Source of the DNA: Moringa oleifera
Taxonomy: Eukaryota > Streptophyta > Magnoliopsida > Brassicales > Moringaceae
Reading direction: 5' to 3'
Length of the DNA stretch: 64,000 nt
NCBI GenBank assembly: GCA_021397835.1
Contig: JAJFZO010000047.1
Coordinates: 190,001-254,000 of the forward strand
Below, piece by piece: positions 1-64,000 of the stretch. The notes beneath the pieces were generated by a model that saw only the letters and a list, made by a program, of their open reading frames with translations, did not search any database and had not been told where the DNA came from. The first letter of the stretch is position 1, and each line of letters starts with the position of its first letter. A program made the translations under genes and the position numbers.

Positions 1-810
1 TATCCCATGCTAATGTATTCAAAGCGTAGGCTTGCTTTGAGCACTCTAATTTCTTCAAAGTAACAGCGCCGGAGGCACGACCCGGCCAATTAAGGCCAGG
101 AATGCATCGCCGGCAGTAGGGACGAGCCAACCAGTGCACACCGTAGGTGGACCGGCCAACCCATCCCAAGGTCCAACTACGAGCTTTTTAACTACAACAA
201 CTTAAATATACGCTATTAGAGCTGGAATTACCGCGGCTGCTGGCACCAGACTTACCTTCCAATGGATTCTCGTTAAGGGATTTAGATTGTACTCATTCCA
301 ATTACCAGACTTGAAGAGCCCGGTATTGTTATTTATTGTCACTACCTCCCCATGTCAGGATTGGGTAATTTGCGCGCCTGCTGCCTTCCTTGGATGTGGT
401 AGCCGTTTCTCAGGCTCCCTATCTGAAATCGAACCGTAATTCTCCATCACCCATCACCACCATAGTAGGCAACTATCCTACCATCGAAAGTTGATAGGGC
501 AGAAATTTGAATGATGCGTCGCCGACACGATGGCCTTGCGATCCGTCGAGTTATCATGAATCATCAAAGCAACGGGTGAAGCCCACGTCGACCTTTTATC
601 TAATAAATGCGCCCTTTCCAGAAGTCGGGGTTTGTTGCACGTATTGGCTCTAGAATTACTACGGTTATCCGAGTAGTAGGTACCATAAAAAAAACTATAA
701 CTGATTTAATGAGCCATTCGCAGTTTCACAGTCTAAATTAGTTCATACTTACAGATGCATGGCTTAATCTTTGAGACAAGCATATGACTACTGGCAGGAT
801 CAACCAGGTA
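1..810 (-). rRNA. 18S ribosomal RNA, 5' portion (cut by window edge; decayed copy)
   Basis: On the minus strand this is the first ~810 nt of plant 18S (small-subunit) rRNA. The 5' end is recognised from the universal start TACCTGGTTGATCCTGCCAG, the complement of 791-810. The conserved block containing GCCGCGGTAATTCC is present near 230, and the gene runs off the window at its V4 region. It would normally be transcribed by RNA polymerase I from the spacer to its right. It does not look like a working copy. Against the usual plant sequence it carries many transitions at CpG, for example CGTCACCCGTC read as CATCACCCATC near 450, plus a damaged A-run at 685-695 where CATCAAACAAAC is expected. It differs from the 18S fragment at 21816-22214 at about 24 of 399 positions by eye, mostly transitions. 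Identity as 18S is certain; pseudogene status is likely but not proven. Confidence 0.96.
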
Positions 811-1388
811 GCATCCTTCGAGATGGCGTGCCAACCAAGATCGAAGCGTGCCGCAAGGCTCGCTAAGCCAAAAGCTGTCGCAGTCATCGTTCAAAATCGA
901 TGGGACGTGGGACAAATGCTTTTGCTTGGACAGGCAAAGGCTGAGGCCACTCCTGTTGCAATACTTTTTGCACCCGAGGGGACAACCGATCTCTCGTGTG
1001 CCAAAGCAGCCGCATGCCAAAGCAAGCCGCCCTTGAAGCACGAGGCCTGGCTTAGGTTTCCACCCATGCCCACGAGGGACATGGTGCAAAGACAACTGAC
1101 TCGAATCATCAAATTCCATTTGTGAAGGCACGCGACATAGGGGTCCCGATGTCACCCACGAAATGCCAACGTATGGCTCGGGGTCGAGCTTGAAGCGACG
1201 TGCTAGTCGACAGTTTGATGTGAGAGCATGGAGCCTGCCAATGCGCACGACTAGATCACCACTCACAAGCCGCACGTACAAATGGGCAGCAACAGCACCA
1301 AACAAGCTGTAAACCGACGAGGGAAAGGCCCATCGATCATGCAGGTCATCGTGTGCCGCCGCACCCAAGCCGCTAAGCGCGACATTGT
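811..1388 (-). other. 5' external transcribed spacer (ETS), copy 1
   Basis: This is the single-copy segment between the 18S 5' end and the first tandem repeat. A second copy of almost the same length lies in the same place at 22215-22791 and aligns end to end with scattered substitutions. Conserved placement next to 18S and constant length (about 578 bp) are what is expected of the leader of the rRNA precursor. I see no protein signal. The short open frames here sit in different positions in the two copies. The outer part (about 1337-1380) loosely resembles the 317-bp repeat around its GCATGCATCATCG element, so the repeat may have arisen from promoter-side DNA. The transcription start is not proven. 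Confidence 0.75.
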
Positions 1389-1430
1389 TTCAATAGCAAG
1401 GGAAAATTCTTCAATGGCAAGGGACCACCG
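1380..1430 (-). promoter_or_regulatory. Candidate rRNA gene promoter region, duplicated 15-bp motif
   Basis: Two near-identical 15-bp motifs, ttcaatagcaaggga (1389-1403) and ttcaatggcaaggga (1410-1424), lie exactly 21 bp apart, about two helical turns. The 317-bp repeats begin directly beyond. The same pair with the same 21-bp spacing occurs at 22792-22827, also about 578 bp from the 18S start. Conservation at the boundary between spacer repeats and ETS is where a plant Pol I promoter is expected. The motif does not match the TATA-GGGG start consensus known from seed plants, so this is a positional inference. Confidence 0.4.
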
Positions 1431-4400
1431 ATGAGGCCTTGACAGCAGGGGTGTCACAACGTGCCAAGGAGGGCTGTGTGGCTCGCTCGTTGCTAATGGC
1501 CGACGATCGTGTCGTCGATCACACTGCGCAACAAGTCCGCTTTTAGGCAAGCCTGAGCGATGAGATCCAACCCCGCGTCCACCGCCTCGAGGGCCTGCGA
1601 CGAAGCACTCTGCATGCTCGAAATCCCCACAATGATTTGGCCCTCGTATAGCATGCATCATCGTTAGCTGCGCCGCCCACACCATCGAGCTTGTCTAGCC
1701 ACAACCCAGCTCATTATCCCACAATTATTCTCGCTTCGTTGCCCACGTTTTTCCAACCGATGAGGCCTTGGCAATAGGGGTGCCCAGGCTGGCCGTGTGG
1801 CTCTCTCATTGCTAACGGTCGACGATCGTGTCGTCGATCGCGCAGCGCAACGAGTCTGCCTAGGCAAGCCTGAGCGTTGAGATCCAACCCCAGGTCTGCC
1901 GCCTCGAGGGCCTGCGAGCAAGCACTCCGCATGCTCGAAATCCCCCAAACGATTTCGCCCTCACGTAGCGTGCATCATCGTTAGCTTCGTCGCCCACATC
2001 ATCCAGCTTGTCTAGCCACATCCCAGCTCATTATCCCACGATTATTCTCGCTTCAATGCCCACGTTTTTCCCACTGATGAGGCCTTGGCAGCAAGGGTGC
2101 CTAGGCTGGCCGTGTGGCTCGCTCATTGCTAATGGCTGACGATCGTGTCGTCGATCGCGCTGCGCAACAAGTGCGCTTCTAGGCAAGCCTGAGCGTCGAG
2201 ATCCAACCCCACGTCCGTCGCCTCGAGTACCTGCGACGAAGCACTCCGCATGCTCGAAATCCCCCTAACAATTTGGCCCTCACGTAGCATGCATCATCAT
2301 TAGCTTCGCCGCCCACACCATCAAGCTTGTCTAGCCACATCCGAGCTTATTATCCCACGATTATTCTCGCTTCGTTGCCCACGTTTTACCCATCGATGAG
2401 GCCTTGGCAGCAGGTGCGTCACAACACGCCCAAGCTGGCCATGTGGCTCGCTCGTTGCTAACGGTCGATGATCGTGTCATCGATCATGCTGCGCAACGAG
2501 TCCGCTTCTAGGCAAGCCTGAGCGTCGAGATCCAACCCCGCATCCGTCGCCTCGAGGGCCTACGACGAAGCACTCCGCATGCTCAAAATCCCCCCAACAA
2601 TTTGGCCCTCACGTAGCATGCATCATCGTTAGCTTCGTCGCCCACACCATCGAGCTTGTCTAGCCACATCCCAGCTCATTATCCCACGATTATTCTCGCT
2701 TCACTGCCCACGTTTTTCCTACCGATGAGGCCTTGGCAACAAGGGTGCCTAGGCTGGCCGTGTGGCTCGCTCATTGCTAACGGTTGACGATCGTGTCGTC
2801 GATCGCACTGCGCAAGAAGTCCGCTTCTAGGCAAGCCTGAGCGTCAAGATCCAACCCCGCGTCCATCGCCTCGAGGGCCTGCGACAAAGCACTCCGCATG
2901 CTCGAAATCCCCCCAACAATTTGGCCCTCACGTAGCATGCATCATCGTTAGCTTCGCCGCCCACACCATCGAGCTTGTCTAGCCACATCCCAGCTCATTA
3001 TCCCATGATTATTCTCGCTTCATTGCCCATGTTTTACTCACCGATGAGGCCTTGGCAGCAGGTGCGTCACAACGTGCCTAGGCTGGCCATGTGGCTCGCT
3101 CATTGCTAACGGCTGATGATCGTGTCGTCGATCGTGCTGCGCAACGAGTCCGCCTTGGCAAGCCTAAGCGTCGAGATCCAACCCCACGTCTACCGCCTCG
3201 AGGGTCTGCGACGAAGCAGTCCGCATGCTCGAAATTTCCCCAACGATTTGGCCCTCACGTAGCATGCATCATTGTTAGCTTCGCCGCCCACACCATCGAA
3301 CTTGTCTAGCCACATCCCAGCTCATTATCCCATGATTATTCTCGCTTACTTGCCCACGTTTTTCCCACCGATGAGGCCTTGGCAATAGGGGTCCCCAGGC
3401 TGGCCGTGTGGCTCTCTCATTGCTAACGGCCGACGATCGTGTCCGGCTAGGCAAGCCTAAGCGTTGAGATCCAACCCCACGTCTGCGGCCTTGAGGGCCT
3501 GTGACGAAGCACTGCGCATGCTCGAAATCCCCCCAATGATTTCGCCCTCACGTAGCATGCATCATCATTAGCTTCGCAGCCCACACCATGCAGCTTTTTA
3601 GCCACATCCCAGCTCATTATCCCATGATTGTTCTCGCTTCACTGCCCACGTTTTTCCCACTGATGAGCCCTTGGCAGCAGGGGTGCCCGTGCTGGCCGTG
3701 TGGCTCGCTCATATTTAACGATCGACGATCGTGTTGTCGATCGCGCTGCGCAACGAGTCTGCCAAGGCAAGCCTGAGCGTCGAGATCCAACCCCACGTCT
3801 GCTGCCTCGAGGGCCTACGACGAAGCACTCCGCATGCTCAAAATCCCCCCAACAATTTGGCCCTTACGTAGCATGCATCATCGTTAGCTTCGCCGGCCAC
3901 ACCATCGAACTTGTCTAGCCATATCCCAGCTCATTATCCCACGATTATTCTTGCTTCGTTGCCCACGTTTTTGCTACCGATGAGGCCTTGTCAAAAGGGG
4001 TGCCCAGGCTGGCCGTGTGGCTCACTCATTGCTAACGGCTGATGATCGTGTCATCGATCGCGCTGCGCAATGAGTCCGCCTAGGCAAGCCTGAGCGTCGA
4101 GATCCAACCCCACGTCTACCACCTCGAGGGCCTTCGATGAAACACTCCACATGCTCGAAATTCCCCCCAACGATTTGGCCCTCACGTAGCATGCATCATC
4201 GTTAGCTTCGCCGCCCACACCATCGAGCTTGTCTAGCCACATCCCAGCTCATTATCCCATGATTATTCTCGCTTCGTTGCCCACGTTTTACCCACCGATG
4301 AGGCTTTGGCAGCAGGGGTGTCACAACGTGCCCAGGCTGGCCATGTGGCTCGCTCGTTGCTAACGGTCGATGATTGTGTCGTCGATCACGCTGCGCAACG

Positions 4401-4923
4401 AGTCTGCCTTGGCAAGCCTGAGAGTCGAGATCCAACCCCACGTCTGCCGCCTCAAGGGCCTGCGACGAAGCACTCCGCATGCTCGAAATCCCCCCAACGA
4501 TTTGGCCCTCACGTAGCATGCATCATCGTTAGCTTTGCCGCCCACACCATCGAACTTGTCTGGCCACATCCCAGCTCATTATCCCAAGATTATTCTCGCT
4601 TCGTTTCCCACGTTTTTCCTAATAATGAGGCCTTGGCAGCAGGGGTGCCCAGGCTGGTCGTGTGGCTCGCTTGTTGCTAACGGCTGACGATCGTGTCGTC
4701 GATCACGCTGCGCAACGAGTCCCCCTAGGGAAGCCTGAGCATCGAGATCCAACGCCATGTCCTCGAGGGCCTACGACGAAGCACTCCGCATGCTCGAAAT
4801 CCCCCAAGCGATTTGGCCCTCAAGTAGCATGCATCATCGTTAGCTTTGCCGCCCACACCGTCGAGCTTGTGTAGCCACATCCCAGCTCATTATCCCATGA
4901 TTTTTCTCATTTCGTTGCCCACA
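1425..4923. repeat. 317-bp IGS tandem repeat, array 1 (about 11 units)
   Basis: About eleven tandem units are marked by GATGAGGCCTTGG at roughly 1432, 1761, 2078, 2397, 2726, 3045, 3372, 3664, 3981, 4299 and 4625. Spacings are near 317 or 327-329 bp. The longer form comes from an ~11-bp insertion (tcacaacgtgcc) in the units starting 1432, 2397, 3045 and 4299. The unit at 3372 is short (292 bp) because ~25 bp around 3440-3450 are missing. Each unit has an AT-rich T-tract block (cacgttttt) and a CG-rich block with repeated CGATCG. The array stops in mid-unit at about 4923. In the rRNA sense it lies upstream of the 5' ETS, the normal place for spacer subrepeats that carry enhancer or spacer-promoter activity in other plants. 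No such activity is shown here. Confidence 0.93.
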
Positions 4924-5001
4924 ATTTAGCAGCTGGGATGTGCAGGGGAGGGGGGGAGGCACGTATGGCCTGTTGGCACCCAGCAAGCTAGGTGACCACC
5001 T

Positions 5002-5018
5002 CCCCCCTAAAGAGTCTT
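5002..5018 (-). promoter_or_regulatory. Weak spacer-promoter candidate (TTTAGGGGGG)
   Basis: Read on the rRNA strand, the sequence is GACTCTTTAGGGGGG. Seed-plant Pol I starts usually have a TATA-like block followed by a G-run. Here only the TTTA plus G-run is present. It lies just upstream, in the rRNA sense, of the 11-unit 317-bp array. If used, transcripts would cross the array before reaching the ETS. The only evidence is a short motif. Confidence 0.15.
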
Positions 5019-5175
5019 AAATGAAATTTCACTCCTGGCAGGAGGAAACATTAATATGTCTGAGCCGTCATAATGGGTCTAAAAAATTATTTACTTGGAG
5101 TTTTGAGCTGAAACTTTGTACATGAATGGAGAATAATCATATCTACCATTAGAAAAATTTTCAGAATTTTTTTGG

Positions 5176-5194
5176 CACTAAATTTTTTTTAGTG
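5176..5194. other. Perfect 7-bp inverted repeat in AT-rich spacer
   Basis: cactaaa (5176-5182) and tttagtg (5188-5194) are exact complements around five Ts. It can form a small hairpin in either strand. No function is assigned; it is the only clear palindrome in the single-copy spacer. Confidence 0.5.
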
Positions 5195-5365
5195 AATTTT
5201 CTACAGCCGAAAATTGAAAAAATCATCAAAAATAGCTCGTGAGTCAAAATGATCCCAAACTTCAGGGGCAGACTCCTCATGAATTACGCAAATTATTTCA
5301 GTCATTTTGGGGTAAATTCCATGATGAAAAGATGATCAATTCACAACAATTTCACAACTGGGCAT

Positions 5366-5640
5366 TGCGCCCTGCAGGCTGGGGCTGCTGTGCCTCTGCC
5401 TGGCCCATGGTGCATGCTGGCTGCCCTGTCCAGCGCACATCCAGCCACCCCATGGCAGCCCTCAGGGTCCACCAGAGCCAGGGACCACGGCCAAGGCCAG
5501 CTTGCCCATGAAATCAACGCCCACAGCATGCATTGAGCCTCACAGCGTGCTCGCGGCTGGCTCGCGTGGGGCGCCCCTGGAAAGGCTGGCATCGTGCCTG
5601 CTGGTGACTGCTGTAGCACCCCTGGCTCTCACGCTGGGAA
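5366..5640. repeat. Degenerate edge of the 182-bp array
   Basis: GC-rich sequence with recognisable but scrambled pieces of the 182-bp unit (for example gctggctcgcg at ~5560) and no regular period. Decayed units at the end of an array are expected because unequal exchange homogenises the middle and not the edges. Confidence 0.7.
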
Positions 5641-8600
5641 GTCAGTCGAGCGGCAGGGACGAGGGGGCTGGCTCGCGATGGGCACCAGTGGCCTAGCTGG
5701 CGCGCCCACCGCTGCCGCACGCTGGGCAAACAGCCCATGCCGTGCATGCTGGGGGATGCCTGGGCATGCCACCCAAGCCCAGGATCCGTGCGACGTGGCC
5801 CCCCTGGCTCGCTCGTTGGGCACTACGTCGTGGGACAGGGACGTGGGGGCTGGCTCGCAATGGGAGCCCGTGGCCTGGCTGGCCTTGGCCGTGGCTGCCG
5901 CACGTTGGGCGAGCAGCCAATGCCATGCCGGATGGGGAATCCCTGGGCGTGCCACCCGTGCCCAGGGTTCGTGCGATGTGGCCCCCCTAGCTCACATGCT
6001 GGGCAGTCAGTCGAGGGGAAGGGATGTGGGGGCTGGCTCGCGATGGGCTCCCGTGGCCTGGCTGGCGTGCCCACCGCTGCCGCACACTGGGCGAGCAGCC
6101 CATGCCGTGCCTGCTGGGGGCTGCCTGGGCATGCCACCCGTGCCCAGGGTCCATGCAAGGTGGCCCCCCTGGTTCACTCGCTGGGCACTACGTTGAGGGA
6201 CAGGTGCGTGGGGGCTGGCTCGTGATGGGCGCCCGCGGACTGGCTGGCGCGCCCACCACTGCTGCATGCTAGGCGAGCAGCCCATGCCATGCCTGCTAGA
6301 GGGTGCTTGGCCGTGCCAACCGTGCCCAGGATCCGTGCGATAGGGCCCCCCTGGCTCACTCGCCGGGCACTACATCGAGGGATAGGTACGTGGGGGTTGG
6401 CTCACGAATGGCGCCCGCGGCCTGGCTGGCGTGCCCAACGCTGCCACACGCTGGGTGAGAAGCCCATGCCATGCAGGCTGGGGGCTACCTGGGCGTGCCA
6501 CCCGTGCCAAGGGTCCGTGCGATGCGGCCCCCCTGGCTCACACGCTGGGCAGTCAGTTGAGGGGCAGGGACGAGGGGGCTAGCTCGCGATGGGCGCCCGC
6601 TGCCGGGCTAGCGCGCCCACCGCTGCCGCACGTTGGGTGAGCAACCCATGCCATGCCTGATGGGGGCTGCCTGGGCGTGCCACCCGTGCCCAGGGTCCGT
6701 GCGACGCGACCCCCTGGCTCGCATGCTGGGCAGTCAGTTGAGGGGCAGGGACGTTGGGGCTGGCTCGCGATGGGCGCCCGTGGCCTGGCTGGCGTGCCCA
6801 CCGCTGCCGCACACTGGGCGAGCAGCCCATGTCGTGCCTTCTGGGGTCTGCCTGGGCATGCCGCCCGTGCCCAGGGTTCGTTCGATGCGGCACCCCTGGC
6901 TCGCACGCTGGGCAGTCAGTCGAGGGGCTGGGTCGAGGGGGCTGGCTCGCGATGGGCGCCCGCGGCCTGGCAGGCGCGCCCACCGCTGCCGCACGCTGGG
7001 CGAGCAGCCCATGCCGTGCCTGCTGGGGGCTGCCTAGGCATGCCATCCATGCCCAGGGTCCAGGCAACGCGGCTCCCCTGGCTCATTCGCTGGGCACTAC
7101 GTCGAAGGACATGGACGTGGGGGCTGGCTCGCGATGGGCGCCCGTGGCCTTGCTGGCCTTGGCCGTGGCTGCCGCACGCTGGGCGAGCAGGCCATGCCGT
7201 GCCTGATGGGGGCTCCCTGGGCGTGCCACCCATGCCCAGGGTCCGTACGACGTGGCCCCCCTGGCTCACACGCTGGGCAGTCAGTCGAGGGGCAGGGACG
7301 TCGGGGCTGGCTTGCGATGGGCGCCCTCGGCCTGGTTGGCCTGCCCACCGCTGCCGCTTGCTAGGCGAGCAGCCCATGTCGTGCCTGCTTGGGGCTGCCT
7401 GGGCGTCCCACCCATGCCCAGGGTCCGTGCGACGCGACCCCTTGGCTCGCATGCTGGGCAGTCAGTTGAGGGGCAGGGACGTAGGGGCTGGCTCGCGATG
7501 GGCGCCCGTGGCCTGGCTGGCGCGCCCACCGCTGCAGCACACTGGGCGAGCAGCCCATGCCGTGCCTACTGGGGGCAGCCTGGGAATGCCACCCGTGCCC
7601 AGGGTCCGTGTGACGTGGCACCCATGGCTTTCACGCTGGGCAGTCAGTCGAGGGGCAGGGACGAGGGGGCTGGCTCGCGATGGGCGCCCGCGGCCTTGCA
7701 GGCGCGCCCACTGCTGCCGCACGCTGGGAGAGCAGCCCATGCCGTCCCTACTCGGGGCTGCCTGGGCATGCCACCCGTGCCCAGGGTTCATGCAACGCGG
7801 CCCCCCTGGCTCGCTCGCTGGGCACTACGTCGAGGGACAGGGACGTGGGGGCTGGCTCGCGATGGGCGCCCGTGGCCTGGCTGGCCTTGGACGTGGCTGC
7901 CGCACACTGAGCGAGCAGCCCATGCTGTGCAGGCTGGGGGCTGCCTGGGCGTGCCACCCGTGCTCACGGTCTGTGCGATGCGGCCCCCCAGGCTCACACT
8001 CTGGGCAGTCAGTCGAGGGGCAGGGACGTGGGGGCTGGCTCGCGATGGGTGCCAGCAGCCTGGCTGGCGTGCCCACCGCTGCCGCACGCTGGGCAAGCAG
8101 CCCATGCCGTGCCTGCTGGGGGATGCCTCGGTGTGCCACCCTTCCCAGGGTCCGTGCGACGCGGCCCCCCTGGCTCGCTCGATGGGCACTACGTCGAGGG
8201 ACAGGTACGTGGGAGCTGGCTAGCGATGGGCGCCCGCGGCCTGGCTGGCGCGCCCACCACTACCGCATGCTGGGTGAGTAGTCCATGCCGTGCCTGCTTG
8301 GGGCTGCCTTGGTGGGCCACCCGTGCCCAGGGTCCGTACAACGTGGTACTCCTGGCTCGCACACTTGGCAGTCAATCGAGGGTCAGGGACGAGGGGGCTG
8401 GCTCGATATGGGCGCCCGCGGCCTGGCTGGCGCGCCCACCGCTGGCGCACGTTGGGAGAGCAGCCCATGCCGTGCCGGATGGGGGATGCCTGGGCATGCC
8501 ACCCGTGCCCAGGGTCCGTGAGATGCGGCCCCCCTGGCTCGCTCGCTGGGCACTACGTCGAGGGCCAGAGACGTCGGGGCTGGCTCACGATTGGCGCCCG

Positions 8601-11600
8601 TGGCCTGGCTGGCCTTGGCCTTGGCTGCCGCACGCTGGGCGAGCAGCCCATGCTGTGCCTACTGGGGGTTGCCTGGGCATGCCACCCGTGCCCAGGGTCC
8701 ATGCGACGCGGCCCCCCGGGCTGACATGCTGGGCAGTCAGTCGAGGGGCAGGGACGTAGGGGCTGGCACACGTTGGGTGCCTGCGGCCTGGCTGGCGTGC
8801 CCACCGCTGCCGCACACTGGGCCAGCAGCCCATGCCGTGCCTGCTGGGGGCTGCCTGGGGTGGCACCCGTGCCCAGGGTTCGTGCGACTCGGCCCCCCTG
8901 GCTCGGTCGCTAGGCACTACGTCGAGCGATAGGTACGTGTGGGCTGGCTCGCGATGGGTTCCCGCGGCCTTGCTGGCGCGCCCACCGCTGCCTCACGCGG
9001 GGCGAGATGCCCATGCCATGCCTTCTGGGGGCTGGCTTGGCGTGCCAACCATGCCCAGGGTCCGTGCAACGCGGCTCCCTTGGCTCGCACGCTGGGCAGT
9101 CAGTCGAGGGGCAGGGACGTGGGGGCTGGCTCGCGATGGGCGTCTGTGGCCTGGCTGGCGCGCCCACCACTGTCGCACGCTGGGCGAACAGCCCATGCCG
9201 TGCCTGCTGGGGGATGCCTGGGCATGCCACCACTGCCCAGGATCCGTGCGACGCGGTCCCCCTGGCTCACTCGCTGGGCACTACGTCGAGGGACAGGGAC
9301 GTGAGGGCTGGCTCGCGATGGGCGCCTGTGGCCTGGCTGGCCTTGGCCTTGGCTGCCTTACGCTGGGTAAGCAGCCCATGCCGTGCCGGATGGGGGTTGC
9401 CTGGGCGTGCCACCCGTGCCCAGGGTCTGTGCGATGTGGCCCTCATCTCTCACACGCTGGGCAGTCAGTTGAGGGGCAGGGATGTGAGGGCTGGCTTGCG
9501 ATGGGCTCCCGCGGCCTGGCTGGCGTGCCAACCTCTGCCGCACGCTGGGTGAGTTGCCCATGCCATGCCTGCTGGGGGCGGCCTGGGCGTGCCACCCGTG
9601 CCCAGGGTCCATGCAAGGCGGCCCCCCTGGTTCACTCGCTGGGCACTACGTTGAGGGACAGGTGCGTGGGGCTGGCTCGCGATTGACGCCCGTGGCCTGG
9701 CTGGCGCACCCAGCACTGTCGCACGCTGGGCGACAAGCCCATGCCGTGCGTGCTGGGGGCTGCCTGGGAATGCCACCCCTGCCCAGGATCTGTGCGACGA
9801 AGCCCCCCTGGCTTGCTCCCTGGGCACTACGTCGAAGGACAGGGACGTGGTGGCTAGCTCGCGATGGGCGCCCGTGGCCTGGCTGGCCTTGGACGTGGCT
9901 GCCGCACGTTGGGCGAGTAGCCCTTGCCGTGCCGGCTGGGGACTACCTGGCCGTGCCACCCGTGCTCAGGGTCTGTGCGATGCGGCCCCCCAGGCTCACA
10001 CGCTGGGCAGTCAGTCGAGTGGCAGGGACGTGGGGGCTGGCTCGCGATGGGTGCCAGCAGCCTGGCTGGCGTGCCCACCGCTGCCGCACACTGGGCAACC
10101 AGCCCATGCTGTGCCTGCTGGGGGTTTCCTCGGGGTGCCACCCTTCCCAGGGTCTGTGCGACGCGGCCTCCCTGGCTCGCTCGCTGGGCACTACGTCGAG
10201 GGACAGGTACGTGGGAGCTGGCTCGCGATGGGCGCCCGCGGCCTGGCTGGCGAGCCCACCGCTGCTGCATGCTGGGCGAGCAGCCCATGCCGTTCCTGCT
10301 GGGGGCTGCCTTGGCAGGCCACCCGTGCCGAGGGTCCATACGACGCGGCACTCCTGGCTCGCACGCTCGGCAGTCAGTCGAGGATCAGGGACGAGGGGGC
10401 TGGCTCGAGATGGGCGCCCGCTGCCTGGCAAGCGCGCCCACCGCTGCCGCACGCTGGGCGAGCAGCCCATGCCGTGCTTGCTGGGGGCTGCCTGGGTGGG
10501 CCACCCATGCCCCGGGTCCGTACGACGCGGTACCCCTGGCTCACACGCTGGGAAGTCAGTCGATGGGCAGGGACGAGGGGGCTGGCTCGATATGGGCGCC
10601 CGTGACCGGGCTGGTGCGCCCACCGCTGCCGCACGCGGGGCGAGATGCCCATGCCGTGCCTTCTGGGGGCTGCCTTGGTGTGCCAACCATGCCCAGGGTC
10701 CATGCAACGCGGCTCCTCTGGCTCGCACACTGGGCAGTCAGTCAAGGGGCAGGGATGTGGGGGCTGGCTCGCGATGGGCGTCTGTGGCCTTGCTGGCGCG
10801 CCCACCACTGTCGCACGCTGGGCGAACAGCCCATGCCATGCCTGCTGGGGGATGCCTGGGCATGCCACCCCTGCCCAGGATCCGTGTGATGCTGCCCCCC
10901 TAGCTCGCTCGCTGGGCACTACGTCGAGGGACAGGGACGTGGGGGCTGGCTCGCGATGGGCGCCCGTGGCCTGGCTGGCCTTGGCCGTGGCTGCCGCACG
11001 CTGGGCGAGCAGCCCATGCCGTGCCGGATGGGGGTTGCCTGGGCGTGCCACCCGGGCCCAGGGTCCTTGCGATGTGGCCCCCTTCTCTCACACGCTGGGC
11101 AGTCAGTCGAGGGGCAGGGACGAGGGGGCTGGCTCGCGATGGGCTCCTGCGGCCTGGCTGGCATGCCCACCGCTGCCGCACGCTGGGCGAGTTGCCCATG
11201 CCGTGCCTGCTGGGGGCTTCCTGGCCGTGCCATCTGTGCCCAGGGTCCGTGCAAGGCGGCCCCCCTGGTTCACTCGCCAGGCACTACGTCGAGGGACAGG
11301 TACGTGGGGGCTGGCTCACGACTGGCGCCCGCGGCCTGGCTGGCGCGCCCACCGCTGCCACATGCGGGGCGAGCAGCCCATGCCGTACCTGCTGGGGGCT
11401 ACCTGGGCAGGCCACCCATGCCCAGGGTCCGTGCGACATGGCCCCGATGGCTCACACTCTGGGCAGTCAGTTGAGGGGCAGGGACGAGGGGGCTGGCTCA
11501 CGATGGGCGCCTGTGGCCGGGCTGGTGCGCCCACCACTGTCGCACGGTGGGCGAACAGCCCATGCCGTGCCGGATGGGGGATGCCTGGGCATGCCACCCA

Positions 11601-13900
11601 TGCCCAGGGTCCGTGAGATGCGGCCCCCCTGGCTCGCTCGCTGGGCACTACGTCGAGGGCCAGGGACGTTGGGGCTGGCTCGCGATTGGCGCCCGTGGCC
11701 TGGCTGGCCTTGGCCGTGGCTGCCGCATGCTGGGAGAGCAGCCCATGCTGTGCCTGCTTGGGCTTGCCTGGGCGTGCCACCCGTTCCCAGGGTCCATGCG
11801 ACGCGGCCCCCCTGGCTAACACGCTGGGCAGTCAGTCGAGGGGCAGGGACATGGGGGCTGGCTCGCGTTGGGCGCCCGCGGCCTGGCTGGCGTGCCCACC
11901 GCTGCCGCACGCTGGGCGAGCAGCCCATGCCGTGCCTGCTGGGGGTTGCCTGGGTGTGCCACCCATGCCCAGGGTCCATGAGATGCGCCCCCCCTGGCTC
12001 GCTCGCCAGGCACTACGTCGAGGGACAGGTACGTGGGGGCTGGCTCGCGATGGGCTCCCGCGGTCTGGCTGGTGCGCCCACCGCTGCCGCACGCGGGGTG
12101 AGATGCCCATGCCATGCCTTCTGGTGGCTGCCTTGGCGTGCCAACCATGCCCAGAGACTGTGCAACGCGGCTCCCCTGGCTCGCACGCTGGGCAGTCAGT
12201 CGAGGGGCAGGGACATGGGGGCTGGCTCGCGATGGGCGTCCATGGCCTGGCTGGCGCGCCCACCACTGTCGCACGCTGGGTGAACAGCCCATGCCGTGCC
12301 TGCTGGGGGATACCTGGGCATGCCACCCCTGCCCAGGATCTGTTCGACGCGGCCCCCCTGGCTCGCTTGCTGGGCACTACGTCGAGGGACAGGGACGTGG
12401 GGGCTGGCTCGCGATGGGCGCCCGTGGCCTGGCTGGCGCGCCCACCGCTGCCACACGTTGGGCGAGCAGCCAATGCTGTGCCTGCTGGGGGCTACCTTGG
12501 CATGCCACCCGTGCCCAGGGTCCATGCAACGCGGCCCCCCTGGTTCACTCGCTGGGCACTACGTTGAGGGACAGGTGCGTGGGGGCTGGCTCGTGATGGG
12601 CGCCCGCGGCCTGGCTGGCCCGCCCACCTCTACCGCACGCTGGGTGAGCAGCCCTTGCCGTACCTGCTGGGGGCTGCCTGGGCGTGCCAACCATCCCCAG
12701 GGTCCATGCGACGCGGCCCCCCTGGCTCGCTCGCCGGGCACTACGTCGAGGGACAGGTACGTGGGGGCTGGCTCACGATGGGCGACCGCGGCCTGGCTGG
12801 TGCGCCCACTACTGCCACACGCTGGGTGAGCAGCCAATGCTTTGCCTGCTGGGGGCTACCTGGGTGTGCCAGCCATGCCCAGAGTCCATGCGACGTGGCC
12901 CCCCTGGCTCGCTCGCCGGGCACTACATCGAGGGACAGGTACGTGGGGGCTGGCTCACGATGGGCGCCCGCGGCCTGGCTGGCGCGCCCACCGCTGCCAC
13001 ACGTTTGGCGAGCAGCCCATGCCATGCTTGCTGGGGGCTGGCTGGGCATGCCACCCATTCCCAGGGTCCGTGCAATGTGGCCCCCCTGGTTCACTCGCTG
13101 GGCACTACATTGAGGGACAGGTGCTTGGGGGCTGGCTCGTGATGGGCACCCGCAGCCTGGCTGGCGCACCCACCTCTGCCGCATGCTGGGCGAGCAGCCC
13201 TTTCCTTGCCTGCTGGGGGGTGCCTAGGTGTGCCAACCGTGCCCAGGGTCCATGCGACGCGGCCCCCCTGGCTCGCTCACCGGGTACTACGTTGAGGGAC
13301 AGGTGCGTGGGGGCTGGCTCGTGATGGGCGACCGCGGCCTGGCTGGCGCACCCACCGCTGCCACACGTTGGGCGAGCAGCCAATGCTGTACCTGCTGGGG
13401 GCTGCCTGGGCGTGCCACCCGTGCCCAGGGTCCATGCAACGCAGCCCCCCTGGTTCACTTGCTGGGCAGTACGTTGAGGGACAGGTGCATGGGGCCTGGC
13501 TCGCGATGGGCACCCGCGGCCTGGCTGGTGCGCCCACCTCTGCCACACGCTGGGCGAGCAGCCCTTGCCGTGCCTGCTGAGGGCTACCTGGGTGTGCCAC
13601 CCGTGCCCAGAGTCCATGCGACGCGGCCCCCCTGGCTCGCTCGCTGGGCACTACGTCGAGGGACAGGTACGTGGGAGCTGGCTCGCAATGGGCGCCCGCG
13701 GCCTGGCTGGCGCGCCCACCGCTGTTGCACACTGGGCGAGCAGCCCATGCCGTGCCTGCTTCTGGCTTCCAGGTCATGCAACCCTTCCCAGGGTCCATGC
13801 GACGTGGCAACCCAGGCTGGCACGCTGGGCAGTCAGTAGAGGGGCAGCGACGAGGGGGCCAGCTCGCGATGGGCGCCCGTGGCCTGGCTTGCGCAGCTAC
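5640..13900. repeat. 182-bp repeat, A and B families (partly alternating dimers)
   Basis: Here the units carry gcgagcagcccatgcc and gcatgccaccc, with either the A end (cactacgtcgag) or the B end (cagtcagtcgag). Between about 7.8 and 12.2 kb, A and B mostly alternate, giving a ~364-bp dimer. A variant block ccttggccgtgg replaces the usual cgcgcccacc at 5883, 7157, 7885, 8613, 9341, 9897, 10979 and 11708. Several of these spacings are 728-729 bp, exactly four units. From about 12.37 to 13.7 kb only A-type units occur, many with caggtacgtgg or caggtgcgtgg, a locally homogenised run. Confidence 0.85.
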
Positions 13901-16900
13901 CACTGCCGCACGCTTGGCACTTGGCCCATGCCGTGCCAGCTGAAGGACTGCTGGGGCATGCCTCCCATGCCCAGAGTCCGTGCGACGCGGCACCCCTGGC
14001 TTGCACACTGGGCAGTCAGTCGAGGATCAGGGACGAGGGGGCTGGCTCGCGATGGACGCCCGCACCCTGGCTAGCGCACCCACCGCTGCCGCACACTGGG
14101 AGAGCAGCCCATGCCGCGCCTGCTGGGGGCTGCCTGGGCGTGCCACCCATGCCAATGGTCCATGCGACTCGGCCCCCCTGGCTCGCTCGCTGGGCACTTA
14201 GTTGAGGAAGAGGGACGAGGGGGCTTGCTCGCAATGGGCGCCCACGGCCTGGCTGGCACGCCCACTTCTGCCGCATGCTGGGTGAGCAGCCAATGCCATG
14301 CCTGCTGGGGGTTTCCTGGGCGTGCCACCTGTGCCCAGGGTCCATGCGACATGGCCCCCTTGGCTCGCTCGCTTGGCACTTAGTTGAGGGACAGGGACGA
14401 GGGGGCTGGCTCGCGATCGGCACCTGTGGCCTGGCTGGTGCGCCCTCCTCTGCCGCACGCTGGTCACTTGGCCCATGCTGTGCCTTCTGGGGGCTGCCAG
14501 GGCATGCTTCCTGTGCCCAGGGTCCATGCGACGCGGCTCTCATGACTTGCTCGCTGGAAAACTAAATCGAGGGACAGGGACGAGGGGGCTGGCTCGCGAT
14601 GGGCGCCCGTGGCCTGGCTGGCGCGCCCACTGCTGCTGCACACTGGGGCCTTGGCCCATGCCATGCCTGCTGGGGGCTGCCTGTACATGCCTCCCGGGCA
14701 CAGGGTCCATGCAACGTGGCTCCCCTGGCTCGCTCACTGGGCACTTAGTCGAGGGACAGGGACGAGGGGGCTGGCTCGCGATGGGCGACTGTGGCCTGGC
14801 TGGCGCGCCCACCTCTGCCGCATGCCGGGCACTTGGCCCATGCCGTGCCTGCCGGGGGCTGCCTGGGCATGCCTCCCATGCCCAGGGTCCGTGCGACGCG
14901 GCTCCCCTGGCTCGGTCGCTGTGCACCAAGTCGAGCGACAGGGATGAGGGGGCTGGCTCACGATGGGCGACCGTGGCCTGGCTTGCGCACCCACCCCTGC
15001 TGCACGCTGGGCACTTGACCCATGCTGTGCCAGCTGGGGCATGCCTCCCGTGCCCATGGTCCATGCGACGCGGCTCCCCTGGCTCACTCGCTGGGCACTA
15101 AGTTGAGGGACAGGGACGAGGGGGCTGGCTCGCAATGGGCGCCCGTGGCCTGGCTGGCGCGCCCACCACTGCTGCACGATGGGCACTTGGCCCATACCAT
15201 GCCTGCTGGGGGCTGCCTGGGCATGCCTCTCATTACCAGGTTCCATGCGACACGGCTCCCCTGGCTCGCTCACCTGGCACTTTGTCGAGGGACAGGGACA
15301 ACGGGGCTTGCTCACGATGGGCGCCTGTGACCTGGCTGGCGATCCCACCTATGCCACACGCTGGGCACTTGGCCCATGCCATCCATGCTGGGGGCTGCCT
15401 GGGCATGCCTCCCGTGCCCAGGGCCCATGCGACGCGGCTCCCCTGGCTCGCTCGTTGGGCACTAAGTCGAGGGACAGGGACGAGGGGGCTGGCTCATGAT
15501 GGGCGCCCGAGGCCTCGCTGGCGCGCCCGCCGCTGCCGCACGTTGGGCACTTGGCCCATGCTGTGCCTGCTGGGGGCTGCCTTGGCATGCCTCCTGTGCC
15601 CAGGGTCCATACGACGCGGCTCCCCTGTCTCGCTAGCTGGGCACTTTGTCGAGGGACAGGGACGAGGGGGCTGGCTCACGATGGGCGCCCGTGGACTGGC
15701 TGGCGCGCCCACTGCTGCCACACGCTGGGCACTTGGCCCATGCCGTGCCTGCTGGGGGCTGCCTGGGCATGCCTCCCATGCCCAGGGGCCGTGCGATGCG
15801 GCTCCCCTGGCTCGCTTGCTGGCCACTTAGTCGAGGCACAGGGACGAGGGGGCTGGCTCGCAATGGGCGCCTGTGGCCTGGCTTGCGCGCCATCCTCTGC
15901 CGCGCGCTGGGCACTTGGCCCATGCTGTGCCTGCTGGGGGCTGCCTGGGCATGCCTCCCATGCCCAGTGTCCGTGCGACGCGGCTCCCCTGGCTCGCTCG
16001 CTGGGCACTATGTCGAGGGACACCGACGAGGGGGCTGGCTCGTGATGGCGCCCGTGGCCTCGCTGGTGCGCCCGCCGCTGCGACATGCTGGGCAGTTGAC
16101 CCATGCCATTCCTGCTGGGGGCTGCCTGGGCATGCCTCCTGTGCCCAGGGTCTGTGTGACGCGGCTCCCCTGGCTCATTCTCTGGGCACATAATCGTGGG
16201 ACAGGAGTGAGGGGGTTGGCTCGCGATGGGCGCCTGTAGCCTGGCTGGCGCGCCCACTGCTGCCACACGCTGGGCACTTGGCCCATGCCATGCCTGATGG
16301 GGGCTTCCTGGGCATGCCTCCCATGCCCAGGGTCCATGCGACGCGGCATCCCTGGCTCGCACGCTGGGCAGTCAGTCGAGGGGCAGGAACGAGGGGGCTG
16401 GCTCGCGATGGGCGCCCGTGGCCTGGCTAGCGCGCCCACCGCTGCCGCACGCTGGGCGAGCAGCCCATGCAGTGCCTGCTGGGGGCTGCCTGGGCGTGCC
16501 ACCCATGCCAGGGTCTGTGGGATGCCCCTGGCTCGCTCGCGATGGGCGCCCGCGGCCTGGCTGGCGCGCCCTTCTCTGCTGCACGCTAGGCACTCGGCCC
16601 ATGCTGTGCCTGCTGGGGGCTGCCTGGGCATGCTTCCCATGCCCAGGGTGCATGCAACGCGGCTCCTCTGGCTTGGTCACTGGACGCCAAGTCGAGGGAC
16701 AGGGACGAGGGGGCTGGCTCGCAATGGGCGCCCGTGGCCTGGCTGGCGCACCCACCACTGCCGCACGCTTGGAACTTGACCCATGCCGTGCTAGCTGGGG
16801 GGCCGCTGGGGCATGCCTCCTGTGCTCAGGGTCCATGCGACGCGGCTCACCTGGCTCGCTCGCTGGGCACTAAGTCGAGGGACAGGGACGAGAGGGCTTG

Positions 16901-19900
16901 CTTGCGATGGGCGCCGGTGGCCTGGCTGGCGCGCCCTCCGCTGCAGCACGCTGGGCACTTGGCCCATGCCATGCCTGCTTGGGGCTGCTGCGGCATGCCT
17001 CCCGTGCCCTGGGTCCATGCGACGCAGCTCCCCTGGCTCACTCGCAGGGAACTTTGTCGAGGGACAGGGACGAGGGGCTGGCTTGCGATGCGCGCCTGTG
17101 GCCTGGCTGGCGCGCCCACTTCTGCCGCACGCTGGGAACTTGGCCCATGCCGTACCTGCTTGGGGCTTCCTAGGCATGCCTCCCGTGCCCAGAGTCCATG
17201 CGACGCAGCTCCCCTGGCTCGTTCGCTGGGTACTCAGTCGAGGGACAGGGACGAGGGGGCTGGCTCGCGATGGGCGCCCGTGGCCTTGCTGGCGCGCCCA
17301 CCACTACCGCACATTGGGCACTTGGCCCATGCGGTACCTGCTGGGGGCTATCTGGGCATGCCTCCCGTGCCCAGGGTCCATGGACGCGGCTCCCCTGGCT
17401 CGCTCTCTGGGCACTAAGTCGAGGGACAGGGACGAGGGGGCTGGCTCGCGATGGGCGACCGTGGCCTGGCTGGTGCGCCTACCTTTGCCGCATGCTGGGC
17501 ACTTGGCCCACGCCATGCCAGCTGGGGAGCTGCTGGGGCATGCCTCCCGTGCTGAGGGTCCATGCAACGCGGCTCCCCTGGCTCGCTCACTGGGCACTAA
17601 GTCGAGGGACAGGGACGAGGGGGCTGGCTCGCGATGGGCGCCCGTGGCCTGGCTGGCGCGCCCACCTCTGCCGCACGCTGGGCACTTAGCCCATGCCATG
17701 CCTGCTGGGGGCTGCCTGGGCATGCCTCCCGTGCCCAGGGTCCATGCGACACGGCTCCCCTGGCTCGGTCGCTGGGCACCAAGTCGAGGGACAGGGACGA
17801 GGGGGCTGGCACGCGATGGGCGACCGTGGCCTGGCTTGCGCACCCACCGCTGCCGCACGTTGGGCACTTGGCCCATGCTGTGCCAGCTGGGGGGCTGCAG
17901 GGGCATGCCTCCCATGCCCATGGTGCATGCGACGCGGCTCCCCTGGCTCGCTTGCTGGGTACTAAGTTGAGGGACAGGGACGACGGGCCTGGCTCGCAAT
18001 GGGCGCCCGTGGCCTGGCTGGTGCGCCCTCCGCTGCTGCACGATGGGCACTTGGCCCATGCCATGCCTGCTTGAGGTTGCCTGGGCATGCCTCTCATTCC
18101 CAGGGTCCGTGCGACACAGCTCCCCTGGCTCACTCGCCTGGCACTTTGTCGAGGGACAGGGACGACGGGGCTTGCTCACGATGGGCGCCTGTGACCTGGC
18201 TGGCGCTCCCACCTCTGCCACACGCTGGGCACTTGGCCCATGCCATCCGTGCTGGGGGCTGCCTGGGCATGCCTCCCGTGCCCAGGGCCCATGCGACGCG
18301 GCTCCCCTGGCTCGCTCACTGGGCACTAAGTCGAGGGACAGGGACGAGGGGGCTGGCTCATGATGGGCGCCCGAGGCCTCACTGGCGCGCCCGCCGCTGC
18401 TGCACGTTGGGCACTTGGCCCATGCTGTGCCTGCTGGGGGCTGCCTGGGCATGCCTCCTGTGCCCAGGGTCCATACGACGCGGCTCTCCTGTCTCGCTAG
18501 CTGGGCACTTTGTCGAGGGACAGGGACGAGGGGGCTGGCTCATGATGGGCGCCCATGGACTGGCTGGTGCGCCCACTGCTGCCGCAAGCTGGGAACTTGG
18601 CCCATGCCGTGCCTGCTGGGGGCTGCCTGGGCATGCCTCCCATGCCCAGGGTCCATGCAACGTGGCTCCCCTGGCTCACTTGCTGGGCACTTAGTCGAGG
18701 GACAGGGACGAGGGGGCTGGCTCGCAATGGGTGCCTGTGGCCTGGCTTGCGCGCCATCCTCTGCTGCACGCTGGGAACTTGGCCCATGCCGTGCCTGCTG
18801 GGGGCTGCCTGGGCATGCCTCCCATGTGCAGAGTCCACATCACGCGGCTACCCTGGCTCGCTCGCAGGGAACTTAGTCAAGGGACAGGGACGAGGGGGCT
18901 CGCTCGCTATGGGCGCCCGTGGCCTGGCTGGCGCGGCCAATGCTGCAGCACACTGGGCACTTGGCCCATGCCGTGCCTGCTGGGGGCTGCCTGGTCAAGC
19001 CTCCCATGCCAGGGTCCATGTGACGCGGCTCCCCTGGCTCGCTCGCTGGGCACTAAGTCGAGGGACAGGGACGAGGGGGCTGGCTCGCGATGGGCGCCCG
19101 TGGCCTGGCTGGCACGCCCAACACTGCCACACGCTGGGCACTTGGCCCATGCCATGCCTGCTGCGGGCTGCCTTGGCATGCCTCCCATGCCCAGGCTCTG
19201 TGCGACACAGCTCCCCTGGCTCGCTCGCTGGGCACTTAGTGGAGGGACAGCGACAAGTGGGCTGGCTCGAAATGGGCACCTGTGGCCTGGCTGGCACGCC
19301 CTCTTCTGCCGCACGCTGGGCACTTGGCCCATGCCGTGCCTGCTGGGGGCTGCCTGGGCATGCCTCCCGTGCCCAGAGTCCATGCGACACGGCTCCCCTG
19401 GCTCGCTCACTGGGCACTAAGTTGAGGGACAGGGACGAGGGGGCTGGCTCGTGATGGGCACCTGTGGCCTCGCTGGCGCACCCACCGCTGCCGCACGCTG
19501 TGCATGCCTCCCGTGCCCAGGGTCTGTGCGATGCAGCTCCCCTGGCTCGTTCGCTGGGAACTTAGTCGAGGGACAGGGACAAGGGGGCTGGCTCAAGATG
19601 GGCGCCCGTGGCCTGGCTGGCGCGCCCACTGCTGCTGCACGCTGGGCAGTTGGCCCATGCCATGCCTGCTGGGGGCTGCTGGGGCATGCCTCCCATGCCC
19701 AGGGTCCATGCGATGCAGCTCCCCTGGCTCGCTCGCTGGGCACTTAGTGAAGGGACAGGGACGAGGGGGCTAGCTCGCGATGGGCGCCTGTGGCCTGGCT
19801 GGCGCGCCCTCCTCTGCCGCACGCTGTGCACTTGGCCCATGCCGTGCCTGCTGGGGGCTGCCTGGGATTGCCTTCCATGCCCAGAGTCCCTGTGACATGG

Positions 19901-20868
19901 CTCCCCTGGCTCACTCGCTGGGCACTAAGTCAAGGGATAGGGAGGACGGGGCTGGCTCGTGATGGGCGTCCGTGGCCTCGCTGGCGAGCCCACCGCTGCC
20001 GCACGCTGGGCATTTGGCCCATGCCGTGCCTGCTGCATGCTGCCTGGGCATGCCTCCCATGCCCAGCCTCCGTGCGATGCGGCTCCCCTGGCTCGCTCGC
20101 TGGGCACTTAGTCGAGGGACAGGGACGAGGGGCCTTGCTCACAATGGGCGCCTGTGGCCTGGCTGGCACGCCCTCCTCTGCCGCACTTTGGGCACTTGGC
20201 CCATACCGTGCCTGCTGGGGGCTGCCTGGGCATGCCTCCCGTGCCTATATTCCATGTGATGTGGCTCCCCTGGCTCGCTCACTGGGCACTAAGTCGAGGG
20301 ACAGGGACGAGGGGGCTGGCTCGTGGTGGGCGCCTGTGGCCTCGCTGGCGCGCCCACCGCTGCCGCATGCTGGGCATTTGGCCCATGCCGTGCCTGCTGG
20401 GGGCTTCCTGGGCATGCCTCCCGTGCCCAGTGTCTGTGCGACGTGGCTCCCTTGGCTCGTTCACTGGGCACTTAGTCAAGGGACAGGGACGAGGGGGCTG
20501 GCTCGTGATGGGCGCCTGTGGCCTGGCTGGCGCGCCAACCTCTGCCGCACGCTGGGCACTTGGTCCATGCCGTGCCTACTGGGGGCTTCCTGGGCATGCC
20601 TTCTGTACCCAGGGTCCGTGTGACGTGGCTCCCCTTGCTCACTCGCTGTGCACTAAGTCAAGGGACAGGGACGAGGGGGCTGGCTCGCGATGGGCGCCCG
20701 TGGCCTGGCTGGCGCACCCACTGCTGCCGCACGCTGGGCACTTGGCCCATGCCATGCCTGCTGTGGGGCTGCTGGGGCATGCCTCCTGTGCCGAGGGTCC
20801 ATGTGACGCGGCTCCCCAGGCTCGCTCATTGGGCAGTACTTTACCGAGGGACAGCATCGAGGGACAAG
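13900..20868. repeat. 182-bp repeat, C family (25S-proximal)
   Basis: Units here have cacttggcccatgcc in place of gcgagcagcccatgcc, gcatgcctccc in place of gcatgccaccc, and an end reading gcacttagtcgag or gcactaagtcgag followed by gacgagggggctgg. The switch from A/B is mosaic between about 13.9 and 14.5 kb. One unit near 19445-19589 is ~38 bp short. This family lies nearest the 25S end of the spacer. Confidence 0.85.
16340..16545. repeat. A/B-type island inside the C-family block, with a 48-bp deletion
   Basis: Within the C block, one stretch reverts to B/A signatures: cagtcagtcgag near 16370, gcgagcagcccatgc near 16455 and gcgtgccaccc near 16495. The following unit is ~48 bp short: the gctcgcga elements at 16401 and 16535 are 134 bp apart rather than 182. 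This looks like a conversion or exchange tract from the A/B block, more than 2 kb away. Confidence 0.7.
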
Positions 20869-20901
20869 TTTTTGTTAGATATATGTATTTTTTATTGCAG
20901 T

Positions 20902-20944
20902 AACACTTGGTTCTCCAATGCTTCCCGATATGTTTCCAAGTGTT
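20902..20944. terminator. 9-bp inverted repeat downstream of 25S; possible processing or termination hairpin
   Basis: aacacttgg (20902-20910) and ccaagtgtt (20936-20944) are perfect complements separated by 25 nt. The site lies about 155-195 bp past the 25S 3' end. A T-run follows on the plus strand, which is an A-run on the rRNA strand. Plant Pol I terminators are poorly defined, so this is a structural candidate only. Confidence 0.25.
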
Positions 20945-21080
20945 TTTTTCTTGTGTTTCTCATTCTCTACAAGCCCAAAGGACTTGTTTCTTTCTCCAAG
21001 CCATTATCTTGAGGGACCGTTTCTGACCTCGTGGCATCAATTTTCGAAAAGAGAGGGACAATTGTTTTGGGGGTTCAGGA

Positions 21081-21096
21081 GGGGGGGGGGGGAGGG
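21081..21096 (-). other. C-tract immediately after the 25S 3' end
   Basis: The plus strand shows twelve Gs (21081-21092), then AGGG. In the rRNA sense this is CCCT followed by a C12 run directly after the 25S end. Pyrimidine-rich CCCTCCCC sequence is common just past the plant 25S 3' end, which supports the boundary placed here. Long homopolymers are prone to length error. Confidence 0.6.
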
Positions 21097-21097
21097 A

Positions 21098-21496
21098 CGA
21101 ATCGTAGCGACAAAGGGCTGAATCTCAGTGGATCGTGGCAGCAAGGCCACTCTGCCACTTACAATACCCCGTCGCGTATTTAAGTCATCTGCAAATGATT
21201 CTACCCATCGCTCGGTGGGAATCACTCTTCAAGGCAGCCCGCGAGGCTCCGCCGCCACGTGAGCTTGGCCAACGACACGTGCTTTTGGGGGCTTGGAGGC
21301 CCCTACTACAGGTCGGCAATTGGGCAACGGGCGCATGCATCGCTTCTAGCCTGAGTTCTGTCTTAGAGGCGTTCAGTCATAATCCAGCGCATGGTAGCTT
21401 CGCGCCACTGGCTTTTCAACCAAACGCGATGACCAATTGTGCGAATCAACGGTTCCTCTCGTACTAGGTTGAATTACTATCGCGACGCGGGCATCG

Positions 21497-21549
<53 letters not shown>

Positions 21550-21584
21550 ATTGGTGGGTGAACAATCCAACACTTGGTGAATTC

Positions 21585-21629
<45 letters not shown>

Positions 21630-21652
21630 AACGTCCCTATGAATGCTTGGCT

Positions 21653-21695
<43 letters not shown>

Positions 21696-21815
21696 AGCTT
21701 CAAATTCCGAAGGTCTACAGGATTAATAGGCCACGCTTTCATGGTTCATATTCGTACTGGAAATCAGAATCAAACGAGCTTTTGCCCTTTTGTTCCACAC
21801 GATATTTCTGTTCTC
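21098..21815 (-). rRNA. 25S ribosomal RNA, 3' terminal fragment (~718 nt)
   Basis: The minus strand matches the 3' end of plant 25S (large-subunit) rRNA without large gaps. It includes the sarcin-ricin loop AGTACGAGAGGAACC (complement of 21451-21465), the block around AGAATTCACCAAGTGTTGG (complement of ~21570-21588), and the terminal ...GGCAGAGTGGCCTTGCTGCC region near 21135-21155. The 3' end is placed near 21098 by the conserved TTTGTCGCTACGATTCG and the following C-tract. It carries transitions at CpG relative to the usual sequence, for example cacggttcg read as catggttca near 21740 and gaacgc read as gaatgc near 21640. It is joined at its upstream end to 18S. It is a fragment of a non-functional unit. 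Confidence 0.96.
21451..21465 (-). other. Sarcin-ricin loop of 25S rRNA
   Basis: The complement of 21451-21465 reads AGTACGAGAGGAACC, the universally conserved loop of large-subunit rRNA that contacts elongation factors. It is intact here although the surrounding gene is deleted. Confidence 0.95.
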
Positions 21816-22214
21816 AGGCTCCCTCTCCGGAATCGAACCCTAATTCTCCGTCACCCGTCACCACCATAGTAGGCAACTATCCTACCATCAAAAGTTGATA
21901 AGGCAGAAATTTGAATGATGCGTCGCCGGCACGATGGCCTTGCGATCCGTCGAGTTATCATGAATCATCAGAGCAACGAGCGAAGCCCGCGTCGACCTTT
22001 TATCTAATAAATGCACCCTTTCCAGAAGTCAGGGTTTGTTGCACGTATTAGCTCTAGAATTACTACGGTTATCCGAGTAGTAGGTACCATCAAACAAACT
22101 ATAACTGATTTAATGAGCCATTCATAGTTTCACAGTCTGAATTAGTTCATATTTACACATGCATGGCTTAATCTTTGAGATAAGCATATGACTACTGGCA
22201 GGATCAACCAGGTA
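21811..22214 (-). rRNA. 18S ribosomal RNA, 5' fragment (~400 nt)
   Basis: The minus strand begins TACCTGGTTGATCCTGCCAG at 22214 and follows plant 18S for ~400 nt, ending at GGAGCCTGAGAA where it meets 25S. It is the same length as the matching part of the copy at 412-810 (399 nt, no indels), but about 24 bases differ. This copy keeps standard bases at many sites changed in the other (for example CATCAAACAAAC near 22088). It has its own changes, such as ttcatag for ttcgcag near 22127. Both copies have therefore diverged independently. Confidence 0.95.
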
Positions 22215-22791
22215 GCATCCTTCGAGACGCCGCGCCAATTAAGACCGAAGCATGCCGTAAGGCTCGCTAAGGCCAAAGCTGTCGCAGTCGTCGTTCAAAA
22301 TCGATGGGACGTGGGACAAATGCTTTCGCTTGGATAGGCTGAGGTTGAGGCCACTCCTGTCGCAATACTTTTTGCACCCGAGGGGACAACCGATCTCTCG
22401 TGTGCCAAAGCAGCCACATGCCAAAGCAAGCCGCGCTTGGAGCACGAGGCTCGACTTAGGTTTCCACCCATGCCCACGAGGGACATGGTGGAAAGACAAC
22501 CGACTCGAATCATCAAATTCCATTTGTGAAGGCACGCGACATAAGGTCCCGATGTCACCCATAAAATGCCAACGTATGGCTCGGGGTTGAGCTTGAAGCG
22601 ACGTGCTAGTTGACAGTTCGATGTGAGAGCATGAAGCCTGCCAACGCGCATGACTAGATCACCACTCACACATCGCACGTACAAATGGGCAGCAACAGCA
22701 CCAAACGAGCTGCAAGCCAACAAGCGAAAGGCCCATCGATCATGCAGGTCATCGTGCGCCACCACACCCATGCCGCTAAGCGCAAAATTGT
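22215..22791 (-). other. 5' external transcribed spacer (ETS), copy 2
   Basis: Homologous along its whole length to 811-1388 and equally placed between an 18S 5' end and the 317-bp repeats. Shared landmarks are the caaaatcgatgggacgtggg block (near 22300) and tcaaattccatttgtgaagg (near 22512). Differences are scattered substitutions and a few small indels. No gene is seen. Confidence 0.75.
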
Positions 22792-22833
22792 TTCAATATC
22801 AAGGGACGATTCTTCAATGGCAAGGGACCACCA
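22780..22833 (-). promoter_or_regulatory. Candidate rRNA gene promoter region, duplicated 15-bp motif (copy 2)
   Basis: ttcaatatcaaggga (22792-22806) and ttcaatggcaaggga (22813-22827) repeat the arrangement seen at 1389-1424 with the same 21-bp offset and the same distance (~578 bp) to the 18S start. Repeat sequence starts directly after. Conservation between two diverged spacers supports a functional site, at least in the ancestral unit. Confidence 0.4.
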
Positions 22834-25660
22834 ATGAGGCCTTTGCAGCAGGGGTCTCAAAATGTGCCTAGGCTGGCCGTGTGGCTCGCTCGTTGCTAAC
22901 GATCGACGATCGTGTCGTCGATCACGTTGTGCAACAAGTCCGCTTCCAGGCAAGCCTGAGCGTCGAGATCCAACCCTGCGTTCACCACCTCGAGGGCCTG
23001 CGACAAAGCACTTCGCGTGCTCAAAATCCCCCCAACGGTTTAGCCCTCACGTAGCATGCATCATCGTTAACTTCGCCGCCCACACCATCGAGCTTGTCCA
23101 GCCACATCCTAGCTCATTATCCCATGATTATTCTCGCTTAGTTTCCCACGTTTTTCCCACCGATGAGGCCTTGGCAGTAGGGGTGTCACAACGTGCCCAG
23201 GCTGGCCGTGTGGCTCGCTCGTTGGTAACGGTCGACGATCGTGTCGTCGATCGCGCTGCACAACAAGTCCGCCTAAGCAAGCCTGAGCGTCGAGATCCAA
23301 CCCCACGTCTGCCGCCTCGAGGGCCTGCGACGAAGCACTCCGCATGCTCGAAATCCCCCTAACAATTTGGCCCTCACGTAGCATGCATCATCGTTAGCTT
23401 CGCCGCACACACCATCGAGCTTGTCTAGCAACATCCCAGCTCATTATCCCACAATTATTCTCGCTTCGTTGCCCATGTTTTTCCCACCGATGAGGCCTTG
23501 GCAGCAGGGGTGCCAAGGCTGGCCGTGTCACTCGCTCATTGCTGATGGCCGACGATTGTGTCGTTGATCGCGCGGCGCAACGAGTCCGTCGAGGCAAGCC
23601 TGAGCGTCGAGATCCAACCCCACGTCTGCCGCCTCAAGGGCTTGTGACGAAGCACTACGCATGCTCGAAATCCCCCCAACGATTTGGCCCTCACGTAGCA
23701 TGCATCATCGTTAGCTTCGCCACCCACACCATCGAGCTTGTCTAGCCATATCCCAGCTCATTATCACATGATTATTCTCGCTTTGTTGCCCACGTTTTTC
23801 GTACCAATGAGGCCTTGGCAGCAGGGGTGCCCAGGCTAGCCGTGTGGCTCGCTCGTTGCTAACGGTCGACGATTGTGTCGTCGATCACACTGCGCAACGA
23901 GTCCGCCTAGGCAAGCCTGAGCGTTGAGATCCAACCCCACATCTGCCGCCTCGAGGGCCTGCGATGAAGCACTCCGCATGCTCGATATCCCTCCAACGAT
24001 TTGGCCTTCGCGTAGCATGCATCATCGTTAGCTTCGCCGCCCAGACCATCGAGCTTGTCTAGCCACAACCCAGCTCATTATCCCACGATTATTCTCGCTT
24101 CGTTGCCCACGTTTTTCGTACCAATGAGGCCTTGGCAGCAGGGGTGCCCAGGCTAGCCGTCTGGCTCGCTCGTTGCTAACGGTCGACGATCATGTCGTCG
24201 ATCGCGCTGCGCAACGAGTTCGCCTAGGCAAGCCTGAGCGTCGAGATCCAACCCCACGTCTGCCGCCTCAAGGGCCTACGACGAAGCACTTCGCATGCTC
24301 GATATCCCTCCAACGATTTGGCCTTCGCGTAGCATGCATCATCGTTAGCTTCGTCGCCCACACCATCAAGCTTGTCTAGCCACATCCCTGCTCATTATCC
24401 CATGATTATTCTCGCTTCGTTGCCCACGTTTTTCGTACCAATGAGGCCTTGGCAGCAGGGGTGCCCAGGCTAGCCGTGTGGCTTGCTCGTTGCTAACGGA
24501 CGACGATAGAGTCATCGACCATGCTGCACAACGAGTCCACCTTGGCAAGCCTGAGCGTCGAGATCAAACCCCACGTCTGCCGCCTCGAGGGCCTGCGATG
24601 AAGCGCTCCGCATGCTCGAAATCCCCCCAATAGTTTGGCCCTCACGTAGCATGCATCATTGTTTGCTTCACAGCCCACACCATCGAGCTTGTCTAGCCAC
24701 ATCCCAGCTCATTATCCCACGATTATTCTCGCTTCATTGCCCACGTTTTTCGCACTATTGAGGCCTTGGCAGTAGGGGTACCCAGGCTGGCCGTATGGCT
24801 CGCTCGTTGCTAACAGACGGCAATAGTGTCATCGATCACAATGCACAACGAGTCCACCTAGGCAAGCCTGAGCGTCGAGATCAAACCCCACATCTGTCGC
24901 CTCGAGGGCCTGCGATGAAGTACTCCGCATGCTCGAAATCCCACCAACAATTTGGCCCTCACGGAGCATGCATCATTGTTTGCTTCGCAAACCATTCCAT
25001 CGAGCTTGTCTAGCCATATCCCAGCTCATTATCCCACGATTATTCTTGCTTCGTAGCCCACATTTTTCCCACCAGCGAGGCCTTGGCAGTAGGGGCACCC
25101 AGGCTGGCCGTGTGGCTCGCTCGTTGCTAACGGCCAACGATCGTGTCGTCGATCGCGCTGCGTAATGAGTCCGCCTAGGCAAGCCTGAGCGTCGAGATCC
25201 AACCCAACGTTTGCTGCCTCGAGGGCCTACGATGAAGCACTCCGCATGCTCGAAATCCCCCCAACGATTTGGCCCTCACGTAGCATGCATCATCGTTAGC
25301 TTCGCTACCCACACCATCGAGCTTGTCTAGCCACATCCCAGCTCATTATCCCACGATTATTCTCCCTTCGTTGCCCACGTTTTTCCCACCGATGAGGCCT
25401 TGGCAGTAGGGGTGCCCAAGCTGGCCGTGTGGCTCGCTCGCTCCTAACAGCCGACGATAGTGTCATCGATCACGCTGCCCAATGAGTCCACCTAGGCAAG
25501 CATAAGCATCGAGATCCATCCCCACGTCTGCTAACTCGACGGCTTACGATGAAGCACTCCGCATGCTCGAAATCCCCCCAACATTTTGGCCCTAACATAG
25601 CATGCATCATGGTTTGCTTCGCCGCCCACAACATCGAGCTAGTCTAGCCACATCCCAGTT
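22828..25660. repeat. Promoter-proximal zone of array 2
   Basis: These first ~9 units resemble array 1 most closely (gcatgctcgaaatcc, gttgctaacgg). The first two carry the tcacaacgtgcc-type ~11-bp insertion (near 22855 and 23185) that is otherwise seen only in array 1. The unit order next to the promoter is thus partly shared between the two spacers. Confidence 0.7.
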
Positions 25661-26279
25661 CATTATCCTACGATTATTCTCGCTTCGTTGCCCACGTTTT
25701 TCCAACCGATGAGGCCTTGGCAGCAGGGGTGCCTAGGCTGGCCGTGTGGCTCGCTCGTTGCTAATGGCCGACGATCTTGTCGTCGATCGCGCTGCGCAAC
25801 GAGTCCGCCTAGGCAAGCATGGGCGTCGAGATCCAATCCCACGTCTGCCGCCCCGACGGCCTGCGAAGAAGCACTCCGCATTCTCGAAATCCCCCCAATG
25901 ATTTAGCCCTCGCGTAGCATGCATCATCGTGAGCTTCGCCGCCCACACCATCGAGCTTGTCTAGCCATATCCCAGCACATTATCCCACGATTATTCTCGC
26001 TTCGTTGTCCACGTTTTTCCCACCAATGAGGCCTTGGCAGTAGGGGTGCCGAGGCTGGCTGTGTGGCTCGCACGTTTCTAACGGCCGACGATCGCATCGT
26101 CGATCGCGCTGCGCAACGAGTCCGCCTAGGCAGCATGGGCGTCGAGATCCACCCCACGTCTGCCGCCCCGACGGCCTGCGAAGAAGCACTCCCGCATTCT
26201 CGAAATCCCCCCAATGATTTGCCCTCGCGTAGCATGCATCATGTGAGCTTCGCCGCCCACACCATCGAGCTTGTCTAGC

Positions 26280-28850
26280 CATATCCCAGCTCATTATCCC
26301 ACGATTATTCTCGCTTCGTTGCCCACGTTTTTCCCACCGATGAGGCCTTGGCAGTAGGGGTGCCGAGGCTGGCCGTGTGGCTCGTTCGTTTCTAACGGCC
26401 AACGATCGTGTCGTCGATCACGCTGCGCAATGAGACCGCCTAGGCAAGCATGAGCGTCGAGATCCAACCCCACGTCTGTCGCCCCAAGGGCCTGCGACAA
26501 AGCACTCCGCATGCTCGAATCCCCCCCAACAATTTGGCCCTCACGTAGCATGCATCATCGTTAGCTTCGCCGTCCACTCCATCGATCTTGTCTGGCCACA
26601 TCCCAGCTCATTATCCCACGATTATTCTCGCTTCATTGCCCACGTTTTTTCCCACTGATGAGGCCTTGGCAGGAGGGGTGGCAAGGCTGGCTGTGTGGCT
26701 CACTCGTTGTTAACGGGCGACGATAGTGCCATCGATCACGCTGCACAATGAGTCCACCTCGGCAAGCCTGAGCGTCGAGAACAAACCCCACGTCTGCCGC
26801 CTCGAGGGCCCTACGAAGAAGCACGCCGCATTCTCGAAATCCCCCCAACGATTTGGCCCTCGCGTAGCATGCATCATCGTGAGCTTCGCCGCCCACACCA
26901 TCGATCTTGTCTAGCCATATCCCAGCTCATTATCCCACGATTATTCTCGCTTCGTTGCCCACGTTTTTTCCCACTGATGAGGCCTTGGCAGTAGGGGTGC
27001 CCAAGCTGGCCGTGTGGCTCGCTCGTTGCTAAAGGCCGACGATCGTGTCGTCGATCGCGCTACGCAACGAGTCTGCCTAGGCAAACATGAGCGTCGAGAT
27101 CAAACCCCACGTCTGCCCCCTCGAGGGCCTGCGATGAAGCACTCCGCAGTCTCGAAATCCCCCCAACGATTTGGCCCTCGCGTAGCATGCATCATCGTGA
27201 GCTTCGTCACCCACACCATCAAGCTTGTCTAGCCATATCCCAGCTCATTATCCCACGATTATTCTCGCTTCGTTGCCCACGTTTTTCCCACCAATGAGGC
27301 CTTGGCAGTAGGGGTGCCGAGGCTGGCCGTGTGGCTCGCTCGTTTCTAACGGCCAGCGATCGTGTCGCCGATCGCGCTGCGCAACGAGTCCGCCTAGGCA
27401 AGCATGGGCGTCGAGATCCAACCCCACGTCTGCCGCCCCGACGGCCTATGAAGAAGCACGCCGCATTCTCGAAATCCCCCCAATGATTTGGCCCTCGCGT
27501 AGCATGTATCATCGTGAGCTTCGCCGCCCACACCGTCGAGCTTGTCTACCCATATCCCAGCTCACTATCCCACGATTATTCTCGCTTCGTTGCCCACGTT
27601 TTTCCCACCAATAAGGCCTCGGCAGTAGGGGTGCCGAGGTTGGCCGTGTGGCTCGCTCGTTTCTAACGGCCGACGATCGTGTCGTCAATCGCGCCGCGCA
27701 ACGAGTCCGCCTTGGCAAGCATGGGCGTCGAGATCCAACCCCACGTCTGCCGCCCCGAGGGCCTGCGAAGAAGCACTCCGCAATCTCCAAATCCCCCCAA
27801 CGATTGAGCCCTCGTGTAGCATGCATCATCGTGAGCTTCGTCGCCCACACCATCGAGCTTGTCTAGCCATATCCCAGCTCATTATCCCATGATTATTCTC
27901 ACTTCGTTGCCCATGTTTTTCCCACCGATGAGGCCTTGGCAGTAGGGGTGCCGAGGCTGGCCCTGTGGCTCGCTCGTTTCTAACGGCCAACGATCGTGTC
28001 GTCGATCGCGCTGCGAAATGAGTCCGCCTAGGCAAGCATGAGCGTCGAGATCCAACCCCACGTCTGTCACCCCAAGGGCCTGCGACGAAGCACTCCGCAT
28101 GCTCGAATCCCCCCCAACAATTTGGCCCTCACGTAGCATGCATCATTGTTAGCTTCACCGCCCACACCATCGATCTTGTCTGGCCACATCCCAGCTCATT
28201 ATCCCATGATTATTCTCGCTTCGTTGCCCACGTTTTTTCCCACTGATGAGGCCTTGGCAGGAGGGGTGGCAAGGCTGGCCGTGTGGCTCACTCGTTGTTA
28301 ACGGGCGACGATAGTGTCATCGATCACGCTGCACAATGAGTCCACCTCGGCAAGCCTGAGCGTCGAGAACAAACCCCAAGTCTGCCGCCTCGAGGGCCCT
28401 ACGAAGAAACACGCCGCATTCTCGAAATTCCCTCAACGATTTGGCCCTCGCGTAGCATGCATCATCGTGAGCTTCGCCGCCCACACCATCGATCTTGTCT
28501 AGCCACATCCCAGCTCATTATCCCATGATTATTCTCGTTTCGTTGCCCACATTTTTTCCCACTGATGAGGCCTTGGCAGTAGGGGTGCCCAAGCTGGCCG
28601 TGTGGCTCGCTCGTTGCTAAAGGCCGATGATCGTGTCGTCGATCGCGCTGCGCAACGAGTCTGCCTAGGCAAGCATGAGCGTCGAGATCAAACCCCACGT
28701 CTGCCGCCTTGAGGGCCTGCGATGAAGCACTCCGCATTCTCGAAATCCCCCCAACGATTTGGCCCTCGCGTAGCATGCATCATCGTGAGCTTCACCGCCC
28801 ACACCATCAAGCTTGTCTAGCCATATCCCAGGTCATTATCCCACGATTAT
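26280..28850. repeat. Five-unit higher-order repeat (1588 bp), two copies
   Basis: The stretch from about 26.29 to 27.2 kb matches the stretch from about 27.88 to 28.8 kb at an offset of 1588 bp, with shared rare variants such as a gtcgagaacaaacc block (26775 and 28363) and cccccccaac (about 26520 and 28108). The offset equals five 317-bp units plus three bases. Confidence 0.65.
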
Positions 28851-31439
28851 TCTCGCTTCGTTGCCCACGTTTTTTCCCACTGATGAGGCCTTGGCAGGAG
28901 GGGTGGCAAGGCTGGCCGTGTTGCTCACTCGCTGTTAACGGGCAACGACAGTGTCATCGATCACGCTGCACAATGAGTCCACCTCGACAAGCCTGAGCGT
29001 CGAGATCAAACCCCACGTCTGCCGCCTCGAGGGCCCTACGAAGAAGCACTCCGCATTCTCGTAATCCCCCCAACGATTTGGCCCTCACGTAGCATGCATC
29101 ATCGTGAGCTTCGTCGCCCACACCATCGAGCTTGTCTAGCCATATCCCAGCTCATTATCCCACGATTATTCTCGCTTTGTTGCCCAAGTTTTTCACACAG
29201 ATGAGACCTTAGCAGTAGGGGTGCCGAGGCTGGCTGTGTGGCTCGCTCGTTTCTAATGGCGAACGATCGTGTCATCGATCGCGCTGCGCAACGAGTCCAC
29301 CTAGGCAGGCATGAGCGTCGAGATCAAACCACACGTCTGCCGCCTCGAGGGCCCTACGAAGAAGCACTCCGTATTCTCGAAATCCTCCCAACGATTTGGC
29401 CCTCGAGTAGCATTCATCATCGTGAGCTTCGCCGCCCACACCATCGAGCATGTCTAGCCATATCCCAGCTCATTATCCCATGATTATTCTCGCTTCGTTG
29501 CCCACGTTTTTTCCACATATGAGACCTTGGCAGTAGGGGTGCCGAGGCTGGCTGTGTGGCTCGCTCGTTTCTAACGGCCAACGATCGTGTCGTCGATCGC
29601 ACTGCGCAACGAGTCCGCCTAGGCAAGCATGAGCGTAGAGATCCAACCACACGTCTGTCGCCCGAAGGTCCTGCGACGAAGCACTCCACATGCTCGAAAT
29701 CCCCCCAACAATTTGGCCCTCACAAAGCATGCATCATCGTTAGCTTCGCTGGCCACACCATCGAGCTTGTCTGGCCACATTCCAGCTCATTATCCCACGA
29801 TTATTCTCGCTTCATTGCCCACGTTTTTTCCAACTGATGAGGCCTTGGCAGGAGGGGTGGCAAGGCTGGCTGTGTGGCTCACTCGTTGTTAACGGGCGAC
29901 GATAGTGTCATCGATCACGCTCCACAAGGAGTCCACCTCGGCAAGCCTGAGCTTTGAGGTCAAACCCCACGTCTGCCGCCTCGAGGGCCCTGCGAAGAAG
30001 CACTCCGCATTCTCGAAATCCCCCAAACGATTTGGCCCTCGTGTAGCATGCATCATCGTGAGCTTCGCCGCCCACGCCATCGAGCTTGTCTAGCCATATC
30101 CCAGCTCATTATCCCATGATTATTCTCGCTTCGTTGCCCACGTTTTTCCCACAGATGAGACCTTGGCAGTAGGGGTGCCGAGGCTGGCTGTGTGGCTCGT
30201 TCGTTTCTAACGGCGAACGATCGTGTCGTCAATCGTGCTGCGCAACGAGTCCGCCTAGGCAAGCATGAGCGTCGAGATCCAACCCCACGTCTGTTGCCCC
30301 GAGGGCCTACGACAAAGCACTCCGCATGCTCGAAATCCCCCCAAAAATTTGGTCCTCACATAGCATGCATCATCGTTAGCTTCGTCGCCCACACCATCGA
30401 GCTTGTCTAGCCACACCCCAGCTCATTATCCCACGATTATTCTCGCTTTGTTGCCCACGTTTTTTCCCACTGATGAGGCCTTGGCAGTAGGGGTGCCCCG
30501 GTTGGCCGTGTGGCTCGCTCGTTGCTATAGGCCGACGATCGTGTCGTCGATCGCGCTGCGCAACGAGTTCGCCTAGGGAAGCGAGAGCATCGAGATCAAA
30601 CCCCACGTCTGCTGCCTCGAGGGCCTACGATGAAGCACTCCGCATTCTCGAAATCCCCCCAACGATTTGGCCCTCGCGTAGCATGCATCATCGTGAGCTT
30701 CGCCGCCCACACCATCGAACTTGTCTAGCCATATCCCAGCTCATTATCTCACGATTATTCTCACTTCGTTGCCCACGTTTTTCCCACCAATGAGGCCTCG
30801 GCAGTAGGGGTGCCGAGGCTGGCCGTGTGGCTCGCTCGTTTCTAATGGCCAACGATCGTGTTGTCGATCGCGCTGCGCAATGAGTCCGCCTAGGCAAGCA
30901 TGGGCGTCGAGATCCAACCCCACGTCTGCCGCCCTGAGGGCCTGCAAAGAAGCACTCCGCAATCTCAAAATCCCCCCAACGATTTAGCCCTCGCGTAGCA
31001 TGCATCATTGTGAGCTTCGCCGCCCACACCATCGAGCTTGTCTAGCCATATCCCAGCTCATTATCCCTTGATTATTCTCACTTCGTTGCCCACGTTTTTT
31101 CCCACTGATGAGGCCTTGGCAGGAGGGGTGGCAAGGCTGGCCGTGTGGCTCACTCGTTGTTAACGGGCGACGATAGTGTCATCGATCACGTTGCACAATG
31201 AGTCCACCTCGGCAAGCCTGAGCGTCGAGATCAAACCCCACGTCTGCCGCCTCGAGGGCCCAACAAAGAAGCACTCCGCATTCTCGAAATCCCCCCAACG
31301 ATTTGGCCCTCGCGTAGCATGCATCATCATGAGCTTCGCCGCCCACACCATCGATCTTGTCTAGCCACATCTCAACTCATTATGCCACGATTATTCTCGC
31401 TTCGTTGCCCATGTTTTTTCCCACGGATGAGGCCTTGGC

Positions 31440-34000
31440 AGGTGGGGTGGGAAGGATGGCCGTGTGGCTCGCTCGTTGCTAACGGGCGATGATAGTGTCA
31501 TCGATCACGCTGCACAACGAGTCCACCTCGGCAAGCCTGTGCGTTGAGATCAAGCCCCACAACTGCCGCCTCGAGGGCCCTACGAAGAAGCACTCCGCAT
31601 TCTCGAAATCCCCCCAACGATTTGGCCCTCGCGTAGCATGCATCATCATGAGCTTCGCCGCCCTCACCATCGAGCATGTCTAGAAATATCCCAGCTCATT
31701 ATCCCACGATTATTCTCGCTTCTTTGCCCACGTTTTTCCCACAGATGAGACCTTGGCAGTAGGGGTGCCGAGGCTGGCTTTGTGGCTCGCTCATTGCTAT
31801 AGGCCGACGATCGTGTCGTCGATCGCACTGCGCAACGAGTCCGCCTAGGCAAGCATGAGCGTCGAGATCCAACCCCACGTCTGTCGCCCAGAGGTCCTGC
31901 GACGAAGCACTCCACATGCTCGAAATCCCCCCAACAATTTGGCCCTCACGAAGCATGCATCATCGTTAGCTTCGCTGCCCACACCATCGAGCTTGTCTGG
32001 CCACATCCCAGCTCATTATCCCACGATTATTCTCGCTTCGTTGCCCACGTTTTTTCCCACGGATGAGGCCTTGGCAGGAGGAGTGGCAAGGCTAGCCGTG
32101 TGGCTCCCTCGTTGCTAACGGGCGACGATAGTGTCATCGATCACGCTGCACAACGAGTCCACCTTGGCGAACCTGTGCGTCGAGATCAAACCACACATCT
32201 GCCGCCTCGAGGGCCCTACGAAGAAGCACTCCGTATTCTCGAAATCCTCCCAACGATTTGGCCCTCGCGTAGCATGCATCATCGTGAGCTTCGCCGCCCA
32301 CACCATCGAGCATGTCTAGCCATATCCCAGCTCATTATCCCACGATTATTCTCGCTTCGTTGCCCACGTTTTTCCCACATATGAGACCTTGGCAGTAGGG
32401 GTGCCGAGGCTGGCTGTGTGGCTCGCCCGTTTCTAACGGCCAACGATCGTGTCGTCGATCGCACTGTGCAACGAGTCCGCCTAGGCAAGCATGAACGTCG
32501 AGATCCAACCACACGTCTGTCGCCCGGAGGTCCTGCGACGAAGCACTCCACATGCTCGAAATCCCCCCAACAATTTGGCCCTCACGAAGCATGCATCATC
32601 GTTAGCTTCGCTGGCCACACCATCGAGCTTGTCTGGCCACATCCCAGCTCATTATCCCACGATTATTCTCGCTTCGTTGCCCACGTTTTTTCCCACGGAT
32701 GAGGCCTTGGCAGGAGGGGTGGCAAGGCTAGCTGTGTGGCTCCCTCGTTGCTAACAGGCGACGATAGTGTCATCGATCACGCTACACAACGAGTCCAACT
32801 CGGCAAACCTGTGCGTCGAGATCAAACCCCACGTCTGCCGCCTCGAGGGCCCTACGAAGAAGCACTCCGTATTCTCGAAATCCTCCCAACGATTTGGCCC
32901 TCGCGTAGCATGCATCATCGTGACCTTCGCCGCCCACACCATCGATCTTGTCCAGCCACATCCCAGCTCATTATGCCACGATTATTCTCGCTTCGTTGCC
33001 CATGTTTTTTCCCACGGATGAGGCCTTGGAAGGTGGGGTGGGAAGGATGGCCGTGTGGCTCGCTCGTTGCTAACGGGCGACGATAGTGTCATCGATCACG
33101 CTGCACAACGAGTCCACCTCGGCAAGCCTGTGCGTCGAGATCAAGCCCCACGTCTGCCGCCTCGAGGGCCCTACGAAGAAGCACTCCGCATTCTCGAAAT
33201 CCTCCCAACAATTTGGCCCTCGCGTAGCATGCATCATCATGAGCTTCGCCGCCCACACCATCGAGCATGTCTAGTAATATCCCAGCTCATTATCCCATGA
33301 TTATTCTCGCTTCGTTGCCCACGTTTTTCCCACATATGAGACCTTGGCAGTAGGGGTGCCGAGGTTGGCTTTTTGGCTCGCTCATTGCTATAGGCCGACG
33401 ATCGTGTCGTCGATCGCACTGCGCAACGAGTCCGCCTAGGCAAGCATGAGCATCGAGATCCAACCCCACGTCTGTCGCCCGGAGGTCCTGCGATGAAGCA
33501 CTCCACATGCTCGAAATCCCCCCAACAATTTGGCCCTCACGAAGCATGCATCATCGTTAGCTTCGCTGGCCACACCATCGAGCTTGTTTGGCCACATCCC
33601 AACTCATTATCCCACGATTATTCTCGCTTCGTTGCCCACGTTTTTTCCCACGGATGAGGCCTTGGCAGGAGGGGTGGCAAGGCTAGCCGTGTGGCTCCCT
33701 CGTTGCTAACGGGCGACGATAGTGTCATCGATCACGCTGCACAACGAGTCCACCTCGGCAAACCTGTGCGTCGAGATCAGACCACACATCTGCCGCCTCG
33801 AGGGCCCTACGAAGAAGCACTCCGTATTCTCGAAATCCTCCCAACGATTTGGCCCTCGCGTAGCATGCATCATCGTGAGCTTCGCCGCCCACACCATCGA
33901 GCATGTCTAGCCATATCCCAGCTCATTATCCCACGATTATTCTCGCTTCGTTGCCCACGTTTTTACCACATATGAGACCTTGGCAGTAGGGGTGCCGAGG
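31440..34000. repeat. Five-unit higher-order repeat (1591 bp), two copies
   Basis: Units at about 31.45-32.4 kb and 33.05-34.0 kb match at a constant offset of 1591 bp. They share a ggatggccgtgtgg variant (31454 and 33045) and a cacacatctgccgcc variant (about 32190 and 33783). This zone has a T6 tract, gggcgacgatagtgtcatcg and gcattctcgaaat as family marks. Confidence 0.6.
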
Positions 34001-37000
34001 CTGGCTGTGTGGCTCGCTCGTTGCTATAGGCCGACGATCGTGTCGTCGATTGCACTGCGCAACGAGTCCGCCTAGGCAAGCATGTGCGTCGAGATCCAAC
34101 CCCACATCTGTCGCCCGGAGGTGCTGCGACGAAGCACTCTACATGCTCGAAATCCCCCCAACAATTTGGCCCTCATGAAGCATACATCATCGTTAGCTTC
34201 GCTGCCCACACCATCGAGTTTGTCTAGCCATATCCCAGCTCATTATCCCATGATTATTCTCGCTTCGTTGCCCACGTTTTTCCCACCAATGAGGCCTTGG
34301 CAGTAGGGGTGCCGAGGCTGGCCGTGTGGCTCGCTCGTTTCTAACGGCTAACGATCGTGTCGTCGATCGCGCTGTGCAACGAGTCCGCCTAGGCAAGCGT
34401 GAGCGTCAAGATCCAACCTCACGTCTGTCGCCCCGACGGCCGGCGACGAAGCACTTCGCATGCTCGAATCCCTCCCAACAATTTGGCCCTCACGTAGCAT
34501 GCATCAGCGTTAGCTTCGCCGTCCACACCATCGATATTGTCTAGCCACATCCCAGCTCATTATGCCACGATTATTCTCGCTTCGTTGCCCACGTTTTTTC
34601 CCACGGATGAGGCCTTGGCAGGAGGGGTGGCAAGGCTGGCTCACTCGTTGCTAACGGGCGACGATAGTGTCATCGATCACGCTGCACAACGAATCCACCT
34701 CCGCAAGCCTGTGCGTCGACATCAAAGCCCACGTCTGCCGCCTCGAGGGCCCTACGAAGAAGCACTCCGCATTCTCGAAATCCTCCCAATGATTTGGCCC
34801 TCGCGTAGCATGCATCATCGTGAGCTTCGCCGCCCACACCGTCGAGCATGTCTAGCCATATCGCAGCTCATTATCCCACGATTATTCTCGCTTCGTTGCC
34901 CACGTTTTTCCCACATATAAGACCTTGGCAGTAGGGGTGCCGAGGCTGGCTGTGTGGCTCGCTTGTTTCTAACGGCCAACGATTGTGTCGTCGATCGCAC
35001 TGCGCAACGAGTCCGCCTAGGCAAGCATGAGCATCGAGATCCAACCCCACGTCTGTCGCCCGGAGGTCCTGCGATGATGCACTGCACATGCTCGAAATCC
35101 CCCCAACAATTTGGCCCTCACGAAGCATGCATCATCGTTAGCTTCGCTGCCCACACCATCGAGCTTGTCTGGCCACATCCCAGCTCATTTTCCCACGATT
35201 ATTCTCTCTTCGTTGCCCACGTTTTTTCCCACGGATGAGGCCTTGGCAGGAGGGGTGGCAAGGCTGGCCGTGTGGCCCCCTCGTTGCTAATGGGCGACGA
35301 TAGTGTCATCGATCCCGCTGCACAACGAGTCCACCTCGGCAAACCTGTGCGTCGAGATCAAACCCCACGTATGCCGCCTCGAGGGCCCTACGAAGAAGCA
35401 CTCCGCATTCTCGAAATCCCCCTAACGATTTGGCCCTTGCGTAGCATGTATCATCGTGAGCTTCGCCGCCCACACCATCGAGCTTGTCTAGCCACATCCC
35501 AGCTCATTATCCCACGATTATTCTCGCTTCGTTGCCCACGTTTTTTCCCACTGATGAGGCCTTGGCAGTAGGGGTGCCCAGGCTGGCCGTGTGGCTCGCT
35601 CGTTGCTAAAGGCCGACGATCGTGTCATCGATCGCGCTGCGCAACGAGTCCGCCTCAGCAAGCATGAGCGTCGAGATCAAACCCCACGTCTGCCGCCTCG
35701 AGGGCCCTACGAAGAAGCACTCCGCATTCTCCAAATCCCCCCAATGATTTGGCCCTCGCGTAGCATGCATGATCGTGAGCTTCGCCGCCCACACCATCGA
35801 GCATGTCTAGCGATATCCCAGCTCATTATCCCACGATTATTCTCGCTTCATTGCCGATGTTTTCCCCACCAATGAGGCCTTGGCAGTAGGGGTGCCAAGG
35901 CTGGCCGTGTGGCTCCCTTGTTGCTAACGGCTGACGATTGTGTAGTCGACCGCACTGCGCAATGAGGCTGCCTAGGCAAGCATGAACGTCGAGATCAAAC
36001 CCCACGTCTGTTGCCTCGAGGGCCTGCGATGAAGCACTCTGCATTCTCGAAATCCCCCCAAAGATTTGGCCCTCGCGTAGCATGCATCATCGTTAGCTTC
36101 GCCGCCCACACTATCGAGCTTGTCTAGCCACATCCCAACTCATTATCTCACGATTATTCTCAGTTCGTTGCCCATGTTTTTCCCACCGATGAGGCCTTGG
36201 CTGTAGGGGTGCCAAGGCTGGCCGTGTGGCTCGCTCGTTGCTATAGGCTGACGATCGTGTCGTTGATCGCACTGCGCAACGAGTCCGCCTAGGCGAGCAT
36301 GAGCGTCGAGATCCAACCCTACGTCTGTCGGCTCGAGGGCCTACGATGAAGCACTTCGCATGCTCGAAATCCCGCCAATGATTTGGCCGTCACGTACCAT
36401 GCATCATCGTTAGCTTCGCCGCCCACACTATCAAGCTTGTCTAGCCACATCCCAGTTCATTATCGCACGATTATTCTTGCTTTGTTGCCCACGTTTTTCC
36501 CACCGATGAGGCCTTGGCACCAGGGGTGCCCAGGTTAGCCGTGTGGCTCGCTCGTTGCTAACGGCTGACGATAGCGTCGTCGATCGCACTGCGCAACGAG
36601 TCCGCCTAGGGAAGCATGAGCGTCGAGATCAAACTCCACGTCTGCCGCCTCGAGGGCCTGCGATGAAGCACTCCGCATTCTCGAAATCCCCCCAATGATT
36701 TGGCCCTCGCGTAGCATGCATCATCGTTAGCTTCGCCGCCCACACTATCGAGCTTATCTAGCCACATCCCAGCTCATTATCCCACGATTATTCTCACTTT
36801 GTTGCCAATGTTTTTCCCACCGATGAGGCCTTGGCAGTAGGGGTGCCTAGGCTGGCCGTGTGGCTCGCTCATTTCTAACAGCAGACGATAGTGTCGTCGA
36901 TCACGCTGCCCAATGACTCCACCTAGGCAACCATGAGCGTCGAGGTCCAACCCCACGTCTGCTGCCTCGATGGCCTGCGATGAAGCACTCCGCATGCTCG

Positions 37001-38904
37001 AAATCCCCCCAACAATTTGGCCCTCACGTAGCATGCGTCATGGTTTGCTTCGCCACCCACAACATCGAGCTAGTCTAGCCACATCCCAGCTCATTATCCC
37101 ACGATTATTCTCAGTTCGTTGCCCATGTTTTTCCCACCGATGAGGCCTTGGCTGTAGGGGTGCCAAGGCTGGCCGTGTGGCTCGCTCGTTGCTAACGGCT
37201 GACGATTGTGTTGTCGATCGTACTGTGCAACGAGTCCACCTAGGCAAGCATAAGCGTCGAGATCAAACCCCACGTCTGTAGCCTCGAGGGCCTGGGATGA
37301 AGCACTCCGCATTCTCGAAATCCCCCCAATGATTTGGCCCTCGCGTAGCATGCATCATCGTTAGCTTCGTCGCCCACACTATCGAGCTTGTCTAGCCACC
37401 TCCTAGCTAATTATCCCATGATTATTCTCACTTTGTTGCCCATGTTTTTCCCACCGATGAGGCCTTGGCAGTAGGGGTGCCCAGGCTGGCCGTGTGGCTC
37501 GCTCATTGCTAACAGCAGACGATAGTGTCATCGATCACACTGCCCAACGACTCCACTTAGGCAACCATGAGCGTCGAGATCCAACCCCACGTCTGCTGCT
37601 TCGAGGGCCTGCGATGAAGCACTCCGCATGCTCGAAATCCCCCCAACAATTTGGCCCTCACGTAGCATGCGTCATGGTTTGCTTCGCCGCCCACAACATC
37701 GAGCTAGTCTAGCCACATCCCAGCTCATTATCCAACTATTATTCTCGCTTCGTTGCCCACGTTTTTTCCCACTGATGAGCCCTTGGCAGTAGGGGTGCCA
37801 AGGCTGGCCGTGTGGCTCGCTCGTTTCTAACGGCTGACGATTGTGTTGTCGATCGCACTGCGCAATGAGTTTGCCTAGGCAAGCATGAGCGTCGAGATCA
37901 AACCCCACGTCTGTCGCCTCGAGGGCCTGCGATGAAGCACTCCGCATTCTCGAAATACCCCCAACAATTTGGCCCTCGTGTAGCATGCATCATCGAGAGC
38001 TTCGCCGCCTACACCATCGAGCTTGTCTAGCCATATCCCAGCTCATTATTCCACGATTATTCTCGCTTCATTGCCCACGTTTTTCCCACCAATGAGGCCT
38101 TGGCAGTAGGGGTGCCAAGGCTGGCCGTGTGGCTCGCTCGTTGCTAACGGCTGACGATTGTGTTATCGACCGCACTGCGCAATGAGTCCGCCTAGGCAAG
38201 CATGAACGTCGAGATCAAACCCCATGTCTGTCGCCTCGAGGGCCTGCGATGAAGCACTCCGCATTCTCGAAATCCTGCCAAAGATTTGGCCCTCGCGTAG
38301 CATGCATCATCGTTAGCTTCGCCGCCCACACTATCGCGGTTGTCTAGCCACATCCCAGCTCATTATCCCACGATTATTCTCACTTCGTTGCCTACATTTT
38401 TCCCATCGATGAGGCCTTGGCAGCAGGGGTGCCCAGGCTGGCTGTGTGGCTCGCTCATTGCGAAAGGCTGACGATCGTGTTGTCGATCGCACTGCGCAAC
38501 GAGTTCATGTAGGCCAGCCTGAGCGTCGAGATCCAACACTACGTCTGCCGGCTCGAGGGCCTACGATGAAGCACTTCGCATGCTCGAAATCCCGCCAATG
38601 ATTTGGCCATCACGTAGCATGCATCATCGTTAGCTTCGCCCCCCACACCATCAAGCTTGTCTAGCCACATCCCAGCTCATTATCGCACGATTATTCTTGC
38701 TTCGTTGCCCACGTTTTTCCCACCGATGAGGCCTTGGCACCAGGGGTGCCCAGGCTGGCCGTGTTGCTCGCTCGTTGCTAACGGCCGACGATCGCGTCGT
38801 CGATCGCACTGCGCAACGAGTCCGCCAAGGCAAGCATGAGCGTCGAGATCAAACCCCACGTCTGTTGCCTCGAGGGCCTGCGATGAAGCACTCTGCATTC
38901 TCGA

Positions 38905-41900
38905 AATCCCCCCAATGATTTGGCCCTCGCGTAGCATGCATCATCGTTAGCTTCGCCCCCCACACCATCAAGCTTGTCTAGCCACATCCTAGTTCATTAT
39001 CGCACGATTATTCTTGCTTCGTCGCCCACGTTTTTCCCACCGATGAGGCCTTGGCACCAGGGGTGCCCAGGCTGGCCGTGTTGCTCGCTCGTTGCTAACG
39101 GTCGACGATCGCGTCGTCGATCGCACTGCGCAACGAGTCCGCGAAGGCAAGCATGAGCGTCGAGATCAAACCCCACGTCTGTTGCCTCGAGGGCCTGCGA
39201 TGAAGCACTCTGCATTCTCGAAATCCCCCCAAAGATTTGGCCCTCGCGTAGCATGCATCATCGTTAGCTTCGCCGCCCACACTATCGAGCTTGTCTAGCC
39301 ACATCCCAACTCATTATCTCACGATTATTCTCAATTCGTTGCCCATGTTTTTCCCACCGATGAGGCCTTGGCTGTAGGGGTGCCAAGGCTGGCCGTGTGG
39401 CTCGCTCGTTGCTAATGGCTGACGATTGTGTTGTCGATCGCACTGCGCAACGAGTCCGCCTAGGCAAGCATGAGCGTCGAGATCAAACCCCACGTCTGCC
39501 GCCTCGAGGGCCTGCGATGAAACACTCCGCATTCTCGAAATCCCCCCAATGATTTGGCCCTCACATAGCATGCATCATCGTTAGCTTCGTCGCCCACATT
39601 ATCGAGCTTGTCTAGCCACATCCCAGCTAATTATCTCACGATTATTCTCACTTTGTTGCCCATGTTTTTCCCACCGATGAGGCCTTGGCAGTAGGGGTGC
39701 CCAGGCTGGCCGTGTGGCTCGCTCATTGCTAACTGCAGACGATAGTGTCGCCGATCACGCTGCCCAACGACTCCACCTAGGCAACCATGAGCGTTGAGAT
39801 CCAACCCCACGTCTGCTGCCTCGAGGGCCTGCGATGAAGCACTCCGCATGCTCGAAATCCCCCCAACAATTTGGCCCTCACGTAGCATGCGTCATGGTTT
39901 GCTTCGCCGCCCATAATATCGAGCCAGTCTAGCCACATCCCAGCTCATTATCCAAAGATTATTCTCAGTTCGTTGCCCATGTTTTTCCCACCGATGAGGC
40001 CTTGGCTGTAGGGGTGCCAAGGCTGGCCGTGTGGCTCGCTCGTTGCTAACGGCTGACGATTGTGTTGTCGATCGCACTGCGCAACGAGTCTGCCTAGGCA
40101 AGCATGAGCGTCAAGATCAAACCCCACGTCTGCCCCCTCGAGGGCCTGCGATGAAGCACTCCACATTCTCGAAATCCCCCCAATGATTTGGCCCTCACGT
40201 AGCATGCATCATCGTTATCTTCGTCGCCCACACTATCGAGCTTGTCTAGCCACATCCCAGCTAATTATCCCACGATTATTCTCACTTTGTTGCCCATGTT
40301 TTTCCCACCGATGAGGCCTTGGCAGTAGGGGTGACCAGGCTGGCCGTGTGGCTCGCTCATTGCTAACAGCAGATGATAGTGTCGTTGATCACGCTGCCCA
40401 ACGACTCCACCAAGGCAACCATGAGCGTCGAGATCCAACCCCACGTCTGCTGCTTCGAGGGCCTGCGATCGAAATCCCCCCAATAATTTGGCCCTCACTA
40501 GCATGCGTCATGGTTTGCTTCGCCGCCCACAACATCGAGCCAGTCTAGCCACATCCTGCTTATTATCCTACGATTATTCTAGCTTCGCTGCCCACATCTT
40601 TCCCACCGATGAGGCCTTGGCAGCAGGGGTGCCCAGGTTGGCCGCGTGGCTCGCTCGTTGCTAACGACCGACGATCGTGCTGTCGATCGCACTGCGCAAC
40701 GAGTCCGCCTAGGCCAGCCTAAGCGTCGAGATCCAACCCCACGTCTGCCGCCTCGAGGGCTACTATGAAGCACTTCGCATGCTCGAAATCCCCCCAATAA
40801 TTTAGCCTTCACGTAGCATGCATCAACGTTAGCTTCGCCCCCCACACCATCGAGCTTGTCTAGCCACATCCCAGCTCATTATCCATGATTATTCTCGCTT
40901 CGTTGCCCACGTTTTTCCCACGATGAGGCCTTGGCAGTAGGGGTGCCAAGGCTGGCCGTGTGGCTCGCTCGTTGCTAACGGCTGACGATTGTGTTGTCGA
41001 TCGCACTGCGCAACGAGTCTGCCTAGGCAAGCATGAGCGTCGAGATCAAACCCCACGTCTGCCCCCTCGAGGGCCTGCGATGAAGCACTCGTCGAGCATT
41101 CGAGGGCCTCGATGAAGCAATCCCCCCAATGATTTGGCCCTCGCGTAGCATGCATCATCGTTAGCTTCGCCCCCCACACCATCAAGCTTGTCTAGCCACA
41201 TCCTAGTTCATTATCGCACGATTATTCTTGCTTCGTCGCCCACGTTTTTCCCACCGATGAGGCCTTGGCACCAGGGGTGCCCAGGCTGGCCGTGTTGCTC
41301 GCTCGTTGCTAACGGTCGACGATCGCGTCGTCGATCGCACTGCGCAACGAGTCCGCGAAGGCAAGCATGAGCGTCGAGATCAAACCCCACGTCTGTTGCC
41401 TCGAGGGCCTGCGATGAAGCACTCTGCATTCTCGAAATCCCCCCAATGATTTGGCCCTCGCGTAGCATGCATCATCGTTAGCTTCGCCGCCCACACTATC
41501 GAGCTTGTCTAGCCACATCCCAACTCATTATCTCACGATTATTCTCAGTTCGTTGCCCATGTTTTTCCCACCGATGAGGCCTTGGCTGTAGGGGTGCCAA
41601 GGCTGGCCGTGTGGCTCGCTCGTTGCTAATGGCTGACGATTGTGTTGTCGATCGCACTGCGCAACGAGTCCGCCTAGGCAAGCATGAGCGTCGAGATCAA
41701 ACCCCACGTCTGCCGCCTCGAGGGCCTGCGATGAAACACTCCGCATTCTCGAAATCCCCCCAATGATTTGGCCCTCACATAGCATGCATCATCGTTAGCT
41801 TCGTCGCCCACATTATCGAGCTTGTCTAGCCACATCCCAGCTAATTATCCCACGATTATTCTCACTTTGTTGCCCATGTTTTTCCCACCGATGAGGCCTT

Positions 41901-43310
41901 GGCAGTAGGGGTGCCCAGGCTGGCCGTGTGGCTCGCTCATTGCTAACTGCAGACGATAGTGTCGTCGATCACGCTGCCCAACGACTCCACCTAGGCAACC
42001 ATGAGCGTTGAGATCCAACCCCACGTCTGCTGCCTCGAGGGCCTGCGATGAAGCACTCCGCATGCTCGAAATCCCCCCAACAATTTGGCCCTCACGTAGC
42101 ATGCGTCATGGTTTGCTTCGCCGCCCACAACATCGAGCCAGTCTAGCCACATCCCAGCTCATTATCCAAAGATTATTCTCAGTTCGTTGCCCATGTTTTT
42201 CCCACCGATGAGGCCTTGGCTGTAGGGGTGCCAAGGCTGGCCGTGTGGCTCGCTCGTTGCTAACGGCTGACGATTGTGTTGTCGATCGCACTGCGCAACG
42301 AGTCTGCCAAGGCAAGCATGAGCGTCAAGATCAAACCCCACGTCTGCCCCCTCGAGGGCCTGCGATGAAGCACTCCACATTCTCGAAATCCCCCCAATGA
42401 TTTGGCCCTCACGTAGCATGCATCATCGTTATCTTCGTCGCCCACACTATCGAGCTTGTCTAGCCACATCCCAGCTAATTATCCCACGATTATTCTCACT
42501 TTGTTGCCCATGTTTTTCCCACCGATGAGGCCTTGGCAGTAGGGGTGACCAGGCTGGCCGTGTGGCTCGCTCATTGCTAACAACAGATGATAGTGTCGTT
42601 GATCACGCTGCCCAACGACTCCACCAAGGCAACCATGAACGTCGAGATCCAACCCCACGTCTGACGCCTCGAGGGCCTGCGATGAAGCACTCTGCATGCT
42701 CGAAATCCCCCCAATAATTTGGCCCTCACGTAGCATGCGTCATGGTTTGCTTCGCCGCCCACAACATCGAGCCAGTCTAGCCACATCCCTGCTTATTATC
42801 CTACGATTATTCTAGCTTCGCTGCCCACATCTTTCCCACCGATGAGGCCTTGGCAGCAGGGGTGCCCAGGTTGGCCACATGGCTCGCTCGTTGCTAACGA
42901 CCGACGATCGTGCTGTCGATCGCACTGCTCAACGAGTCCGCCTAGGCCAGCCTAAGCGTCGAGATCCAACCCCACGTCTGCCGCCTCGAGGGCCTACTAT
43001 GAAGCACTTCGCATGCTCAAAATCCCCCCAATAATTTAGCCTTCACGTAGCATGCATCAACGTTAGCTTCGCCCCCCACACCATCGAGCTTGTCTAGCCA
43101 CATCCCAGCTCATTATCGCACGATTATTCTCGCTTCGTTGCCCACGTTATTCCCTCCGATGAGGCCTTGGCTGTAGGGGTGCCAAGGCTGGCCGTGTGGC
43201 TCGCTCGTTGCTAACGGCTGACGATTGTGTTGTCGATCGCACTGCGCAACGAGTCTGCCTAGGCAAGCATGAGCGTCGAGATCAAACCCCACGTCTGCCC
43301 CTCGAGGGCC
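38905..43310. repeat. Seven-unit higher-order repeat (2214 bp), two copies
   Basis: The segment from about 38.9 to 41.08 kb is repeated at about 41.12 to 43.3 kb with an offset of 2214 bp, near-identical over most of its length (for example 38997-40205 against 41211-42419). The join at 41085-41125 is irregular: extra pieces of gtcgagcattcgagggcctcgatgaagc-type sequence break a unit. This is a recent tandem duplication of seven units or an assembly duplication. Confidence 0.8.
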
Positions 43311-43399
43311 TGCGATGAAGCACTCCGCATTCTCGAAATCCCCCAAATGATTTGGCCCTCGCGTAGCATGCATCATCGTTAGCTTCGCCGCCCACACTA

Positions 43400-45300
43400 T
43401 CGAGCTTATCTAGCCACATCCCAGCTCATTATCCCACGATTATTCTCACTTTGTTGCCCATGTTTTTCCCACCGATGAGGCCTTGGCAGTATGGGTGCCC
43501 AGGCTGGCCGTGTGGCTCACTCATTGCTAACAGCCGACAATAGTGTCGTCGATCGCACTGCGCAACGAGTCCGCCTAGGCCAGCCTGAGCGTCGAGATCC
43601 AACCCCACGTCTGCCGCCTCCAGGGCCTACGATGATGCACTTCGCATGCTCGAAATCCCCCAAACAATTTGGCCCTCACGCAGCATGCGTCATGGTTTGC
43701 TTCGCCGCCCACAACATCGAGCCAGTCTAGCCACATCCCTGCTTATTATCCTACGATTATTCTAGCTTCGCTGCCCACATCTTTCCCACCGATGAGGCCT
43801 TGGCAGCAGGGGTGCCCAGGTTGGCCGCGTGGCTCGCTCGTTGCTAACGGCTGACGATTGTGTTGTCGATCGCACTGCGCAACGAGTCTGCCTAGGCAAG
43901 CATGAGCGTCGAGATCAAACCCCACGTCTGCCCCCTCGAGGGCCTGCGATGAAGCACTCCGCATTCTCGAAATCCCCCTAATGATTTGGCCCTCGCGTAG
44001 CATGCATCATCGTTAGCTTCGCCGCCCACACTATCGAGCTTATCTAGCCACATCCCAGCTCATTATCCCACGATTATTCTCACTTTGTTGCCCATGTTTT
44101 TCCCACCGATGAGGCCTTGGCAGTATGGGTGCCCAGGCTGGCCGTGTGGCTCGCTCATTGCTAACAGCCGACAATAGTGTCGTCGATCGCACTGCGCAAC
44201 GAGTCCGCCTAGGCCAGCCTGAGCGTCGAGATCCAACCCCACGTCTGCCGCCTCCAGGGCCTACGATGATGCACTTCGCATGCTCGAAATCCCCCAAACA
44301 ATTTGGCCCTCACGCAGCATGCGTCATGGTTTGCTTCGCCGCCCACAACATCGAGCCAGTCTAGCCACATCCCTGCTTATTATCCTACGATTATTCTCGC
44401 TTCGTTGCCCACATTTTTCCCACCGATGAGGCCTTGGCAGCAGGGATGCCCAGGCTGGCCGCGTGGCTCGCTAGTTGCTAACGGCTGACAATTGTGTTGT
44501 CGATCGCACTGCGCAACGAGTCTGCCTAGGCAAGCATGAGCGTCGAGATCAAACCCCACGTCTGCCCCCTCGAGGGCCTGCGATGAAGCACTCCGCATTC
44601 TCGAAATCCCCCCAATGATTTGGCCCTCGCGTAGCATGCATCATCGTTAGCTTCGCCGCCCACACTATCGAGCTTATCTAGCCACATCCCAGCTCATTAT
44701 CCCACGATTATTCTCACTTTGTTGCCCATGTTTTTCCCACCGATGAGGCCTTGGCAGTATGGGTGCCCAGGCTGGCCGTGTGGCTCACTCATTGCTAACA
44801 GCCGACAATAGTGTCGTCGATCGCACTGCGCAACGAGTCCGCCTAGGCCAGCCTGAGCGTCGAGATCCAACCCCACGTCTGCCGCCTCCAGGGCCTACGA
44901 TGATGCACTTCGCATGCTCGAAATCCCCCAAACAATTTGGCCCTCACGCAGCATGCGTGATGGTTTGCTTCGCCGCCCACAACATCGAGCCAGTCTAGCC
45001 ACATCCCTGCTTATTATCTTACAATTATTCTCGCTTCGTTGCCCACATTTTTCCCACCGATGAGGCCTTGGCAGCAGGGATGCCCAGGCTGGCCGCGTGG
45101 CTCGCTCGTTGCTAACGGCCGACGATCGTGTTGTCGATCGCACTGCGCAACGAGTCCGCCTAGGCCAGCCTGAGCGTCGAGATCCAACCCCACGTCTGCC
45201 GCCTCGAAGGCCTACGATGAAGCACTTCGCATGCTCGAAATCCCCCCAATAATTTGGCCTTCACGTAGCATGCATCATCGTTAGCTTCGCCCCCCACACC
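43400..45300. repeat. Two-unit higher-order repeat (634 bp), three copies
   Basis: The same two-unit segment recurs at 43491, 44125 and 44759, exactly 634 bp (2 x 317) apart. Marks are cagtatgggtgccc, cagccgacaatagtg and cctacgatgatgcac. Units alternate between this type and a ctgcttattatcctacg type. Confidence 0.75.
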
Positions 45301-48300
45301 ATCAAGCTTGTCTAGCTACATCCCAGCTCATTATCGCACGATTATTCTCGCTTTGTTGCCCACGTTTTTCCCACCGATGAGGCCTTGGCAGCAGGGGTGC
45401 CAATGCTGGCCATGTGGCTCGCTCATTGCTAACGGCCGACGATCGTGTTGTCGATCGCACTGCGCAACGAGTCCGCCTAGGCCAGCCTGAGCGTCGAGAT
45501 CCAACCCCACGTCTGCCGCCTCCAGGGCCTACGATGATTGACTTCGCATGCTCGAAATCCCCCAAACAATTTGGCCCTCACGCAGCATGCGTCATGGTTT
45601 GCTTCGCCGCCCACAACATCGAGCCAGTCTAGCCACATCCTTGCTTATTATCCTACGATTATTCTCGCTTCCTTGCCCACATTTTTCCCACCGATGAGGC
45701 CTTGGCAGCAGGGATGCCCAGGCTGGCCGCGTGGCTCGCTCGTTGCTAACGGCCGACGATCGTGTTGTCGATCGCACTGCGCAACGAGTCCGCCTAGGCC
45801 AGCCTGAGCGTCGAGATCCAACCCCACGTCTGCCGCCTCGAAGGCCTACGATCAAGCACTTCGCATGCTCGAAATCCCCCCAATAATTTAGCCTTCACGT
45901 AGCATGCATCATCGTTAGCTTCACCCCCCACACCATAAAGCTTGTCTAGCTACATCCCAGCTCATTATCGCACGATTATTCTCGCTTTGTTGCCCACGTT
46001 TTTCCCACCGATGAGGCCTTGGCAGCAGGGGTGCCAAGGCTGGCCATGTGGCTCGCTCATTGCTAACGACTGACGATCGTGTAGTTGATCGCACTGCGCA
46101 ATGAGTCCGCCAAGGCAAGCATGAGCGTCGAGATCAAACCCCACGTCTGCCGCCTCGAGGGCCTGCGATGAAGCACTCCGCATTCTCGAAATCCCCCCAA
46201 TAATTTCGCCTACACGTAGCATGCATCATCGTTAGCTTCGCCCCCCACACCATCGAGCTTGTCTAGCCATATCCCAGCTCATTATCCTACGATTATTATC
46301 GCTTCGTTGCCCACATTTTTTCCACTAATGAGGCCTTGGCAGTAGGGTGCCCAAGCTGGCCGTGTGGCTCGCTCGTTGCTAACAGCCGACGATCGCGTCG
46401 TCGATCGCACTGCGCAACGAGTCCGCCTAGGCAAGCATGAGCGTTGAGATCAAACCCCACGTCTGCCGCCTTGAGGGCCTGCGATGAAGCACTCTGCATT
46501 CTCGAAATCCCCATAATGATTTGGCCCTCGCGTAACATGCATCATCGTTTGCTTCGCCGCCCACACCATCGAGCTTATCTAGCCATATCCCAGCTCATTA
46601 TCCCACGATTATTCTCACTATGTTGCCCATGTTTTTCCCACCGATGAGGCCTTGGCAGTATGGGTGCCCAGGCTGGCCGTGTGGCTCGCTCATTGCTAAC
46701 AGCCGACAATAGTGTCGTCGATCACGCTGCCCAACGGCTCCACCTAGGCAACCATGAGCGTCGAGATCCAACCCCACATCTGCTGCCTCGAGGGCCTGCG
46801 ATGAAGCACTCTGCATGCTCGAAATCCCCCAAACAATTTGGCCCTCACGCAGCATGCGTCATGGTTTGCTTCGCCGCCCACAACATCGAGCCAGTCTAGC
46901 CACATCCCTGCTTATTATCCTACGATTATTCTCGCTTCGTTGCCCACATTTTTCCCACCGATGAGGCCTTGGCAGCAGGGGTGCCCAGGCTGGCCGCGTG
47001 GCTCGCTCATTGCTAACGGCCGACGATCGTGTTGTCGATCGCACTACGCAACGAGTCCGCCTAGGTCAGCCTGAGCATCGAGATCCAACCCCACGTCTGC
47101 CGCCTCGAGGGCCTACGATGAAGCACTTCGCATGCTCGAAATCCCCCCAATAATTTGGCCTTCACGTAGCATGCATCATCGTTAGCTTCGCCCCCCACAC
47201 CATCAAGCTTGTCTAGCTCCATCGCAGCTCATTATCGCACGATTATTCTCGCTTCGTTGCCCACGTTTTTCCACCGACGAGGCCTTGGCAGCAGGGGTGC
47301 CACGGCTGGCCGTGTGGCTCGCTCATTGCTAATGGCCGACGATCGTGTCGTTGATCGCGTTGCACAATGAGTCCACCAAGGCAAGCCTGAGCGTCGAGAT
47401 CCAACCCCGCGTCTGCCGCGTCGAGGGCCTACGATGAAGCACTCCGCATTCTCGAAATCCCCCCATCGATTTGGCCCTCGCGTGGCATGCATCATCGTGA
47501 GCTTCGTCGCCCACACCATCGAGCTTGTCTAGCCATATTCCAGCTCATTATCCTACGATTATTCTCACTTCGTTCCCCACGTTTTTCCCACCAATGAGGC
47601 CTTGGCAGTAGGGGTGCCGAGGCTGGCCGTGTGGCTCGCTCGTTTCTAACGGCTAACGATCATGTCGTCAATCGCGCTGCGCAACGAGTCCGCCTTGGCA
47701 AGCGTGAGTGTCAAGATCCAACCCCACGTATGCCGTCTCGAGGGCCCTACGAAGAAGCACTCCGCATTCTCGAAATCCCCCTAACGATTTGGCCCTCGCG
47801 TAGCATGCATCATCGTGAGCTTCGCCGCCCACACCATCGAGCTTGTCTAGCCATATCCCAGCTCATTATCCCACGATTATTCTCGCTTCATTGCCGACGT
47901 TTTCCCCACCAATGAGGCCTTGGCAGTAGGGGTGCCAAGGCTGGCCGTGTCGCTCGCTCGTTGCTAACGGCTGACGATTGTGTAGTCGACCGCACTGCGC
48001 AAAGAGTCTGCCTAGGCAAGCCTGAGCGTCGAGATCCAAACCCACATCTGCCTCCTCGAAGGCCCACGACGAAGCACTCCGCATGCTCGAGATCCCCTCA
48101 ACGATTTAGCCCTCACGTCGCATGCATCATCGTTAGCTTCGCCGCCCACACCATCGAGCTTGTCTAGCCACATCCCAGCTCATTATCCCACGATTATTCT
48201 CGCTGCATTGCCCACAGTTTTCCCACTGATGAGGCCTTGGCAGCAGGGGTGCCCAGGCTGGCCTTATGCCTCGCTCATTGCTAACGGCCGACGATCATGT

Positions 48301-50659
48301 TGTCGATCGCACTGCGCAACGAGTCCGCCTAGGCAAGCATGAGCGTCGAGATCAAACCCCACGTCTGCCGCTTTGAAGGCCTGCGATGAAGCACTCCGCA
48401 TTCTCCAAATCCCCCCAATGATTTGGCCCTCGCGTAGCATGCATCATCGTTAGCTTCGCCGCCCACACCATCGAGCTTGTCTGGCCATATCCCAGCTCAT
48501 TATCCCACGATTATTCTCGCTTCGTTGCCCACGTTTTTCCCACCAATGAGGCCTTGGCAGCAAGGGTGCCCAGGCTGGCCTTGTACCTTGCTCATTGCTA
48601 GCGGCTAACGATCGTGTTGTCGATCGCACTGCGCAACGACTCCGCCTAGGCAAGCATGAGCATCGAGATCTAACCCCACGTCTGCCACCTCGAGGGCCTG
48701 CGACGAAGCACTCTGCATGCTCAAAATCCCCCCAACAATTTGGCCCTCACGTAGCATGCATCATCGTTAGCTTCGCCGCCACACCATCGAGCTTGTCTAG
48801 CCATATCCCAGCTCATTATCCCACGATTATTCTCGCTTCGTTGCCCACAGTTTTCCCACTGATGAGGCCTTGGCAGCAGGGGTGCCCAGGCTGGCCTTAT
48901 GCCTCGCTCATTGCTAATGGCTAACGATCGTGTTGTCGATAGCACTGCGCAACGAGTCCGCCTAGGCAAGCATGAGCATCGAGATCTAACCCCACGTCTG
49001 CCACCTCGAGGGCTTGCGACGAAGCACTCTGCATGCTCGAAATCCCCCCAAAAATTTGGCCCTCACGTAGCATGCATCATCGTTAGCTTCGCCGCCCACA
49101 CCATCGAGCTTGTCTAGCCATATCCCAGCTCATTATCCCACGATTATTCTCGCTTCGTTGCCCACAGTTTTCCCATTGATGAGGCCTTGGCAGCAGGGGT
49201 GCCCAGGCTGGCCTTATGCCTCGCTCATTGCTAACGGCTAACGATCGTGTTATCGATCGCACTGCGCAACGAGTCCGCCTAGGCCAGCCTGAGCGTCGAG
49301 ATCCAACCCCACGTCTGCCGCCTCGAGGGCCTGTGATGAAGCACTCCGCATCCACGAAATCCCCCCAACAATTTGGCCCTCACGTCGCATGAATCATGGT
49401 TTGCTTCGCCGCCCACAACATCGAGCTTGTCTAGCCACATCCCAGCTCATTATCCTACGATTATTATCACTTTGTTGCCCATGCTTTTCCCACCGATGAG
49501 GCCTTGGCAGCAGGGGTGCCCAGGCTGGCCGTGTGGTTTACTCGTTGTTAACGATCAACGATCCTGTCGTCGATCGCGCTGTGCATCGAGTCCGCCTAGG
49601 CAAGCCTGAGCGTCGAGATCCAACCCCACGTCTGCCACCCCGAGGGCCTACGACGAAGCACTCCACATGCTCGAAATCCCCCCAGCAATTTGGCCCTCAC
49701 GTAGCATGCATCATCGTTAGCTTCGCCGCCCACACCATCGAACTTGTCTAGCCACATCCCAGCTCATTATCCCACGATTATTCTCGCTTCGTTGCCCACG
49801 TTTTTTTCCCACCGATGAGGCCTTGGCAGTAGGGCTGCCCAGGCTGGCCGTGTGGCTCGCTCGTTGCTAACGGATGACGATAGTGTCATTGATCACGCTG
49901 CACAACGAGTCTACCTAGGCAAGCCTGAGCGTCGAGATGCAACCCCACGTCTGCCACCTCGAGGGCCTGCGATGAAGCACTCCGCATGCTCGAAATCCCC
50001 CCAATAATTTGGCCTTCACGTAGCATGCATTATCGTTAGCTTCGCCCCCCACACCATCGAGCTTGTCTAGCCACATCCCAGCTCATTATCGCACGATTAT
50101 TCTCGATTCGTTGCCCACGTTATTCCCACCGATGAGGCTTTGGCAGCAGGGGTGCCACGGCTGGCCATGTGGCTCACTCGTTGCTAATGGTCGACGATCG
50201 TGTCTTCGATCACGCTGTGCAACGAGTCCGTCTAGGCAAGCCGGAGCGTCGAGATCCAACCCCACGTCTGCTGCCTCAAGGGCTGGCGAAGAAGAACTCC
50301 ACATTCTCGAAATCCTCCCAACGATTTGGCCCACGCGAAGCATGCACCATCGTGAGCTTCGTCGCCCACACCATCGAGCCTGTCTAGCCATATCCCAGGT
50401 CATTATCCCACGATTATTCTCGCTTTGTTGTCCACATTTTTCCCACCAATGAGGCCTTGGCAGTAGGGTGCCCAGGCTGGCCTTGTGGCTCACTCGTTTC
50501 TAACGGCCGACAATCGCGTCGTCGATTGCACTGCGCAACGAGTCCGCCTAGGCAAGCATGAGCATCGAGATCCAACCCCACGTCTGCCACCTCGAGGGCC
50601 TACGACGAAGCACTCTGCATGCTCAAAATCCCCCCAGCAATTTGGCCCTCACGTAGCAT

Positions 50660-53600
50660 GCATCATCGTTCGCTTCGCCGCCCACACCATCGAGCTTGTC
50701 TAGCCATATCCAAGCCCATTATCCCATGATTATTCTCGCTCCATTGCCCACGTTTTTTCCCACTTTTTAAGCCTTGGCAGTAGGGGTGCCCAGGCCGGCT
50801 GTGTGGCTCGCTCGTTGCTAATGGACGATGATAGTGTAATCGATCACGCTGCACAATGAGTCCACCTAGGCAAGCCTGAGCGTCGAGATGCAACCCCACG
50901 TCTGCTGCCTCGAGGGCCTGCGAAGAAGCACTCCGCATTCTCAAAATCCCCCCAACGATTTGGCCCTCGCGTAGCATGCATCATCGTGAGCTTCGCCGAC
51001 CACACCATCGAGCTTGTCTAGCCATATCCCAGCTCATTATCCCACGATTATTCTCGCTTCGTTGCCCACGTTTTTCCCACCAATGAGGCCTTGGCAGTAG
51101 GGGTGTCGAGGCTGGCCGTATGGCTCGCTCGTTTCTAACGGCCGACGATCGTGTCGTCGATCGCGCTGCGCAACGAGTCCGCCTAGGCAAGCATGAGCGT
51201 CGAGATCCAACCCCACGTCTGCCACCCTGAGGGCCTACGACGAAGCACTCCACATGCTCGAAATCCCCCCAGCAATTTGGCCCTCACGTAGCATGCATCA
51301 TCGTTAGCTTCGCCGCCCACACCATCGAACTTGTCTAGCCACATCCCAGCTCATTATCCCACGATTATTCTCGCTTCGTTGCCCACGTTTTTTTCCCACC
51401 GATGAGGCCTTGGCAGTAGGGGTGCCCAGGCTGGCCGTGTGGCTCGCTCGTTGCTAACGGATGACGATAGTGTCATTGATCACGCTGCACAACGAGTCTA
51501 CCTAGGCAAGCCTGAGCGTCGAGATGCAACCCCACGTCTGCCACCTCGAGGGCCTGCGATGAAGCACTCCGCATGCTCGAAATCCCCCCAATAATTTGGC
51601 CCTCACATAGCATGAATCATGGTTTGCTTCGCCACCCACAACATCGAGCTTGTCTAGCCACATCCCAGCTCATTATCCTACGATTATTATCACTTTGTTG
51701 CCCATACTTTTCCCACCGATGAGGCCTTGGCAGCAGGGGTGCTCAGGCTGGTCGTGTGGCTGGCTCGTTGCTAATGGCCGACGATCGTGTCGTCGATCAC
51801 GCTTCGCAACGAGTCCGCCTAGGCAAGCCTGAGCGTCGAGATCCAACCCCACATCTGTCGCCTCGAGGGCCTGTGATGAAGCACTTTGCATGCTCGAAAT
51901 CCCCCCAACAATTTGGCCCTCACGTAGCATGAATCATGGATTGCTTCGCCGCCCAAAACATCGGGCTTGTGTAGCCAAATCCAAGCTCATTATCCCACGA
52001 TTATTCACGCTTCGTTGCCCACGTTTTTCCCACCGATGAGGCCTTGGCAGCAGGGGTGCCCAGGCTGGCCGTGTGGTTTACTCGTTGTTAACGATCAACG
52101 ATCCTGTCGTCGATCGCGCTGTGCATCGAGTCCGCCTAGGCAAGCCTGAGCGTCGAGATCCAAACCCACATCTGCCTCCTCGAAGGCCTACGACGAAGGA
52201 CTCCGCATGCTCGAGATCCCCTCAACGATTTAGCCCTCACGTCGCATGCATCATCGTTAGCTTCGTCGCCCACACCATCGAGCTTGTCTAGCCACATCCC
52301 AGCTCATTATCCCACGATTATTCTCGCTCCATTGCCCACGTTTTTTCCCACTTTTTAAGCCTTGGCAGTAGGGGTGCCCAGGCCGGCTGTGTGGCTCGCT
52401 CGTTGCTAATGGACGATGATAGTGTAATCGATCACGCTGCACAATGAGTCCACCTAGGCAAGCCTGAGCGTCGAGATGCAACCCCACGTCTGCTGCCTCG
52501 AGGGCCTGCGAAGAAGCACTCCGCATTCTCAAAATCCCCCCAACGATTTGGCCCTCGCGTAGCATGCATCATCGTGAGCTTCGCCGACCACACCATCGAG
52601 CTTGTCTAGCCATATCCCAGCTCATTATCCCACGATTATTCTCGCTTCGTTGCCCACGTTTTTCCCACCAATGAGGCCTTGGCAGTAGGGGTGTCGAGGC
52701 TGGCCGTGTGGCTCGCTCGTTTCTAACGGCCGACGATCGTGTCGTCGATCGCGCTGCGCAACGAGTCCGCCTAGGCAAGCATGAGCGTCGAGATCCAACC
52801 CCACGTCTGCCACCCCGAGGGCCTACGACGAAGCACTCCACATGCTCGAAATCCCCCCAGCAATTTGGCCCTCACGTAGCATGCATCATCGTTAGCTTCG
52901 CCGCCCACACCATCGAACTTGTCTAGCCACATCCCAGCTCATTATCCCACGATTATTCTCGCTTCGTTGCCCACGTTTTTTTCCCACCGATGAGGCCTTG
53001 GCAGTAGGGGTGCCCAGGCTGGCCGTGTGGCTCGCTCGTTGCTAACGGATGACGATAGTGTCATTGATCACGCTGCACAACGAGTCTACCTAGGCAAGCC
53101 TGAGCGTCGAGATGCAACCCCACGTCTGCCGCCTCGAGGGCCTGCGATGAAGCACTCCGCATGCTCGAAATCCCCCCAATAATTTGGCCCTCACATAGCA
53201 TGAATCATGGTTTGCTTCGCCACCCACAACATCGAGCTTGTCTAGCCACATCCCAGCTCATTATCCTACGATTATTATCACTTTGTTGCCCATACTTTTC
53301 CCACCGATGAGGCCTTGGCAGCAGGGGTGCTCAGGCTGGTCGTGTGGCTGGCTCGTTGCTAATGGCCGACGATCGTGTCGTCGATCACGCTTCGCAACGA
53401 GTCCGCCTAGGCAAGCCTGAGCGTCGAGATCCAACCCCACATCTGTCGCCTCGAGGGCCTGTGATGAAGCACTTTGCATGCTCGAAATCCCCCCAACAAT
53501 TTGGCCCTCACGTAGCATGAATCATGGATTGCTTCGCCGCCCAAAACATCGGGCTTGTGTAGCCAAATCCAAGCTCATTATCCCACGATTATTCACGCTT

Positions 53601-56600
53601 CGTTGCCCACGTTTTTCCCACCGATGAGGCCTTGGCAACAGGGGTGCCCAGGCTGGCCGTGTGGTTTACTCGTTGTTAACGATCAACGATCCTGTCGTCG
53701 ATCGCGCTGTGCATCGAGTCCGCCTAGGCAAGCCTGAGCGTCGAGATCCAAACCCACATCTGCCTCCTCGAAGGCCTACAACGAAGGACTCCGCATGCTC
53801 GAGATCCCCTCAACGATTTAGCCCTCACGTCGCATGCATCATCGTTAGCTTCGTCGCCCACACCATCGAGCTTGTCTAGCCACATACCAGCTCATTATCC
53901 CACGATTATTCTCGCTTCATTGCCCATATTTTTCCCACCGATGAGGCCTTGGAAGCAGGGGTGCCCAGGCTGGCCATGTGGCTCGCTCGTTGCTAACGGT
54001 CGACGATCGTGTCGTCGGTCGCGCTGCGCAACGAGTCCGCCTAGGCAAGCTGAGCGTCGAGATGCAACCCCACGTCTGCTGCCTCGAGGGCCTGCGAAGA
54101 AGCACTCCGCATTCTCAAAATCCCCCCAACGATTTGGCCCTCGCGTCGCATGCATCATCGTTAGCTTCGCCGACCACACCATCGAGCTTGTCTAGCCATA
54201 TCCCAGCTCATTATCCCACGATTATTCTCGCTTCGTTGCCCACGTTTTTCCCACCAATGAGGCCTTGGCAGTAGGGGTGTCGAGGCTGGCCGTGTGGCTC
54301 GCTCGTTTCTAACGGCCGACGATCGTGTCGTCGATCGCGCTGCGCAACGAGTCCGCCTAGGCAAGCATGAGCGTCGAGATCCAACCCCACGTCTGCCACC
54401 CCGAGGGCCTACGACGAAGCACTCCACATGCTCGAAATCCCCCCAGCAATTTGGCCCTCACGTAGCATGCATCATCGTTAGCTTCGCCGCCCACACCATC
54501 GAACTTGTCTAGCCACATCCCAGCTCATTATCCCACGATTATTCTCGCTTCGTTGCCCACGTTTTTTTCCCACCGATGAGGCCTTGGCAGTAGGGGTGCC
54601 CAGGCTGGCCGTGTGGCTCGCTCGTTGCTAACGGATGACGATAGTGTCATTGATCACGCTGCACAACGAGTCTACCTAGGCAAGCCTGAGCGTCGAGATG
54701 CAACCCACGTCTGCCACCTCGAGGGCCTGCGATGAAGCACTCCGCATGCTCGAAATCCCCCCAATAATTTGGCCCTCACATAGCATGAATCATGGTTTGC
54801 TTCGCCACCCACAATATCGAGCTTGTCTAGCCACATCCCAGCTCATTATCCTACGATTATTATCACTTTGTTGCCCATACTTTTCCCACCGATGAGGCCT
54901 TGGCAGCAGGGGTGCTCAGGCTGGTCGTGTGGCTGGCTCGTTGCTAATGGCCGACGATCGTGTCGTCGATCACGCTTCGCAACGAGTCGCCTAGGCAAGC
55001 CTGAGCGTCGAGATCCAACCCCACATCTGTCGCCTCGAGGGCCTGTGATGAAGCACTTTGCATGCTCGAAATCCCCCCAAACAATTTGGCCCTCACGTAG
55101 CATGCATGGATTGCTTCTCGCCCCAAATCCCCCCAACAATTTGGCCCTCACGTAGCATGCATCATCGTTAGCTTCGCCGCCCACACCATCGAACTTGTCT
55201 AGCCACATCCCAGCTCATTATCCCACGATTATTCTCGCTTCGTTGCCCACGTTTTTTTCCCACCGATGAGGCCTTGGCAGTAGGGGTGCCCAGGCTGGCC
55301 GTGTGGCTCGCTCGTTGCTAACGGATGACGATAGTGTCATTGATCACGCTGCACAACTAGTCTACCTAATGCACGCCTGATCGTCGAGATGCAACCCCAC
55401 TTCTGCCAATCGAGGGACCTGCGATGACGCACTCCGCATGCTCAATCCCCTCCCAATAATTTGGCCCATCACATAGATGAATCTGGTTTGCTTCGCCACC
55501 CACAACATCGAGCTTTGTCTAGCCACATCCCAGCTCATTTCCTACGATTATTATCCACTTTGTTGCCCTGAACTTTTCCCACCGATGAGGCCTTGGCAGC
55601 AGGTGCTCAGTCTGGTCAGTTGGCTGGCTCGTTGCTAAGGCTCGACAGTCGATGTCGTCGATCACGCTGCGCAACGAGTCCGCCTAGGCAAGCCTGAGCG
55701 TCGAGATCCAACCCCACATCTGTCGCCTCGAGGGCCTGTGATGAAGCACTTTGCATGCTCGAAATCCCCCCAACAATTTGGCCCTCACGTAGCATGAATC
55801 ATGGATTGCTTCGCCGCCCAAAACATCGGGCTTGTGTAGCCAAATCTGAGCTCATTATCCCACGATTATTCACGCTTCGTTGCCCACGTTTTTCCCACCG
55901 ATGAGGCCTTGGCAGCAGGGGTGCCCAGGCTGGCCGTGTGGTTTACTCGTTGTTAACGATCAACGATCCTGTCGTCGATCGCGCTGTGCATCGAGTCCGC
56001 CTAGGCAAGCCTGAGCATCGAGATCCAAACCCACATCTGCCTCCACGAAGGCCTACGACGAAGCACTCCGCATGCTCGAGATCCCCTCAACGATTTAGCC
56101 CTCACGTCGCATGCATCATCGTTAGCTTCGCCGCCCACACCATCGAGCTTGTCTAGCCACATACCAGCTCATTATCCCACGATTATTCTCGCTCCATTGC
56201 CCACGTTTTTTCCCACTTTTTAAGCCTTGGCAGTAGGGGTGCCCAGGCCGGCTGTGTGGCTCGCTCGTTGCTAATGGACGATGATAGTGTAATCGATCAC
56301 GCTGCACAATGAGTCCACCTAGGCAAGCCTGAGCGTCGAGATGCAACCCCACGTCTGCTGCCTCGAGGGCCTGCGAAGAAGCACTCCGCATTCTCAAAAT
56401 CCCCCCAACGATTTGGCCCTCGCGTAGCATGCATCATCGTGAGCTTCGCCGACCACACCATCGAGCTTGTCTAGCCATATCCCAGCTCATTATCCCACGA
56501 TTATTCTCGCTTCGTTGCCCACGTTTTTCCCACCAATGAGGCCTTGGCAGTAGGGGTGTCGAGGCTGACCTTGTGGCTCGCTCGTTTCTAACGGTCGACG

Positions 56601-59600
56601 ATCATGTCGTCGATCGCGCTGCGCAATGAGTCCGCCTAGGCAAGCATGAGCGTCAAGATCCAACCCCACGTCGGCCGCCCCGAGGGCCTAGGACGAAGCA
56701 CTCTGCATGCTCGAAATCCCCGCCATTTGCCCTCACGTAGCCATGCATCTCGTTAAGCTTCGCCGCCCACCAAACCATCGAACTTGTCTAGCCACAGTCC
56801 CATCTCATTTCCCCGTTATTCTCGGCTTCGTTGCCCACGTTTTGTTCCCACCGATGAGGCCTTGGCAGTAGGGGTGCCAGGCTGGCCGTGGCTTCGCTCG
56901 TTGGCTAACGGATGACGCTGTTTCATTGAATCGCCCGCTGCACACGAGTCTGACCTAGGCAAGACCTGACGTCGAGATGCACCCCACGTCTGCCAGCCTC
57001 GAGGGCCTGCGATGAGCACTCCGCATGCTCGAAATCCCCCCAATAATTTGGCCCTCACATAGCATGAATCATGGTTTGCTTCGCCACCCACAACATCGAG
57101 CTTGTCTAGCCACATCCCAGCTCATTATCCTACGATTATTATCACTTTGTTGCCCATACTTTTCCCACCGATGAGGCCTTGGCAGCAGGGGTGCTCAGGC
57201 TGGTCGTGTGGCTGGCTCGTTGCTAATGGCCGACGATCGTGTCGTCGATCATGCTTCGCAACGAGTCCGCCTAGGCAAGCCTGAGCGTCGAGATCCAACC
57301 CCACATCTGTCGCCTCGAGGGCCTATGATGAAGCACTTTGCATGCTCGAAATCCACCCAACAATTTGGCCCTCACGTAGCATGAATCATGGATTGCTTCG
57401 CCGCCCAAAACATCGGGCTTGTGTAGCCAAATCCAAGCTCATTATCCCACGATTATTCACGCTTCGTTGCCCACGTTTTTCCCACCGATGAGGCCTTGGC
57501 AGTAGGGGTGTCGAGGCTGGCCGTGTGGCTCGCTCGTTTCTAACGGCCGACGATCGTGTCGTCGATCGCGCTGTGCTCGGTCCGACGCCTAGGCAAAGCC
57601 CGAGCGTCGAGATCCAAGACCCACATCTCCTCCTCGAAGCCTACTACGAGGACTCCGCATGCCGAGATCCCCATCACGATTTAGCCTCACGTCGCATGCA
57701 TAATCAGTATGCTTTCGCGCCCCCACATCGAGTTGGTCTGCCACATACCAGCTCATTATCCACCTTATCTCGCTGCCATTGCCCACGTTTTTTCCCCTTT
57801 TAAGCCTTGGCAGTAGGGGTGCCCAGGTCCGGTTGTGGGGCTCGCTCGTTGCTAATGGACGATGACAGTGTAATCGATCACGCTGCACAATGATTCCACC
57901 TAGGCAAGCCTTAGCGTCGAGATGCAAACACCCACGTCTGCTGCCTCAAGGGCCTGCGAAGAAACACTCCGCATTCTTGAAATCCCCCCAACGATTTGGC
58001 CCTCGCGTAGCATGAATCATCGTGAGCTTCGCCGCCCACACCATCGAGCTTGCCTAGCCATATCCCAGCTCATTATCCCACGATTATTCTCGCTTCGTTG
58101 CCCACGTTTTTCCCACCAATGAGGCCTTGGCAGTAGGGGTGTCGAGGCTGGCCGTATGGCTCGCTCGTTTCTAACGGCCGACGATCGTGTCGTCGATCGC
58201 GCTGCGCAACGAGTCCGCCTAGGCAAGCATGAGCGTCGAGATCCAACCCCACGTCTGCCACCCTGAGGGCCTACGACGAAGCACTCCACATGCTCGAAAT
58301 CCCCCCAGCAATTTGGCCCTCACGTAGCATGCATCATCGTTAGCTTCGCCGCCCACACCATCGAACTTGTCTAGCCACATCCCAGCTCATTATCCCACGA
58401 TTATTCTCGCTTCGTTGCCCACGTTTTTTTCCCACCGATGAGGCCTTGGCAGTAGGGGTGCCCAGGCTGGCCGTGTGGCTCGCTCGTTGCTAACGGATGA
58501 CGATAGTGTCATTGATCACGCTGCACAACGAGTCTACCTAGGCAAGCCTGAGCGTCGAGATGCAACCCCACGTCTGCCACCTCGAGGGCCTGCGATGAAG
58601 CACTCCGCATGCTCGAAATCCCCCCAATAATTTGGCCCTCACATAGCATGAATCGTGGTTTGCTTCGCCACCCACAACATCGAGCTTGTCTAGCCACATC
58701 CCAGCTCATTATCCTACGATTATTATCACTTTGTTGCCCATACTTTTCCCACCGATGAGGCCTTGGCAGCAGGGGTGCTCAGGCTGGTCGTGTGGCTGGC
58801 TCGTTGCTAATGGCCGACGATCGTGTCGTCGATCACGCTTCGCAACGAGTCCGCCTAGGCAAGCCTGAGCGTCGAGATCCAACCCCACATCTGTCGCCTC
58901 GAGGGCCTGTGATGAAGCACTTTGCATGCTCGAAATCCCCCCAAACAATTTGGCCCTCACGTAGCATGAATCATGGATTGCTTCGTCGCCCAAAAAATCC
59001 CCCCAACGATTTGGCCCTCAGCGTAGCATATCATGGAGCTTCGCCGCCCACACCATCGAGCTTGTCTAGCCATATCCCAGCTCATTATCCCACGATTATT
59101 CTCGCTTCGTTGCCCACGTTTTTCCCACCGATGAGGCCTTGGCAGTAGGGGTGCCCAGGCTGGCCGTGTGGCTTACTCGTTTTAACGCCGACGATCGTGT
59201 CGTCGATCGCGCTGCGCAACGAGTCCGCCTAGGCAAGCATGAGCGTCGAGATCCAACCCCACGTCTGCCACCCTGAGGGCCTACGACGAAGCACTCCACA
59301 TGCTCGAAATCCCCCCAGCAATTTGGCCCTCACGTAGCATGCATCATCGTTAGCTTCGCCGCCCACACCATCGAACTTGTCTAGCCACATCCCAGCTCAT
59401 TATCCCACGATTATTCTCGCTTCGTTGCCCACGTTTTTTTCCCACCGATGAGGCCTTGGCAGTAGGGCTGCCCAGGCTGGCCGTGTGGCTCGCTCGTTGC
59501 TAACGGATGACGATAGTGTCATTGATCACGCTGCACAACGAGTCTACCTAGGCAAGCCTGAGCGTCGAGATGCAACCCCACGTCTGCCACCTCGAGGGAC

Positions 59601-62100
59601 TGCGATGAAGCACTCCGCATGCTCGAAATCCCCCCAATAATTTGGCCCTCACATAGCATGAATCATGGTTTGCTTCGCCACCCAAAACATCGAGCTTGTC
59701 TAGCCACATCCCAGCTCATTATCCTACGATTATTATCACTTTGTTGCCCATACTTTTCCCACCGATGAGGCCTTGGCAGCAGGGGTGCTCAGGCTGGTCG
59801 TGTGGCTGGCTCGTTGCTAATGGCCGACGATCGTGTCGTCGATCACGCTTTGCAACGAGTCCGCCTAGGCAAGCCTGAGCGTCGAGATCCAACCCCACAT
59901 CTGTCGCCTCGAGGGCCTGTGATGAAGCACTTTGCATGCTCGAAATCCCCCCAACAATTTGGCCCTCACGTAGCATGAATCATGGATTGCTTCGCCGCCC
60001 AAAACATCGGGCTTGTGTAGCCAAATCCAAGCTCATTTATTCCCACGATTATTCCGCTTCGTTGCCCACGTTTTTCCCACGATGAGGCCTTGGCAGCAGG
60101 GGGCCCAGGCTGGGCCGTGGGTTTACTCGTGTAACGATCAAACGATCCTGTCGTCGATCGCGCTGTGCTCGAGTCCGCCTAAGGCAAGCCTGAGCGTCGA
60201 GATCCAAACCCACATCTGCCTCCTCGAAGGCCTACGACGAAGGACTCCGCATGCTCGAGATCCCCTCAACGATTTAGCCCTCACGTCGCATGCATCATCG
60301 TTAGCTTCGTCGCCCACACCATCGAGCTTGTCTAGCCACATCCCAGCTCATTATCCCACGATTATTCTCGCTCCATTGCCCACGTTTTTTCCCACTTTTT
60401 AAGCCTTGGCAGTAGGGGTGCCCAGGCCGGCTGTGTGGCTCGCTCGTTGCTAATGGACGATGATAGTGTAATCGATCACGCTGCACAATGAGTCCACCTA
60501 GGCAAGCCTGAGCGTCGAGATGCAACCCCACGTCTGCTGCCTCGAGGGCCTGCGAAGAAGCACTCCGCATTCTCAAAATCCCCCCAACGATTTGGCCCTC
60601 GCGTAGCATGCATCATCGTGAGCTTCGCCGACCACACCATCGAGCTTGTCTAGCCATATCCCAGCTCATTATCCCACGATTATTCTCGCTTCGTTGCCCA
60701 CGTTTTTCCCACCAATGAGGCCTTGGCAGTAGGGGTGTCGAGGCTGGCCGTGTGGCTCGCTCGTTTCTAACGGCCGACGATCGTGTCGTCGATCGCGCTG
60801 CGCAACGAGTCCGCCTAGGCAAGCATGAGCGTCGAGATCCAACCCCACGTCTGCCACCCCGAGGGCCTACGACGAAGCACTCCACATGCTCGAAATCCCC
60901 CCAGCAATTTGGCCCTCGCGTGGCATGCATCATCGTTAGCTTCGCCGCCCACACCATCGAACTTGTCTAGCCACATCCCAGCTCATTATCCCACGATTAT
61001 TCTCGCTTCGTTGCCCATGTTTTTTTCCCACCGATGAGGCCTTGGCAGTAGGGGTGCCCAGGCTGGCCGTGTGGCTCGCTCGTTGCTAACGGATGACAAT
61101 AGTGTCATTGATCACGCTGCACAACGAGTCGACCTAGGCAAGCCTGAGCGTCGAGATGCAACTCCACGTCTGCCGCCTCGAGGGCCTGCGATGAAGCACT
61201 CCGCATGCTCGAAATCCCCCCAATAATTTGGCCCTCACATAGCATGAATCATGGTTTGCTTCGCCACCCACAACATCGAGCTTGTCTAGCCACATCCCAG
61301 CTCATTATCCTACGATTATTATCACTTTGTTGCCCATACTTTTCCCACCGATGAGGCCTTGGCAGCAGGGGTGCTCAGGCTGGTCGTGTGGCTGGCTCGT
61401 TGCTAATGGCCGACGATCGTGTCGTCGATCACGCTTCGCAACGAGTCCGCCTAGGCAAGCCTGAGGGTCGAGATCCAACCCCACATCTGTCGCCTCGAGG
61501 GCCTGTGATGAAGCACTTTGCATGCTCGAAATCCCCCCAACAATTTGGCCCTCACGTAGCATGAATCATGGATTGCTTCGCCGCCCAAAACATCGGGCTT
61601 GTGTAGCCAAATCCAAGCTCATTATCCCACGATTATTCACGCTTCGTTGCCCACGTTTTTCCCACCGATGAGGCCTTGGCAACAGGGGTGCCCAGGCTGG
61701 CCGTGTGGTTTACTCGTTGTTAACGATCAACGATCCTGTCGTCGATCGCGCTGTGCATCGAGTCCGCCTAGGCAAGCCTGAGCGTCGAGATCCAAACCCA
61801 CATCTGCCTCCTCGAAGGCCTACAACGAAGGACTCCGCATGCTCGAGATCCCCTCAACGATTTAGCCCTCACGTCGCATGCATCATCGTTAGCTTCGTCG
61901 CCCACACCATCGAGCTTGTCTAGCCACATACCAGCTCATTATCCCACGATTATTCTCGCTTCATTGCCCATATTTTTCCCACCGATGAGGCCTTGGAAGC
62001 AGGGGTGCCCAGGCTGGCCATGTGGCTCGCTCGTTGCTAACGGTCGACGATCGTGTCGTCGGTCGCGCTGCGCAACGAGTCCGCCTAGGCAAGCTTGAGC
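50660..62100. repeat. Five-unit higher-order repeat (~1588 bp), several copies with breaks
   Basis: Five unit types follow one another: a cccactttttaagcc unit, a gtgtcgaggctgg unit, a T7-tract unit with ggatgacgatagtgtcattg, a cctacgattattatcac unit, and a gggcttgtgtagccaaatcc unit. The set is clear from 50.66 to 54.0 kb with a 1588-bp step. The block 52.26-54.05 kb is repeated almost exactly at 60.30-62.09 kb (offset 8044 bp). The block 50.98-51.9 kb recurs at 58.02-58.99 kb (offset 7036 bp). In between, the cycle is shortened or hybrid and broken by indel-rich patches. Confidence 0.75.
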
Positions 62101-62189
62101 GTCGAGATCCAACCCAACGTCTGCCACCTCGAGGGCCTGCGACGAAGCACTCCACATGCTCGAAATCCCACCAACGATTTAGCGCTCAC

Positions 62190-64000
62190 GTAGCATGCAT
62201 CATCGTTAGCCACATCCCAACTCATTATCCCACGATTATTGTCGATTCGTTGCCCACGTTTTTCCCACCGATGAGGCCTTGGTAGCAGTGATGCCCAGGC
62301 TGGTCGTGTTGTTTGCTCATTGCTAACGGTCGACGATCGTGTCGTCGATCGCGTTGTGCAATGAGTCCGCCTAGGAAAGCCTGAGCGTCAAGATCCAACC
62401 CCATATCTGCCGCCTCGAGGGCTTACAACGAAGCGCTCCGCATGCTCGAGAACCCCCAACGATTTGGCTCTCACGTCGCATACATCATCGTTAGCTTCTC
62501 CACCCACACAATCGAGCTTGTCTAGCCACAAACCAGCTCATTATCCCTTGATTATTCTCGCTTCGTTGCCCATATTTTTCCCACTGATGAGGCGTTGGCA
62601 GCAGGGGTGCCTAGGCTGGCCGTGTGGCTCGCTCGTTGCTAAAGGCCGACGATTGTGTCGTCGATCGCACAGCGCAATGAGTCCGCCTAGGCAAGCCTAA
62701 GCGTCGAGATCCAACCCCACGTCAGCCGCCTCGAGGCCCAGTGATGAAGCACATCGCATGCTCAAAGTCCCCCCAATAATTTGGCCTTCACATAGCATGC
62801 ATCATCGTTAGCTTCTCCGCCCACACCATCGAGCTTGTCTAGCGACTTCCCAGATCATTATCCCATGATTATTATCGCTTCGTCGCCGACGTTTTTCCCA
62901 CCGATGAGGCCTTGGCAGTAGGGGTGCCCAGGCTGGCCGTATGGCTCGCCCGTTGCTAACAGCCGACGATATTGTCGTCGATCGCGGTGTGCAACGTGTC
63001 CACCTAGGCAAGGCTGAGCGTCGAGATCCAACCCCACGTCTGTCGCCTCGAGGGCCTGCGACGAAGCACTCCGCATGATTGAAATCCCCCCAAAGATTTG
63101 GCCCTCACGTAGCATGCATCATCGTTAGCCACATCCCAACTCATTATCCCACGATTATTCTCGATTCGTTGCCCACGTTTTTCCCACCGATGAGGCCTTG
63201 GCAGCAGTGGTGCCCAGGCTGGTCATGTGGTTTGCTCGTTGCTAACGGTCGACGATCGTGTCATCGATCGCGCTGTGCAACGAGTCCGCCTAGGAAAGCC
63301 TGAGCGTCGAGATCCAACCCCATATCTGCCTCCTCGAGGGCCTACGACGAAGCGCTCCGGATGCTCGAGAACCCCCCAACGATTTGGCTCTCACGTCGCC
63401 TGCATCATCGTTAGCTTCTCCGCCCACACTATCGAGCTTGTCTAGCCACAAACCAGCTCATTATCCCACGATTATTCTCGCTTCGTTACCCACGTTTTTC
63501 CCACCGATGAGGCCTTGGCAGTAGGGGTGCCCAGGCTGGCCGTGTGGCTCGCTCGTTGCTAAAGGCCGACGATTGTGTCGTCGATCGCACTGCGCAACAA
63601 GTCCGCTTAGGCAAGCCTGAGCGTCGAGATCCAACCCCACGTCAGCAGCCTCGAGGCCCAGCGATGAAGCACATCGCATGCTCAAAGTCCCCCCAATAAT
63701 TTGGCCTTCACGTAGCATGCATTATCGTTAGCTTCGCCGCCCACACCATCGAGCTTGTCTAGCGACATCCCAAATCATTATCCCACGATTATTCTCGCTT
63801 CGTTGCCGACGTTTTTCCCACCGATGAAGCCTTGGCAATACGGGTGCCCAGGCTGGCCGTATGGCTCGCTCGTTGCTAACAACCGACGATATTGTCGTCG
63901 ATCGCGCTGTGCAACGTGTCCACCTAGGCAAGGCTGAGCATCGAGATCCAACCCAATGTCTGCCACCTCGAGGGCCTGCGACGAAGCACTCCGCATGCTT
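62190..64000. repeat. Three-unit higher-order repeat (~919 bp), two copies
   Basis: A unit lacking ~31 bp (cgttagc runs straight into cacatcccaactc) occurs at about 62206 and again at about 63125. The units that follow match at a 919-920 bp offset (62808 and 63728). This is three 317-bp units minus the deletion. Confidence 0.7.

What the first reader, a model, noticed from the sequence alone, without database searches (positions are those of the whole stretch)
21098..22214. An rDNA unit collapsed to an 18S 5' end fused to a 25S 3' end
18S nt 1 to ~400 are joined to the last ~715 nt of 25S at TTCTC (21811-21815), a 5-bp microhomology shared by both genes, with proper ETS and 25S-proximal spacer on the two sides. 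A single internal deletion by end joining explains this. The unit keeps its spacer and promoter region and could still be transcribed as a short chimeric RNA.
Basis: partly seen in the sequence, partly recalled or inferred. Interest (0 to 1): 0.75.

Follow-up and report, generated by a model that had tools for sequence, protein, structure and literature searches.

The report
Fused dead ribosomal RNA gene relic
A plant ribosomal RNA gene unit lost its middle, leaving the start of one rRNA gene joined to the end of another, and the same broken unit is found at four places in a genome that holds many other broken copies.

Summary
In detail: on the minus strand, 18S nt 1-404 is joined to the last 713 nt of 25S across TTCTC, with normal flanks. 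It is very unlikely to be a read or assembly chimera: the exact join lies at four places (C655, C602, C223, C199), whose copies have since diverged. The join has 5 bp of microhomology; a random 18S-25S join reaches that with P about 0.005. The copies form two pairs, each sharing collinear flanking arrays, so one deletion was later copied. Base changes in the 18S part are all C>T/G>A; in the 25S part about half are. Genes diverge about as fast as spacers overall. 'Keeps its promoter' is not supported: the 61 kb read upstream is 317-bp repeat. The unit is one of many: 18S runs across this breakpoint at 469 places and 25S at 456. A second 18S-25S fusion (6-8 bp microhomology) matches at 68 places, three evenly spaced on one contig. 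Of 12 18S loci looked at, 8 have structural breaks.

The parts
22864..64000 (-). 317-bp spacer repeat array upstream of the fused unit; continues beyond the window to at least C655:274000 (61,137 bp in all, about 193 unit lengths)
   Evidence: TRF; blast map (195 repeat hits); 61,117 of 61,137 bp covered
22215..22863 (-). 18S-proximal 5' ETS of the fused unit
   Evidence: 91% identical to the ETS at 811-1460
21811..22214 (-). 18S rRNA nt 1-404
   Evidence: RF01960; 404-nt ungapped alignment, 94.6%, to the held 18S copies L044 and L046
21811..21815 (-). TTCTC (GAGAA on the gene strand): 5-bp microhomology shared by 18S and 25S at the join
   Evidence: exact join string at 4 places
21098..21810 (-). 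last 713 nt of 25S rRNA
   Evidence: RF02543 to model position 3399 of 3401; blast
20836..21097 (-). 25S-proximal 3' spacer
   Evidence: 94-99% identical in C602, C223, C199 and C655:167043
5619..20835 (-). 182-bp spacer repeat array downstream of the fused unit (83 repeat hits)
   Evidence: TRF
4925..5619 (-). unique spacer block, perhaps the promoter block of the next unit; holds CTTTAGGGGGGAGGTGG at 4996-5012, which resembles plant Pol I start sites (resemblance recalled, not tested)
   Evidence: pattern copied from this site; no other match in the window with up to 3 mismatches; 40 of 1926 first-look candidates scored, 40 matches at 92-100%
1461..4922 (-). 317-bp repeat array of the next unit (11 units)
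   Evidence: TRF
811..1460 (-). 5' ETS of the next unit
1..810 (-). 18S nt 1-810 of the next unit, itself a diverged copy; runs off the window
   Evidence: RF01960; 32 of 809 sites differ from consensus

Best explanation
This is a dead 35S rDNA unit. A break in an rDNA array was repaired by joining ends at a 5-bp microhomology (alternative end joining or template switching). That removed 18S from nt 405, ITS1, 5.8S, ITS2 and about four fifths of 25S, roughly 4.7 kb if within one unit. The scarred unit stayed embedded in spacer arrays, lost most constraint, and decayed largely by C>T changes of the kind expected in methylated, silent DNA. It was copied as part of longer array segments (at least once; three times if the two close pairs are not alleles), giving four assembled copies. 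It is one instance of a process seen at many loci of this genome, in which broken rDNA units are kept and copied instead of being removed by homogenisation. Shown: the join, its four copies, their two-pair tree, collinear flanks, base-change bias, similar gene and spacer divergence, and other fusions. Inferred: repair pathway, methylation, silence, and the duplication mode.
For: Exact join at 4 places. Site patterns: 41 of 60 variable columns group C655+C602 against C223+C199, the other 19 are private changes, none conflict; the latter pair shares an extra 25S deletion. C655/C602 lie on one diagonal at mostly 97-100% per 500-bp piece from about -13.5 to +6.5 kb, with one-unit shifts near +3 to +4.5 kb (lowest 95%), and again at 99.6-99.8% at about -18.7 to -17.3 kb, while second-best positions are mostly 82-93% and at most 95.8%. 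C223/C199 are collinear at 99-100% from about -2.9 to +5 kb. 18S-part changes from consensus: 10, 6, 10 and 11 of 402 sites, all C>T/G>A. Divergence in genes against spacers: C655-C602 8/1117 vs 7/737; C655-C223 32/1045 vs 20/746; C223-C199 2/1045 vs 3/716. Microhomology 5 bp, P 0.005; nine gene-gene joins mean 3.0 against 0.68 expected, 0 of 200,000 resampled sets reach the sum; without the two 18S-25S fusions the other seven still reach it in only 233 of 200,000. Second fusion at 68 places, control 0.
Against: No reads, methylation data or RNA were available. The 25S part does not show C>T-only change: in the four copies 10 or 11 of 19-20 differences from an 11-row consensus are C>T/G>A, 5-7 are transversions and 3 are T>C/A>G. 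The ETS alone diverges somewhat faster than the genes between the pairs (20/486 vs 32/1045, P 0.29; 22/486 vs 26/1045, P 0.04), and the 3' spacer slower (0/260 for C655-C223), so some residual constraint or conversion is not excluded. Both consensuses include the four copies themselves. The nine joins come from loci fetched for other reasons, and two unclear joins were set to 0 by hand; joins to spacer repeats were looked at by eye only and not counted. Allelic copies cannot be told from duplications.
Confidence: 0.85

Rival explanations
1. Assembly or read chimera: the assembler or a chimeric read joined 18S to 25S in repetitive rDNA.
For: rDNA arrays are collapse-prone (general knowledge); no raw reads could be checked.
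Against: The same join on 4 contigs with diverged flanks and later private mutations; an artefact would not inherit substitutions.
Confidence: 0.03
2. Non-homologous exchange between two different rDNA units (18S of one, 25S of another), not a deletion inside one unit.
For: The product would be identical; a neighbouring unit exists.
Against: Nothing in the data favours it; it needs a longer deletion or an unequal exchange.
Confidence: 0.25
3. A transcribed, possibly functional chimeric rRNA gene.
For: 5' ETS and 3' spacer retained. The 61 kb upstream holds 137 overlapping matches to a loose A/T-then-G pattern, so a cryptic start is possible. The ETS diverges slightly faster than the genes between the pairs (P 0.04 to 0.29).
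Against: No match to the promoter-like spacer block in the 61 kb upstream; genes and spacers diverge alike when pooled; C>T-only changes in the 18S part.
Confidence: 0.04
4. The copies were amplified because the shortened unit is itself a favoured repeat (satellite-like birth), as may be the case for the second fusion.
For: The second fusion matches at 68 places, three of them on C544 on one strand and exactly 6,895 bp apart (the DNA between them was not read).
Against: The finding's own fusion has only 4 exact places, and its copies share long collinear flanks, so it moved as a passenger.
Confidence: 0.1

Closest known systems
35S/45S rDNA pseudogenes in plants and humans (Cycas revoluta about 50% of copies; human about 5%; as quoted in PMC10462631, passages seen)
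   Same: Decayed rRNA gene copies that escape homogenisation and accumulate in the genome.
   Different: Here a defined 18S-25S fusion with microhomology is followed through four copies, and a second fusion is counted at 68 places.
End-joining scars in rDNA (model of Sims et al., PMC8580885, passages seen including parts of the abstract)
   Same: Breaks in rDNA repaired by end joining, including microhomology-mediated joining, leaving insertions and deletions in units.
   Different: The passages seen stress short-range scars; here kilobase-scale deletions join different genes and are inherited by copying.
Pseudogenes amplified within rDNA units (5S in Gnetum and Ephedra, PMC6526317, passages seen including parts of the abstract)
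   Same: A broken rRNA gene copied along with its array.
   Different: 5S there, a 35S internal fusion here.
Spacer-derived satellite DNA in plants (recalled, no call)
   Same: rDNA spacer repeats expanded into long arrays, as the 61-kb 317-bp array.
   Different: Here the array still abuts rRNA gene remnants.

Membership tests
35S rDNA pseudogene | Clear homology to 18S/25S in unit order with spacers | tested here: met
35S rDNA pseudogene | Lesion incompatible with function | tested here: met
   1404 nt of 18S, ITS1-5.8S-ITS2 and 2678 nt of 25S missing
35S rDNA pseudogene | Relaxed constraint | tested here: met
   pooled gene and spacer divergence alike; caveat: ETS alone slightly faster than genes, P 0.04-0.29 between the pairs, and 3' spacer slower
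35S rDNA pseudogene | Not transcribed or processed | not testable with these tools
   no RNA data; upstream stretch lacks the promoter-like block
Microhomology-mediated deletion | Short identity at the join beyond chance | tested here: met
   5 bp, P 0.005; nine joins mean 3.0 vs 0.68
Microhomology-mediated deletion | Pathway (Pol theta or fork switching) shown | not testable with these tools
   needs genetics
Assembly artefact | Join unique to one contig and lacking inherited variants | tested here: not met
   4 contigs, diverged copies

The most novel reading that the evidence does not exclude
In this plant, homogenisation of 35S rDNA has largely failed. Units broken by microhomology joins are retained over long territories (25S relics listed from 4.46 to 7.43 Mb of contig C627), and some, such as the 68-place 18S-25S fusion that also carries a solo-LTR-like insert in 18S, have become repeat families of their own with at least one apparent head-to-tail array. 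rDNA is turning into satellite DNA through end-joining scars.
Probability: 0.4. Interest if true: 0.62.

Novelty: new member of a known kind. Interest (0 to 1): 0.42.

Why it matters
rDNA pseudogenes are known, but the events that make them are rarely seen base by base with their later copies (my judgement, not a search result). Here the breakpoints, microhomologies and order of events can be read from the assembly. That makes the proposal that end joining scars rDNA directly testable, and shows that a broken unit can be copied instead of erased.

Tried and rejected
Assembly chimera: rejected on four diverged copies of the join. Linked 5S: none in the window at gathering score; 5S lies in separate arrays, often about 751 bp apart (47 matches scored of 6937 candidates). 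Textbook plant Pol I start motif (recalled) with one mismatch: 0 matches in the window, about 1 expected by chance. Clean functional unit as reference: not found among the loci I held. The best full-length 18S copies (L044, L046) differ from the consensus by 61 of 1806 and 77 of 1804 sites; L064's 25S has its own internal deletion; L063, whose place I had only estimated, shows no 25S. I cannot say the genome lacks functional units. A whole-genome 18S family search did not complete. The species was not identified; passages of two Aquilegia papers were seen and gave no ground for naming it. Papers on 18S-25S fusions: by titles and abstract starts, searches listed none that I recognised as describing one; this is not proof of absence from print.

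One search was run for this.

Full report
What is there. The window is 64 kb of a 275-kb contig (C655) of a 279.5-Mb assembly. The rDNA is of land-plant type (my reading of the 18S, 25S and ITS; recalled, no call). On the minus strand the order is: 317-bp array (64000-22864), 5' ETS (22863-22215), 18S nt 1-404 (22214-21811), join, 25S last 713 nt (21810-21098), 3' spacer (21097-20836), 182-bp array (20835-5619), unique spacer block (5619-4925), 317-bp array (4922-1461), 5' ETS (1460-811), 18S nt 1-810 (810-1) of the next unit. No 5S lies in the window at Rfam's gathering score; the 47 5S matches scored in the genome (of 6937 first-look candidates) lie on other contigs, many spaced about 751 bp apart.

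The join. Aligning both parents shows 18S ..GCCTGAGAA and 25S GAGAACAG.. sharing GAGAA (TTCTC on the plus strand), 5 bp. Of 15 other held 25S rows across the breakpoint, 12 read CAACGAGAA and 3 read CAATGAGAA (11 and 2 of 13 distinct loci), so the ancestral overlap is most likely 5 and possibly 6. Random joins of the same two genes give at least 5 bp with probability 0.0049. If within one unit, about 1404 nt of 18S, 587 nt of ITS1-5.8S-ITS2 (length taken from the C101 copy) and 2678 nt of 25S were lost.

It is real and has one origin. An 18-nt string across the join, allowing one mismatch, matches exactly at 4 places (C655, C602, C223, C199) and with one mismatch at 2 more, with 1 control match; those 2 loci show no rDNA. 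The four copies share the join but differ elsewhere: C223 and C199 share an extra 25S deletion of about 76 bp with 4 new bases, and a 317-bp repeat joined into the ETS that removed its outer part. Of 60 variable columns, 41 split C655+C602 from C223+C199, 19 are private to one copy, and none conflict. So the deletion came first and the copies followed.

How it was copied. C655 and C602 match on one diagonal from about -13.5 kb to +6.5 kb around the join, mostly at 97-100% per 500-bp piece; pieces near +3 to +4.5 kb shift by one repeat unit, the lowest at 95%. They match again at 99.6-99.8% on a diagonal shifted by 3.7 kb, at about -18.7 to -17.3 kb of C655, so C602 appears to have lost 3.7 kb, including the unique spacer block. 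Beyond +6.5 kb the order is lost. Second-best positions are mostly 82-93%, at most 95.8%. C223 and C199 are collinear at 99-100% from about -2.9 to +5 kb, with array-length changes further out. In the five comparisons made, the first eight 182-bp units next to the 3' spacer lie in the same order at 95-100%. The unit therefore moved as part of longer segments. Whether the pairs are alleles or duplicates cannot be told.

Condition. Against an 18-row consensus of 18S nt 1-404 (which includes these copies), the four differ at 10, 6, 10 and 11 of 402 sites, and every change is C>T or G>A. The 25S part is less clean: against an 11-row consensus the four differ at 19 or 20 of 564-716 sites, of which 10 or 11 are C>T/G>A, 5-7 transversions and 3 T>C/A>G. 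Among the four copies, 50 of 60 variable columns are transitions. Genes and pooled spacers diverge alike: C655-C602 8/1117 vs 7/737; C655-C223 32/1045 vs 20/746; C655-C199 32/1045 vs 20/716; C602-C223 26/1045 vs 25/735; C602-C199 26/1045 vs 24/705; C223-C199 2/1045 vs 3/716. Taken apart, the ETS is somewhat faster than the genes between the pairs (P 0.29 for C655-C223, 0.04 for C602-C223) and the 3' spacer slower for C655-C223 (0/260, P 0.001). Overall this is what nearly neutral, probably methylated DNA looks like; methylation was not measured.

Promoter. The unique block 4925-5619 carries CTTTAGGGGGGAGGTGG at 4996-5012 (minus); a search with that string finds no other match in the window with up to 3 mismatches. 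I read it as a plausible Pol I start by recalled resemblance only; a stricter recalled consensus found nothing. The block itself is common: the 40 candidates scored all match at 92-100% (of 1926 candidates). Upstream of the fused unit, 61,117 of the 61,137 bp to C655:274000 are 317-bp repeat, with no match to that block. The 317-bp repeats do hold short A/T runs followed by G runs (137 overlapping matches to a loose pattern), so a cryptic start is not excluded.

The wider picture. 18S continues across this breakpoint at 469 places (up to 2 mismatches, control 0) and 25S at 456 places (up to 3 mismatches, control 0); the places listed lie on many contigs and both strands. A second 18S-25S fusion (18S about nt 521 to 25S about nt 1382) is matched at 68 places (up to 3 mismatches, control 0), three of them on C544 on one strand 6,895 bp apart (the DNA between was not read). 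Its shared bases are 8 with L037 as the 25S parent, 6 with L064, 7 with a recalled plant form. The 12 loci of that family that I held by that search (L050-L061, of 68) show the fusion in the blast map, L056 with a further loss in 25S, and 12 of 12 carry an insert of about 1 kb in 18S (L061 only 223 bp of it), which in L060 has TG..CA ends and a CCTAC target duplication: a solo-LTR-like element. L039 has the insert without the fusion, so the insert probably came first. Of the first 12 listed loci with an exact 18S match (L038-L049; not a random sample, two partly masked), 8 show a structural break within 1.5 kb: deletions in 18S, 18S joined to ITS1 or to 182-bp repeats, 317-bp repeats joined into 18S, ETS losses. 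Nine gene-gene joins have microhomology 5, 7, 5, 2, 3, 2, 3, 0, 0 (mean 3.0; two unclear joins set to 0); the random mean is 0.68, and 0 of 200,000 resampled sets reach the sum. With 6 in place of 7 it is still 0 of 200,000, and the seven joins other than the two 18S-25S fusions reach their sum in 233 of 200,000.

Reading. Broken rDNA units here are made by microhomology joins, kept, and copied. Known parallels: about half of Cycas revoluta 45S copies and about 5% of human copies are pseudogenes (PMC10462631, passages seen); end joining is proposed as the common repair mode in Arabidopsis rDNA during meiosis (PMC8580885, passages seen); amplified 5S pseudogenes are reported in gnetophytes (PMC6526317, passages seen). 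The finding is a new, well-resolved member of a known kind. The unusual parts are the fusion of two genes, its traceable copies, and the second fusion at 68 places.

Noticed in passing
C627, C101, C463, C480, C544 and others; L050-L061: A second 18S-25S fusion with 6-8 bp microhomology matched at 68 places, three of them 6,895 bp apart on one strand of C544.
   Followed up: partly
L060:318-1337 and the 11 other loci of L050-L061; L039:455-1465: Insert of about 1020 bp in 18S near nt 346, with TG..CA ends and a CCTAC duplication in L060: solo-LTR-like; also present in L039, which lacks the fusion.
   Followed up: partly
window 22864-64000 and on to C655:274000: 61 kb of uninterrupted 317-bp spacer repeats (about 193 unit lengths) upstream of a dead unit, against 11 in the neighbouring unit.
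   Followed up: partly
L037 (C101): 317-bp repeat joined into 18S near nt 1414 (by eye), followed by 5.8S and a 25S that matches the whole Rfam model.
   Followed up: partly
window 20836-21097: 3' spacer without substitutions among C655, C223 and C199 (0 of 260) while the adjacent 25S part differs by about 3%: a possible short conversion tract.
   Followed up: no
C602 near 969906: C602 joins 182-bp to 317-bp repeats without the unique promoter-like block; against C655 this looks like a 3.7-kb deletion.
   Followed up: yes
C223/C199 copies, 25S part: The extra 25S deletion has 4 new bases at its join; by eye they extend to a 10-nt match with a nearby 25S stretch, as template switching would leave.
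   Followed up: no
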